DNA of 47,320 nt, taken from contig JABXHQ010000074.1 of NCBI GenBank assembly GCA_013373545.1, positions 1 through 47,320 on the forward strand, given 5' to 3'. The notes beneath the pieces are model-generated. The model saw nothing but the letters and a program-made list of their open reading frames with translations, did not search any database and was not told the DNA's origin. Every line of letters starts with the position of its first letter. The stretch's first letter is position 1. Below are positions 1-47,320 of the stretch, piece by piece. A program made the position numbers and the translations under genes. Source of the stretch: Gammaproteobacteria bacterium. Its GTDB lineage: Bacteria; Pseudomonadota; Gammaproteobacteria; Enterobacterales; Kangiellaceae.

Positions 1-337
1 GCTCTTCATTGGCTGAAGGAGACTCTTGATCGGCCGAAGACTCATCTCCATCCACTGAAGGCTCTTCAATCGCTGAGGGTGACTCTTGATCGGCTGAGGG
101 CTTTTCATTGGCTGAAGGCTCTTCAACTCCGGCTGGAGTAGAAGCAACCACTTCCGCCGCAATACGTGCGCTGGCATGCGTATCTTCAGCGTGCGTTGGA
201 ACAGAAGATGAGTCTTGCTCAGCATTTTCGGCCGCGCTCAATTGCTCTAGGTTTTTAGAGTCTTCAGTTACTGCGCGGCGAAGGGCGCGTTTAGGTGGTC
301 GTTTTAGTTTGCCTTTGCGAGGCGTTATTTTTTTCAT
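1..337 (-). CDS. Partial protein of unknown function: basic N-terminus, then acidic Pro-Ser-Ala repeats
   Basis: An open frame starts with ATG at 337 on the minus strand and is still open at the left edge, so only the first 112 residues are visible. Residues 1-22 are strongly basic (MKKITPRKGKLKRPPKR...). From about residue 70 the sequence becomes acidic low-complexity, built from 6-8 residue units of the form EEPSANE, KPSADQE, SPSAIEE and SPSANEE. At the DNA level the string gactcttgatcgg occurs twice, 60 bases apart. There is no signal peptide or membrane segment in the visible part. The basic head could bind nucleic acid or phosphate and the repeat could be a flexible linker, but I do not recognise the family. 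That this is a real gene rests on a continuous frame with coherent repeat coding. Confidence 0.6.
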   Translation of the reverse strand, partial: MKKITPRKGKLKRPPKRALRRAVTEDSKNLEQLSAAENAEQDSSSVPTHAEDTHASARIAAEVVASTPAGVEEPSANEKPSADQESPSAIEEPSVDGDESSADQESPSANEE

Positions 338-415
338 AGTCGCTCACAGCCTTGACATTACCTGATTGTTAGAAAAAAATCATTGCAATGTCAAGCAGTT
401 AGCGATAATTGGTCA

Positions 416-1399
416 CTATTTAGGATACAAACCTGATTTTTTTAGACAGTGCAAAATGAAATTGTCCGCCCAGCAGTCAAATTGCGCATTTTGAATAAAC
501 CCACAATGGCCCCCGTATCGAGTGTAAGTGACATTAATGTTCGTTACCGGTCTTAGCTCCTCGAGTAATTGTGCATTGATAATGGGATCATCCTCTGCCA
601 TTAAAATGTCGATTTGCGTCGATAAGTTGGCAAAGTCTTGCGCTTTGATGCGATAACCATTGAAGTAACTTTCGCTATTAGCGTAGTCGGTGTGATGTTT
701 GACAAAATAGTCAGTTAAACTGCCAAGCGTTCTTAAATGCTGTGGCGCTATCGCTGAATAATCGTTCGGAAATAACGCCATCTTTTTATTAATCGAACGT
801 AACCACTTGCGTTTAAAATAGTGATGATAAATTTTTGCTCCGGTTTCTAGCCGCTGCATCGTATCAGCAGGCTGCAAAACTGGGCACACCGCTACCGCAT
901 GATTAACGGCTTGTGATCGCTGCGACAGAGCATTTGTCACGCGCAAGGTAAAGTTGCCTCCCAATGAAAAGCCAACAATTGCGGTTTGTGCCGGTTTAAT
1001 CCGATTTAATGCATCGCTGGTGGCACTAACAACCTCGTCGAGTCGGCAAGAGTGGAATAATTCTCGATTTAAATGATGTGAATGATCATGATCGCGTAAA
1101 TTCAACCGCAGTATTTGGTAGCCATGATCGATTAGCGTGTTGGCAATCGATAGCAAGTATCCCGACTCAGAAGTGCCTTCCCAACCGTGAATTAATATGA
1201 TTAGCGGCGCTTGACTATCCGTTGCTGGTGTCCAGTAGGCCAACAACTGCGCTCCTTCGGCATTAAGCAGTAAAGTCTTGCTCTTGCCAAGCCATGATTG
1301 AGCGCGTCGTCGTAATGTGCTCTTTCGCATAGGAGAGCTGGCAAGCACAGATTGAACATGTGGATTGCGTAACCAAAAAGCCGGGCGGAAGTTTTCCAT
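416..1399 (-). CDS. YheT-family alpha/beta hydrolase
   Basis: A 327-residue cytoplasmic alpha/beta hydrolase of the YheT/ABHD1-3 group. It opens with the family-typical F-x-P-A-F-W-L-R-N-P-H-V-Q-S, carries the oxyanion-hole HGWEGT at 71-76, and the nucleophile elbow GFSLG at 143-147 with Ser145 as the likely catalytic serine. An acidic residue in AEDDP and the late His in YGGHCGF would complete the triad. Members act on esters or lipids but the substrate is not known here. The start at 1399 gives a normal family length. The gene is divergent from the thioesterase at 1449 with only 49 bases between, so the two promoters must overlap; an inverted repeat lies there. Confidence 0.88.
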   Translation of the reverse strand: MENFRPAFWLRNPHVQSVLASSPMRKSTLRRRAQSWLGKSKTLLLNAEGAQLLAYWTPATDSQAPLIILIHGWEGTSESGYLLSIANTLIDHGYQILRLNLRDHDHSHHLNRELFHSCRLDEVVSATSDALNRIKPAQTAIVGFSLGGNFTLRVTNALSQRSQAVNHAVAVCPVLQPADTMQRLETGAKIYHHYFKRKWLRSINKKMALFPNDYSAIAPQHLRTLGSLTDYFVKHHTDYANSESYFNGYRIKAQDFANLSTQIDILMAEDDPIINAQLLEELRPVTNINVTYTRYGGHCGFIQNAQFDCWADNFILHCLKKSGLYPK

Positions 1400-1416
1400 G
1401 TTAGGTTCGTTATCGA

Positions 1417-1438
1417 GTACAATATTGTGACATTGTAC
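1417..1438. promoter_or_regulatory. Inverted repeat in the divergent hydrolase/thioesterase promoter
   Basis: Arms GTACAAT (1417-1423) and ATTGTAC (1432-1438) form a perfect 7-bp inverted repeat with an 8-base spacer. Within it lies a second perfect palindrome, ACAATATTGT (1419-1428), so there are three ACAAT/ATTGT half-sites. It occupies the middle of the 49-base gap between two divergent start codons, where a regulator could control both genes. The binding protein is unknown; chance occurrence is possible. Confidence 0.4.
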
Positions 1439-1448
1439 CTACGAGTGG

Positions 1449-1910
1449 ATGAATATGCCAAAACCAGAACTCATCGAACAACTGGCAGAAACCTTTGCTG
1501 AAAAAGTCCCTTTCAATAAATTACTGGGACTGACGTTTACAGAATTGGATCGTGAAGTCTGTGTGGTTAAATTTCATAACAAACCCGATTTAGTCGGAAA
1601 TTATATTCAAGGTATTTTACATGGTGGCGTTATCGCTAGCGCCATTGATGTGGCCGGCGGTACTATGGCAGCGTTAGGACTAATGCAAAAAAATCCTGAA
1701 AGTCATCCCGAGGAACTGCTCGATAAATTGTCACGCTTGGGCACCATTGATTTACGCATCGACTATGTTCGTCCCGGGCGTGGTGAATGGTTTGAAACGA
1801 GCGCTCGTATTCTGCGAGTTGGCAACAAAGTTGCCGTTGTTAGAATGGAGTTGCACAACGAGAGCAATACATTAATCGCTTTAGGAACGGGCACCTATTT
1901 AGTTGGATAA
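1449..1910 (+). CDS. PaaI/YigI-like hotdog-fold thioesterase
   Basis: A 153-residue single hotdog-fold protein. The central segment LHGGVIASAIDVAGG (about 57-71) is the classic hotdog helix motif, with His58-Gly-Gly and Asp67 as the likely thioester-cleaving site. The ending RVGNKVAVVRMEL...LIALGTGTYLV is typical of PaaI/YigI-like acyl-CoA thioesterases. The chain has the usual length. The start could also be the ATG six bases downstream. rarD follows after five bases, so the two are probably cotranscribed. The physiological acyl-CoA is not visible from sequence. Confidence 0.87.
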   Translation: MNMPKPELIEQLAETFAEKVPFNKLLGLTFTELDREVCVVKFHNKPDLVGNYIQGILHGGVIASAIDVAGGTMAALGLMQKNPESHPEELLDKLSRLGTIDLRIDYVRPGRGEWFETSARILRVGNKVAVVRMELHNESNTLIALGTGTYLVG

Positions 1911-1915
1911 TAGCC

Positions 1916-2812
1916 ATGACAATGACCGAACAAAAACAAGGTTATTTAGCCGCATCAATGGCCTACATTTGGTGGGGCTTAGCTCCTATTTATTTTAAAG
2001 CCTTGCATCATGTTGCGGCGATGGAAATTTTAATGCATCGGATTGCTTGGTGTGTGCCGACAGTCATTTTAATGATGTGGATTCTCAAGCAACCTTTGGC
2101 TATCCGCGCGGTCTGGAAAAACCAAAAGGTCTTTTGGGCGCTGGTACTTAGTACCGTGTTGGTTTCAAATAACTGGTTTATTTTTACTTGGGCTGTGGTT
2201 AATGATCGTGTGCTCGATACTAGCTTGGGTTATTTTATTAATCCGTTGCTCTCAATTTTGCTCGGCGTCGTTTTGTTAAAAGAAACCATGAATAAATGGC
2301 AGTGGTTTGCGGTGGCCGTCGCGGCATTAGCGGTTGCTTATCAAATAATTATGTTGGGTCAAGTTCCCTGGCTATCCCTGGCTCTTGCACTGACTTTTGC
2401 GCTCTATGGGTTGGTAAGAAAGCAAACTGCGGTTGATTCATTAAACGGTCTGCTGGTTGAAACTTTGATCGCTTTCCCTGTCGCTTTTATTTTTATCAGC
2501 TATCAATTAGGCCAGCCGCAGTCTAGCTTTTTAAATGTTGGTATTGAAACTGACTTGCTACTAATGGCAGGTGGATTAATTACGGCTACGCCATTAATTT
2601 TATTTGCTATTGGTGCTAAACGACTGCCGCTGTTTGTAATAGGTTTCTTGCAGTTTATCGCGCCTACCATGACTTTCATCTTAGCGATTGTTGTTTATCG
2701 AGAGCCGTTTAATTTTGATAAAGCAATTACCTTTGGTTTAATTTGGTTAGCGCTTGCTATATATATTGTTGATGGATTAATTAAGCGGCTGCGCCGCCGC
2801 AAAGCCGCTTAA
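1916..2812 (+). CDS. rarD: RarD protein, EamA/DMT-superfamily transporter
   Basis: A 298-residue inner-membrane protein with about ten hydrophobic segments and the RarD N-terminal signature GYLAASMAYIWWGLAPIYFK, followed by EILMHRIAW. It belongs to the drug/metabolite transporter superfamily. RarD is associated with chloramphenicol sensitivity in Pseudomonas, but its natural substrate is not established. The C-terminus ends in a positive cluster (KRLRRRKAA), and its last codons form the left part of a terminator hairpin shared with the convergent TonB-receptor gene. The five-base gap to the thioesterase gene suggests one transcript. Confidence 0.9.
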   Translation: MTMTEQKQGYLAASMAYIWWGLAPIYFKALHHVAAMEILMHRIAWCVPTVILMMWILKQPLAIRAVWKNQKVFWALVLSTVLVSNNWFIFTWAVVNDRVLDTSLGYFINPLLSILLGVVLLKETMNKWQWFAVAVAALAVAYQIIMLGQVPWLSLALALTFALYGLVRKQTAVDSLNGLLVETLIAFPVAFIFISYQLGQPQSSFLNVGIETDLLLMAGGLITATPLILFAIGAKRLPLFVIGFLQFIAPTMTFILAIVVYREPFNFDKAITFGLIWLALAIYIVDGLIKRLRRRKAA

Positions 2813-2817
2813 TTAAT
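2776..2817. terminator. Bidirectional hairpin terminator between rarD and the TonB receptor
   Basis: The arms ATTAATTAAGCGGC (2776-2789) and GCCGCTTAATTAAT (2804-2817) are perfectly complementary over 14 bases, with a 14-base loop and A/T-rich ends on both strands. It overlaps the last codons of rarD and sits just before the end of the convergent receptor gene, so it can end both transcripts. Confidence 0.8.
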
Positions 2818-2824
2818 TTTCTAA

Positions 2825-5113
2825 TTAAAATTGATAGCGGACCCCTGCTAGCCAATTTCGTCCTGCTCGCGGTGCAAGATCTTTGATAAATGAAGCGTGA
2901 TCACGCGCTTCTTCGTCTAATAAATTCTTACCTCGCAAGAACAACAAAGTTTCGGAACCTTTATTGTTAATTCGATAAGCGACTTCTAAGTCCATAATGG
3001 TAAAGCCATCGGTAGGCAATTCATTGATAGCTTGTTTGTCTTGCTTACTGTAGCGAACAATATTCAGGTCGGCGAGCAGATTATCTCGATCAAAATGCAA
3101 AGCGGCACCCAATTTCATTGGTGGGATACGCGGTAGGTAAGCGCCATTTTCTAGCTCTGCTTCAATAAAGTCTGCCATTAGCCCCAGTGATAAACCAAAG
3201 GCTTGATCGTCGACCAAGGGCACTTTCACCTGAATTTCAACACCACGAATCGCTGCGTCGTCTTGGCGATATTGGACGACCGGCAAGTCGGGATCAATAA
3301 AGATTATTTGGCCATTGAGATCAAGTACAGCACCATTATTGGCTACGTAATCGCCATAAATAAAACCATTAAACTGATTCCAGTAAGCATTGATCTCACC
3401 TTCCCACTGGTTGTGGCTAAAGCGGTAGCTAATATCAATATTGTTAGAATGTTCTTCTTCTAACTCAGGATTTCCAATTTCAAAGGTTTGTGTTGCGGCA
3501 TGTTCACCAAACGAAAATCCTTCTTCAACCGACGGATGTCGTTCTGCCCGTGCAAAGTTAAACGCTAATTTGTTACGATCATCGAAAGAGTAAACCGTAC
3601 CTGCGGATAACGAAACACCGGTGCGAGAGCGTGAAGTAAAATTCGAAACTGCTAAATTTTGTTGCTCGATGCGTGCACCTAACTCTACTTTTAATTGATT
3701 GAATGATTTTTCTTCAATCCAAAATAATGACTGCACTTTCGTAGTCGATGGCGGCACGAAAGCTTCTTCGCCAATCGCGGAAAAGTCACGCTCGCTTATT
3801 TGCAAGCCGACAATTCCTTCCCAGCCATCGAGAGGCTGGTGTTGAACAAAACTTCTTAGCTCATAAGCCTCGTTGTTAAACTCGGTTCCAATTTCATCAC
3901 CTTCTAATTCTTGATGCCGGTAATCGGTATAAGAAGCACCAATAAACCAGCGTGCAATATTTTTGCTAGGTGCGTTAATTTCTGACTGTAAGTCGTAACG
4001 AGTTTGGTTAAGATCAATGGCCACACCCTCTTCAGCATGAGGCTCGGCCGCCGGCTCTTCCTCTTCGTGCTCTCCATGCCCTGGAACACCATAAAGTTTA
4101 TTGATTCGATTGACTGAAAAACCAAGGTAGCCCCAATTATTGTTGTAAGTAAGACCGAAGCTGCCACCATTGCTATCGGCAAAACTGTTTTCTAAAGTTG
4201 TGGATCCTGCATGCTCTTCTTCCTCGCCTTCCAGCTCGAGTAAATAATGTGACTCAGCATGACTAGGAATAGTCATATCATCGTATTCACTGTTATAGCC
4301 GTCTAGGTGCCATGCCCAGCGGCTATTGCCGCCGTTCAGAGTGGCAACGATTGATCGCTCTGACGTGGCACTGTCGCCAAGTCGCAGTTCTGCGCCACCA
4401 CTTAGACCGATATTCCCTGACGGATTAATTTTAGCGTCAGTAACATTCACTACGCCACCAATTGCTCCGCTGCCGTAAAGCAAGGTTGCGGGTCCTTTGA
4501 TTACCTCAATCTGATCAACTAATAATGGCTCAACTGACACATCATGATCGGCTGAAGTTGTCGAAGCATCTTGCAGCGTCATTTGATTAATGGTCATTAA
4601 CACGCGCCCGCCAGAAAGGCCACGAATAACCGGGCGTGATACTGCCGGGCCAAATGAAGAGACGCTCATGCCGGGTTCAAGCTTTAATATGTCTCCAAGG
4701 CCACTGGCTCTTTTTAACGTGAGTTCGTCACCGGACAAGACTATTGCAGGCGCTGCCATATCCAGTCTGGTGTGCTCAAGAGGGTTAGCAGTGATTACTA
4801 ACTTACGATCATGGTTGTCATCGATATGTACAATTTCCGGTGATTGTTGCGCCGTATCACTGACGACTATCGACTGGTGAAAGTGACCCTGATTGCCAGC
4901 TTTAATGTCTAGGGTATAAGTACCAGCAGCTAAATCGAGGGTGAAGTTTCCATTATCATCACTGCGCGTTTCGACATTGGTGCCGCGTACGACAATCTGT
5001 GCGTTAATGATGGGATTTTGCGAATGGTTAACCAGCTTGCCGCTAAATTGTGCAGCGCCAATATAGCTAGCACTGACTAATGTGCTGGCCAAAAAGATAG
5101 TCCGAATATTCAT
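2825..5113 (-). CDS. TonB-dependent outer-membrane receptor, metal-uptake (ZnuD-like) type
   Basis: An outer-membrane beta-barrel receptor of 762 residues if started at the ATG at 5113, which has an AGGT ribosome-binding sequence and directly begins a signal peptide (MNIRTIFLASTLVSA..GAA); an in-frame ATG at 5140 would add nine residues. Order: signal peptide, a carboxypeptidase-regulatory-like beta sandwich (about 25-85), plug domain (SGDELTLKRASGLGDILKLEPG; RPVIRGLSGGRVLM; EVIKGPATLLYGSGAIGGVVN), then the barrel ending LAGVRYQF with terminal Phe. Two extracellular-loop-like stretches at about 280-300 and 345-365 are rich in Glu and His (ELEGEEEEHAG; GEHEEEEPAAEPHAEEG), as in zinc or other divalent-metal receptors such as ZnuD. 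An upstream small Cys/His protein supports metal uptake. Zinc is my best guess; copper or nickel cannot be excluded. Confidence 0.85.
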   Translation of the reverse strand: MNIRTIFLASTLVSASYIGAAQFSGKLVNHSQNPIINAQIVVRGTNVETRSDDNGNFTLDLAAGTYTLDIKAGNQGHFHQSIVVSDTAQQSPEIVHIDDNHDRKLVITANPLEHTRLDMAAPAIVLSGDELTLKRASGLGDILKLEPGMSVSSFGPAVSRPVIRGLSGGRVLMTINQMTLQDASTTSADHDVSVEPLLVDQIEVIKGPATLLYGSGAIGGVVNVTDAKINPSGNIGLSGGAELRLGDSATSERSIVATLNGGNSRWAWHLDGYNSEYDDMTIPSHAESHYLLELEGEEEEHAGSTTLENSFADSNGGSFGLTYNNNWGYLGFSVNRINKLYGVPGHGEHEEEEPAAEPHAEEGVAIDLNQTRYDLQSEINAPSKNIARWFIGASYTDYRHQELEGDEIGTEFNNEAYELRSFVQHQPLDGWEGIVGLQISERDFSAIGEEAFVPPSTTKVQSLFWIEEKSFNQLKVELGARIEQQNLAVSNFTSRSRTGVSLSAGTVYSFDDRNKLAFNFARAERHPSVEEGFSFGEHAATQTFEIGNPELEEEHSNNIDISYRFSHNQWEGEINAYWNQFNGFIYGDYVANNGAVLDLNGQIIFIDPDLPVVQYRQDDAAIRGVEIQVKVPLVDDQAFGLSLGLMADFIEAELENGAYLPRIPPMKLGAALHFDRDNLLADLNIVRYSKQDKQAINELPTDGFTIMDLEVAYRINNKGSETLLFLRGKNLLDEEARDHASFIKDLAPRAGRNWLAGVRYQF

Positions 5114-5145
5114 TTTTGATACCTGTTTTTTAATCATCAATTAGC

Positions 5146-5172
5146 ACGCGCTCAAAGTCGTATTGAGTGCGT
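5146..5172. promoter_or_regulatory. Intra-operon hairpin between the small zinc-type protein and the TonB receptor
   Basis: ACGCGCTCAA (5146-5155) pairs with TTGAGTGCGT (5163-5172) over ten bases with a single G-T wobble and a seven-base loop. It lies between two same-strand genes and is not followed by a T-run on the minus strand. It could therefore set processing or relative expression rather than full termination. Confidence 0.4.
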
Positions 5173-5197
5173 TAATAGTGGTTTTAAAGATTAGGAA

Positions 5198-5479
5198 TCA
5201 AACAGTAGGTGGCGCTCGCGGCGGTGGTAGTAACCGCAGGGGCAGCACGACTATCGCGCTTGCAGAAGGTTTATTGAGCGGCTGTTCTTGCGCAGGCGCG
5301 TTGATAAATGCGACCGGCGCAACACTCAGTTCATCTAGGTTCTTGTGGTGATGAAGACACCACTCACAGGTTGCGCCGAGCTCATGCTGTTCGCTAAAGA
5401 CGTGATCGATTGCTGCTAACTGAACCGAGGTCCACAGCAGTATCAAACAGCCTATTAGTCGAATTTGATTGAGTTTCAT
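5198..5479 (-). CDS. Small exported Cys/His-rich protein, likely metal-uptake accessory
   Basis: A 93-residue protein with an N-terminal hydrophobic signal or anchor (about 6-23), then HVFSEQHELGATCEWCLHHHKN, which holds a CxxCxxHHH-like metal-binding cluster. The tail is Pro-rich (LPPPRAPP). It resembles the short proteins annotated as DUF2946-like or as zinc chaperones of zinc-uptake systems, which often sit beside TonB-dependent metal receptors. It is upstream of and codirectional with the receptor gene, so the two probably form an operon. The family assignment comes from the cluster, size and context only. Confidence 0.6.
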   Translation of the reverse strand: MKLNQIRLIGCLILLWTSVQLAAIDHVFSEQHELGATCEWCLHHHKNLDELSVAPVAFINAPAQEQPLNKPSASAIVVLPLRLLPPPRAPPTV

Positions 5480-5665
5480 TGCAAAAGTTTGTGCCCAAGA
5501 AAAACGGTTTGAGTAGCAGTCTTTTATAACTGCGCAATAATGTCATTCTTTTTTGCTCTGATCAATATTCAAAACCACGTAAATTGTGAACAAAAATTTC
5601 GCCATGACAATCGCGTAAAAATGTCTATTATTGATCTAAAGGTAGAACAAATTGGGTGGTTACTA

Positions 5666-6388
5666 ATGTTAGCGATTCCTGTGGTGGATATCCGTTCAGG
5701 GCGCTGCGTTCATACCCACAACGAAGCATCGCGACAGAAAGTGATAATGGACGATCCCACCGAGGTGTTTTCGGCGTTGGTAGAGCAAGGCGCAACACAA
5801 GTCCAAGTCGTCGATGTCGATGCAATTCGCAATCGTCAGCCCGAACACCTCTCTTTAATCAGCCGAATGAAACGTGAGTTCCCGCAATTGAAGCTGCAAG
5901 TAAGCGGCGGTGTTGGCTGTAGTGAAGATATTCAAATTTGGCTCGATGCCGGTGCCGATTGGGTTACCGTTGGTGGCCGTTTATTGCGCCAACAAGACAC
6001 TTTGGAGTTAATTCTAGTTGAGCTTGGTGAGCACATCATAGTTGGCATGGATGTACGTGCTCAGTTGTGGCGCGACGGTTACTGCCCTGCGGTCAATATG
6101 AGCTTTGATGACTGGGTAACCGCGCTAAGCGATGAGGGTGTCGCCGCATTGATGTTCACGGAGATACCCGAGCAAGGTCACGTTAATGGTCATAGTTTAA
6201 TGGCGGCCGGTCAGCTTGCTTCGAGTATTGAGCTGCCCGTGATTGCACACGGTGGTATTCAGTCTCGCCTCGATTTGGAAAATCTAGCGGGCCCTGCCTA
6301 TCAAAAACTGCATGGGGTAACGGTAGGAAAACCATTATTTGAAGGATGCTTCACTTTTGGTGAAATGGTTTCAGTACTCACTCACTGA
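5666..6388 (+). CDS. Orphan HisA-like phosphoribosyl-isomerase-family TIM barrel
   Basis: A 240-residue protein starting at MLAIPVVDIRSGRCV. The frame extends 42 codons further upstream, but that stretch does not fit the family, and HisA/HisF proteins begin exactly at this first beta strand. Hallmarks: Asp8 in IPVVDIRSG, the phosphate-site glycines in QVSGGVG, the second catalytic-type Asp in IIVGMDVR, FTEIPEQGHVNG in place of the HisA DISRDG loop, VIAHGGIQS, and the C-terminal GVTVGKPLFEGCFT. HisA interconverts ProFAR and PRFAR in histidine synthesis. There are no other his genes around, and several loops diverge from true HisA, so a different phosphoribosyl or related substrate is possible. 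Transcription is divergent from the zinc-type small protein and convergent with the CRP-family gene. Confidence 0.75.
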   Translation: MLAIPVVDIRSGRCVHTHNEASRQKVIMDDPTEVFSALVEQGATQVQVVDVDAIRNRQPEHLSLISRMKREFPQLKLQVSGGVGCSEDIQIWLDAGADWVTVGGRLLRQQDTLELILVELGEHIIVGMDVRAQLWRDGYCPAVNMSFDDWVTALSDEGVAALMFTEIPEQGHVNGHSLMAAGQLASSIELPVIAHGGIQSRLDLENLAGPAYQKLHGVTVGKPLFEGCFTFGEMVSVLTH

Positions 6389-6396
6389 ATAAGCGA

Positions 6397-6425
6397 GTTA
6401 CCGCACCTACCAAGAGTGCGGTAAC
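6397..6425. terminator. Hairpin between the HisA-like and CRP-family genes
   Basis: GTTACCGCAC (6397-6406) and GTGCGGTAAC (6416-6425) are perfect ten-base arms with a nine-base loop. They are flanked by AAGC and GCTT, which extend the stem past a small bulge. The hairpin lies between two convergent genes and overlaps the last codons of the CRP-family gene. A bidirectional terminator is the natural reading. Confidence 0.7.
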
Positions 6426-7090
6426 GCTTTGTTGATGACGATCAGTCCATCTTCCATTGATATATAATTGCCAGTTCTTAGATCTTTAAGAATTCGTGCG
6501 ACCATTTCTCTTGAAGCACCCACGCGACTGGCAATGTTCTGCTGAGTTAATTTCTCGCGAATAATCCATTTGCCATCGTACTCTTCTGCCATGTTTAAAA
6601 ACGTCACGACAATTCGTCGATAGACATCCATAAGGCCGAGTTTGCGAATGGTTTCTGTGGCTTCTCGCAACCGTGTGACTAAGTTGTGCATGAGGGTCAT
6701 GGAAAACTCTGGATACATCGACATGAGCTTGCGAAATTCTTGCTCGTTAAGAATGCCCAGTTTAGCATCTTCGAGAGTGGTGACCGACGCAGTGCGCGGG
6801 ATCCCTTCAATTAACCCCAATTCACCAAAAAATTGCCCTTTCTCGTGAATATTCACCACTATTTCCTTGCCTGAATCGTCATCAAGGTATACTTTGACGC
6901 GACCATCCAAGATAAAATACATGCTGTGAGACGGATCGCCCTCGACAACAATTTGTGTTTTCTTGGGAAATTGTCGGTAGTGCAACAATTGACTGATCTC
7001 TTTGATCACCGCACTATCAAGGTCTTTGAATATCGGAAACTCGGATAATTCCATAAAATATCTGCTCTGTATTCGGCTAACTTCAAACAT
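6407..7090 (-). CDS. CRP/FNR-family transcription regulator (cyclic-nucleotide-binding type)
   Basis: A 227-residue regulator with an N-terminal cNMP-binding beta barrel (about 15-130), a dimerisation helix (about 130-155) and a winged helix-turn-helix (about 160-215). The phosphate-binding cassette GELGLIEGIPRTASV keeps the Glu and Arg that in E. coli CRP contact the cAMP ribose and phosphate, with Thr for the following Ser. There is no FNR-type cysteine cluster. The recognition helix SREMVARIL keeps the Arg-Glu...Arg set of CRP, so a TGTGA-type half-site is plausible. An internal ATG at residue 13 (MELSEFPIF) is an alternative start. It could be Vfr-like, but the pair of features is not unique to cAMP sensors. 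It is a single gene, facing away from the Sel1 gene. Confidence 0.85.
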   Translation of the reverse strand: MFEVSRIQSRYFMELSEFPIFKDLDSAVIKEISQLLHYRQFPKKTQIVVEGDPSHSMYFILDGRVKVYLDDDSGKEIVVNIHEKGQFFGELGLIEGIPRTASVTTLEDAKLGILNEQEFRKLMSMYPEFSMTLMHNLVTRLREATETIRKLGLMDVYRRIVVTFLNMAEEYDGKWIIREKLTQQNIASRVGASREMVARILKDLRTGNYISMEDGLIVINKALPHSW

Positions 7091-7288
7091 TTCATCAAGA
7101 CTCTAAGGCATTCAAATTGCCGTATAGGAGACTATTTGAATGAGCAGAGTGCAAGTGTGAATAGTACCAATTGTTACAGAATAGTAATTAATAGTATAGA
7201 TTGATATGGGTATTATCGATTAATTTTATAGAAGTCGTGTTAAATTAATAAGTTATGTTGAATGAGGTTAAGCTGAAAAGCTTGGTGT

Positions 7289-7822
7289 ATGACCGTTAGA
7301 CTCATAGGGATCTTATGCTTAATAGTGGGGAGTTTTGCGTTTGCGAGTAGCAATAGCTATCGCCAAGGCGGAACCTCTATCTATTTTACTCAGCTGGGGC
7401 ACTTGAAGCACCAGGCTGAGCTTGGCGATCCTAACGCACAATTCCTGTTGGGTAACCTTTATTTGTCGCCACCTTCCGACACATCGGTTAGACAGAACTT
7501 ACCCAAAGCGGCGGAGTATTATTTTCAAGCCGCGGTACGTGATCATGCCGGCGCACAGTACAACTTAGGTGTTATGTATTTTCGCGGTACCGGTGTTGCT
7601 GAGAGTAAAATGATGGCCTCAGTTTGGTTTACGCTGGCTGCCAACAACCAAAGTCCGGTCGCTAAGAATGTGAAAAAGAATGCACAAACCTCTTTGATTG
7701 ACCTTAACGCCACCCTTTCAAGCGACGAAAAACAACAAGCCAAGCAGTGGCTGGACACTATTTCCAAATGGATTCGGGAACAAAATTACCGCCTAGCTCG
7801 GTTACCAGAGCTAAATAGTTAA
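7289..7822 (+). CDS. Exported Sel1-repeat protein
   Basis: A 177-residue protein with a signal peptide (MTVRLIGILCLIVGSFAFAS, cleavage near residue 19-20) and Sel1-like helical repeats at about 38-125: ELGDPNAQFLLGNLYL, KAAEYYFQAAVRDHAGAQYNLGVMYFRG and MASVWFTLAANN. Such solenoids mediate protein contacts in the periplasm or at the envelope. The tail (about 125-177) is helical and polar. Its stop overlaps the stop of the convergent hybrid sensor by four bases. The partner is unknown; the neighbouring membrane sensor with a large periplasmic part is one candidate. Confidence 0.8.
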   Translation: MTVRLIGILCLIVGSFAFASSNSYRQGGTSIYFTQLGHLKHQAELGDPNAQFLLGNLYLSPPSDTSVRQNLPKAAEYYFQAAVRDHAGAQYNLGVMYFRGTGVAESKMMASVWFTLAANNQSPVAKNVKKNAQTSLIDLNATLSSDEKQQAKQWLDTISKWIREQNYRLARLPELNS

Positions 7823-10800
7823 GCGATATTTTCGTCGCTAAGTAAGCGATAGATCCGGTGGGTGTGATTAAAACCTTTAAAGGAAAACTCATCCACAAGG
7901 TCAAAATTAAAATTCGATTCGGCTTGAGCGAAAATTGGATAGCTGACTAATACATCCCCTGGTTCACATAAAGACTGGATACGTGCCGCGAGGTTCACGC
8001 CGCTACCAATTGCGCGAAACACAATCATTTCTTCGGAACCAAAGTTACCCAAAGTGACATAAGATTGATGGATCCCGATGCGCAACTCTAGCGATTGGTC
8101 GAGTCCGGTGGCACGCCATTTTTCCGCCAATTGTGCTATAGATGCTTGCATGGCAACCGCCAACTGCGTTGCTTGTACCGCTTGTGATTCTTTATCGAGG
8201 TGTTCCAGTGCACCAAAAAGTACGACTAAGCCATCGCCGAGGACTTCATTAAGTAAACCGTTATGCGCTGATATAATTCGGCTCATTGAAGATAAAAACT
8301 CGTTCAATACATCGGTTACCGTTTCCGGCTCAAAGCGATCAGAAAACTCAGTGAAACCGACCAAGTCGGCAAATAATACCGAGATACAACGCCGCTCTGG
8401 TTGAATGTCTTTAAAGTTTTCACCATCAATAATGCGCTCCACTAATTGGCGTGGGAAGTAACGTCCCAGCTGATCACAAGTTTGCTCCATCGCCTTTAGG
8501 CGTAGGCTTTCTTCTTGTGCGTGGAATACCCGTCGCAACATCAATAAGTTTGACACGCGAGCCATTAAAATACTGCGATCGATTGGTTTGCTGATGTAGT
8601 CGTTTGCGCCAACCGCTAGTCCAGTATTAATATCCTCCGGTTGATTTTTGGCGGACAATAACAAGATTGGTAATTCGAGTAACGAATGCTGTTGGCGAAT
8701 TTTTTCCGTGGCTTCAAAACCTGACATGCGCGGCATCATGACATCTAAAATGATCAAGTCGTAATCATGACTAAGTACTTTTTCGACGGCCTCTTGTCCA
8801 TCGATGGCTTCGCTAACCCGGTACTGATGCATGGTTAAAAAGTCACTTAGCACTTGGCGGTTTAATGCGTCGTCATCAACAATTAAAATATGCGCTTGCT
8901 GACGATTAGGGTTAGGCTGGGTAATGGAAGCGGGCTTGGCGGGTTTTAACGCCGGCGTCATTACATCGGGCTCTTCGGTAATTGCTGCTGTAGCATTTGG
9001 CAAATTTTGCTCGTCGCTAATGGGCAAAGTAAAGAAAAAAGAAGAGCCCGTATTTTCTTTAGAGCGCACCCAAATCTCACCCTCGTGCAGTTCAATGAGT
9101 TGGCGGGTAACGGCTAGCCCTAACCCGGTACCACTCTTTAAGGTACGTCCAACGTTTTCTAATTGCTCGAATGGTTTAAAAATAACTTTTAATTTGTCCG
9201 AAGCGATCCCAACACCACTGTCTTTTACACAGATCTCGACTCGATTATCAATCACTCGTGCAGTCAGTTCGATGTAACCTTCATCGGTATATTTAATCGC
9301 ATTGCCGAGTAGGTTATACAAAATTTGGCGTAACCGATTCTCATCCGCCAACACCGGCGGTAAAAACTGCGGTAATGAATTAGTCAGCTGTAACTGCTTT
9401 TCTTCGGCTAACGGTTTTAGCAAGTTCATCACAACTTTCGCTGCAACTCGTAAATCGACAGGGCCTTTATTTAGCAGTAATCCGTGATGACGTAACTTTT
9501 TAAAATCTAAGATTTCATTTACTTGATGCGCCAAGCGCTTACCGCTATCGATTATCAAGTTAAGATGACCATAAGCTTTATCGTTTAATGGACCGGCAAT
9601 CCCTTCGCGCAAACTTTCTGCAATACCTATGATTCCATTTAGAGGCGTGCGTAACTCATGCGAAGTATTCGCCAAAAATTCGTCTTTTAATTTATCAACA
9701 CGCAATAAATGTTCATTAATTTCTTGTTGTTCTTTCAACTTTCTAGCATGACGATAAATATAAAAACTAACGACTGAAAGTAACAAAAGTAAGTACAGTG
9801 AGTAAGCCCACCAAGTCGCCCATAGTGGAGGTTTAATGGCAATGTTCAAGGTGTAAACATCTTCAAACCAAATTTCATCGCTGTTGGTCGACTTAAATTC
9901 AAATTGATAGTTACCTGAGCTTAAATTGCCGTATATGGCTGAGTTCTTTCCTTTTATTGTGCGCCAGTCAGATTCATAAGGTAACAAACGATAGGCATAA
10001 GAAATTCGTGATGGTGTTTGTAAATCGAGCGCACTGAACTTTAATTGCAGGTTGTTTTGATCGTGTTCTAAAGTTAAATTTTCAATTGGACTCCATTGGT
10101 TGGGTTGTAATATTGGTTGTCCATTGATTTGAATTTCTGTCAGCACCTTGTTTGGTTTAAATTGGTTTTCACTGATCCCTTTTGGGTTAATTACCGCAAC
10201 GCCCGATACGCTACCAAAATAAAGCAAACCGGAACGAGATTTTAACACTGAATTACCATTGAACTCGTCGGCAGGCAAACCGTCGATGTTGGTAAAGTTC
10301 TTAAAACTTTGAGTGTCAGGATTAAAGCGACTTAAGCCACGGTTTGTGCTAAGCCAAAGGTATCCGGAGTCGTCTGCAACAATTCCGTAAATAGAGTTAT
10401 TCGGCAAACCATCTTTTTCGGTAAAGGAGTAAAACTTAAAGTTGCCGTTAATACGATCTTGTTGCCTTAATAAGTTCAAGCCATTATAAGTTCCAATCCA
10501 AAGGTTACCTTGGTTGTCTTGATAAATTGAACGTACAGTATCATCACTTATACTATTTTCATTATCAATATTGTTGCGAAAGGTTAGCGTTTGTCGAAAT
10601 TCAGGATCGTAACGCTGTAATCCGCTATCCCAAGTACCAAACCACATAATGCCTTGATCATCTTGAAACATCGTATACACAGCTGACGTTCCGAGTTCGC
10701 CGACTGATGCATAGCGGAAATCTTCAATAAGACTGCCATCTTTAGAGTTGAGCAACGCTAGCCCTTCATCGGTTGCAACCCATATATTGTCCATACGATC

Positions 10801-12255
10801 GCGAGTTATTGCGCGAATTCTCGAATTACTAAAGTATCCTTGCAAGAAACTACTGCGATCGAATACTTGGGCGCGATTGGTTGGTCCGTTGGGATCAAAT
10901 CGAGCCACCTGACCTTGTTGATTACCAAACCAAATCTTGCCGCTTTGGTCGAGCGTTAATGCCGTTATTCGATTGCTTACTTCTTTGCCATCTTGATCCA
11001 AAAATCGATTAAAATGTCGATACTCTTGAGTACTTGGATCATAGCGATCAATACCGTTTAGAGTCGCAATCCATAATAGCCCCTCGTCATCTTGAGCAAT
11101 ATTCCAGACAAAGTTATGGGCTAAACTATTATTATCAAACGGAGAGTGTTGTAACCGCGAAAAGTTTTGAAAATAGGGTGTGGTTTTGTTTAACCCGCCA
11201 CCTGCTGTTCCAATCCAGATTTGTCCCGAGCGATCTTCAATAATCGTCCAAACGTCATTAATTGACAGGCTATGATTATCGGCGGCATTACGTTGGAAAT
11301 GAAAAAATTCATTGCTCGCTCTAGGCTTTAAGTTAACACCACCCTGTTCCGTACCGACCCATAAATTGCCTTTTGAGTCGCGCATGATAGTTTGGATGTT
11401 ATTCGAGCTTAACGACCGCGGATCGTTATTATCGTAGGAGAATTGCTTAAAGTCATAATCATTATTGATAAGATGAAAAAGTCCATCGAGTTGGGTGCCA
11501 ATCCAAAGACTATCGTCCTCATCTAAAAATAACGCATTAATTCGAGTCGGTGCGGCAAAATCATCAAAGCGATGAAAAGCTAATTGTTCCGGGTCAAACC
11601 AACTAAGCATATCGGTGGTTGCGACAAATAAGCCATCTTTGCCATCACTGGTAATCGCACTCACGCTACCATTTGGAATGGATTGTGGATCAAGCGGATT
11701 ATGGTAAAAATGAACAAAATTTTGGGTTTGCGGCTGATACAGATTAAGACCGTTAAAGGTTCCTATCCACAGGCGGTTTTGGTTATCTAAGTGAAGCGAG
11801 GTAATTTGATTGTGGCTGAGGCTGTTAAAGTCGCTCGCAGAAGCGGTAAACCGGGTTACGTTTCCAGTGGCCGGGTTAAGTAAGTTTAAGCCACCTTGAG
11901 CAGTGCCTATCCAAAGTAAACCTTGGGGATCCTCGAGTACCGCGGTAATAACGTTACTGGATAAAGAGTTTGCATTTTTCGAGTCATATTTATAAGAGGT
12001 AAACTCATAACCGTCGTATTTGTGCAGACCATCATGGGTGCCTATCCAAAGGAAACCATGGCGATCTTGCAACATGGTGCTAATGGTATTTTGAGGTAAT
12101 CCATCTTGGCTGGTAATGTGATTAAAACTAAGTTTTTCTAAATACTCGTTGCCGCTGACCGGCGGCGCAATAAACGGCAGCCACAAGACGAACACGAAAA
12201 GTGCTAATCGAAGCTTGGAAACTATTTGTGGGCGCGCGGAGAATTTAGAATTCAT
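7819..12255 (-). CDS. Giant hybrid sensor: two propellers, histidine kinase, receiver and class III nucleotidyl cyclase
   Basis: A 1478-residue membrane protein. A signal peptide or anchor (about 15-35) is followed by 14 sensor-propeller repeats of the LWIGT..GL type to about residue 700, enough for two seven-bladed propellers. Then come a Y_Y_Y domain (about 735-805), a membrane helix (about 810-832), the HisKA domain with SHELRTPLNG (His near 866), HATPase with N box (about 987) and GTGLGLAV (about 1043), a receiver (about 1120-1240, phospho-Asp near 1170 in ILDVMMPRMSG), and a C-terminal class III cyclase (about 1285-1470). Both cyclase metal aspartates are present (FADLVGF; GDGLVVLFG), as are the catalytic Asn and Arg in GVNLAAR. 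The usual adenine-selecting Lys is Glu (NEVLGD). The expected role is periplasmic signal to phosphorelay to cyclic nucleotide. It appears monocistronic. Confidence 0.9.
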   Translation of the reverse strand: MNSKFSARPQIVSKLRLALFVFVLWLPFIAPPVSGNEYLEKLSFNHITSQDGLPQNTISTMLQDRHGFLWIGTHDGLHKYDGYEFTSYKYDSKNANSLSSNVITAVLEDPQGLLWIGTAQGGLNLLNPATGNVTRFTASASDFNSLSHNQITSLHLDNQNRLWIGTFNGLNLYQPQTQNFVHFYHNPLDPQSIPNGSVSAITSDGKDGLFVATTDMLSWFDPEQLAFHRFDDFAAPTRINALFLDEDDSLWIGTQLDGLFHLINNDYDFKQFSYDNNDPRSLSSNNIQTIMRDSKGNLWVGTEQGGVNLKPRASNEFFHFQRNAADNHSLSINDVWTIIEDRSGQIWIGTAGGGLNKTTPYFQNFSRLQHSPFDNNSLAHNFVWNIAQDDEGLLWIATLNGIDRYDPSTQEYRHFNRFLDQDGKEVSNRITALTLDQSGKIWFGNQQGQVARFDPNGPTNRAQVFDRSSFLQGYFSNSRIRAITRDRMDNIWVATDEGLALLNSKDGSLIEDFRYASVGELGTSAVYTMFQDDQGIMWFGTWDSGLQRYDPEFRQTLTFRNNIDNENSISDDTVRSIYQDNQGNLWIGTYNGLNLLRQQDRINGNFKFYSFTEKDGLPNNSIYGIVADDSGYLWLSTNRGLSRFNPDTQSFKNFTNIDGLPADEFNGNSVLKSRSGLLYFGSVSGVAVINPKGISENQFKPNKVLTEIQINGQPILQPNQWSPIENLTLEHDQNNLQLKFSALDLQTPSRISYAYRLLPYESDWRTIKGKNSAIYGNLSSGNYQFEFKSTNSDEIWFEDVYTLNIAIKPPLWATWWAYSLYLLLLLSVVSFYIYRHARKLKEQQEINEHLLRVDKLKDEFLANTSHELRTPLNGIIGIAESLREGIAGPLNDKAYGHLNLIIDSGKRLAHQVNEILDFKKLRHHGLLLNKGPVDLRVAAKVVMNLLKPLAEEKQLQLTNSLPQFLPPVLADENRLRQILYNLLGNAIKYTDEGYIELTARVIDNRVEICVKDSGVGIASDKLKVIFKPFEQLENVGRTLKSGTGLGLAVTRQLIELHEGEIWVRSKENTGSSFFFTLPISDEQNLPNATAAITEEPDVMTPALKPAKPASITQPNPNRQQAHILIVDDDALNRQVLSDFLTMHQYRVSEAIDGQEAVEKVLSHDYDLIILDVMMPRMSGFEATEKIRQQHSLLELPILLLSAKNQPEDINTGLAVGANDYISKPIDRSILMARVSNLLMLRRVFHAQEESLRLKAMEQTCDQLGRYFPRQLVERIIDGENFKDIQPERRCISVLFADLVGFTEFSDRFEPETVTDVLNEFLSSMSRIISAHNGLLNEVLGDGLVVLFGALEHLDKESQAVQATQLAVAMQASIAQLAEKWRATGLDQSLELRIGIHQSYVTLGNFGSEEMIVFRAIGSGVNLAARIQSLCEPGDVLVSYPIFAQAESNFNFDLVDEFSFKGFNHTHRIYRLLSDENIA

Positions 12256-12382
12256 TCAATAAGTTAGTTTTAATGCGTTAGACTTAGTTTAACTCATTCT
12301 GGTTATAAAAAAACCTGCAAACAGACGATCGAGTCGTTAAACTTAGGATTTGTGAATTCAGTAGAGTAATAAGGAGTCAGCC

Positions 12383-13681
12383 ATGGCGCAATTGCCCCAG
12401 GCATCGGCTGAAGAGCGCTCGCTTGATGCGGTTCCAAACGCCCCCGATAGACATAAACCGGTTGGGTTTATATTACGCTTAGCAAAAGCGTTACATACTT
12501 ACGGGGTCCCTGCATACGAGTTAGAGACGACTTTATCTGCCTGCGCGCGCAAGCTTGGCTATGGTTTGCAATGTTTGTCGCTGCCAACCAGTATTACGAT
12601 GTCGCTGATGCGCAAAAAGGAACATGTGCAAACCTTCGTGATTCGCGTGGCTCCGGGGGAAGTCCACTTGGATAAACTGCGCCGCGTGAGCGATGTAGCC
12701 CATCAAGTGATGACTGGCGAAATGACGACTGCTGCAGGAGCCGATGAGCTGCACAATATCAATCAGGCACGTCCTTCATACTCTATGTGGTTGGTATTAC
12801 TCGCTTTTGGTTTGGTATCGGCGTCTGTAGGGCGATTATTTGGTGGCGGGCTTAACGAAGTGATCGGCGCTATGTCGGCGGGTTTGGCGCTTGGCATCTT
12901 AACTATTATCTCTGCCCGCATTCCTCTGCTTGCCCACTTGCTACCTGCCACTGCCGCGTTATTGAGCACCCTGGTGGCTTATGTCACGGCGCTTTGGCTT
13001 CCGGGAACCGAAGTCTACATTGCAATTGTGTCTGGACTTATAATTTTATTACCGGGGCTGACGCTAACCATTGCAATGGCTGAACTGGCGACTCAAAACC
13101 TGATGTCGGGTACTGCACGGCTATTTGGCGCTGGCACGGTGTTTATTTTAATGGCGTTTGGTATTGTGATTGGTAACCATCTTGCAGAGGTGTTGTCGCT
13201 GCAAGATGTGGCGATGAATCATCGTGTCACGCCGTTACCCGCATGGACCGAGTGGTTGTCAGTACTGATGGGGTCGATTGCGCTAGTTATTTTATTTCAG
13301 GCGCGCTTAAAAGAGGCAATTTGGGTCATTGCCGGTGGTTTTATTGCCTTTACCGCGACTAAATATGCAGGCCTTTTCTTCAACAATGCCATGACGGCGT
13401 TTATCGGTGCGATTGCGGTGGGCAGTTGCGCGAATCTGGTTTCTCGTTTTAGTGGTGTGCCGGGGGCAACCTTGGTGGTGCCAGGATTTATCATTTTGGT
13501 ACCGGGGTCGGTTGGATTTAAAAGTCTTATGGCGTTAGTCGAACATGATGTCGTCAGAGGACTGGATACGGCATTTAATATGACCCTGGTGGGCATTTCT
13601 TTAGTCGCTGGCTTATTGATTTCATCGCTGGTAACGTTACCCAAAGCTAGTGCTGTTCAAGAGTTAGACACGGAGCTATAA
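12383..13681 (+). CDS. ThrE-family threonine/serine exporter
   Basis: A 432-residue protein with the fused architecture of ThrE: an N-terminal cytoplasmic-facing domain (about 25-130, with GFILRLAKALHTYGVPAYELE and CLSLPTSITMS) followed by about ten membrane segments that cover the DUF1212 and DUF3815 regions (PGLTLTIAMAELATQNLMSGTARL; PGATLVVPGFIILVPGSVGFK). E. coli carries the two halves as separate YjjP and YjjB proteins. The family exports threonine and serine. The start at 12383 has a strong AAGGAG eight bases upstream. A small membrane protein gene follows after two bases. Confidence 0.87.
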   Translation: MAQLPQASAEERSLDAVPNAPDRHKPVGFILRLAKALHTYGVPAYELETTLSACARKLGYGLQCLSLPTSITMSLMRKKEHVQTFVIRVAPGEVHLDKLRRVSDVAHQVMTGEMTTAAGADELHNINQARPSYSMWLVLLAFGLVSASVGRLFGGGLNEVIGAMSAGLALGILTIISARIPLLAHLLPATAALLSTLVAYVTALWLPGTEVYIAIVSGLIILLPGLTLTIAMAELATQNLMSGTARLFGAGTVFILMAFGIVIGNHLAEVLSLQDVAMNHRVTPLPAWTEWLSVLMGSIALVILFQARLKEAIWVIAGGFIAFTATKYAGLFFNNAMTAFIGAIAVGSCANLVSRFSGVPGATLVVPGFIILVPGSVGFKSLMALVEHDVVRGLDTAFNMTLVGISLVAGLLISSLVTLPKASAVQELDTEL

Positions 13682-13683
13682 CG

Positions 13684-13977
13684 ATGAATAAAGCCGGGGC
13701 ATTGAGCGTATTTTTACTGGCCATTGTTATCGCTGTAGCCGCATACTTGCGGCATGATAATCAAACCGAGGTCTATCAGTTCTGTCAACAAACCTTTGTT
13801 GGTATGAAAGCAGCTCGATTGCAACAGCTGGCTCTCGAGCACGGTTTACTACTAGAGCACCACTCACCGCATGAGGTTAGCATCCAAGTTGCCGATCCTC
13901 TACCTTGGGTGAGTTCGGCTAGCTGTTTGATTCAACTGCAAGATGCCACCGTAACTATGCGTGAATTTAGTCGTTAA
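13684..13977 (+). CDS. Small membrane-anchored protein of unknown function
   Basis: A 97-residue protein with one N-terminal membrane helix (about 5-22, GALSVFLLAIVIAVAAY) and a soluble remainder containing two cysteines (FCQQTF; SSCLIQLQ) that could form a disulfide outside the cytoplasm. It begins two bases after the ThrE-type exporter gene, so it is almost certainly cotranscribed. No family is recognised. Its end overlaps the convergent DUF3149 gene by eleven bases. Confidence 0.65.
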   Translation: MNKAGALSVFLLAIVIAVAAYLRHDNQTEVYQFCQQTFVGMKAARLQQLALEHGLLLEHHSPHEVSIQVADPLPWVSSASCLIQLQDATVTMREFSR

Positions 13978-14143
13978 CGGGCTGTTTTCTAGAGTTCGCT
14001 TTAACTTTTTCTTGGGCTTCAGCGTCGTGCATTTTTTTAATAAAGAGTCGTGCGAAAAACGCCATCATTATCATCGTGACAACGATCACCGCGAGACTTA
14101 ATTGACCAACCCATGTACCGAGTAATTCTTTCCAAACTTCCAT
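13967..14143 (-). CDS. DUF3149-like single-pass membrane protein
   Basis: A 58-residue ORF on the minus strand, ATG at 14143 and TAA at 13967-13969. It reads MEVWKELLGTWVGQLSLAVI, then a hydrophobic helix (about 14-36), then FIKKMHDAEAQEKVKA and a polar tail. The W-K-x-L-x-x-x-x-V-G-x-L-S-L start, the single helix and the F-I/M-K-K-M motif fit the short DUF3149 family of gammaproteobacterial inner-membrane proteins. Function is unknown. Its end overlaps the ThrE-linked small gene tail to tail. Confidence 0.7.
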   Translation of the reverse strand: MEVWKELLGTWVGQLSLAVIVVTMIMMAFFARLFIKKMHDAEAQEKVKANSRKQPVND

Positions 14144-14231
14144 AACATTTACCTACCTAGCGGACAAAAATTATATTGAACAACTTTATCTTAAGGACGT
14201 AGGATTATTTGGGTACTGATCGAGATCAAAA

Positions 14232-14633
14232 CTAAGATTGTTGATTAACCGCTAAGATCCGATTCGCTGGTACACGAAATTGTTGTTTTAAATAAGTTTT
14301 AAATTCAGCGTCATAGTCTTGTAGATCAATCGCATAGTCCATGCACGCTAACCACGCATCAGCGTCAGCGGCAGTGAGTGTTAAATGGCGGTGGGCAGCG
14401 GGTATGTTAATCGGCCCAAAATTTTCTTGATAGCGCTTCGGGCCTCCTAACCAACCACATAAAAAATAATAGAGCTTACTGCGCGATTCGGTTAAGTCTG
14501 CTGCATGCATGTTTCGAATGGATTGGGCGTGTTGTAGCGAATCCATGGCATCGTAAAAGTCATTCACTAGTTTCAATACACCACTTTCTGCCCCGGCTGC
14601 TTGGAAGGATGCATCCAGTTGTCCAAATAACAT
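14232..14633 (-). CDS. Group II truncated haemoglobin
   Basis: A 2/2 haemoglobin of 133 residues from the ATG at 14633, which has AAGGA seven bases upstream; ATGs at 14639 and 14660 are possible longer starts. Diagnostic stretches are LVNDFYDAMDS, IRNMHAADLTESRSKLYYFLCGWLGGPKRY, and AHRHLTLTAADADAWLACM, with the proximal haem-ligand His in the last and the distal-pocket Trp in the family position. Group II globins bind O2 or NO, or assist redox chemistry. The gene is divergent from the nitrilase gene across a short gap, and appears to be single. Confidence 0.88.
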   Translation of the reverse strand: MLFGQLDASFQAAGAESGVLKLVNDFYDAMDSLQHAQSIRNMHAADLTESRSKLYYFLCGWLGGPKRYQENFGPINIPAAHRHLTLTAADADAWLACMDYAIDLQDYDAEFKTYLKQQFRVPANRILAVNQQS

Positions 14634-14728
14634 GTTCATTTCCTTAACAAAAAATTTCATGCTAGTTTATCTAAACTCAGGTTTTAAAAACATAAGCTTC
14701 TCGAGATACTGAATGCTAAGGAGTGAAT

Positions 14729-15706
14729 ATGACCGCTAAGCTCACTGTGGCAATGGCACAAATTCAACCGGTTTGGCTGAACCAAACGGCTACGATAGAA
14801 AAAATTAATTTATACCTAATTGAAGCAGCCAAAAATGGTGCGCAACTGGTGGCATTTGGCGAGGGGCTACTACCTGGCTATCCGTTTTGGCTGGAGCTAA
14901 CGTCGGGGGCCGAGTTTAACAGTCAACCGCAAAAAGAAATGTTTGCTCATTATGTAAATCAAGCCATTAATATTGAGCAAGGCGACCTTAAAATGTTGCA
15001 AGCGACCTGTCAGCAGCATCAGATCGCGGCTTATATCGGATGCATCGAGCGCACTGCAGAGCGTGGGGTTAGTTTGTATTGCTCGATGGTATACATTGAC
15101 CAAAATGGTCGTATTGGTTCGATACATCGTAAACTAATGCCAACATACGAAGAACGTTTAGTGTGGTCTCCTGGTGACGGCCATGGCTTGCGCGTCCATG
15201 ATCTTGAGGGCTTTAAAGTGGGCGGACTTAATTGCTGGGAGAACTGGATCCCGATGGCGCGCCAATCGCTTTACGCTCAAGGTGAACAGTTTCATGTTGC
15301 TATTTGGCCGGGAAACCTCCGCAACACAGTAGACATTACGCGGTTTATCGCGCAAGAGGCACGCTCGTTTGTGATGTCAGTGAGCGCTTTAATCAATCCT
15401 TATGATATTGACCCTGAGCTACCACTGGCGGCCACTATTAAACAAGCGATGCAAGAACATGTTACGGAACAAAACCCTTGGTTTGCCAATGGTGGATCTT
15501 GCCTCGCTGGCCCCGATGGGCAGTGGATAGTTGAGCCAATAATCGAGCAAGAAGGTATTACCCTGGCTACCGTAGATTTAAATAGCGTGTATCAAGAACG
15601 GCAAAACTTCGATCCTGCTGGTCATTACTCGCGTCCTGATGTTTTACAGTTAAAAGTTAACCGTCAACGACAAGCGACCGCTATCTTTAATGATGCGAAT
15701 GAGTAA
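14729..15706 (+). CDS. Nitrilase-type carbon-nitrogen hydrolase
   Basis: A 325-residue enzyme with the Glu-Lys-Cys triad of the nitrilase superfamily: Glu45 in AFGEGLLPGYP, Lys135 in HRKLMPTYEE, and Cys169 in GGLNCWENW. The C-W-E-N form at the nucleophile and the R-x-x-W-x-P-G-D-G segment point to the true nitrilase/cyanide-hydrolase branch rather than amidases. The reaction expected is nitrile to carboxylate plus ammonia. The ATG at 14729 was chosen because AAGGAG ends five bases before it; an upstream GTG overlaps that ribosome-binding site. Substrate is unknown. The next gene starts 93 bases later and may have its own promoter. Confidence 0.88.
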   Translation: MTAKLTVAMAQIQPVWLNQTATIEKINLYLIEAAKNGAQLVAFGEGLLPGYPFWLELTSGAEFNSQPQKEMFAHYVNQAINIEQGDLKMLQATCQQHQIAAYIGCIERTAERGVSLYCSMVYIDQNGRIGSIHRKLMPTYEERLVWSPGDGHGLRVHDLEGFKVGGLNCWENWIPMARQSLYAQGEQFHVAIWPGNLRNTVDITRFIAQEARSFVMSVSALINPYDIDPELPLAATIKQAMQEHVTEQNPWFANGGSCLAGPDGQWIVEPIIEQEGITLATVDLNSVYQERQNFDPAGHYSRPDVLQLKVNRQRQATAIFNDANE

Positions 15707-15799
15707 GATATCGTTACAACTCTGAGGTTAGATTCAACATTCATCAACATTAAATTTGCGTAAACTCAGTTCACGCTTTTTGATTTGGAGATAATAACA

Positions 15800-16519
15800 A
15801 TGAGTGTTAGCAAATTTGTAATGGGGACCGCCTTAATGGCGACATTCACTATAGCCGCAGCGAATAATTTTGCAGGTCGATCGGTAGAAGATAAACTTCG
15901 CGATGCCACCAGTAAGCCGGAAGCTATTATGTCAATGATGGCGATTAAAAAAGGCGATGCAGTTCTCGACTTTTTAGGTGGCGGTGGCTACTACAGCGAA
16001 CTTTTAGCAACAGCTGTTGGTGCACAAGGAAAAGTAATTTTACACAATAATCAAGCTTACTTGCCTTATGTTGATAAAGCACTGGAACAACGACTGTCTG
16101 GCAATCGCTTGCCGAATGTAACCAGTTTAGTCAGTGAGTATGATGATTTAAAACTCGGCGACGAACAATTTGAACATATATTTTTGGTGCTTGGCTACCA
16201 CGATATGCACTATGTCGATAAAGGTTGGGAAATGAATATTGATGTGGTCTTTCCGCAACTGCACGCAGCTTTAAAGCCGGGCGGTCAGTTGTTAATTATT
16301 GATCATCAAAGTGCCCCGGGTCGAGGTACCAAGGATACCAAGTCGCTGCATCGTATTGAGAAGAGTTTCGCGATTAAGGATATTGAGAGTCGCGGTTTTA
16401 AGTTACTAAAAGATTCTGACCTGTTAAGCAATCAAACCGATGATTACTCGCAATCGGTATTTGAAAAGTCATTGCGTCGTAAGACCGATCGCTTCGTTTT
16501 GATATTTACCAAGCAGTAG
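15800..16519 (+). CDS. Predicted exported SAM-dependent methyltransferase
   Basis: A 239-residue class I methyltransferase-like protein of the COG4798 type. Residues 1-22 form a signal peptide ending in an Ala-rich cleavage region (TIAAA-NNF). The SAM-binding motif I is VLDFLGGGGYYSELLATAVG (about 53-72). Later come the acidic FEHIFLVLGYHDMHY and the post-motif segment LHAALKPGGQLLIIDH. The chosen ATG follows TTGGAG. Export of a methyltransferase fold is odd because SAM is cytoplasmic. Family members are often annotated as methyltransferases without proof. A hairpin follows the stop. Confidence 0.75.
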   Translation: MSVSKFVMGTALMATFTIAAANNFAGRSVEDKLRDATSKPEAIMSMMAIKKGDAVLDFLGGGGYYSELLATAVGAQGKVILHNNQAYLPYVDKALEQRLSGNRLPNVTSLVSEYDDLKLGDEQFEHIFLVLGYHDMHYVDKGWEMNIDVVFPQLHAALKPGGQLLIIDHQSAPGRGTKDTKSLHRIEKSFAIKDIESRGFKLLKDSDLLSNQTDDYSQSVFEKSLRRKTDRFVLIFTKQ

Positions 16520-16534
16520 TCAACTAGAGCGAAA

Positions 16535-16573
16535 TTGCTGCTGTCGCCAATAAGGACAGCAGCAAAAAAAAAT
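16535..16573 (+). terminator. Hairpin after the exported methyltransferase gene
   Basis: TTGCTGCTGTC (16535-16545) and GACAGCAGCAA (16555-16565) are perfect 11-base arms with a nine-base loop, followed by a run of ten A residues. On the plus strand this lacks the usual U-tract, so it may act as a transcript-end stabiliser or pause instead of a classic intrinsic terminator. Confidence 0.55.
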
Positions 16574-16638
16574 TGCGACCACCGGTGGGTTTTATCGTCT
16601 TTACTAAATGTAACTCAACCTTTTAGGAGACAAAACCG

Positions 16639-17043
16639 ATGCAGCGTATTCATATCCATATCAATGTTGCCAACTTAGACCAGTCAATTACCTTTTATCA
16701 GCAACTGTTGGGCGCGCAGCCAACCAAAGTTAAAGCTGACTATGCCCAGTGGTTACTTGATGAACCCGCCGTCAATCTAGCGATTTCTACCCGCAGCCGT
16801 GAGTTGGGAGTCAGTCATTTAGGTTTACAAGCCGCCGACTCAGTCGCATGGCAGTCGCTAACTGCGCAAACCTCCGGATTAGGCGCTGGTTTGCAGGAAA
16901 GTAATACCACATGTTGTTATGCGAAAAGTGATAAAATTTGGTATCAGGATCCACAAGGGATCAGTTGGGAGTGCTTTTATACCAAAGCGCAAACGCAAGA
17001 ATATGGCAGCGCTATTAAGCAACCAAAACTTTGTTGCGGATAA
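16639..17043 (+). CDS. arsI: ArsI/CadI-like glyoxalase-fold metalloenzyme
   Basis: A 134-residue vicinal-oxygen-chelate protein. The motif TTCCYAKSDK (about 90-99) with vicinal Cys92-Cys93 is the signature of ArsI C-As lyase, which demethylates trivalent methylarsenicals using Fe(II) and O2. Metal ligands expected from the fold are a His near position 5-7 (RIHIHI), His60 (SHLGL) and Glu111 (SWECF). A second CC pair ends the protein (KLCCG), as in several ArsI/CadI proteins. A GGAGAC ribosome-binding sequence lies upstream. The sigma-factor gene follows after six bases. CadI-like cadmium-induced function is an alternative. No arsM, arsR or arsB is in the window. Confidence 0.72.
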   Translation: MQRIHIHINVANLDQSITFYQQLLGAQPTKVKADYAQWLLDEPAVNLAISTRSRELGVSHLGLQAADSVAWQSLTAQTSGLGAGLQESNTTCCYAKSDKIWYQDPQGISWECFYTKAQTQEYGSAIKQPKLCCG

Positions 17044-17049
17044 AATAAA

Positions 17050-17571
17050 ATGACCGAGTCGTTAGTAAATCGCTCACGATTAGCTGAGCTAGTCGAACCG
17101 ATTAAGGGATACTTAGCCGCGCGCTTAAGCGAGCCCTCTGTTGTTGAAGATCTTGTACAAGAAATTTTAATCAAGTCGATCGAAGCGCTGGATAGTGGGC
17201 AAAAAATTGATCACTTAGGCGCTTGGATGTTTCAAGTGGCGCGCACTACTTTGGCCGACTATTACCGCAGTAAGGCCAAGCAAGTTGAATTGGATAGCGT
17301 GCTTGACGACGACGATACATTTCATCATCAACAGTTGGCAGCTTGTTTAATGCCATTTATCAGCGAGCTGCCGACGAAATATGGTTTGGCGATTACCGCT
17401 GAAATAAATGGGACGAGCTATCGGGCTTTGGCTGATGAGGAAGGTGTGAGTATTTCAGCAATAAAAAGTCGTGCTGCGCGCGCTCGAGCAATGCTCAAAG
17501 AGAAACTGTTAGCTTGTTGTTATATTGAAATTGATAACGGCATGGTGAGTGAATACCGACGCAAAATTTAG
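17050..17571 (+). CDS. ECF sigma factor, SigZ-like
   Basis: A 173-residue extracytoplasmic-function sigma factor. Sigma region 2 covers about 12-75 (SEPSVVEDLVQEILIKSIEAL, LGAWMFQVARTTLADYYRSK). Region 4 covers about 100-152 (LAITAEINGTSYRALADEEGVSISAIKSRAARARAMLKEKL). The extra C-terminal tail ACCYIEIDNGMVSEY with two adjacent cysteines is typical of SigZ-type factors and could sense thiol-reactive metals. No anti-sigma gene is adjacent. It starts six bases after the ArsI-like gene, so both are probably on one transcript. Confidence 0.82.
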   Translation: MTESLVNRSRLAELVEPIKGYLAARLSEPSVVEDLVQEILIKSIEALDSGQKIDHLGAWMFQVARTTLADYYRSKAKQVELDSVLDDDDTFHHQQLAACLMPFISELPTKYGLAITAEINGTSYRALADEEGVSISAIKSRAARARAMLKEKLLACCYIEIDNGMVSEYRRKI

Positions 17572-17602
17572 CGGTGTGCAAGTTTTATGGTGTTAATAGC
17601 GT

Positions 17603-17637
17603 GGCCGGAATGGAACCGGCCGGCGCTCCGGTGGCGC
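17603..17637. repeat. GC-rich stacked inverted repeats between the sigma gene and tRNA-Phe
   Basis: GGCCGG (17603-17608) pairs with CCGGCC (17616-17621) across a seven-base loop, and is followed directly by GCGC...GCGC (17623-17626 with 17634-17637). A palindrome CACATGTG lies just downstream. The stretch is much more GC-rich than its surroundings and codes for nothing evident. It may be a terminator-like or REP-like element, or a decayed tRNA fragment. Confidence 0.35.
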
Positions 17638-17676
17638 ACATGTGTCGCGTCTTGCTTAGGATTTTTCATTAGGCAT

Positions 17677-17712
17677 AAAAAAAGCTGAATACTTACGCAT
17701 TCAGCTTTTTTT
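17677..17712 (-). terminator. Intrinsic terminator downstream of tRNA-Phe
   Basis: Seven A residues, GCTGAAT (17684-17690), an eight-base loop, ATTCAGC (17699-17705) and seven T residues form a textbook bidirectional rho-independent terminator. It lies 10 bases past the 3' end of the tRNA on the minus strand and also faces the sigma-factor transcript. Confidence 0.88.
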
Positions 17713-17722
17713 ATTAAATTAG

Positions 17723-17798
<76 letters not shown>

Positions 17799-17913
17799 GA
17801 TGGTGTAAAATGCGTGATTTTTCACCATTTTCGCTAGGCATTTAGGTGCTTTCGCGAAAGAGCGCGTATTAAACCGATTTCGTGCATTCAAGTCAAGTGT
17901 TTGCCACTAATAA

Positions 17914-18189
17914 TTATGACTTTTCTGGCGGAATATAGCCTTCTGGCTTGTCGTAGTCTCCACCAAACAGGAATTTCTCCATTTCACCGGCAAGATAAGC
18001 GCGGGTGTCGGGCTCAATGACGCTCAAGCGTTTTTCGTTGATCAACATGGTCTGATGCTGTAACCACATCTGCCAAGCTTGCAATGATATTTCTTGATAA
18101 ATGCGTTGACCAAGATCACCGGGGTAAGTGGGCGTATTAAGTCCCGGCAGTTCTTTTTGTAATTTCTGACAAAATACGGTTCGGCTCAT
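17914..18189 (-). CDS. yggX: YggX iron-trafficking / oxidative-damage protection protein
   Basis: A 91-residue cytoplasmic protein. It begins [17 protein letters not shown], with Cys7 as in E. coli YggX, and contains [33 protein letters not shown] and ending GYIPPE. YggX protects labile iron-sulfur clusters and is linked to Fe(II) trafficking. A start 19 codons upstream is open but would add a sequence foreign to the family. It follows mutY by four bases, the usual mutY-yggX operon, which pairs an Fe-S enzyme with an Fe-S protection protein. Confidence 0.93.
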
Positions 18190-18193
18190 AATG

Positions 18194-19240
18194 TTATTCC
18201 AAGTTTTTGAGTAGTTGCACGATTGGGCTGGGCATTCCGAGCTCATCTAAACGACGCCGATCTTGCCATTGCCAGCGATCAGAGTCCATGACAGCGTTGG
18301 GTTTTTGCGCGACGGATAGCAACCGTGGATGAATGTGCAAGTGGTAATGGCTAAAAGTATGACGAAACGACGGTAAAGCGCAAACTGATTCGCAGGCGAT
18401 AGGCGTTGCGATGGCGGCGGCTAAGTCGCGGTCGTTGGTGTCTAATGGTGCTTCGGGTAAACACCACAGGCCACCCCAAATGCCTTGTGATGGCCGCTTC
18501 TCCAGTAATACCTCATGACCACAGCGCGCGATGATAAAAATGGCATGACGTTCGGGCTTTGTGGTTTTCGGTTTTGGATTAGGAAACTCATTCACTCGAT
18601 TGTCGGCATATGCTTGGCAATGACTTTGCAACGGGCAAATATCGCAGTCAGGGCGACTGCGTTTACATAAAGTCGCACCGAGATCCATCATAGCTTGATT
18701 AAATTGGTCGGCTTTCTTAGCCGGCGTTAAAGATTCCGCCAATTGCCACAGTTGTTTTTGAACTGCAGGCTTTCCGGGCCAGCCTTCGATGGCGTAAAAG
18801 CGGCACAAGACGCGCTTTACATTACCGTCGAGGATCGCTGCCGATTGCCCGGTTGCTAACGAATGAATCGCGCCTGCTGTGGAGCGTCCAATTCCGGGTA
18901 AAGTCTCTAATGTGGCAACCGAGTTAGGCCACTGACCATTAAACTCGGTGATTAAAACTTGCGCGCATTTGTGTAAATTGCGCGCTCGCGAGTAATAGCC
19001 AAGGCCAGTCCATAGCGCTAATACTTCATCAAGTTCAGCACTAGCAAGCGCTTCAAGACTGCTAAAGCGTTGCATAAAGCGCTCATAATAGGGGATCACC
19101 GTTGTTACTTGAGTTTGTTGCAGCATAATCTCCGATACCCAAACGCGGTAGTGATTTTTATTTTGCTGCCACGGTAGGTGTTTCCGGCCATACGCCGTGT
19201 AATAATCGAGAATGCGCTTTTGAAAGGTTTTCGCTTGCAC
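18194..19240 (-). CDS. mutY: A/G-specific adenine DNA glycosylase MutY
   Basis: A 348-residue base-excision repair glycosylase that removes adenine mispaired with 8-oxoguanine. Visible features are catalytic Glu37 in [10 protein letters not shown], the helix-hairpin-helix [15 protein letters not shown] (about 111-125), catalytic Asp138 in [10 protein letters not shown], and the [4Fe-4S] cysteines C192, C199, C202 and C208 in the C-x6-C-x2-C-x5-C spacing. A C-terminal NUDIX-like 8-oxoG recognition domain (about 230-345) includes [15 protein letters not shown] and [10 protein letters not shown]. The length is normal. It is the first gene of the mutY-yggX operon. Confidence 0.96.
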
Positions 19241-19327
19241 CGGACTGACGACAATTGTTAGTAATAAAGTGCGGGTATTGAACCAAAACAGCGCCGATTA
19301 AGCCAGCGCTGATTAAGTTTTGACAGG

Positions 19328-21178
19328 TTAGCTCGGCGAGAGCGGATGCAGCATGGGAACAATAAACGAAAGTGCAATCCACATAATAATCACCAGCGGC
19401 CCACCGATACGCACAAAATCAGAAAATTGATAGCCACCGGCGTTCATTACCAGCAAATTGGTTTTGTAGGCAACGGGTGTTGCGTAGCTCATGTTGGCCC
19501 CAAACAATACGGCAATTACGAAAGGTTCTGGCGACAGTTGCAGTTGCTGGGCCACGGAAATCGCAATTGGCGTACCAATGACCGCCGCGGCGTTATTGGA
19601 TACAACATTGGTTAAAATGGCGAGTAATAACATTAAGCCGCTGAGTATAATTACCGGTGGTGCGCCACTAAATAAAGCTAAAAATGTTTGCGCCAGATAT
19701 TCCGCGCCACCCGTTGACAGCAATGCTTGCCCAAGCGCTAACGAGGCAACCACGATTAAAACCACTTGAGTGCTGAGTGCAAGAGACGCATCGCGCCAGT
19801 TCATGCAGCGAGTTAGCAGCATTAAACTGACTCCGCATAGGGCACTGACCGAAATCGGGAGTAAGCCAAAAGCGGCCGTAGCAATAATGGCAAACATGAT
19901 CAAAAGTGCGATGGGTGCTTTACTTGAATGTGGTAAATCGGTGGTGGCATCAAGGACTAATAACTCACCTTGTTTTTTCATCTTCGCGATATTCTCACGG
20001 GGCCCTTGAACTAAGAGAACGTCGCCAATATGCAATGAGACGTTGCCTAATTTACGGTATAAGTCGATGGCTTTACCCCCGCGATGTAGGGCAATAGCAA
20101 CCAGTTTAAATTGATCGATAAATCGTACATTTTTTAATGTTGAACCGGCCAGAGGCGAACCCGGCACCACGACGACTTCAGCAATTTGTTGATCCTCGGC
20201 GACTAACGGGTGCTCATCATCGACCGCATGCTTTCCCATGAACAAGCGAGCACCAATCGATACTTCGTAGTCTTTTAAGTTTTCCGGTGTATCGGATACA
20301 CGTAAACGATCACCGGCCTTTAATACCACATCAGGCATCGGCAATATTCGAGTGTCGTTTTCTTCTCCACGTTGAATGCGCTCTACTTTTAAAGCGCCGC
20401 CGGCATGCTCGATCACCTCGGCTAACGTTTTATTTACCGCGTAGCCACTTTCTTTAACCGTTAAATGGGCCGTGAATAAGCGCGGGCTGGAATCCGACAT
20501 GGACGCCATTCTCTCAGGTGTGATGCGTGGGGCAATTAGCCAAAGGTAGGCAATGGCGATGGATGCGGCGAGTGCTGCGGTTGGCAGAAAGTCAAACATT
20601 TCCAGACGACGCATGCCCATATCCGCCGCAACGGAGACAACCAGTAAGTTCGTGGAGGTTCCGATAGTGGTCGACATGCCACCAACCAGAGTTGCCAGAC
20701 CCATTGGCATTAATACGCCGGAAGCCGAGGTGTTGGTGCGCAGTGAGACGCTGATCAGAATCGGTAATAACAATACTACTATCGGCGTATTGTTCATAAA
20801 TGCGCTTAACACTGCGCCAATGAGTAAGGTGGCCAGCATCGAGAAAGTGGGTGAGCTTTTCCATATCTTGGCCAATAAACGCCCTATCGGCTCAAGTGCT
20901 CCGGTTCGTACTAGCCCTTGGCCCGCCATCATTAGCGCGCAAACTGAGACCAGTGCCTCGTGACCAAAGCCGGCAAAAAATTGTGTTGCTTTTAGTGGTT
21001 CACTGGCATTTGCTGGAGTATATGGAAACACTTCAAAGCTGACAATAACCGCCAACAACACCGCCAAACAGCTGGTTTCCAACGGAATATCATCTCGCCT
21101 AAATAAGTAAAGTGCGAAAACCGTTAATAGCAAAACACCCAACGCATGGTAGTTGGGAATTGACGGCAAGTTAAACAT
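19328..21178 (-). CDS. SLC13/DASS-family transporter with two RCK_C (TrkA-C) domains
   Basis: A membrane transporter of 616 residues from the ATG at 21178; a TTG at 21187 just after AAAGG is a possible longer start. It has an N-terminal bundle of helices with the family-typical NNTPIVVLLLPI and LGTLVGGMSTTIGTSTNLLV-like segment (GLATLVGGMSTTIGTSTNLL). Two cytoplasmic RCK_C domains lie in the middle (about 215-300 and 310-400; LKAGDRLRVSDT, LHIGDVLLVQGP). The C-terminal bundle contains NVVSNNAAAVIGTPIA and ANMSYATPVAYKTNLLVMNAGGY. This is the SLC13-type sodium/sulfate or dicarboxylate group with regulatory inserts. Substrate is not determinable; sulfate is a common guess. It stands alone. Confidence 0.85.
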   Translation of the reverse strand: MFNLPSIPNYHALGVLLLTVFALYLFRRDDIPLETSCLAVLLAVIVSFEVFPYTPANASEPLKATQFFAGFGHEALVSVCALMMAGQGLVRTGALEPIGRLLAKIWKSSPTFSMLATLLIGAVLSAFMNNTPIVVLLLPILISVSLRTNTSASGVLMPMGLATLVGGMSTTIGTSTNLLVVSVAADMGMRRLEMFDFLPTAALAASIAIAYLWLIAPRITPERMASMSDSSPRLFTAHLTVKESGYAVNKTLAEVIEHAGGALKVERIQRGEENDTRILPMPDVVLKAGDRLRVSDTPENLKDYEVSIGARLFMGKHAVDDEHPLVAEDQQIAEVVVVPGSPLAGSTLKNVRFIDQFKLVAIALHRGGKAIDLYRKLGNVSLHIGDVLLVQGPRENIAKMKKQGELLVLDATTDLPHSSKAPIALLIMFAIIATAAFGLLPISVSALCGVSLMLLTRCMNWRDASLALSTQVVLIVVASLALGQALLSTGGAEYLAQTFLALFSGAPPVIILSGLMLLLAILTNVVSNNAAAVIGTPIAISVAQQLQLSPEPFVIAVLFGANMSYATPVAYKTNLLVMNAGGYQFSDFVRIGGPLVIIMWIALSFIVPMLHPLSPS

Positions 21179-21379
21179 TAAAACCAAATACCTTTAAATT
21201 CAAAACCTTATCGATAACTAAGGCGTGTCCCGTTGAGTTTTAAGAATAACGGGGAATAAGTGAATAGCAAGCAAAATTACGCGGTAAATAATATCGAATG
21301 TGAATTAAGTGAGCTCTTGGCATTTCTTTGATACAATCGCCAGCCCAATTTTCGGTTAAATTTTGCACTCACATTTCCC

Positions 21380-22078
21380 ATGACAGACTCTGACAAACAG
21401 CCCTTTATGCGGCAAGTACGAAGCTTTGTATTGCGCGAAGGTCGAATGACCAAAGGTCAAGAACGCGCGATGCAGGAATTGTTCCCTGCACTTGGCATTG
21501 AGTTTCAGACACAGCCCCTAGATTTTTTAAGCCTGTTCGGAAACGATCATCCGGTGGTGCTCGAAATTGGTTTTGGAATGGGGAAGTCGCTCGCCTTGCA
21601 AGCGCGAGCCAATCCGCAGCGCAACTATCTCGGTATTGAAGTTCACCGGCCAGGAGTTGGGGCTTGTTTGCTGCTGGCAGAAGAGTACCAACTCACTAAT
21701 CTACGCGTGATTAACCACGATGCAGTTGAAGTGCTCAAGCAAATGATTGGCGATGCAAGTCTTGGTGGAATGCAGGTTTACTTCCCAGATCCTTGGCATA
21801 AGAAAAAGCATCATAAACGGCGAATAGTTCAGCCGTCTTTTATTGATTTGTGTGCTCAAAAAGTTGCCAAGGGTGGATTTATTCACCTGGCGACCGATTG
21901 GGAAAATTATGCTGAGCATATGTTAGCGGTAATGAGTCAAGCGGATGGGTGGGGTAATTTATCGCCGACCGGTGACTACATAGAGCGGCCAGAAGATCGG
22001 CCCATCACCAAATTCGAGACGCGTGGAACCAAATTAGGTCATGGGGTTTGGGACCTAATGTATGAGCGCTGTGATTAA
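21380..22078 (+). CDS. trmB: tRNA (guanine-N7-)-methyltransferase TrmB
   Basis: A 232-residue SAM enzyme that makes m7G46 in the tRNA variable loop. Marks are the N-terminal GRMTKGQERAM, motif I VLEIGFGMGKSLALQA, YLGIEVHRPGVG, the catalytic stretch VYFPDPWHKKKHHKRRIVQP, ATDWENYAEHML, and the C-terminal TKFETRGTKLGHGVWDL. The length is standard. Its stop overlaps that of the convergent hemW by four bases. The 201-base gap upstream holds only its promoter and that of the divergent transporter; no other feature is evident there. Confidence 0.96.
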   Translation: MTDSDKQPFMRQVRSFVLREGRMTKGQERAMQELFPALGIEFQTQPLDFLSLFGNDHPVVLEIGFGMGKSLALQARANPQRNYLGIEVHRPGVGACLLLAEEYQLTNLRVINHDAVEVLKQMIGDASLGGMQVYFPDPWHKKKHHKRRIVQPSFIDLCAQKVAKGGFIHLATDWENYAEHMLAVMSQADGWGNLSPTGDYIERPEDRPITKFETRGTKLGHGVWDLMYERCD

Positions 22079-23274
22079 CTAATATTTTTTACCTTAATTG
22101 GCGCTGGAATGGCTAAGTTATCTGGCATAAACAGCGCCAACAAGTCATTCAAATAAGCACTGCCCTGGGTGGTTGTTATAAAACTGTCGCTACTTGTTTC
22201 CATCAAGCCCAATGACTGAGCGCGCGCTAATGCTTCATCTATTAAATTAAGTGGCAAGCCAGTGCGCTCAAAAAACCAAGCTTTGGGTACTGGAGTGGTG
22301 AGTCGTAACACATTCATCATAAACTCGAGAGGCAAATCGGGTACTTCGATTACTTTGCGCTCGCGGGTAAAGGATTGCTGCGGATCGAGGTAGTCTTTCG
22401 GGCTGCGCCGCTGATGATAGCGAACAATTTGGTTTTCTGCCGGTAGTGTAATTTTGCCATGGGCACCTGCACCTATCGCTAGGTAATCACCAAAAGTCCA
22501 ATAGTTTAAATTATGTCGACTGCGACTAGAGGCTTGTCGTGCAAACGCAGAAATTTCATAGCGCTGAAAGCCTCCCGCAGCGATAATTGCCTCCCCCGCT
22601 TCCTGAATATCAACGAGTTGGTCGTCTGCAGGTAATTGAGGCGGCTTTGCATAAAACAAGGTATTCGGTTCCAGAGTCAATTGATACCAGGAAAGGTGAT
22701 CACCGCCAGCAGCTAATGCTTGCTGCAAATCGAATTCTGCTTGAGCCACCGACTGCTCTGGCAGCCCGTGCATCAAATCAATGTTAAACCGTGTAAACCC
22801 GGCTTGGTGAGCGAACTCGATGGCTTGGTAAGCGTCGCGGCTACCATGAATCCGACCCAGCTTTTGTAGATGGCCGTCATTAAACGATTGAATACCAAGT
22901 GACAGACGATTAACTCCAGCTTGAAAAAAGTCAGCAAATTTTTTGGCTTCGGCGGTGCCAGGGTTGGCTTCTAGAGTGATTTCGATATCCGGTTGAAAAG
23001 GTATCAGTGCACGAATTTGTGCCAGCAAGTGATCGATACCTTGACCGCTGAGTAAGCTTGGCGTGCCGCCGCCAATAAAAATACTGCTGATTGAGCGACC
23101 CCATACTTGAGGCAACTGCTCGGTTAAATCATTCACTAAAGCTGCAAGGTATTCTTGCTCCGGCAAATTATTCGGTGCCTGATGTGAGTTAAAGTCACAA
23201 TACGGACATTTGCGAACACACCAAGGCACGTGAATGTATAGTGCCAAGGGCGGCAGAGTGGTTAATGTCATCAT
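22075..23274 (-). CDS. hemW: Radical SAM family haem chaperone HemW
   Basis: A 399-residue protein with the radical-SAM triad Cys19-x3-Cys23-x2-Cys26 (CVRKCPYCDF), FIGGGTPSLL, EANPGT, NRLSLGIQSF, DLMHGLPEQS and a C-terminal HemN-like domain. Like HemW, it lacks the fourth cysteine after the triad typical of coproporphyrinogen dehydrogenase (CPYCDF rather than CxxC-C). HemW inserts haem into respiratory enzymes. It begins three bases after rdgB ends, so it is the downstream gene of that operon. Confidence 0.93.
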   Translation of the reverse strand: MMTLTTLPPLALYIHVPWCVRKCPYCDFNSHQAPNNLPEQEYLAALVNDLTEQLPQVWGRSISSIFIGGGTPSLLSGQGIDHLLAQIRALIPFQPDIEITLEANPGTAEAKKFADFFQAGVNRLSLGIQSFNDGHLQKLGRIHGSRDAYQAIEFAHQAGFTRFNIDLMHGLPEQSVAQAEFDLQQALAAGGDHLSWYQLTLEPNTLFYAKPPQLPADDQLVDIQEAGEAIIAAGGFQRYEISAFARQASSRSRHNLNYWTFGDYLAIGAGAHGKITLPAENQIVRYHQRRSPKDYLDPQQSFTRERKVIEVPDLPLEFMMNVLRLTTPVPKAWFFERTGLPLNLIDEALARAQSLGLMETSSDSFITTTQGSAYLNDLLALFMPDNLAIPAPIKVKNIS

Positions 23275-23277
23275 TGA

Positions 23278-23883
23278 CTATTGGGCTCGAAACCAAGACT
23301 GCAATTGCATGAGTGCTTGACCACGGTGACTGATTTGTTGTTTTTGCTGCGCTGTCATTTGCGCCGCGCTGCACTGACTTTGAGGACAATAAAACAGCGG
23401 ATCATAGCCAAACCCGCCTTCACCCTGTGGTGCTTCGAGGATAATGCCTTCCCAAGTACCGCTAAAAATGGCCGGCATAGGATCAAGCGCATGGCGCATA
23501 AATACAATAACGCAGCGGTAGCGTGCGCTCCTTTGTGCAGGCGCAATACCCTGCAATGACTCGAGTAATTTAGTGTTATTGGCAGCATCGTTGCTTGGTT
23601 CGCCAGCAAAGCGGGCAGAATAGATCCCTGGTTGGCCATGGAGCGCATCCACCTCGATACCTGAGTCGTCGGCGATGGCGGGCAAGCCGCTTATCTGGCT
23701 GGCATGGCGGGCTTTCTTAATGGCATTTTCAACGAAGCTCAATCCATCTTCAACAGCATCTTCAATGCCCAGAGTGCCTTGCGGAACAATCGAACAGTTC
23801 AGCCCAACCAGTCGATCTTCGAGCTCGAGGATTTTTTTCTTATTGCCACTGGCTAAAACGATTTTGTCCATCATATCGACCAT
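23278..23883 (-). CDS. rdgB: RdgB/HAM1 XTP/dITP pyrophosphatase
   Basis: A 201-residue house-cleaning enzyme that hydrolyses dITP and XTP to monophosphates. Marks: IVLASGNKKKILELE near the start, the catalytic-site ADDSGIEVDALHGQPGIYSARFAG, EGGFGYDPLFY, and the C-terminal SHRGQAL. The first Met is used here; ATG codons at 23874 and 23871 would give the more usual M-D-K-I-V-L-A-S start, and no clear Shine-Dalgarno sequence decides between them. hemW follows. Confidence 0.94.
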   Translation of the reverse strand: MVDMMDKIVLASGNKKKILELEDRLVGLNCSIVPQGTLGIEDAVEDGLSFVENAIKKARHASQISGLPAIADDSGIEVDALHGQPGIYSARFAGEPSNDAANNTKLLESLQGIAPAQRSARYRCVIVFMRHALDPMPAIFSGTWEGIILEAPQGEGGFGYDPLFYCPQSQCSAAQMTAQQKQQISHRGQALMQLQSWFRAQ

Positions 23884-23939
23884 GAATAAATGTAACTATA
23901 AGGGTTAACGCGGCCACCTATCGACGGCAGCCTTGGCCG

Positions 23940-24383
23940 CTACTCGGTGACGTATACGGTATGTTTAAAGTCCAGCGCGAATTGATCTTCAATCCCATCT
24001 GGACTGACATTCAATTTAAAGTGCAGCCGCTCTTCGTTAACAAAGCGAAAGTCAGCAATGTAATAAATTGCCCCTTGCTCTTTTATTTCACGAAAAACCA
24101 GCGACTTATTTTGGCCGGCAAGATTATAAGCATTTCCAGTAACTCCGGCACTGACCGCTTGGTTAGTATTGGTATCGATTACCGTAATATTAATTAAGCC
24201 GAGCGAGCGTGAGCGTGTAAGCTGATATTGGCGCGCAACCTCAGGGGTTAGAAAATCGCTATTAAAAACACTGTAATGCACTTGGTAATGACCAAACACT
24301 TTGCTGTTATTATCATCGGCAAAGGTTAGCCCAGCACAGACAACAAGCCACATTAGGGAAATAAAGCGGAGTGAGTGTGACAT
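23940..24383 (-). CDS. DUF4426 family exported protein
   Basis: A 147-residue protein whose ATG at 24383 is preceded by GGAGGAT. A signal peptide (MSHSLRFISLMWLVVCAGLTFA) leads to a beta-rich domain with FGHYQVHYSVFNSDFLTPEVARQY, LINITVID and EERLHFKLNVSPDG, matching the DUF4426 family of periplasmic proteins. Function is unknown. The gene sits between rdgB and the dynamin-like gene, as its homologue sits beside rdgB in Pseudomonas. Confidence 0.85.
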   Translation of the reverse strand: MSHSLRFISLMWLVVCAGLTFADDNNSKVFGHYQVHYSVFNSDFLTPEVARQYQLTRSRSLGLINITVIDTNTNQAVSAGVTGNAYNLAGQNKSLVFREIKEQGAIYYIADFRFVNEERLHFKLNVSPDGIEDQFALDFKHTVYVTE

Positions 24384-24429
24384 AGTTTTATCCTCCAACA
24401 ATGTTGGTTGATTGCAGATTAGGAGCAGT

Positions 24430-24450
24430 AACGCCGCAGTAAGCGGCGTT
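24430..24450 (-). terminator. Hairpin after the dynamin-like gene
   Basis: AACGCCGC (24430-24437) and GCGGCGTT (24443-24450) are perfect eight-base arms with a five-base loop, 38 bases past the stop of the dynamin-like gene. There is no clear T-run on the minus strand, so termination may be partial and let reading continue into the DUF4426 gene. Confidence 0.5.
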
Positions 24451-24487
24451 CAACTTTAGCTTGCTAGTATAACGAGATATCGTTGGA

Positions 24488-26455
24488 TTAGCGACGTGCG
24501 GAGGCGAGTTCTACGACATTACTGGACGACTTTTTGGGCGCCGACTGGCGTAGCTTTTCGAGCGACTGATGAGCATTATGAATTTCGGTATCAAGTTCAA
24601 AGACGAGAGTATTAAGCGCTTTTAAGCGTCCTTCTACCGTGGCTTCATTGTGCTGAAGTGCCAATAGCTGCTGGTGATTCGCGTCCATGGTGTCTCTTAA
24701 TGAGTTTACTTGTTGCACCAGCGGCAGCATGACTTCGCGAGCCCAGCTTCGAACATCGACACGTAGCTTGTTGAAAAACATTGAGATGTGGTTAACTGAA
24801 GTGGCGAAGAAGCGTTTTACCGCAACGCTTTGCTCGTTTAATGTGAGCATTAAATTACGGTTAAGCTGGCTGGACTCGTCGAGGATCTGCTGTAATTGGC
24901 GTCGATAGATTTTGCCCTTAAGATAGCGCGCATCAAGCAGCTCAACTTCGAAGTCACGCGAAAATTTCACATACATCGACTCCGCCATTTTATTGGTTAG
25001 TTCAGCTTCACGACAGAATTCGTTCATCATACCTTCAACGGCTTGAAAGAAGCGTTTGGAGGTTCTCATCATCCCAACACTGGTTTTACTTTCGACCATT
25101 TCATGCAACGTACGTTGAATGATTTCATCTAGGTGTTCTTTGCCCACCGCATTAATCAATACTTCTGCTTGGCGCTCGAGTAAGCGCTGGCTTGGCTTGA
25201 GCGCAAGGTGGCGTTTTTTAAATTCGGCTTGTGCAGAACGGCTTTTATCGACCAATTGTTGTAGCTCAGACTCGGTGTCACCGCGCAGGCCTTTTATTTC
25301 TTCTTGCTGCTTTACAATTTGATCTTTACGACTAATGAGTACCTGTTGAGCGTCTTCAATTAAGCGCGCCGATTCAGCAATGACACTGTCCCACATTACC
25401 GCTTCTTTGTTGCCTAAAATTGTTTCAGAAAGTACTGCTTCGACTTCGTTGATTTGGCTGCGGAGTAATAATGCTTTATCGTCGCGAATACGCCCGAGTA
25501 AGGCTTTTTGCGCGGAGACGGGGAGAATATCGTTCTCGGGAATTTTTAAATGGCGCGAGGTTTGTCGGATAACTCGGTTAATGGCTTTTTCAGTTTTCTT
25601 GCGGCCACTGATTTCGTCCCATAACACATCGATTTTGTTCAACACTGCATACAAGCCTAAATTCGGTCGATTTTTAAGTTGCTCAATATGATCTTCCCAA
25701 ATTTGCAGGTCGCTGGCAGTAACCCCTGCATCGGCAGCAAGCACAAAGACCACCGCTTGCGCTTGAGGTAATAATTGATAAGTTAATTCCGGCTCGCTCC
25801 CCAAGGCATTTAATCCGGGTGTATCGACAATTCGCAAACCTTGCACCAGTAATGGATGATTGAAACTGACCATGGCATGACGCCATGCGGGGATTTCAAC
25901 TTTTTCCGGGTTAAATTCATCTTCATCCAACATGGTAGCGTCGAAGCCGAGTTCTAAAGCTTCCGCGCGTGATACCGATTTGGTCTGAGTAATGCTTTGC
26001 ATGGCGTGCGCCATTTCTTCCGCTTCATCGGTTACCAATGGAATTTCGAGCCAGTGATTGGGCATGTCGCGATAATCGTTCAATGGCGTATTTTGCAGGC
26101 GCGTTTCAATCGGTAGCAATCGTAAATAGCTGCGTTGCCCTTTCGCATCAAAAAATAGTTCGGTCGGGCACATCGTCGTACGCCCAGCCTGTGACGGTAG
26201 GATGCGCTGACCATACTCCGAAAAGAAGATGGCGTTGATGAGCTCAGTTTTACCGCGGGAAAACTCTCCAGCAAACGCTATTGTTAAGTACTCACTATCG
26301 AGAGTATCCAGCATCGCTCGGATACGTTGCTCAGTTTGCTCGTCGTTAAGTTGATTGCGACGCAACCATAATTTGAAGCCTTTCATTTCCTTGGCAATAA
26401 CGCTTTTCCAGCGTTCGAACTCGCTTACGGACTGGGTAAATTGATTATCGGCCAT
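24488..26455 (-). CDS. Bacterial dynamin-like GTPase
   Basis: A 655-residue protein from the ATG at 26455; a TTG ten codons upstream is the only longer option. The G1 loop GEFSRGKT is at 63-70, followed by a conserved TTMCPTELFFD (switch I Thr), the G3 motif DTPGLNALGSE near 210, and G4 NKID near 275. The rest is long and helical (coiled coil from about 355-640, GLRGDTESELQQLVDKSRSAQ), like the stalk of dynamin-family GTPases, ending in a polar tail (VVELASARR). Such proteins remodel or tether membranes. No hydrophobic paddle is obvious. It is a single gene on the minus strand. Confidence 0.85.
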   Translation of the reverse strand: MADNQFTQSVSEFERWKSVIAKEMKGFKLWLRRNQLNDEQTEQRIRAMLDTLDSEYLTIAFAGEFSRGKTELINAIFFSEYGQRILPSQAGRTTMCPTELFFDAKGQRSYLRLLPIETRLQNTPLNDYRDMPNHWLEIPLVTDEAEEMAHAMQSITQTKSVSRAEALELGFDATMLDEDEFNPEKVEIPAWRHAMVSFNHPLLVQGLRIVDTPGLNALGSEPELTYQLLPQAQAVVFVLAADAGVTASDLQIWEDHIEQLKNRPNLGLYAVLNKIDVLWDEISGRKKTEKAINRVIRQTSRHLKIPENDILPVSAQKALLGRIRDDKALLLRSQINEVEAVLSETILGNKEAVMWDSVIAESARLIEDAQQVLISRKDQIVKQQEEIKGLRGDTESELQQLVDKSRSAQAEFKKRHLALKPSQRLLERQAEVLINAVGKEHLDEIIQRTLHEMVESKTSVGMMRTSKRFFQAVEGMMNEFCREAELTNKMAESMYVKFSRDFEVELLDARYLKGKIYRRQLQQILDESSQLNRNLMLTLNEQSVAVKRFFATSVNHISMFFNKLRVDVRSWAREVMLPLVQQVNSLRDTMDANHQQLLALQHNEATVEGRLKALNTLVFELDTEIHNAHQSLEKLRQSAPKKSSSNVVELASARR

Positions 26456-26648
26456 GGTCTGAAACTTCTCATTCTCGGGTGGCAAAGGGTTGTTTAGTGC
26501 TTACTTACACTATAGGGGCTGCCAGTGGGTTGCACAAATAGTAATCAATGATTCTAGCAGAAAAATTCTGCAAAAACGTGACCTTGCATACATTTTTCTA
26601 GAAATTATCTTAAGTTTGCGACTTTCCGCAAGGGTAATAATGCAATCG

Positions 26649-27230
26649 TTAAAATAACCGCGCTACTGGCAGAATTTCTAGCGCCAATATTTGCAACCCG
26701 TATTGAATGATGCCGATTAACAAGAAAATGATGATCGGTGAAAAATCAAACATGCCTACGGGCGGAATAACCCGTTGAAAAGGTTGCATAATAGGACGAG
26801 TCAGTTGAAATAAGATAGCGGCAAATGGATTTCCTTGGTTGTTGCCAGCGGCCATCATAATAAAGCTGACAATAATGCGAGCCACGATTAAATACCAAAA
26901 TAGGTCGAATATCAGATAGGCGAACTCGAGTACAGCAATAGCCGATAACGGAAGTAAGTAGCTACTATTTTGAGCCACAAGTGAACCGTAGACGAGGCAT
27001 AGCATCAACAAGCTTAGGACAAAGGCAAGCAGTAAACTCGCAATGTCGAGCCCACGAAAGCCGGGAATCAGGCGTCGTAAGGGTTTTAGCGGAGGATTTG
27101 TCAGTTGTACGATGGTTTGTGAAAAAGGATTATAAAAATCCACCCGAAAGTACTGCATGAAAAAGCGTAGCAGCACGACCATGGCGTAGGCCTTGAATAA
27201 GTAAACAGCAACTTGAATGAGTAGGGTCAT
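26649..27230 (-). CDS. yggT: YggT family membrane protein
   Basis: A 193-residue inner-membrane protein made of two similar halves. Each has hydrophobic helices followed by an amphipathic segment with the YggT signature: NPFSQTIVQLTNPPLKPLRRLIPGFRGLD (about 35-63) and NPFAAILFQLTRPIMQPFQRVIPPVGMFD (about 135-163). It lies downstream of yggS-proC, the conserved order. A 12-base direct repeat (aattatctctaa) at 27232-27243 and 27249-27260 duplicates its leader and ribosome-binding region. Confidence 0.92.
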   Translation of the reverse strand: MTLLIQVAVYLFKAYAMVVLLRFFMQYFRVDFYNPFSQTIVQLTNPPLKPLRRLIPGFRGLDIASLLLAFVLSLLMLCLVYGSLVAQNSSYLLPLSAIAVLEFAYLIFDLFWYLIVARIIVSFIMMAAGNNQGNPFAAILFQLTRPIMQPFQRVIPPVGMFDFSPIIIFLLIGIIQYGLQILALEILPVARLF

Positions 27231-27334
27231 AAATTATCTCTAAACAATAATTATCTCTAAGCAGTGCGGCCTGACGCCAATAACACTATTATTTGGTTGA
27301 ATGTTGTCAATTTAAAGGTTTGACAAGCTGACGA

Positions 27335-28156
27335 TTAACTTTGCGACAGCTCTTTTCCTCTTTTTACTGCGGCTTTTACTGCTTTATCGGCCATTGCGGC
27401 AATGCCACTTTGTTCCAAACTGTCGAGTGCTGCTGCGGTAGTACCATTGGGCGATGTGACTTGTTTGCGGCGCTCACTGATTGCGATGTCGGGATGGTTT
27501 TTAATGAGTGTGGCAGCGCCTAGAGCACTTTGCACCACAAGGTTACGCGCGGCTTGCTCGGGCATTCCTTGAGCGATCCCGGCGCTAATCAAGGTTTCCA
27601 TAAAACGGAAAAAGTAGGCTGGTGATGAGCCCGCCAGAGCAGTCACTGTATCCATTAACGCTTCATCTTCAACCCACTGATATTCTCCAACGGCGCCGAA
27701 TACATAATTAGCGAAGTGCCCATAGCGATCTTGGGTTTCGGGTTTTGCATACAGTCCGGTTGCGCCGCACATTTCAATCGAGGGGGTGTTTGGCATGCTG
27801 CGAATGACTTCAACTTGATGATGGGTATAGGCGGCCAGTGAGTCGGTGGCGAGCCCAGCGGCCACTGAGATTACACAATCGACGGATGCAAAATCAATAT
27901 TGGCTAACGCTTCACGCATCATTTGCGGTTTGACTGCCAGCAGTACAACATTGGCGGCGGTACACACCGATTGATTGTCGAGAGTGGTTTTGATGCCTAG
28001 TTCGTTGGCTAAGGCGGTCAGTTTCTCAGGGCTGCGGTTAGACATGATGATGCGCTCTTTTGGATGACCGCATTTAATTAGTCCGCGCGCAATTGCGCCC
28101 GCCATGTTACCCGCTCCAATAAATCCGATAGTGGTTTGCTGCATCTTGTCAGTCAT
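27335..28156 (-). CDS. proC: Pyrroline-5-carboxylate reductase ProC
   Basis: A 273-residue enzyme that reduces pyrroline-5-carboxylate to proline. The NAD(P)-binding GFIGAGNMAGAIARGL lies at about 11-26, MSNRSPEKL at 38-46, and the C-terminal dimerisation/active-site region contains the signature AGSSPAYFFRFMETLISAGIAQGM and VTSPNGTTAAALDSLEQSG. The start immediately follows the yggS stop (TAAATG), so translation is coupled. Confidence 0.96.
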   Translation of the reverse strand: MTDKMQQTTIGFIGAGNMAGAIARGLIKCGHPKERIIMSNRSPEKLTALANELGIKTTLDNQSVCTAANVVLLAVKPQMMREALANIDFASVDCVISVAAGLATDSLAAYTHHQVEVIRSMPNTPSIEMCGATGLYAKPETQDRYGHFANYVFGAVGEYQWVEDEALMDTVTALAGSSPAYFFRFMETLISAGIAQGMPEQAARNLVVQSALGAATLIKNHPDIAISERRKQVTSPNGTTAAALDSLEQSGIAAMADKAVKAAVKRGKELSQS

Positions 28157-28867
28157 TTAGTTGGCCTTAATCCTCTCTTTCCAGTTAGGTGGTCGCTCAC
28201 CAAATAATGCGGTACCAACGCGTACCATGGTGCTGCCTTGATTGATCGCCGCTATCATATCACCTGACATGCCAATTGAAAGTGTGTCCATGGTCGAGTA
28301 TTGGTTTTGGAACTGTTTAAATACTGCGTTTATCTCGCGGAACTGGCTATTTTGTTGGGCAGGATCGGTGGTAGCGGGCGGCAAGCTCATAATGCCTCGT
28401 AAAGTTAAATTATCGAGTTCATGGATAGCCGCTAACAGCTCTGGCAATTGTTCACGATTGGCGCCCTTCTTGCTCGACTCTCCGAATAAATTGACTTGAG
28501 CGAGTACATTCAATGGCGCTTGATTGGGCATTCGTTGAGCACTCAAACGCGTAGCGATTTTTACTCGATCGACGCTTTGCACCCAAGCGAAGTGCTGGGC
28601 TATTTCGCGGGTTTTATTACTTTGAATCGGACCGATAAAGTGCCACTCAATCGGATAGTCACGCAAAGCGGCAATTTTGCCGAGTGCCTCCGATAAATAA
28701 CTTTCCCCGAACAGTTTTTGCCCAGCTTGATAAAGTTGTTCTATCTTATTGATTTCTTGAGCTTTACTCACTGCCAACAATGTGACAGAGTTAGCAGTCC
28801 GTGAAGCCATTTTACTGGCATCTTCAATTTGTTGCTGTACCTGATGTAAATTATCAGCAATGGTCAT
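28157..28867 (-). CDS. yggS: YggS family PLP-binding homeostasis protein
   Basis: A 236-residue single-domain alanine-racemase-like barrel. LLAVSKAQEINKI (about 29-41) carries the PLP-linking Lys, followed by FGESYLSEALGKI, EWHFIGPIQSNKT, and GIMSLPPATTD, SIGMSGDMIAAINQGSTMVRVGTALFG. The family balances PLP and amino-acid pools rather than catalysing a known reaction. It is the first gene of yggS-proC and divergent from pilT. Confidence 0.95.
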   Translation of the reverse strand: MTIADNLHQVQQQIEDASKMASRTANSVTLLAVSKAQEINKIEQLYQAGQKLFGESYLSEALGKIAALRDYPIEWHFIGPIQSNKTREIAQHFAWVQSVDRVKIATRLSAQRMPNQAPLNVLAQVNLFGESSKKGANREQLPELLAAIHELDNLTLRGIMSLPPATTDPAQQNSQFREINAVFKQFQNQYSTMDTLSIGMSGDMIAAINQGSTMVRVGTALFGERPPNWKERIKAN

Positions 28868-29053
28868 GATGCATTTAGCTCGCTAATTTGATCATTTGGT
28901 GAAGTCGAATTCGTTTTCAGGGTCTAAACTATAGTGACAGATTTTACCTGATTTACTCAAATTGGGTGAACCGTTTAGGTTTGGCAGTCATCACTGAGGA
29001 CGTTGCAACCTGACACCGTAAGCAGAAAAAAACAAATTTCGGGGTTTGAATTA

Positions 29054-30088
29054 ATGGATATTACTGAGCTACTCGCTTTTAGTGTGAAAAACAAAGCATC
29101 TGATTTACATCTCTCGGCCGGCTTACCGCCGATGATCAGGGTTGATGGCGACGTGCGTCGAATTAATGTCCCTCCGCTCGATCATAAAACCGTACATGGC
29201 CTAGTGTACGACATCATGAACGATAAGCAGCGGAAAGACTTCGAAGAGTTCCTCGAAACGGATTTCTCGTTCGAGCTACCGGGCATTGCACGCTTCCGGG
29301 TAAACGCATTTAACCATAACCGTGGTGCCGGTGCGGTATTTCGTACCATTCCCTCACAGGTTCTAACCTTGGAAGAATTAGGCGCGCCAGCGGTGTTTAA
29401 AGAAATTTGTATGCATCCTCGCGGGCTAGTACTGGTAACCGGCCCAACCGGTTCGGGAAAAAGTACCACCCTTGCAGGAATGATCGATTACATCAACGAC
29501 AATGATTATGGGCATATTCTGACGGTCGAGGATCCGATAGAGTTCGTACATGAAAGCAAACGCTGCTTAATCAATCAGCGTGAAGTGCATCGTGATACCT
29601 TAGGATTTAATGAAGCTTTGCGTTCGGCTCTGCGGGAAGATCCCGATATTATTCTGGTAGGTGAGATGCGTGATTTGGAAACCATACGCTTAGCTCTAAC
29701 CGCAGCGGAAACCGGACACTTGGTATTTGGAACCTTGCATACATCGTCCGCGGCGAAAACCATTGACCGGATTGTTGACGTGTTTCCAGCGGCAGAGAAA
29801 GATATGGTGCGCTCGATGTTGTCTGAGTCATTGATGTCAGTTATTTCGCAAACGCTGTTAAAGAAAGTGGGTGGCGGCCGTGTCGCGGCTCATGAGATTA
29901 TGGTGGGCACGCCGGCAATTCGTAACCTAATTCGTGAAGATAAAATTGCGCAGATGTACAGCTCAATTCAAACCGGCGCACAACATGGCATGCAAACCCT
30001 TGATCAATGCTTAAAAGATTTATTAGCGAAAGGTCTGATCACGCGGCAAGATGCACGTGAAAAAGCGAAAACCAAAGAAGATTTTTAA
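29054..30088 (+). CDS. pilT: Type IV pilus retraction ATPase PilT
   Basis: A 344-residue hexameric ATPase that retracts type IV pili. It starts at the family-typical MDITELLAFSVKNKASDLHLSAG; a longer in-frame start 17 codons upstream is foreign to PilT. It has an N-terminal PAS-like domain, Walker A GPTGSGKST from residue 130, the Asp box TVEDPIEFVH, Walker B PDIILVGEMRD, the His box GTLHTSSAAKTIDRI and the retraction motif AIRNLIRED. pilU follows after 24 bases. Confidence 0.97.
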   Translation: MDITELLAFSVKNKASDLHLSAGLPPMIRVDGDVRRINVPPLDHKTVHGLVYDIMNDKQRKDFEEFLETDFSFELPGIARFRVNAFNHNRGAGAVFRTIPSQVLTLEELGAPAVFKEICMHPRGLVLVTGPTGSGKSTTLAGMIDYINDNDYGHILTVEDPIEFVHESKRCLINQREVHRDTLGFNEALRSALREDPDIILVGEMRDLETIRLALTAAETGHLVFGTLHTSSAAKTIDRIVDVFPAAEKDMVRSMLSESLMSVISQTLLKKVGGGRVAAHEIMVGTPAIRNLIREDKIAQMYSSIQTGAQHGMQTLDQCLKDLLAKGLITRQDAREKAKTKEDF

Positions 30089-30112
30089 TTGAATTCTTAG
30101 AGGACGATCCGA

Positions 30113-31255
30113 ATGGATTTTGAAGCCCTACTGAAGCTGATGGTGCAGAAAAAAGCTTCTGATTTATTTATCACTGCAGGCATTCCGCCTTCAATCAAAA
30201 TAAACGGTAAGATTATGCCGGTGACCCAGCGCTCGCTTAATGGTGAGAAAGCTCGTGAAGTAGTGCTGTCGGTTATGAACGAAGAGCAACGTCGAGAATT
30301 TGCGCGTGGTCATGAGTGTAATTTCGCAATCAGTGCTTCCGGTATTGGTCGTTTTCGTGTCAGTGCTTTTCAGCAACGTAATGAAGTTGGCATGGTATTA
30401 CGGCGTATTGAAACGACCATTCCTACTTTGGATGAGCTGCGTTTACCAACGGTTTTGAAAAAACTTTCATTGACTAAACGCGGTTTAATCATTTTCGTGG
30501 GTGCCACCGGTACTGGTAAGTCGACTTCGTTGGCGGCTATGATCGGTTACCGTAACCACACCACAACTGGGCATATCATTACGATTGAAGATCCGATTGA
30601 ATTTGTTCATCAACATAATAAATGCATTATTACGCAGCGCGAAGTTGGCATTGACACCGATTCTTTTGAAAATGCTTTGAAGAATACTTTGCGACAGGCG
30701 CCGGATGTTATTCTGATCGGTGAGGTGCGCACATCAGAAACAATGGACTATGCGGTTGCTTTTTCGGAAACGGGTCATTTATGTATGTGTACGCTCCATG
30801 CTAATAACGCCAACCAAGCTTTAGATCGAATTATTCACTTTTTCCCCGAAGAAAAGCGTAATCAATTACTACTCGATTTATCTTTGAATCTACGTGCTGT
30901 TATTGCACAACAGTTAGTTCCGACCCCAGATGGGAAGGGCCGACGAGCGGCCATCGAAGTCTTAATTAATACGCCTTTAGTTGCGGACCATATTCGCAAA
31001 GGTGAGATGCATTTAATCAAAGATTTAATGGCGAAATCGACCGAGCATGGTATGCAAACTTTCGACCAGGCTTTATTCCGCCTATTCAAGAGTGGCGAAA
31101 TTACCTACGAAGATGCCTTGCATCATGCTGATTCGCCGAATGACTTGCGCTTAATGATTAAATTGGATGGCTCCGATAGCGATCCTGATCTTCAAATAGG
31201 TTCCGGCGCAGCACAGAGTATGAGCTTAGAAGAGACCGACGAAAATCCTTTTTAA
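30113..31255 (+). CDS. pilU: PilT-dependent retraction ATPase PilU
   Basis: A 380-residue PilT paralogue with Walker A GATGTGKST from residue 130, TIEDPIEFVHQH, Walker B PDVILIGEVRT and CTLHANNANQALDRIIHFFPEEKR. It differs from PilT in VADHIRKGEM in place of the AIRNLIRE box, as expected for PilU, and carries an acidic C-terminal tail (SDSDPDLQIGSGAAQS...EETDENPF). PilU boosts PilT-driven retraction under load. It is cotranscribed with pilT. Confidence 0.96.
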   Translation: MDFEALLKLMVQKKASDLFITAGIPPSIKINGKIMPVTQRSLNGEKAREVVLSVMNEEQRREFARGHECNFAISASGIGRFRVSAFQQRNEVGMVLRRIETTIPTLDELRLPTVLKKLSLTKRGLIIFVGATGTGKSTSLAAMIGYRNHTTTGHIITIEDPIEFVHQHNKCIITQREVGIDTDSFENALKNTLRQAPDVILIGEVRTSETMDYAVAFSETGHLCMCTLHANNANQALDRIIHFFPEEKRNQLLLDLSLNLRAVIAQQLVPTPDGKGRRAAIEVLINTPLVADHIRKGEMHLIKDLMAKSTEHGMQTFDQALFRLFKSGEITYEDALHHADSPNDLRLMIKLDGSDSDPDLQIGSGAAQSMSLEETDENPF

Positions 31256-31268
31256 GTTGGGTGAGCAG

Positions 31269-31712
31269 CTATACGTTTGGTTCGGATTGCTGCTCAAACC
31301 AAGACTCGACGATAATCACCGCTGATTGGCTATCAATTGCCTGTTTGGTTAAAGCGCGGTAGCCGCCTTGTTCGAACAGCTCACTCTTGGCCGCTGCGGT
31401 GGTTAATCGTTCATCGACTAAATCCACCGGCAGAGCAAATCGACCTTGCAAACGTTTAGCGAACTTCTTTGCCCGCAATGTCAGTGGTTGTTCCGTTCCA
31501 TCCATATTCAAAGGCAGTCCGACGACGAGTCGGTCGGGTCGCCACGTGGTAAGCAGCTTTTCGACTAATTGCCAATCCGGTTGTCCGTTTTGCGCTTTGA
31601 GTGCTGCGAGTGGCTTGGCACTTTGAGTAATCGTTTGGCCGTAAGCGACGCCAATTGACTTTTCACCAAAATCGAAGCCAAGCAGTGTTCGAGGGGGCGA
31701 TTGGTTAGGCAT
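31269..31712 (-). CDS. ruvX: RuvX/YqgF pre-16S rRNA nuclease, RNase H fold
   Basis: A 147-residue RNase H-like protein from the ATG at 31712. [17 protein letters not shown] near the start holds the first catalytic Asp, [16 protein letters not shown] the second conserved site, and [15 protein letters not shown] the acidic DER motif; a late Asp lies in [14 protein letters not shown]. The family is linked to 16S rRNA 5'-end maturation. Its start overlaps the yqgE stop by eight bases (ATGCCTAA), indicating translational coupling. Confidence 0.94.
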
Positions 31713-32265
31713 TGCCAGATAAAGATGATATTTGTGAAATATCAATTCCTAGTAGAGCGGCAGCCTTTTGCCAACGATCTTTTACCGCCGTTTCAAATAA
31801 TATTTCCGGTGTAGCGGGGACGCTCAGCCAAGCGTTCTCGGCTAGCTCGGTTTCTAACTGTCCCGGTCCCCACCCGGCATATCCGAGAGCAATAAACGCA
31901 TCATCCAGTTCTGCCTGTTGGGGCAAAGCTAATAAAATATCTTGCGAAGTGGTAATCATAATTTGGTCGCTGACCGCCAAGCTTGACTGCCAAGCGTCGG
32001 ATCCATGATGAATCACAAAGCCGCGATCGGTTTGTACCGGACCGCCGGCGAGTACCGGACGTTCGTGGAAATCTGCTGAGACTTTAATTTCAAGGTGATC
32101 CAATAACTCTGAAGTTGTCACTTCAGTGGGATGGTTAACCACTATGCCCATTGCGCCCTCTTCATTATGTTCGCACAATAATGTAACACTACGAAAAAAG
32201 TTCGGGTCCGCCAGGTTCGGCATGGCGATTAAGAAATGATTTTTTAAGCTTTGAAATTCAGTCAT
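31705..32265 (-). CDS. yqgE: YqgE/AlgH family protein
   Basis: A 186-residue cytoplasmic protein of the UPF0301 family: [40 protein letters not shown] near the N-terminus, [16 protein letters not shown], and [21 protein letters not shown]. Function is not firmly known; in Pseudomonas the homologue AlgH affects alginate expression. It overlaps ruvX and follows the tonB-like gene, in the conserved order gshB-tonB-yqgE-ruvX. Confidence 0.94.
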
Positions 32266-32333
32266 AGTCTAATTGTTGGGCTGAAACGCTAAAATTACAA
32301 GTTGTAAGCTCGATAAACGCTTTCCAAAGCCAA

Positions 32334-33227
32334 TTACCGAGTGGTCATTTGGTCGCCGGGCTCGAAGCGCCACAAACGCACAATCTCTAATACATCCGTA
32401 TCTTTTTTCATTACTTCATCAAACGGAGCAAAAGGTGCTGATTGTCGTACAATTTGGATCGCCGCTTGATCGAGTACTTGGTGGCCTGAGCTGTCCATTA
32501 CGGAAATGTCGCGAATGGTCCCGTCGGCATTCACCGCGACTTTGAGGACCAGTTCGCCGTAGATTTTTTTCTGTTTGGCAAGTGATGGGTAATTTTGATT
32601 GCCTACTTCCTCGATGCGGCGGCGCCATGTATCGAGGTATAACGCATCACTGGAGCGGTGAATCGCTGCCGACACTTGGCGTTTACGCAGGTTCTTTGAG
32701 GCGAGTTGTTGCTGCTGGTCAAGCTGCGCGTTTAGCCCAGAAAGTTCGTAGCTTTTTTGAATTAAGGTTGCGGTGTCCATCAAAGGCTGTTCGGTTTGCT
32801 CGGGCGCATCTTTTTGCTCTTGGAGAAAAACCGTGGTGTCATTGAGGCCAGTGAGCACTTCTGGATTCGGCTGTAGCGGCTCACTAATACTCGACTGCGC
32901 TGCGGAGAGAGAAGCTTGCTTGGTTGGATCGGGAATTTTGGCCAGCTCAGTCGTGGTTGGGTTCTGCAATAACTCTTGGTCGCCACCGCCTTGCTGATTG
33001 TCTTGGCCAATGAAGTCGGCTTTTTCCGGCTTTTCAACGGCATGGTACTGTGCGAGCACAACTTGCATCACTGGAGAGGCGGGTTGGGTTTTCTTTTCTG
33101 GCAAGGTAAAAACAATACCGAAAAACAGCATGGCGTGAAAAGCAACCGCAATAATGGCAGCAAAAGTTAAGCGGTCGGACTCTCGAATCTCGGGTCCTTG
33201 CTGTTTCAATAAACCATTTTCAATCAT
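32334..33227 (-). CDS. TonB family energy-transducer protein (TonB3 position)
   Basis: A 297-residue inner-membrane-anchored protein. One membrane helix (about 22-42, FAAIIAVAFHAMLFFGIVF) with the essential-type His typical of TonB is followed by a Gln/Pro-rich periplasmic spacer and a C-terminal TonB domain (about 200-292; YPSLAKQKKIYGELVLKVAVNADGTI, PFAPFDEVMKKDTDVLEIVRLWRFEPG). No exbB or exbD is adjacent. By position beside gshB and the pil genes it corresponds to P. aeruginosa TonB3, reported to be needed for twitching motility, so it may serve the pilus and not only receptors. Confidence 0.85.
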   Translation of the reverse strand: MIENGLLKQQGPEIRESDRLTFAAIIAVAFHAMLFFGIVFTLPEKKTQPASPVMQVVLAQYHAVEKPEKADFIGQDNQQGGGDQELLQNPTTTELAKIPDPTKQASLSAAQSSISEPLQPNPEVLTGLNDTTVFLQEQKDAPEQTEQPLMDTATLIQKSYELSGLNAQLDQQQQLASKNLRKRQVSAAIHRSSDALYLDTWRRRIEEVGNQNYPSLAKQKKIYGELVLKVAVNADGTIRDISVMDSSGHQVLDQAAIQIVRQSAPFAPFDEVMKKDTDVLEIVRLWRFEPGDQMTTR

Positions 33228-33254
33228 ATTGGATACTTCTTATCTTCCGCTAAA

Positions 33255-34208
33255 TTATATTTTACTGAGTTGTTGCTCAATCACATCCCAGAGCGTGCCA
33301 GCGATGTTCAGATCATAGGCGGCATCAATTTCACGAATGCAGGTTGGGCTAGTCACATTAATTTCAGTCAGTAGTCCGCCAATCATATCTAAGCCGACAA
33401 AGTATAAGCCACGTTTGACGAGTTCAGGCCCCACTATTTTAGCGACTGCTAATTCTTGTTCAGTGATCGGCATCGCAACCCCGCGGCCTCCGGCCGCTAG
33501 GTTCCCGCGCGTTTCACCGGCCGCAGGAATTCGCGCTAAGGTGTACGGAATTGGTTCCCCACCGACCATTAATACGCGTTTATCGCCATCTTTTATTGCA
33601 GGAATAAACTTTTGTGCCATCGCTAATTGACGCCCATGATTAGTTAGGGTTTCAATAATGACATTAGTATTGGGATCCGCAGCCTTGATACGAAAAATCG
33701 AGGCGCCGCCCATACCATCAAGCGGCTTAAGGATAACGTCCTGATGCTGCTCGATAAAGTCTTTAATTACCTTGGCCTGACTGGATACGAGAGTGGTCGG
33801 TGTATGTTCGGGAAACCAAGCCGTAAACAGCTTCTCATTACAGTCGCGTAAACTTGCTGGCCGATTGACGACGAGGCAGCCGTCTATCTCGGCGCGCTCT
33901 AAAACATAGGTTGCGTAGATAAAATCCATATCAAATGGAGGATCTTTGCGCATCAAAATAACATCTAAGTCAGCTAAGTCCATTTCCTCAGCTTGGCCCA
34001 GTTGGTACCAGCGCTGTGGATCGTCAAACACTTCTAACGCTTGTACTAACGCAAAGGGTTTACCGTCTCGAAGCATTAAATTTTGCATTTCGATGTAAAA
34101 AATAGCGTGATTACGCGCTTTTGACTCGAGAAGCATGGCAAAAGTGCTATCTTTCTTAATATTGATCGCAGAAATGGGATCCATGACAACGCCAATTGCT
34201 AGGGGCAT
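33255..34208 (-). CDS. gshB: Glutathione synthetase GshB
   Basis: A 317-residue ATP-grasp ligase joining gamma-glutamylcysteine and glycine. The ATG at 34208 has GGAG about eight bases upstream and gives the standard MPLAIGVVMDPISAINIKKDSTFAMLLE. Other marks are RKDPPFDMDFIYATYVLE, VNRPASLRDCNEKLF, DVILKPLDGMGGASIF (ATP-grasp loop), GDKRVLMVGGEPI and EINVTSPTCIREID. It is the first gene of the operon gshB-tonB-yqgE-ruvX. Confidence 0.96.
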   Translation of the reverse strand: MPLAIGVVMDPISAINIKKDSTFAMLLESKARNHAIFYIEMQNLMLRDGKPFALVQALEVFDDPQRWYQLGQAEEMDLADLDVILMRKDPPFDMDFIYATYVLERAEIDGCLVVNRPASLRDCNEKLFTAWFPEHTPTTLVSSQAKVIKDFIEQHQDVILKPLDGMGGASIFRIKAADPNTNVIIETLTNHGRQLAMAQKFIPAIKDGDKRVLMVGGEPIPYTLARIPAAGETRGNLAAGGRGVAMPITEQELAVAKIVGPELVKRGLYFVGLDMIGGLLTEINVTSPTCIREIDAAYDLNIAGTLWDVIEQQLSKI

Positions 34209-34268
34209 GATTAAACTCCGCCTTCGATATGAGTTACAGGGTGCCTTTTGGCACAAGAAAACTTACAA

Positions 34269-34290
34269 TGTTAGTTGGTTCCAACTAACA
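34269..34290. promoter_or_regulatory. Ten-base inverted repeat upstream of gshB, operator-like
   Basis: TGTTAGTTGG (34269-34278) and CCAACTAACA (34281-34290) are perfect inverted arms separated by only two bases. The site is about 60 bases upstream of the gshB start in the 316-base divergent gshB/pilG gap. The tight, long symmetry looks like a dimeric regulator's operator. The regulator is unknown. Confidence 0.5.
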
Positions 34291-34348
34291 AGCAGTATAT
34301 CGTTCAGTGGGTTCATTCTCTAGTGAGTTTTTATCGCATAGGCCTTAA

Positions 34349-34399
34349 TGATTTTACTTTAGCTTTGTTAGCTAACTTATTCTATATTAAGTAAAATCA
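34349..34399. promoter_or_regulatory. Nested palindrome upstream of pilG
   Basis: TGATTTTACTT (34349-34359) and AAGTAAAATCA (34389-34399) are perfect 11-base arms around a 29-base loop that itself contains the perfect palindrome GTTAGCTAAC (34367-34376). It lies 126 bases upstream of pilG. As RNA it would be a stem with an inner stem; as DNA it could be a two-level operator. The inner palindrome shares GTTAG/CTAAC ends with the repeat at 34270-34289. The rest of the 316-base gap holds no recognisable gene. Confidence 0.5.
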
Positions 34400-34524
34400 A
34401 AGTGGATCAATGCATGTACTTATGGTAAAAACAGAATCACAGTAGGTGAACTGTTGGTTTCATATCTCAATTAATGATATAAGTGGGTGCCGTAATTCAA
34501 GAGGCTGCCCATGAGGGTATGTGA

Positions 34525-34923
34525 ATGGATAATTCCTTCGAAGGCTTAAAAGCAATGGTAATCGACGACAGCAAAACGATTCGTCGAACCGCAGAAACGT
34601 TATTAAAAAAGGTTGGTTGCGAAGTCGTAACGGCAACTGACGGCTTTGATGCCTTAGCTAAAATTGCTGATCATAAGCCAGATATCATCTTCGTTGACAT
34701 CATGATGCCGCGTCTTGATGGGTATCAGACCTGCGCTTTGATCAAAAACAACAAAGCATTTCAATCAACACCGGTGATTATGCTTTCGAGTAAAGACGGG
34801 CTATTTGATAAAGCAAAAGGTAGAATAGTCGGGTCGGACCAGTATTTAACAAAGCCGTTTAGTCGTGACGAGTTGCTTAATGCAATTCGCTCACACGTGA
34901 GTGGTGCTAAGCAGTCCGCTTAG
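34525..34923 (+). CDS. pilG: Twitching-motility response regulator PilG
   Basis: A 132-residue stand-alone receiver with no output domain. The acidic pocket is DD14-15 (MVIDDSKTIRRT), phospho-Asp58 lies in IIFVDIMMPRLDG, and the switch Ser/Thr and Lys lie in VIMLSSKDG and YLTKPF. PilG is the ChpA target that promotes pilus extension and cAMP production in P. aeruginosa. It is the first gene of the Pil-Chp operon; pilH follows after 52 bases. Confidence 0.95.
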   Translation: MDNSFEGLKAMVIDDSKTIRRTAETLLKKVGCEVVTATDGFDALAKIADHKPDIIFVDIMMPRLDGYQTCALIKNNKAFQSTPVIMLSSKDGLFDKAKGRIVGSDQYLTKPFSRDELLNAIRSHVSGAKQSA

Positions 34924-34975
34924 TATCAAAATTTTTAGAATTGACACAGTTCCTGAAGTAAGAGGGGGATTATTC

Positions 34976-35341
34976 ATGGCACGCGTATTAATCGTAGACG
35001 ACTCGCCTACTGAAACGCATGTTCTTAGCAGCATTTTAGATAAGCATGGACATGAAGTATTGACTGCAGAAAACGGCGAAGCCGGAATCGAAGTCGCGAA
35101 AGCAGAAAAGCCGGACCTCGTTTTGATGGACGTGGTGATGCCGGGTCTTAATGGCTTTCAAGCCACACGGCATCTGAAGAAAGATCCAGAGACTTCGAAT
35201 ATCCCGGTCATTATTGTTACGACCAAAGATCAGGAAACTGACAAAATTTGGGGTATGCGCCAAGGGGCGAAAGATTATCTCACTAAGCCTGTTCAAGAAG
35301 GCAATCTAATGAAGGTTATCAACTCGGTACTTGAAGGATAA
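34976..35341 (+). CDS. pilH: Twitching-motility response regulator PilH
   Basis: A 121-residue single-domain receiver beginning MARVLIVDDSPTETHVLSSIL, with phospho-Asp52 in LVLMDVVMPGLNGFQ, the Thr in IIVTTKDQETDKIWG and Lys in YLTKPV. The KIWGMRQGAKDYLTKPV stretch is typical of PilH. The start at 34976 follows an AGAGGGGGA ribosome-binding sequence; a longer frame upstream is spurious. PilH is the second ChpA target and opposes PilG output or drains phosphate. Confidence 0.95.
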   Translation: MARVLIVDDSPTETHVLSSILDKHGHEVLTAENGEAGIEVAKAEKPDLVLMDVVMPGLNGFQATRHLKKDPETSNIPVIIVTTKDQETDKIWGMRQGAKDYLTKPVQEGNLMKVINSVLEG

Positions 35342-35388
35342 GCTCGAGTAATGTTCGTTCAGAACTTATAAAGGTTAACGACAAAACT

Positions 35389-35931
35389 ATGGTTGAAGCA
35401 GCACACAATCTCGCGTTTGAAATTCTTGCTGATATTGAGCAACGCAGTTATGGCGGTGCAACAGCAGTTCCGCGTTCAGAGCAATCGGGTCGATTCTGGA
35501 CCGGAGTTGGTTTCAGGTTGAATGAGAGTCGTTATGTTGCGCCATTAAAAGAAGTCGCCGAAATATTAAGAATGCCGCAGTTTACCAAGGTTCCCGGTGC
35601 CCGCTCTTGGGTAAAAGGGATTGCCAATATTCGCGGTACTTTGCTTCCGATTATGGATTTGCATGGGTATCTCGGACGCAAAGTCCCCTCTTCCATGCGC
35701 CAGCAACGAGTTTTGGTCATTAACCATAATGGTATCAGTTCCGGCATCGTTGTCGATGAAGTGTTGGGTTTACAGCATTTCGAGGATAGCGAACGGCTTG
35801 GAAACGTCGCTGACGACGATTCCATCATGCCCTATTTATCCGGTCGCTTTGAGCGCGGTGAGGATGAATGGCGAGTGTTCAGCCCTTTTGCTCTGGCAGA
35901 ACACCCTGATTTTATGAAGGTGGCGCTGTGA
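35389..35931 (+). CDS. pilI: CheW-like adaptor PilI
   Basis: A 180-residue protein with a CheW domain at about 45-175: GFRLNESRYVAPLKEVAEILRMPQFTKVPGARSWVKGIANIRGTLLPIMDL, then VLVINHNGISSGIVVDEVLGLQHF. It couples the PilJ receptor to the ChpA kinase. It starts 47 bases after pilH and ends 64 bases before pilJ, all in the same direction. Confidence 0.95.
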   Translation: MVEAAHNLAFEILADIEQRSYGGATAVPRSEQSGRFWTGVGFRLNESRYVAPLKEVAEILRMPQFTKVPGARSWVKGIANIRGTLLPIMDLHGYLGRKVPSSMRQQRVLVINHNGISSGIVVDEVLGLQHFEDSERLGNVADDDSIMPYLSGRFERGEDEWRVFSPFALAEHPDFMKVAL

Positions 35932-35995
35932 GCACTCGCGGTTAAATAGAAGTTCAGTTTAACGTTTTTAAAGTTACGTAGTTGGGAATCAAACT

Positions 35996-38065
35996 ATGAA
36001 TGCACCAGTAAAAGACAAAAATCAAGAAGGTGGGAGTTCCACCCGATTAGTCATATGGCTACTTGGGTTGTTCCTGATTTTAACCATATTCAACCTCTAC
36101 CAAGGTTATCGAACGAGTAACAACGTACAGAGTTGGTCCGAAAAGGCGGAAGATCTGCGGGTATTCTCGCAGCAGGTTGCGAAAAACGCTTCCGAGGCAT
36201 CGAGTGGTAACGCGAATGCCTTTGAGCAATTAAAAGCCGCGGTGGATCAATTTGACTTTTTAATTCGTCAACTTGAAACCGAGCAAGGCGATAATCCGCT
36301 AACCAAAATTGCCTCGACCCCGGATTACATTTCTAACAGCGAATTCCAAACCCTCAAAAGTACGTGGAAAGATGTTAGTGAAGACGCCAAGGTCATTTTG
36401 CAAAGCGAAGAGACGGTAACCGGTCTTTATGAAATTCAAGCGGAATTATCGGCAACGGTTCCGCAAATGCAGTTCTTGTACAATACCGTAAATGACATCA
36501 TGCTCGACTCTGGTGCGTCGGGTGAGCAAACCTTTTACGCGACACGTCAGCTGTTATTTGCCGAACGTATTATCCGTAGTTTCCAAAAAGTATTACAAGG
36601 TGGTGAAGATGCCGCGACCGCTGCTGAGAACTTTGGCCAAGACGTTGAAACCTTTGGTAGTGTTCTCGATGGTATGATTAATGGTGATGCCATGCTCGGC
36701 ATTAACCGAGTGAATAACTCTGAAGCGCGTGCGGCATTAGATGAAATTGCGATTCTGTTCCAAAGCGTTAAAGAGCACGTTGACTACGTAATCCGTAACA
36801 CGGACGCATTATTTAAAGTACAACAAGCGTCAGCACGTATCTTTGACCGTTCGAATAAACTACTCGAGCAGTCTAAAACCTTAGCCGATGCTTATCGTAT
36901 GCACGGTGAGCGTCTCGATGTAACCGGTGGCCATTATTGGTATTCCATCGGCGGTGGCGCGTTGGTTCTCTTCTTCCTCTTGCTTTTGGGTATCCAAATA
37001 CGTCGTGCGGATAAAGTCCAAGAATTACAAGTTCGGGCTCAGGCTGACCGAGAGCGTGAGCAAAATGAACGGAACCAACAAGCGATCATCCGACTTCTTG
37101 ATGAGATGGAAGGTCTGGCAGACGGTGACTTGACTGCAAACGCGACGGTAACCGAGGACTTCACGGGTGCAATTGCGGATGCGATGAACTATACCATTGA
37201 CCAACTACGTTCACTGGTATCGACCATCAACGAATCGGTATCGCGACTTTCTGGCGCAACCGAGGAAACGCAAGGCATCTCGAACGAACTGGCCCAAGCA
37301 TCGAAAAATCAAGCACAGGAAATTACCGGAGCATCGGCTGCGATTAACGAAATGGCCGTGTCGATTGAACAAGTATCTGCCAACGCTGCTGAATCTACCC
37401 AGGTTGCGGAAAAGTCGGTTGATATCGCGAAGAAAGGTTCTGAAGTTGTACGGAACACGATTCGCGGTATGGATACAATTCGTGAGCAAATTCAAGAGAC
37501 CTCCAAGCGGATCAAGCGTCTTGGTGAATCTTCGCAAGAAATCGGGGATATCGTATCTCTGATTAACGACATCTCGGAACAAACAAACATTCTGGCACTT
37601 AACGCTGCGATCCAGGCATCGATGGCGGGTGAAGCGGGTCGTGGTTTCGCGGTTGTTGCGGACGAGGTACAGCGACTGGCGGAACGTTCAGGTAATGCGA
37701 CCAAGCAGATTGAGGCGCTGGTAAAAACAATCCAAACGGACACCAACGAAGCGGTAATCTCGATGGAAGCTTCGACTTCTGAGGTTGTGCGAGGAGCACG
37801 ACTTGCTCAAGACGCGGGTGTTGCTCTGGAAGAAATCGAGCGTGTATCGTCAAGCTTAGCGGAATTAATCCAAAACATATCCAATGCGGCACGCCAACAA
37901 GCAGCGTCTGCAGGTCATGTTTCAAATACGATGAATGTTATCCAGGAAATTACAAACCAAACGTTGCAAGGTACGTTAAATACAGCAAGCAGCATCGGTA
38001 AGCTAGCGGAGCTCGCGGACGAGTTAAGTGGCTCGGTTGCCGGCTTCAAGTTACCGAACTATTAA
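35996..38065 (+). CDS. pilJ: Pilus methyl-accepting chemotaxis protein PilJ
   Basis: A 689-residue receptor. It has a first membrane helix (about 17-40), a periplasmic helical domain with PilJ-type repeats (about 40-310; [24 protein letters not shown]), a second membrane helix (about 312-335), a HAMP-like region (about 335-400), and a long signalling coiled coil. The tip (about 515-565) reads [21 protein letters not shown] and [19 protein letters not shown], where the canonical chemoreceptor tip E-x-G-E-x-G-R is changed to SMAGEAGRG, as in PilJ. PilJ senses pilin or surface contact. Glu/Gln pairs flanking the tip are candidates for PilK methylation and ChpB demethylation. Confidence 0.95.
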
Positions 38066-38090
38066 GTTAGCGTGTAGTACTTAAACGACT

Positions 38091-38969
38091 ATGGCAGCCT
38101 TTGAACAGTTACCGGAAATGAACTCTGAAGAGTTCTTTCGCTGGCAACAATTGTTAGAGCAGCGCACCGGTGTTTGGTTATCGGAAAATCGCAAATCATT
38201 TCTGGTAACCAACCTAGCTCAGCGCATGCGCGAGCGAGGCTTTAGTCGCTATCAAGACTACTTTGAAAGTTTGGACTCAGGTGTAGGTTCTGCACTTGAA
38301 TGGGCGAATCTAATCGATTTGTTAACGGTACATGAAACGCGCTTTTTTCGTGACCATGCTTCGATGGATTTAGTCCGTAATCATATTGAAAAATTAATTA
38401 CCAAAGCGGCTCAATCACAATCCAATGAACCAGTGAATGCTCAAATATGGAGTGTTGGATGTTCAACGGGTGAAGAAGTATATAGCTTGGCGATGGTATT
38501 AAGTGAAATAGACACGTATGAGTTACAGCCAAACAACCGAAACTTTTATTTCGGTTTAACCGGAGTTGACATTAGTTTTCCGGCTTTAGCGCAGGCTCGC
38601 GAAGGTATTTACCATCAACGCAAGTTAATCAGTGTTCCGGCGAATTTGCTGGACCGATATTTTGATAGCTTAGCCGACGGCTACTACCAAGTTAAAAATC
38701 AATTGCGACATCGTACTTGTTTTGTTCAAGCGAATGTTCAAGAGCTGGAGTCAGCTCCGAAGCAATTATATGACGTGATCTATTGTCAGAATGTATTGAT
38801 TTATTTTCAAAATGCGCGACGCGAAGAAATCGTTAAGCAATTTGTGAATCGCCTTGCTCCAGGCGGACTGTTAGTTTTGGGGCCCGGTGAACTGAACAAT
38901 TTAACGCATCCGCTTATAGAAAAAGTTTCCACCAAGCATTGCCAAGCATATTTGCGTGCTGGTGGTTAA
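38091..38969 (+). CDS. pilK: CheR-type protein-glutamate methyltransferase PilK
   Basis: A 292-residue CheR methyltransferase. An N-terminal helical domain (about 1-85) includes FLVTNLAQRMRERGFSRYQDYFESL. The SAM-binding domain contains LTVHETRFFRD, the motif I WSVGCSTGEEVYSLAMVL, GVDISFPALAQAREGIY, and DVIYCQNVLIYFQNARREEIVKQF. It should methylate PilJ. It follows pilJ by 25 bases and precedes chpA by 22. Confidence 0.94.
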   Translation: MAAFEQLPEMNSEEFFRWQQLLEQRTGVWLSENRKSFLVTNLAQRMRERGFSRYQDYFESLDSGVGSALEWANLIDLLTVHETRFFRDHASMDLVRNHIEKLITKAAQSQSNEPVNAQIWSVGCSTGEEVYSLAMVLSEIDTYELQPNNRNFYFGLTGVDISFPALAQAREGIYHQRKLISVPANLLDRYFDSLADGYYQVKNQLRHRTCFVQANVQELESAPKQLYDVIYCQNVLIYFQNARREEIVKQFVNRLAPGGLLVLGPGELNNLTHPLIEKVSTKHCQAYLRAGG

Positions 38970-38991
38970 TAAGAAGTAATACGGAGCAGGC

Positions 38992-41900
38992 ATGGCCGAT
39001 ACTAATGAACAATTAGCTTTAAGTTGGGTCCGTAAAGAGATTAATAAATCTTTGGATCAAGCTCGTCAGGGCCTAGAAGCTTTTGCGGAAAATGAAAGTG
39101 ACGTTACACAGATTCGGTTTTGCATTAGTTGCTTACACCAAGTTCGTGGAACGTTACAAATGCTCGAGTTTCACGGTGCTTCTCTATTTGCGGAAGAAAT
39201 GGAGCATTTAGCTCAGGCTATATCAGAAGGTAAGTTTGTTGCTCGCGATAAAGCGCTCGAAGTGTTGATGGCGAGTATGTTGCAATTGCCCTCTTACCTA
39301 GATCGTGTCCAAGAAGGTCGCAAAGATTTACCGGTTATTTTGTTACCACTGCTTAATGAATTACGTACATCGCGTGGTGCATCAGCCGTTTCAGAAAGTG
39401 CGATATTTGCGCCTCAAATTGCTGGAATTGAACCTCCTACTTCGGCAAGTGGCAAGAAACAAGTTGATGCTGGAAAGTTTGCTGAATTAGCGAAGAAATT
39501 TCGTGTTCATTATCAGAAGGGCTTACTAGGCGTCATTAAAGGCAGCAATGTTAAAGAAGGTATCCAGCGTATGCACAAAGTGCTGGAAAAGCTGGAAGAA
39601 GAAACTTCCGGTCACCCAGTTGCGCATCTTTGGTGGATTGCCGATGGCTTTTTATTTTCAATCATTGAAAAAGGTCAATACAAAGATGCGAATGTACATG
39701 CATTGCTTGGCCGCATTGATCGTCACATCAAACGGCTTGCCGATCTTGGTGCAGAAGCACTGAACGATACTATTCCTGATGATCTACTTAAGAATCTTTT
39801 GTATTACGTGGCCAAAGCCGAATCACAAAATGCAAAGGTTGTTCGACTAAAAGAGCGTTTTAATCTCGCAGCAACATTCTTATCTGAAACTGAAGTTGAA
39901 GAAGAGCGTCGCCGCTTACAAGGTCCAGATGCGGGAGCGATTGAGACAGTTGTCAGTGCTATCAACGATGACTTGATCAATGTTAAAGATACTCTTGATC
40001 TTTTTGTTCGTGGAACGAACAAAACACCGGAAAAAATTAAAGAGCTCATACCGAGCTTACAAAAAATTACCGACACATTAGGTATTCTAGGACTTGGAAT
40101 TCCTCGTGATGTTATCAAGCAACAAATCGCAACCTTATCCAAAGTAGCTGAGTCAGGAGACAACATTTCGGATGCTGTCGTTATGGATGTGGCTGGTGCT
40201 TTGCTTTTCGTTGAAGCGAATTTAGCGAATATTAAGAGTCAGGAACTTGGCCAAAACGAAGAAAGTTCGCCTGAAGAGCTGGCCGCAAAACAAGATAAAG
40301 CGGCATCCGAAGCTCAACTGGACGATGCCAAGGTTCATTTACTTAAAGCGAGTCGTGGCAACTTACAAAAAGCCAAAGAAAAAATTGTCGACTTCATTGC
40401 TTCGTCTTTCGATTTCTCTTTAGTTGCCGATGTCCCAGTTTTATTAACTGAAATTCAAGGCGGCTTGCAAATTGTCGGCTTTGGCGATGCTTCTGATTTA
40501 TTAAATAAAGCCCATGATTATGTTGAGCGTCGCTTGATTAACGAACAACATAAACCAGATGAAGCTGTAATGGACGCGTTAGCGGACATTATTACTACGG
40601 TTGAATATTGTTTAGAGAATTATGGTGAAATTGGTTCACGTGCATTTGATTCGGTTATTGGCGCGGCACAAGAAAGCCAACAAATTCTCGAAGAAGATCT
40701 AGCCAAAGCAGCACCGCTCAAAAAGGATGAACCAGCGCCTGCAGTACCGAAAGAACCGGAAGTTAAATTACCAGCGCCTGATACATCCGCAGCTGCAGAA
40801 TCGGCAGCAACCCCGGCGCCAAGTAAACCGGTTGAGTATGCGAGCTCGCAAAGTTCTGCGGACAAAGCATATGACGAAAGTCTTATCGACGACGATGTGC
40901 TGGAAATTTTCCTCGAAGAAGCTGAAGAAGAGCTGGCTAGTATTAATGAGCTGTTCCCACAGTTGCAAAACGATATTGATGATGAAGAGTCATTAACGAC
41001 CATCCGTCGTTCATTCCACACCCTAAAAGGTAGTGGTCGATTGGTGGGTGCAAGTTTGGCTGGCGAGCTGGCTTGGTCGATTGAAAATATGCTAAATCGG
41101 GTTCTCGATGGCAGCATAAAGCTTGATGAAACGGTTTTCGCAATTATGCGTGATGCGACTGATTTTATGCCGAAGCTGATTGACGCGTTTTCGAAAAATC
41201 AGGTGCCCAGTGAAACCCCGGACCAAATCATGGCGCGTGCTCACGCTTATGCTAAAGGTGAAGTTTATACACCTCCGGCAGACGTTAGCGACACTGTCGA
41301 GCCGGCCGCTGAAAGTGCAGGTGTCGAGAGTCCAGAAGCAACTGGCATCCCCGAGGTTGAAGCGGCTACTCCAGATGAATCGAATGATGAATTACCTGAG
41401 TTAACGGATGATTTGCCAGAAGTTCCTGAAACCGCTACCGAGTCACTAGATGAGTCTGGCGATCTTGCTTTTGCTGAGTCTGAAGAGATCGATGAGTTGC
41501 CCGTTGTCGATGACGAGGTCACACTTGAAGATACCGTCAGCGAAGCAGATGAAGAATTAACCTTTGAGCTCAATGAAGACGACGAAACGCTTGAGTTTGC
41601 TGAAGAAGTCATTGAAGAAGATGATGGTGTAGCAACCATTAGTTTAGAAGAAGCTTCGGCGGATGACAGTGATTCTGCCAATGAGGGCCTCGACTTTGGC
41701 GAATTTGATGGTGAACTATTAGAAACCGCTGATGAAGCACAAGAAGATGAAGCCGCTGAATTTGAGCCGGTTGGTGTTGATGATGTATTAGAAATTAGTG
41801 AAGGGTTGGATGAAGATATTCCAACTTTAGAAATGCCTGAAGAATTGGCTAGTGATGACGCAGATCTTGAAGAATACTCGTTAGAATCGGTATCGCGTCA

Positions 41901-44900
41901 ATCGGTAGAGTCTAGGATCGATCCGGTTTTACTTGAAATTTTTGTGAATGAAGCGGAAGGGCATCTTGAAGTTATTCAACAAAATGTTGCTCAGTGGCAA
42001 AACGAAACGCGCAGTTTAGCATCGGATGAATTATTACGAGCCATGCACACCCTAAAAGGGAGTGCTCATATGGCGGAAGTAGCTGAAGTGGCTGATCTAG
42101 CCGCACCGCTTGAATCGATTGTTAAGGAATATAAGCAGCGAAATGCAACGCTTAGCGATGAGTTTAAGCATGAAATGGCAGCGGCAAGTGAGTATTTGAA
42201 TCACTGTGTTGCCGCTCTAAAAGACAATCAACATTACCTTAGCGATGAAAAAGATCGTTTAGCTCAAGTATTTGAGGAACAGCGAAAACAGTTAATTAAA
42301 CTGACTGGGCCAGCCGAAGAAACCAAAACTAAAGTGGTCCACCGTGATCCTGAATTACTGGGCATCTTCTTGGCTGAGGGCATGGATATCGTTTCCGAAG
42401 CTCAAGATTTGTTGACTCACTGGCAGCAAAAAGGCTCTTTGGAAGCGCAGCATAATTTGCAAGCTGAAATGCATACCCTTAAGCGCGGTGCGAACATGGC
42501 AATGCTCGATGAAGTTGAGCAGCTGGCCAGCGCACTTGAGAGCTTTGTATCTAAGCCGAACCAATCAACCCTTGATGATGGTTTTTATACACTCGGAAAT
42601 CGAGCACTTGATTGCGTGCTGGAACTTCTCAATACCGCTGCCGTTGAGCACGAGTTGCCGAGTCCCGAAACGTTAATTGCAGAATTAAAACAATGGCATC
42701 AAAAAGAAACGGTACCAACCGTTACGAAGCCGACCGCGATTGAATCGGAAAAAGAAGACGTTACGGAAACCATTTTACCCGGTGACGTTCACCAAGCGGC
42801 CGATGAAATTGATGATGAGTTGTTGGAGTTCTTCTTAGAAGAAGCCGATGAGTTAATCGAGGAGATTGAGTCCAACTTAGAAGCGTGGAAGTCAGATATT
42901 GGTAATTTGTTACCAGTAAACAACTTACAACGTAACTTGCATACTTTTAAAGGAAGTGCGCGCATGGCGGGGGTTATGAACCTTGGCAATATCGCGCATG
43001 CTTTAGAAGATTTATACGAAGAGATTGGCAGTGATCACCTAGCCGCTCAGCCATTCCATATCGACTTTTCTCTACGCGTACTTGATTATTTCCGACACGT
43101 AATTGAGCAGTTAAGAGATGATGGTCAATATCAATACGATGAGTCGCTGCTGGACTCTATTCGTCAACTGGTTGCGGGTGATAACAGCGAGTTTGAATCA
43201 GAGGCTAGCATACCTGATGCAGTAACGACGGACGTTGTTGAAGAAGTCGATGAATCTGCTGCGCAGCCGGAAAATAACGCTGAAGTTGAACCAATTGTCC
43301 CAGAAGCTCCTGCTGTGGAAGCACAAGTTCAAAGTATTGAACTTGATGAAGACGGAGAGGAAGTTCTTGAGATTTACTTGGAAGAAGCCGCAGAAATTCT
43401 TCAAAACATGGATGAAGCGCTGCAAGTTTGGAGTAAAGAGCCCAGCAACAAAAGTTCAATTGAAACGTTGCAGCGAAGTTTACATACCTTAAAAGGTGGT
43501 GCGCGACTTTCTGACTTAACTGCGCTTGGCGATTTAACTCATGAGCTAGAAACCTATTTTGAGAAAGTTGCCGATGGACAAATTGAAGCGACTGATCAAC
43601 AAGTAGAGTTTGTTATGCGTGGCTATGATGTTATTCATCACTTAGTTGATGAAGTGGGCGCATCGCGGATGTTAACAACTCCTGTAGCATACATGAACGA
43701 ATTGATGCATGTGATTAAAGGTAAGCCAATGGCGCCTGCACCTGCTGCACCAATATCCGCGCCAAGCAAAGCCGCACCGGAAGTTAAAAAACCTGCAGAG
43801 GTTGTACCGTTCGAGAAGAAAGCGGCTGAAAGCGTTACTAATGATGCTGCTGCACGGCGACCGAAGCAACAAGAAGTGGTGCGAATTGCCGCTGACCAAT
43901 TAGAAAGCTTAGTTAACTTAACTGGTGAAACCTCAATCTTCCGTGCGCGACTTGAACAGCAAATTTCATTGTTGCGTTACAACCTTGATGAGATGAATCA
44001 AGCGTTAGATCGATTGAAAGATCAGTTACGTAACATGGAAATCGAAACCGACGCACAGATCGAATATCGTCGAGAAGTGGCCGGCGTTGACTATGAAGAA
44101 TTTGATCCTTTGGAATTTGACCGCTATACCCGGCAGCAAGAATTGACTCGAAGTCTTGGTGAGTCCGCAGCGGATATCGCAAGCTTAAAAGAGTCTCTCG
44201 ATAACCTCGCGTCCGATTCGGAAACATTATTGTTGCAACAAGGCCGAGTGAATACCGAAATGTCGGAACGACTCATGCGTACACGCATGGTTCCGTTTGA
44301 TAGTCTGGTTCCACGGCTGCGTCGAATTGTAAGACAAATCGGAAATGAATTAGGTAAGGCGGTTGACTTAGCCATCTCGGCTGAAGGCGAAATGGATCGT
44401 ACCGTTTTAGAGCGTATGATTGCACCAATCGAGCATATGCTGCGTAATGCGATGGACCATGGTATTGAAAGTATCGAAGAGCGCCAAGCTGCTGGTAAGT
44501 CGGAAACCGGTCGTGTACGTATTCGTTTATTCCGCGAAGGCTCGGAAATTTTCATTGAAATCCAAGATGACGGTCGCGGCTTAAACATTGATGCCATTCG
44601 CAAGAAAGCGCTTGAACGTGGCTTGATTAACGAAAACTCTGAGTTAAGTGATCACGAGTTGCAACAAATGATTTTTGAAGCTGGGTTTTCAACAGCGCAA
44701 AAAGTTACTCAAATCTCTGGCCGTGGTGTCGGGATGGATGTTGTAAGCAGTGAAATCAAGCAAATGGGTGGTGTTGTCGAAATTAATTCGGTGCGCGGAA
44801 AAGGCGCTACCTTTACGGTTAAACTTCCGTTCACGGTATCGGTTAACCAGGCGCTGATGATTTCCGTTGGTGATGACATTTTCGCCGTACCTTTAACTAA

Positions 44901-45681
44901 CATTGAAGGTATCGTGCGCGTCAGTCCTTTCGAAATTCAGGAATATTACGATAATCCCGATGCACGTTTTGAATATGCGGGCATGGCGTATCACATGCGC
45001 TATATGGGTAACTTATTGGATCACAATAATAAGCCCGATCTAGAAGGTGTCACAAAACCACTGCCGGTGTTGTTACTGCATGGTGCTGAGCATCCAACCG
45101 CGGTTCAAGTGGACGAACTAATGGGCTCACGTGAAATTGTTGTGAAGTCAGTCGGTCAACAGTTGAGTCTATTGAGTGGCTTATCTGGCGCTACTATTTT
45201 AGGGGATGGACGGGTTGTTCTGATCCTTGACGTTCCAGCGTTGACACGACGAGCTGACGCAACTGTGGTTAGCGAGCTGGGAGTTGAAGAAGCTACATTC
45301 GAAGACCGAGTTCCGACTGTTATGGTGGTTGATGATTCGATTACTGTACGAAAAGTTACCCAACGTCTATTGCAGCGCCATGATTATGACGTGGTGTTAG
45401 CAAAGGATGGTGTTGACGCATTGAATGTACTGTCGGACCACAAACCAGACGTAATGTTGTTAGACATTGAAATGCCACGTATGGATGGCTTTGAGCTGGC
45501 AACCATTATTCGTCATGATGATAAGTTAAAAGAGTTACCGATCATTATGATCACTTCACGAACCGGTGAGAAACATCGCGAGCGTGCTGAATCTATCGGT
45601 GTTAACCGGTATATGGGTAAACCTTACAACGAAGTTGATTTACTCCAGACGATAGAGTCTTTATTACCCGGTAAGCAGTAA
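38992..45681 (+). CDS. chpA: Hybrid chemosensory kinase ChpA with multiple Hpt domains
   Basis: A 2229-residue CheA-type kinase. An N-terminal Hpt-like domain keeps His49 (LHQVRGTLQ). A second, near residues 475-500 (VLLTEIQGGLQIVGF), lacks a His. Five clear Hpt sites follow: His676 (HTLKGS), His1019 (HTLKGS), His1161 (HTLKRG, Gly replaced by Arg), His1317 (HTFKGS) and His1498 (HTLKGG). An acidic linker at about 760-965 separates the first two of these. Then come the dimerisation helices, the ATPase domain (NAMDHG near 1819, DDGRG near 1860, GRGVGMDVV near 1911), a CheW-like domain, and a C-terminal receiver (VVDDSITVRK; phospho-Asp2158 in LLDIEMPRMDG). It phosphorylates PilG and PilH. Its stop overlaps the chpB start by one base (TAATG). 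Confidence 0.96.
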   Translation: MADTNEQLALSWVRKEINKSLDQARQGLEAFAENESDVTQIRFCISCLHQVRGTLQMLEFHGASLFAEEMEHLAQAISEGKFVARDKALEVLMASMLQLPSYLDRVQEGRKDLPVILLPLLNELRTSRGASAVSESAIFAPQIAGIEPPTSASGKKQVDAGKFAELAKKFRVHYQKGLLGVIKGSNVKEGIQRMHKVLEKLEEETSGHPVAHLWWIADGFLFSIIEKGQYKDANVHALLGRIDRHIKRLADLGAEALNDTIPDDLLKNLLYYVAKAESQNAKVVRLKERFNLAATFLSETEVEEERRRLQGPDAGAIETVVSAINDDLINVKDTLDLFVRGTNKTPEKIKELIPSLQKITDTLGILGLGIPRDVIKQQIATLSKVAESGDNISDAVVMDVAGALLFVEANLANIKSQELGQNEESSPEELAAKQDKAASEAQLDDAKVHLLKASRGNLQKAKEKIVDFIASSFDFSLVADVPVLLTEIQGGLQIVGFGDASDLLNKAHDYVERRLINEQHKPDEAVMDALADIITTVEYCLENYGEIGSRAFDSVIGAAQESQQILEEDLAKAAPLKKDEPAPAVPKEPEVKLPAPDTSAAAESAATPAPSKPVEYASSQSSADKAYDESLIDDDVLEIFLEEAEEELASINELFPQLQNDIDDEESLTTIRRSFHTLKGSGRLVGASLAGELAWSIENMLNRVLDGSIKLDETVFAIMRDATDFMPKLIDAFSKNQVPSETPDQIMARAHAYAKGEVYTPPADVSDTVEPAAESAGVESPEATGIPEVEAATPDESNDELPELTDDLPEVPETATESLDESGDLAFAESEEIDELPVVDDEVTLEDTVSEADEELTFELNEDDETLEFAEEVIEEDDGVATISLEEASADDSDSANEGLDFGEFDGELLETADEAQEDEAAEFEPVGVDDVLEISEGLDEDIPTLEMPEELASDDADLEEYSLESVSRQSVESRIDPVLLEIFVNEAEGHLEVIQQNVAQWQNETRSLASDELLRAMHTLKGSAHMAEVAEVADLAAPLESIVKEYKQRNATLSDEFKHEMAAASEYLNHCVAALKDNQHYLSDEKDRLAQVFEEQRKQLIKLTGPAEETKTKVVHRDPELLGIFLAEGMDIVSEAQDLLTHWQQKGSLEAQHNLQAEMHTLKRGANMAMLDEVEQLASALESFVSKPNQSTLDDGFYTLGNRALDCVLELLNTAAVEHELPSPETLIAELKQWHQKETVPTVTKPTAIESEKEDVTETILPGDVHQAADEIDDELLEFFLEEADELIEEIESNLEAWKSDIGNLLPVNNLQRNLHTFKGSARMAGVMNLGNIAHALEDLYEEIGSDHLAAQPFHIDFSLRVLDYFRHVIEQLRDDGQYQYDESLLDSIRQLVAGDNSEFESEASIPDAVTTDVVEEVDESAAQPENNAEVEPIVPEAPAVEAQVQSIELDEDGEEVLEIYLEEAAEILQNMDEALQVWSKEPSNKSSIETLQRSLHTLKGGARLSDLTALGDLTHELETYFEKVADGQIEATDQQVEFVMRGYDVIHHLVDEVGASRMLTTPVAYMNELMHVIKGKPMAPAPAAPISAPSKAAPEVKKPAEVVPFEKKAAESVTNDAAARRPKQQEVVRIAADQLESLVNLTGETSIFRARLEQQISLLRYNLDEMNQALDRLKDQLRNMEIETDAQIEYRREVAGVDYEEFDPLEFDRYTRQQELTRSLGESAADIASLKESLDNLASDSETLLLQQGRVNTEMSERLMRTRMVPFDSLVPRLRRIVRQIGNELGKAVDLAISAEGEMDRTVLERMIAPIEHMLRNAMDHGIESIEERQAAGKSETGRVRIRLFREGSEIFIEIQDDGRGLNIDAIRKKALERGLINENSELSDHELQQMIFEAGFSTAQKVTQISGRGVGMDVVSSEIKQMGGVVEINSVRGKGATFTVKLPFTVSVNQALMISVGDDIFAVPLTNIEGIVRVSPFEIQEYYDNPDARFEYAGMAYHMRYMGNLLDHNNKPDLEGVTKPLPVLLLHGAEHPTAVQVDELMGSREIVVKSVGQQLSLLSGLSGATILGDGRVVLILDVPALTRRADATVVSELGVEEATFEDRVPTVMVVDDSITVRKVTQRLLQRHDYDVVLAKDGVDALNVLSDHKPDVMLLDIEMPRMDGFELATIIRHDDKLKELPIIMITSRTGEKHRERAESIGVNRYMGKPYNEVDLLQTIESLLPGKQ

Positions 45682-47320
45682 TGACAAGCAAGGAAAGTTT
45701 ATCAATTGGATTGATTTCGTCGGGTGGCGAAGAGACCCAGCAGTATATTGAGTTGTTGCAACAACATGCGGTGGTGATTGATTTTCAATTGTCACCGCAA
45801 AATATTACGGCGGATCATATTGGCAATGACGATTTAAATGTTTGGCTTCTCGATATTGAAGATCATGATTGGACGGACGAGTTAGACGACTTACTCGATC
45901 AATCGCGCGTTCCAGTCTTCTTTCATGAGCGTGGCTCATTAACTAAGCAAACTCATCCGCATTTTTGGGTTGAAAAGCAAATCGAGCGCTTGTACGAAAT
46001 GGCTGGCTTGGAATACCGCCGCGAGCCAAATGACGACGCAACTCCTACTTCCATACCTGACAAGCCTGATGTGGCTGCCGCTAACGAACCGAGTGAAGAA
46101 ACTGAAGCATCGGTCTCGCGCCTTGAGCAGGCGACCGAAGAGCTCAGCAGTACATTGCTGGATATAGCAAAAGATGCGAGTTTTGAAAATGTTGCTGAGC
46201 TAACTAAACCGATAGAGTCGATTGCGGATGAGTTGTCGAGCTTTGCAGAAGAGCCTGCCACTAAGCACGAGCCCACACTTGACTCCCGAGAGACTACAGA
46301 GGCGCCACTTGATCTTAGCGAAAGTCGCCAAGACGATTCAGCCTCTGTTGAAATAGAGATGCCAGACGACGGCTTTGAGCTGCAAGATGAAGCCGCTGAG
46401 ACTCTTGATTCGCCACTTTCACTCGATGACACCGAGCTATCCTTAGCGGATGATTTACCAGCTGATGATAGATTCGATGCGGAAACTTTGGAGCAAAGCC
46501 AAAGCGATGGATTAGAGCTAGCCGCATTGGATGAGCAGGATATGCTGGACTCATCCAGTGATGATTCAGACTCGCAAGAAAATGACTTTGAGTTCAGTGA
46601 TGAGTTTAACTTAGAAGAGACTGCCACTGACCACCTCTCTCATGAAGATGCCATCGAGGCAGCAGAAACTGAGTCGACGGATGATTTTGCGTCTACAACC
46701 TTGGCGGAAGGTGAATCGTCACTCAGCGAAACTGATAGCTTAACTGAGACACCATCGGTTCATCAGCCCACTAATCTTGACCAGGTGAGTCATGATATCG
46801 ACTCTAATGATGACGATATCAGTTACGATGACTTCGAATTTTTAACTGCCGATAACACTGCGCCTGAATCAGATCTTGACTTAACCGCAGATTCGGAAGA
46901 CGCACTCGACGTGTCTGACGCCACTCAATCTACCCAAACTGAGGCTGCTCCAGCGGACGATTTCAGCTTGGATTTTTCATTGGATGAAGCAGAATTACAG
47001 CCCTCTTCGTTTGATGATCCCGAGCCAGACGATAGCGATCTTGATTGGGATGCTAATGATTTATCCGGGTTTGATTTTAGCGAACTCGATGACGAACCGG
47101 CAGAAAATACTGCAACGAAACAGCAAGAAGCGGGTTTGGATGAGATTAATTTAGAACTGGACTTGTCCTTTGATGAATCTGAATCATCTGATGCTGATAG
47201 CATTGAGCTCGATAAATCCACATTGGCGGCAACCGATTCGCATCAGCCGCAAGCTGAGGTTGAACAGGAGCCGTCAGCGTTTGAACAGGAGCCGTCAGCG
47301 GGTGAACAGGAGCCGTCAGC
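45681..47320 (+). CDS. chpB: ChpB, CheB-like methylesterase, N-terminal part (cut by window edge)
   Basis: The frame opens with ATG at 45681, sharing one base with the chpA stop, and stays open for 546 codons to the right edge. Residues 1-110 form a receiver-like domain lacking the usual phospho-Asp pattern (IGLISSGGEETQQYIELLQQH, VWLLDIEDHDWTDELDDLL, VPVFFHERGS, HFWVEKQIERLYEMAG), which is how ChpB proteins of the Pil-Chp system start. From about 115 on the chain is a very acidic Asp/Glu/Ser-rich linker more than 430 residues long, ending in tandem EQEPSA units. The catalytic CheB domain that would demethylate PilJ must lie beyond the window. Identity rests on the head domain and operon position. 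Confidence 0.8.
   Translation, partial: MTSKESLSIGLISSGGEETQQYIELLQQHAVVIDFQLSPQNITADHIGNDDLNVWLLDIEDHDWTDELDDLLDQSRVPVFFHERGSLTKQTHPHFWVEKQIERLYEMAGLEYRREPNDDATPTSIPDKPDVAAANEPSEETEASVSRLEQATEELSSTLLDIAKDASFENVAELTKPIESIADELSSFAEEPATKHEPTLDSRETTEAPLDLSESRQDDSASVEIEMPDDGFELQDEAAETLDSPLSLDDTELSLADDLPADDRFDAETLEQSQSDGLELAALDEQDMLDSSSDDSDSQENDFEFSDEFNLEETATDHLSHEDAIEAAETESTDDFASTTLAEGESSLSETDSLTETPSVHQPTNLDQVSHDIDSNDDDISYDDFEFLTADNTAPESDLDLTADSEDALDVSDATQSTQTEAAPADDFSLDFSLDEAELQPSSFDDPEPDDSDLDWDANDLSGFDFSELDDEPAENTATKQQEAGLDEINLELDLSFDESESSDADSIELDKSTLAATDSHQPQAEVEQEPSAFEQEPSAGEQEPS
47262..47320 (+). repeat. Tandem 21-base repeat inside chpB
   Basis: Three copies of gaacaggagccgtcagcg (47262-47279, 47283-47300, and 47304 to the edge, incomplete) occur with a 21-base period. 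The 18-base cores are identical, and only the joining codon varies (ttt, ggt). The unit codes for EQEPSA plus one residue and may continue past the window. Confidence 0.9.

Follow-up and report, generated by a model that had tools for sequence, protein, structure and literature searches.

Which cyclic nucleotide would a propeller-type hybrid histidine kinase produce if its chain ends in a class III cyclase, and which protein would read it? The question is raised by a single gene on the 47,320-nucleotide stretch of DNA analyzed here as a whole (the window). Within its 1478-amino-acid frame the Pfam domains follow each other in the order described by the first-pass annotation, a single chain that runs from propellers through a histidine kinase and a receiver to a class III cyclase, the number of two propellers being deduced from 14 blades. 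The sequence motifs quoted there were also found in the frame 7819-12255, and all named Pfam domains of the protein scored above the cut-off. The features of the gene and its surroundings are as follows.

6407-7090, minus strand: CRP-family cyclic-nucleotide-binding regulator, 227 amino acids, proposed dedicated receptor (Pfam cNMP_binding and HTH_Crp_2, linkage, co-occurrence, pocket)
7289-7822, plus strand: Sel1-repeat protein (Pfam Sel1) between the sensor and CRP genes, convergent with the sensor gene and overlapping it by 4 bases
7819-12255, minus strand: propeller hybrid histidine kinase-receiver-class III cyclase, ATG start, 1478 amino acids, no internal stops
7846-8394, minus strand: class III cyclase (Pfam Guanylate_cyc), residues 1288-1470, with metal-binding D1297 and D1341, base-recognition pair E1337/R1414 and catalytic N1421 and R1425
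8395-8553, minus strand: receiver-cyclase linker, for which the AlphaFold model predicts a helix (1227-1263) that extends from the receiver and is followed by a short one
8554-8889, minus strand: receiver (Pfam Response_reg), residues 1123-1234, phospho-acceptor D1171; D1127, D1128, D1171, S1201 and K1223 in 16/16
9019-9345, minus strand: HATPase_c (Pfam), residues 971-1079; N985, D1012, G1042 and G1046 in 16/16
9490-9687, minus strand: HisKA dimerisation/phosphoacceptor domain (Pfam), residues 857-922; H866 in 16/16
9754-9825, minus strand: single transmembrane helix, approximately residues 811-834 (second hydropathy maximum)
9832-10020, minus strand: Y_Y_Y domain (Pfam), residues 746-808
10111-12138, minus strand: 14 propeller blades, approximately residues 40-715 (Reg_prop, 14 blade signatures, matches to 4a2l and 3v9f), presumably forming two seven-bladed propellers
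12148-12255, minus strand: N-terminal hydrophobic signal sequence, approximately residues 1-36 (hydropathy maximum at residues 11-35), presumably cleaved
12383-13681, plus strand: threonine/serine exporter ThrE (Pfam ThrE), divergent from the sensor gene

The best PDB sequence matches of the sensor-cyclase were the propeller hybrid sensors 4a2l and 3v9f. A simple blade-signature pattern gave 14 hits in the window protein and 12 to 14 in 15 other aligned relatives.

A fusion of this kind could be the product of chance or of misassembly. We found a single open frame of 1460-1494 codons, alignable over its full length, in 16 genomes including that of the window. Because 16 genomes carry such a frame, both explanations were ruled out. 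In the genome G005 the frame of the sensor gene (L065) is open over 1493 codons, the TGA there being its own stop. Pfam domains were scanned in two of the 16 family proteins, the window protein and L064. H866 and N985/D1012 of the kinase, D1127/D1128/D1171, S1201 and K1223 of the receiver as well as D1297, D1341, N1421 and R1425 of the cyclase were identical in all 16 full-length members, which agrees with the earlier statement that both metal-binding Asp residues are in place. Five long cyclase proteins from other loci (L146, L180, L181, L182 and L183) as well as L145 and L148 were scanned for a propeller, and none of the seven contained one; kinase-receiver-cyclase fusions were also seen in L145 and L181. 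In a literature search neither the term 'two component regulator propeller' nor Pleionea, to which named strains with the cyclase and CRP pair belong, appeared among the matches listed, which does not prove absence from print.

The first-pass annotation had left open whether ATP or GTP is the substrate, and it overlooked a Glu at the base-recognition Lys position, a co-occurring CRP protein and the existing kinase-receiver-cyclase fusions. In the alignment to solved cyclases, E1337 falls on a Glu of the guanylate cyclase Cya2, whereas CyaB and CyaC, both adenylate cyclases, have a Lys there. Its partner is R1414, where CyaB and CyaC have a Thr. Both residues recur without exception in the 17 cyclase domains, none of which therefore shows the adenine-recognition Lys (with Thr/Asp) of the CyaC type, and the Glu/Arg pair occurred in none of the 57 outgroup loci compared. 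At the first base-recognition site guanylate cyclases have a Glu, according to the available part of one source (PMC4215837). Besides this Glu, the domain shares with guanylate cyclases the two metal-binding Asp residues and the transition-state Asn and Arg (16/16). Its second site, however, is occupied by an invariant Arg, whereas the residues listed for guanylate cyclases in the same excerpt are C, S, T, H, A and G (PMC4215837). Since Arg is not among them, a preference for GTP is an extrapolation. Judged by the replacement of the adenine-reading Lys by E1337, cGMP is most likely the product.

An unusual pocket may also mean that there is no product at all. The E1337-R1414 pair might close the base pocket and leave a catalytically dead domain that serves as a regulatory or dimerisation module. 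Only the pocket pair itself speaks for this reading, which we regard as very unlikely: none of the 16 proteins deviates at the two metal-binding Asp residues or at the transition-state Asn/Arg, conservation of the cyclase domain comes close to that of the kinase (51-91% versus 54-91% identity to the window protein in the family alignment), and the cyclase has been kept together with a CNBD regulator.

This regulator is the CRP-family protein encoded by 6407-7090. Its gene adjoins the cyclase gene in 8 of 19 loci, which span three families of the order, and a Sel1-repeat gene is present in all eight of these linked loci. In the other 11 no CRP gene was found next to the cyclase gene, although L065, one of these 11, allows no verdict because it ends 1.3 kb beyond the gene. 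On the other side, a ThrE gene neighbors the sensor gene in 15 of 18 loci. Among 61 genomes, 19 contained both the cyclase and the CRP gene, 40 neither and two only one of them (Fisher p 1.3e-13 on raw counts, not corrected for relatedness). The exceptions are G005 with a cyclase but no CRP (73% complete) and G025 with a CRP but no cyclase (82% complete). Linkage of this kind alone does not imply cGMP, because the outgroup locus L145, an 857-amino-acid kinase-receiver-cyclase protein with a different N-terminal part and the cyclase pair Gln/Thr, is also divergently adjoined by a CRP gene, the product of which is 41.6% identical. We also searched 370 bases around the start of the sensor gene in 18 loci for CRP-type sites (TGTGA-N6-TCACA), these regions being approximate since the frame starts of some loci are stop-to-stop. 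The best matches did not stand out against shuffled controls (shuffle fractions 0.12 to 1.0), and autoregulation through such a site is thus unsupported.

The neighboring CRP retains the GE motif and the Arg of the ribose/phosphate site as well as the Crp HTH. At the positions of CAP Thr127/Ser128 it carries Ala144/Thr145; Ala-Thr was found in 20 of 20 orthologue rows versus Thr-Ser in 24 of 24 canonical rows, while three further CRP rows (L145, and L130 and L169, which are one gene) had neither. The cGMP receptor XC_0249 has a Glu at the Ser128 position, as stated in the part of the report at hand (PMC11224242).

These residues bear on the possibility that the protein is a phosphorelay-gated adenylate cyclase, in effect a CyaC with a propeller sensor, which would supply cAMP to the general Crp and to the neighboring CRP as another cAMP receptor. 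The solved cyclases scoring best by sequence are indeed the adenylate cyclases CyaB and CyaC, of which CyaB also ranks first by fold, and Thr145 keeps a hydroxyl group at the Ser128 position that is compatible with cAMP as well. However, the residues that contact adenine in such enzymes are replaced by Glu and Arg in the family of the window protein, and CAP Thr127 has become Ala in all neighbor-type CRPs. Moreover, the window genome also encodes a class I adenylate cyclase and a canonical Crp (L131), so that a second source of cAMP is not needed. We therefore consider an adenylate cyclase unlikely.

The pair might as well select another nucleotide, e.g., a cyclic pyrimidine as in Pycsar-like signaling, or permit a relaxed mixture. 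It is unlike that of any outgroup locus compared, PADLOC PycC models matched the cyclase (best 2.2e-23, PADLOC giving no cut-off) and the CRP matched Pycsar effector models. In addition, the UTP readers of BcPycC named in the accessible text include an acidic one, D94 (PMC11224242), which need not be the counterpart of E1337. The model matches are to be expected, though, because the class III and CNBD folds are shared. As far as the partial sources go, the CTP readers of EaPycC are an Arg at -4 and a Gln at -2 of the second metal-binding Asp, where the window protein has Glu and Leu, and the uracil-reading Asn of PycTIR at CAP Ser128 corresponds to a Thr here. The partner is an HTH regulator and not a TIR or TM effector. 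On the type of effector and on this receptor residue we rejected membership in Pycsar, and the wider reading, another nucleotide or a relaxed mixture, appears highly improbable.

With a cGMP-forming enzyme as the preferred reading, the sequence data suggest the following course of signaling. A periplasmic ligand or condition would act on the two propellers and the Y_Y_Y domain, and the signal, passing through one transmembrane helix, would alter autophosphorylation of H866. The phosphate would then be transferred from H866 to D1171 of the fused receiver, which, via the helical linker, may switch a homodimer of the class III cyclase. The cyclic nucleotide, most likely cGMP, would bind to the CRP-family protein of 6407-7090 as its putative receptor and open a transcription channel, with a presumed regulon, separate from the cAMP-Crp pathway of the genome. 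An intramolecular phosphorelay feeding the cyclase had already been proposed; it fits the invariant residues and the CyaC precedent, while the gating and its direction, the ligand and the periplasmic input are points that we, too, infer.

A different role of the receiver was considered. It may feed or drain another response regulator while the sensor controls the cyclase directly through the conformation of the kinase, an arrangement compatible with either product. The linker between receiver and cyclase would allow this, as it is only 25-32% identical to that of the window protein in ten more distant relatives. In the AlphaFold model of residues 1110-1478 (mean pLDDT 83.1, but only 59-75 in the blocks spanning 1240-1289), on the other hand, the predicted helix leads from the receiver towards the cyclase. 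Moreover, all five receiver residues are fully conserved, and the receiver-diguanylate cyclases WspR and PleD were among the fold matches. We regard a receiver without a gating function as quite unlikely.

Taken as a whole, a one-chain transmembrane sensor-kinase-cyclase, probably forming cGMP and working with a dedicated CRP regulator, is the interpretation that we favor with some confidence. More tentatively, the two proteins may constitute a private channel in which cGMP from a propeller-driven Glu/Arg guanylate cyclase is read by a co-evolved CRP with a drifted pocket, insulated from the parallel CyaA-cAMP-Crp pathway; we are slightly inclined to doubt this stricter version. With two such channels of cyclase and CRP side by side in a single cell, insulation could be tested directly. 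The Glu/Arg pair, if the assignment is true, would add a new rule for the choice of base by class III cyclases.

Known propeller hybrid sensors unite the whole switch in one gene and bind DNA themselves. The window protein has the Reg_prop blades, Y_Y_Y domain, TM helix, HisKA, HATPase and receiver of these HTCS proteins (PDB 4a2l, 3v9f), but Guanylate_cyc in place of their C-terminal AraC HTH. That such hybrids usually end otherwise, as claimed before, agrees with two of the 10 other Y_Y_Y proteins in the genome: both of these paralogues, the ones scanned, had an AraC HTH (HTH_18). If our reading is true, the same kind of sensor would here broadcast via a diffusible messenger.

Cyanobacterial CyaC (Spirulina/Anabaena) combines kinase, receiver and adenylate cyclase in one chain, and studies on it reportedly revealed autophosphorylation followed by phosphotransfer. 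Its HisKA, HATPase, receiver and class III cyclase recur in the same order in the window protein, and its cyclase domain ranked near the top by sequence as well as by fold. The product of CyaC, however, is cAMP and its base-recognition pair is Lys/Thr, whereas the window protein has a propeller sensor and Glu/Arg and co-occurs with a CRP. The class III catalytic domain is likewise shared with Pseudomonas CyaB and Synechocystis Cya2, the latter also having Glu at the Lys position, but the pair is Lys/Thr in CyaB and the partner residue is Gly in Cya2. To our knowledge, neither of them has a kinase-receiver-propeller input.

Few systems of bacterial cGMP signaling have been worked out, and the compact, conserved pair of cyclase and CRP would add to them. 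In Rhodospirillum centenum, genes for guanylyl cyclase subunits are clustered with that of the cGMP-using CRP homologue CgrA, but sensor and cyclase do not form one chain there, according to the part of the paper available (PMC4681086). In Xanthomonas, the class III guanylate cyclase XC_0250 is linked to the gene of the cNMP-binding receptor XC_0249, but the accessible portion of the report describes an enzyme lacking the catalytic Asn/Arg and carrying TPR repeats, and a receptor with GGDEF (PMC3770947). CyaC itself is purportedly the target of a phytochrome kinase-like protein, which would phosphorylate and activate it, as summarized in an excerpt (PMC4284465). Fusions of kinase, receiver and cyclase were already known; new are the propeller input, the Glu/Arg pair and the dedicated receptor proposed for it.

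In the first-pass annotation, two propellers, a histidine kinase, a receiver and a class III cyclase had been assigned to a single protein. They were found on the following open reading frame:

7819-12255, minus strand: sensor-cyclase gene (1478 aa)

Reg_prop repeats, Y_Y_Y (residues 746-808), HisKA (857-922), HATPase_c (971-1079), Response_reg (1123-1234) and Guanylate_cyc (1288-1470) all scored above the Pfam cut-off, and pattern matching disclosed 14 blade signatures. The top PDB sequence matches were the propeller hybrid sensors 4a2l and 3v9f. Of two hydropathy maxima, that at residues 11-35 is consistent with a signal sequence and that at 811-834 with a single transmembrane helix; thus, the propellers should reside in the periplasm. 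Both the described fusion and its coordinates were borne out by the reading frame, domains, blades and hydropathy.

Orthologues were searched for with the linker-cyclase part as query in 61 genomes (the window's own and 60 relatives). Close sensor-cyclase orthologues (bits above 240) were detected in 20 of them and in none of the 17 genomes of genus g5. The genomes G001 and G002 are listed under the same genus as that of the window. Three of four matching loci belonged to named relatives (Pleionea sediminis, P. mediterranea and Pleionea sp. CnH1-48), the fourth to a Bacteroidetes MAG with a 29% match up to residue 1242. Sixteen full-length proteins were aligned, omitting those of G011 and G048, which are cut by the contig end, and of G014 and G023, whose sensor genes (loci L057 and L063) are divided between frames. 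The CRP orthologue of G014 is broken as well; assembly error or joint decay could account for the broken frames. Identity to the window protein ranged from 35 to 83% in the sensor and from 51 to 91% in the cyclase domain, and H866, N985, D1012, G1042, G1046, D1127, D1128, D1171, S1201, K1223, D1297, D1341, N1421 and R1425 were identical in all 16 proteins. We take the functional roles of these kinase, receiver and cyclase positions to be established family knowledge. The sensor-cyclase constitutes a real family, in which the invariant catalytic residues suggest neither a dead kinase nor a dead receiver or cyclase.

A possible receptor of the cyclic nucleotide and further genes reside in the same window:

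6407-7090, minus strand: CRP gene (Pfam cNMP_binding and Crp HTH)
12383-13681, divergent from the sensor gene: ThrE (threonine/serine exporter)
34525-45681, plus strand: chemosensory cluster with two receivers, CheW, a PilJ-type MCP and a 2229-aa CheA-like protein containing several HPt domains

When the 61 genomes were searched with PF00027, several turned out to carry a CRP-like gene close to that of the cyclase; in the window, a convergent Sel1-repeat gene stands between the two. The CRP adjoins the cyclase in 8 of 19 loci (window, L049-L053, L064 and L147 out of the window, L049-L065 and L147), representing three families of the order; L065 ends 1.3 kb beyond the gene and cannot be judged. 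With a CRP threshold of bits above 190, both genes were present in 19 of the 61 genomes and absent from 40; the cyclase occurred alone in G005 and the CRP alone in G025. The Fisher p value of 1.3e-13 calculated from these counts overstates the case, as the genomes are related and gain or loss happened independently only a few times. A CRP relative in G052 (L169, 38% identical) lies off any contig with listed cyclase matches of this genome.

Among the neighbours tested, ThrE was the most conserved: in 15 of 18 loci it lies divergently to the sensor gene, the exceptions being L061, L063 and L064, where it is missing. For a linked function, ThrE is the leading candidate, though no sensor feature accounts for the link. 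A HisA-like protein (5540-6388), well under the curated HisA cut-off, adjoins the CRP in all eight CRP-linked loci. Judging from its genes, the chemosensory cluster is of the type IV pilus kind (PilG/H/I/J-ChpA-like), which controls cAMP in P. aeruginosa.

The base-recognition residues of the cyclase, E1337 and R1414, were placed by alignments to five solved cyclases. E1337 aligns with Lys in the adenylate cyclases Pseudomonas CyaB and Spirulina CyaC (two chains) and in the engineered phytochrome fusion 6fht, and with Glu in Synechocystis Cya2 (2w01); R1414 corresponds to Thr in CyaB and CyaC and to Gly in Cya2. All 17 cyclase domains of the family carry this pair. It occurred in none of 57 outgroup loci compared (L072-L128), which were taken from the best of hundreds of matches in wide searches of 369 and 398 genomes. 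Three of these 57 contained Glu at the first site, together with Ala (L080), Asp (L090) or Gly (L092). In the outgroup cyclases L087, L094 and L096, Arg replaces the Lys. According to PMC4215837, the first site of guanylate cyclases carries Glu rather than Lys, and the second is C, S, T, H, A or G. Glu at E1337 would thus point to GTP; Arg at R1414 falls outside the listed set, which is why we do not class the protein as a proven guanylate cyclase. The same genome encodes a class I adenylate cyclase and two further class III cyclase-like genes, which by eye exhibit Lys/Asp (L066) and Asn in place of Lys with an Asp partner (L067).

GE and Arg of the CRP pocket, which hold the ribose and the cyclic phosphate, are retained in the CRP orthologues. 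At the C-helix position of CAP Thr127-Ser128, all 20 orthologue rows (L149-L168) showed Ala-Thr and all 24 canonical Crp rows, some being one gene fetched twice, Thr-Ser; neither count includes L145, with Leu-Ser, or L130/L169, a single gene with a pattern different from both. Thr-Thr is reported for S. meliloti Clr, responsive to cAMP and cGMP (PMC10127613), and, at the Ser128 position, Glu in the cGMP receptor XC_0249 and Asn in cUMP-reading PycTIR (PMC11224242). Thr at this position argues against a uracil reader of the PycTIR type and would be compatible with cAMP or cGMP. Since the recognition helix SREMVARIL resembles that of canonical Crp, the DNA site may be similar, too; around the sensor gene start, no canonical-type Crp site stood out.

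Most likely, a ligand acting on the propellers would switch the kinase, whereupon phosphate would pass from H866 to D1171 of the fused receiver, a helical linker would carry the signal to the cyclase dimer, and the cyclic nucleotide would act through the CRP on genes. The earlier proposal of a ligand-driven phosphorelay gating cyclic-nucleotide synthesis within one chain is partly supported by the domain order and the invariant catalytic residues, and is extended here by the E/R pair and the CRP partner. AlphaFold predicted receiver and cyclase folds for residues 1110-1478 (mean pLDDT 83.1, pTM 0.54), with a helix (1227-1263) exiting the receiver and confidence dropping to 59-75 across 1240-1289. 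The best PDB fold matches of this model were CyaB, 6fht, CyaC and Cya2, followed by the receiver-GGDEF proteins WspR, DgcR and PleD.

In the outgroup genome G197 (L145, 4606-7961), an 857-aa kinase-receiver-cyclase differs in its N-terminal part, which matches no Pfam entry; it has Gln/Thr as base-recognition pair and a divergently adjacent CRP (41.6% identical). The module of kinase-receiver-cyclase and CRP may therefore predate its sensor, and linkage to a CRP alone is no proof of cGMP. By its domain order, a further protein appears to form an extended phosphorelay with a cyclase at its end:

L181, 1640-7060: CHASE8-HAMP-kinase-receivers-HPt-cyclase protein of another gammaproteobacterium (1807 aa)

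L182 and L183 encode FIST-GAF-cyclase proteins of about 1295 aa.

The sensor half of the sensor-cyclase is of the HTCS type. Cyanobacterial CyaC has the same kinase-receiver-cyclase order, as do L145 and, with extra relay domains, L181; as it lacks the adenine Lys, however, we do not class the sensor-cyclase as a CyaC. Pairs of cyclase and receptor have been reported for Xanthomonas (PMC3770947) and for Rhodospirillum centenum, where the cyclase is clustered with a cGMP-using CRP homologue (PMC4681086). In the literature searched, we found no known system uniting propeller sensor, kinase-receiver-cyclase and CRP. By analogy, the sensor-cyclase and its CRP are predicted to work in the manner of CyaC and of the R. 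centenum system.
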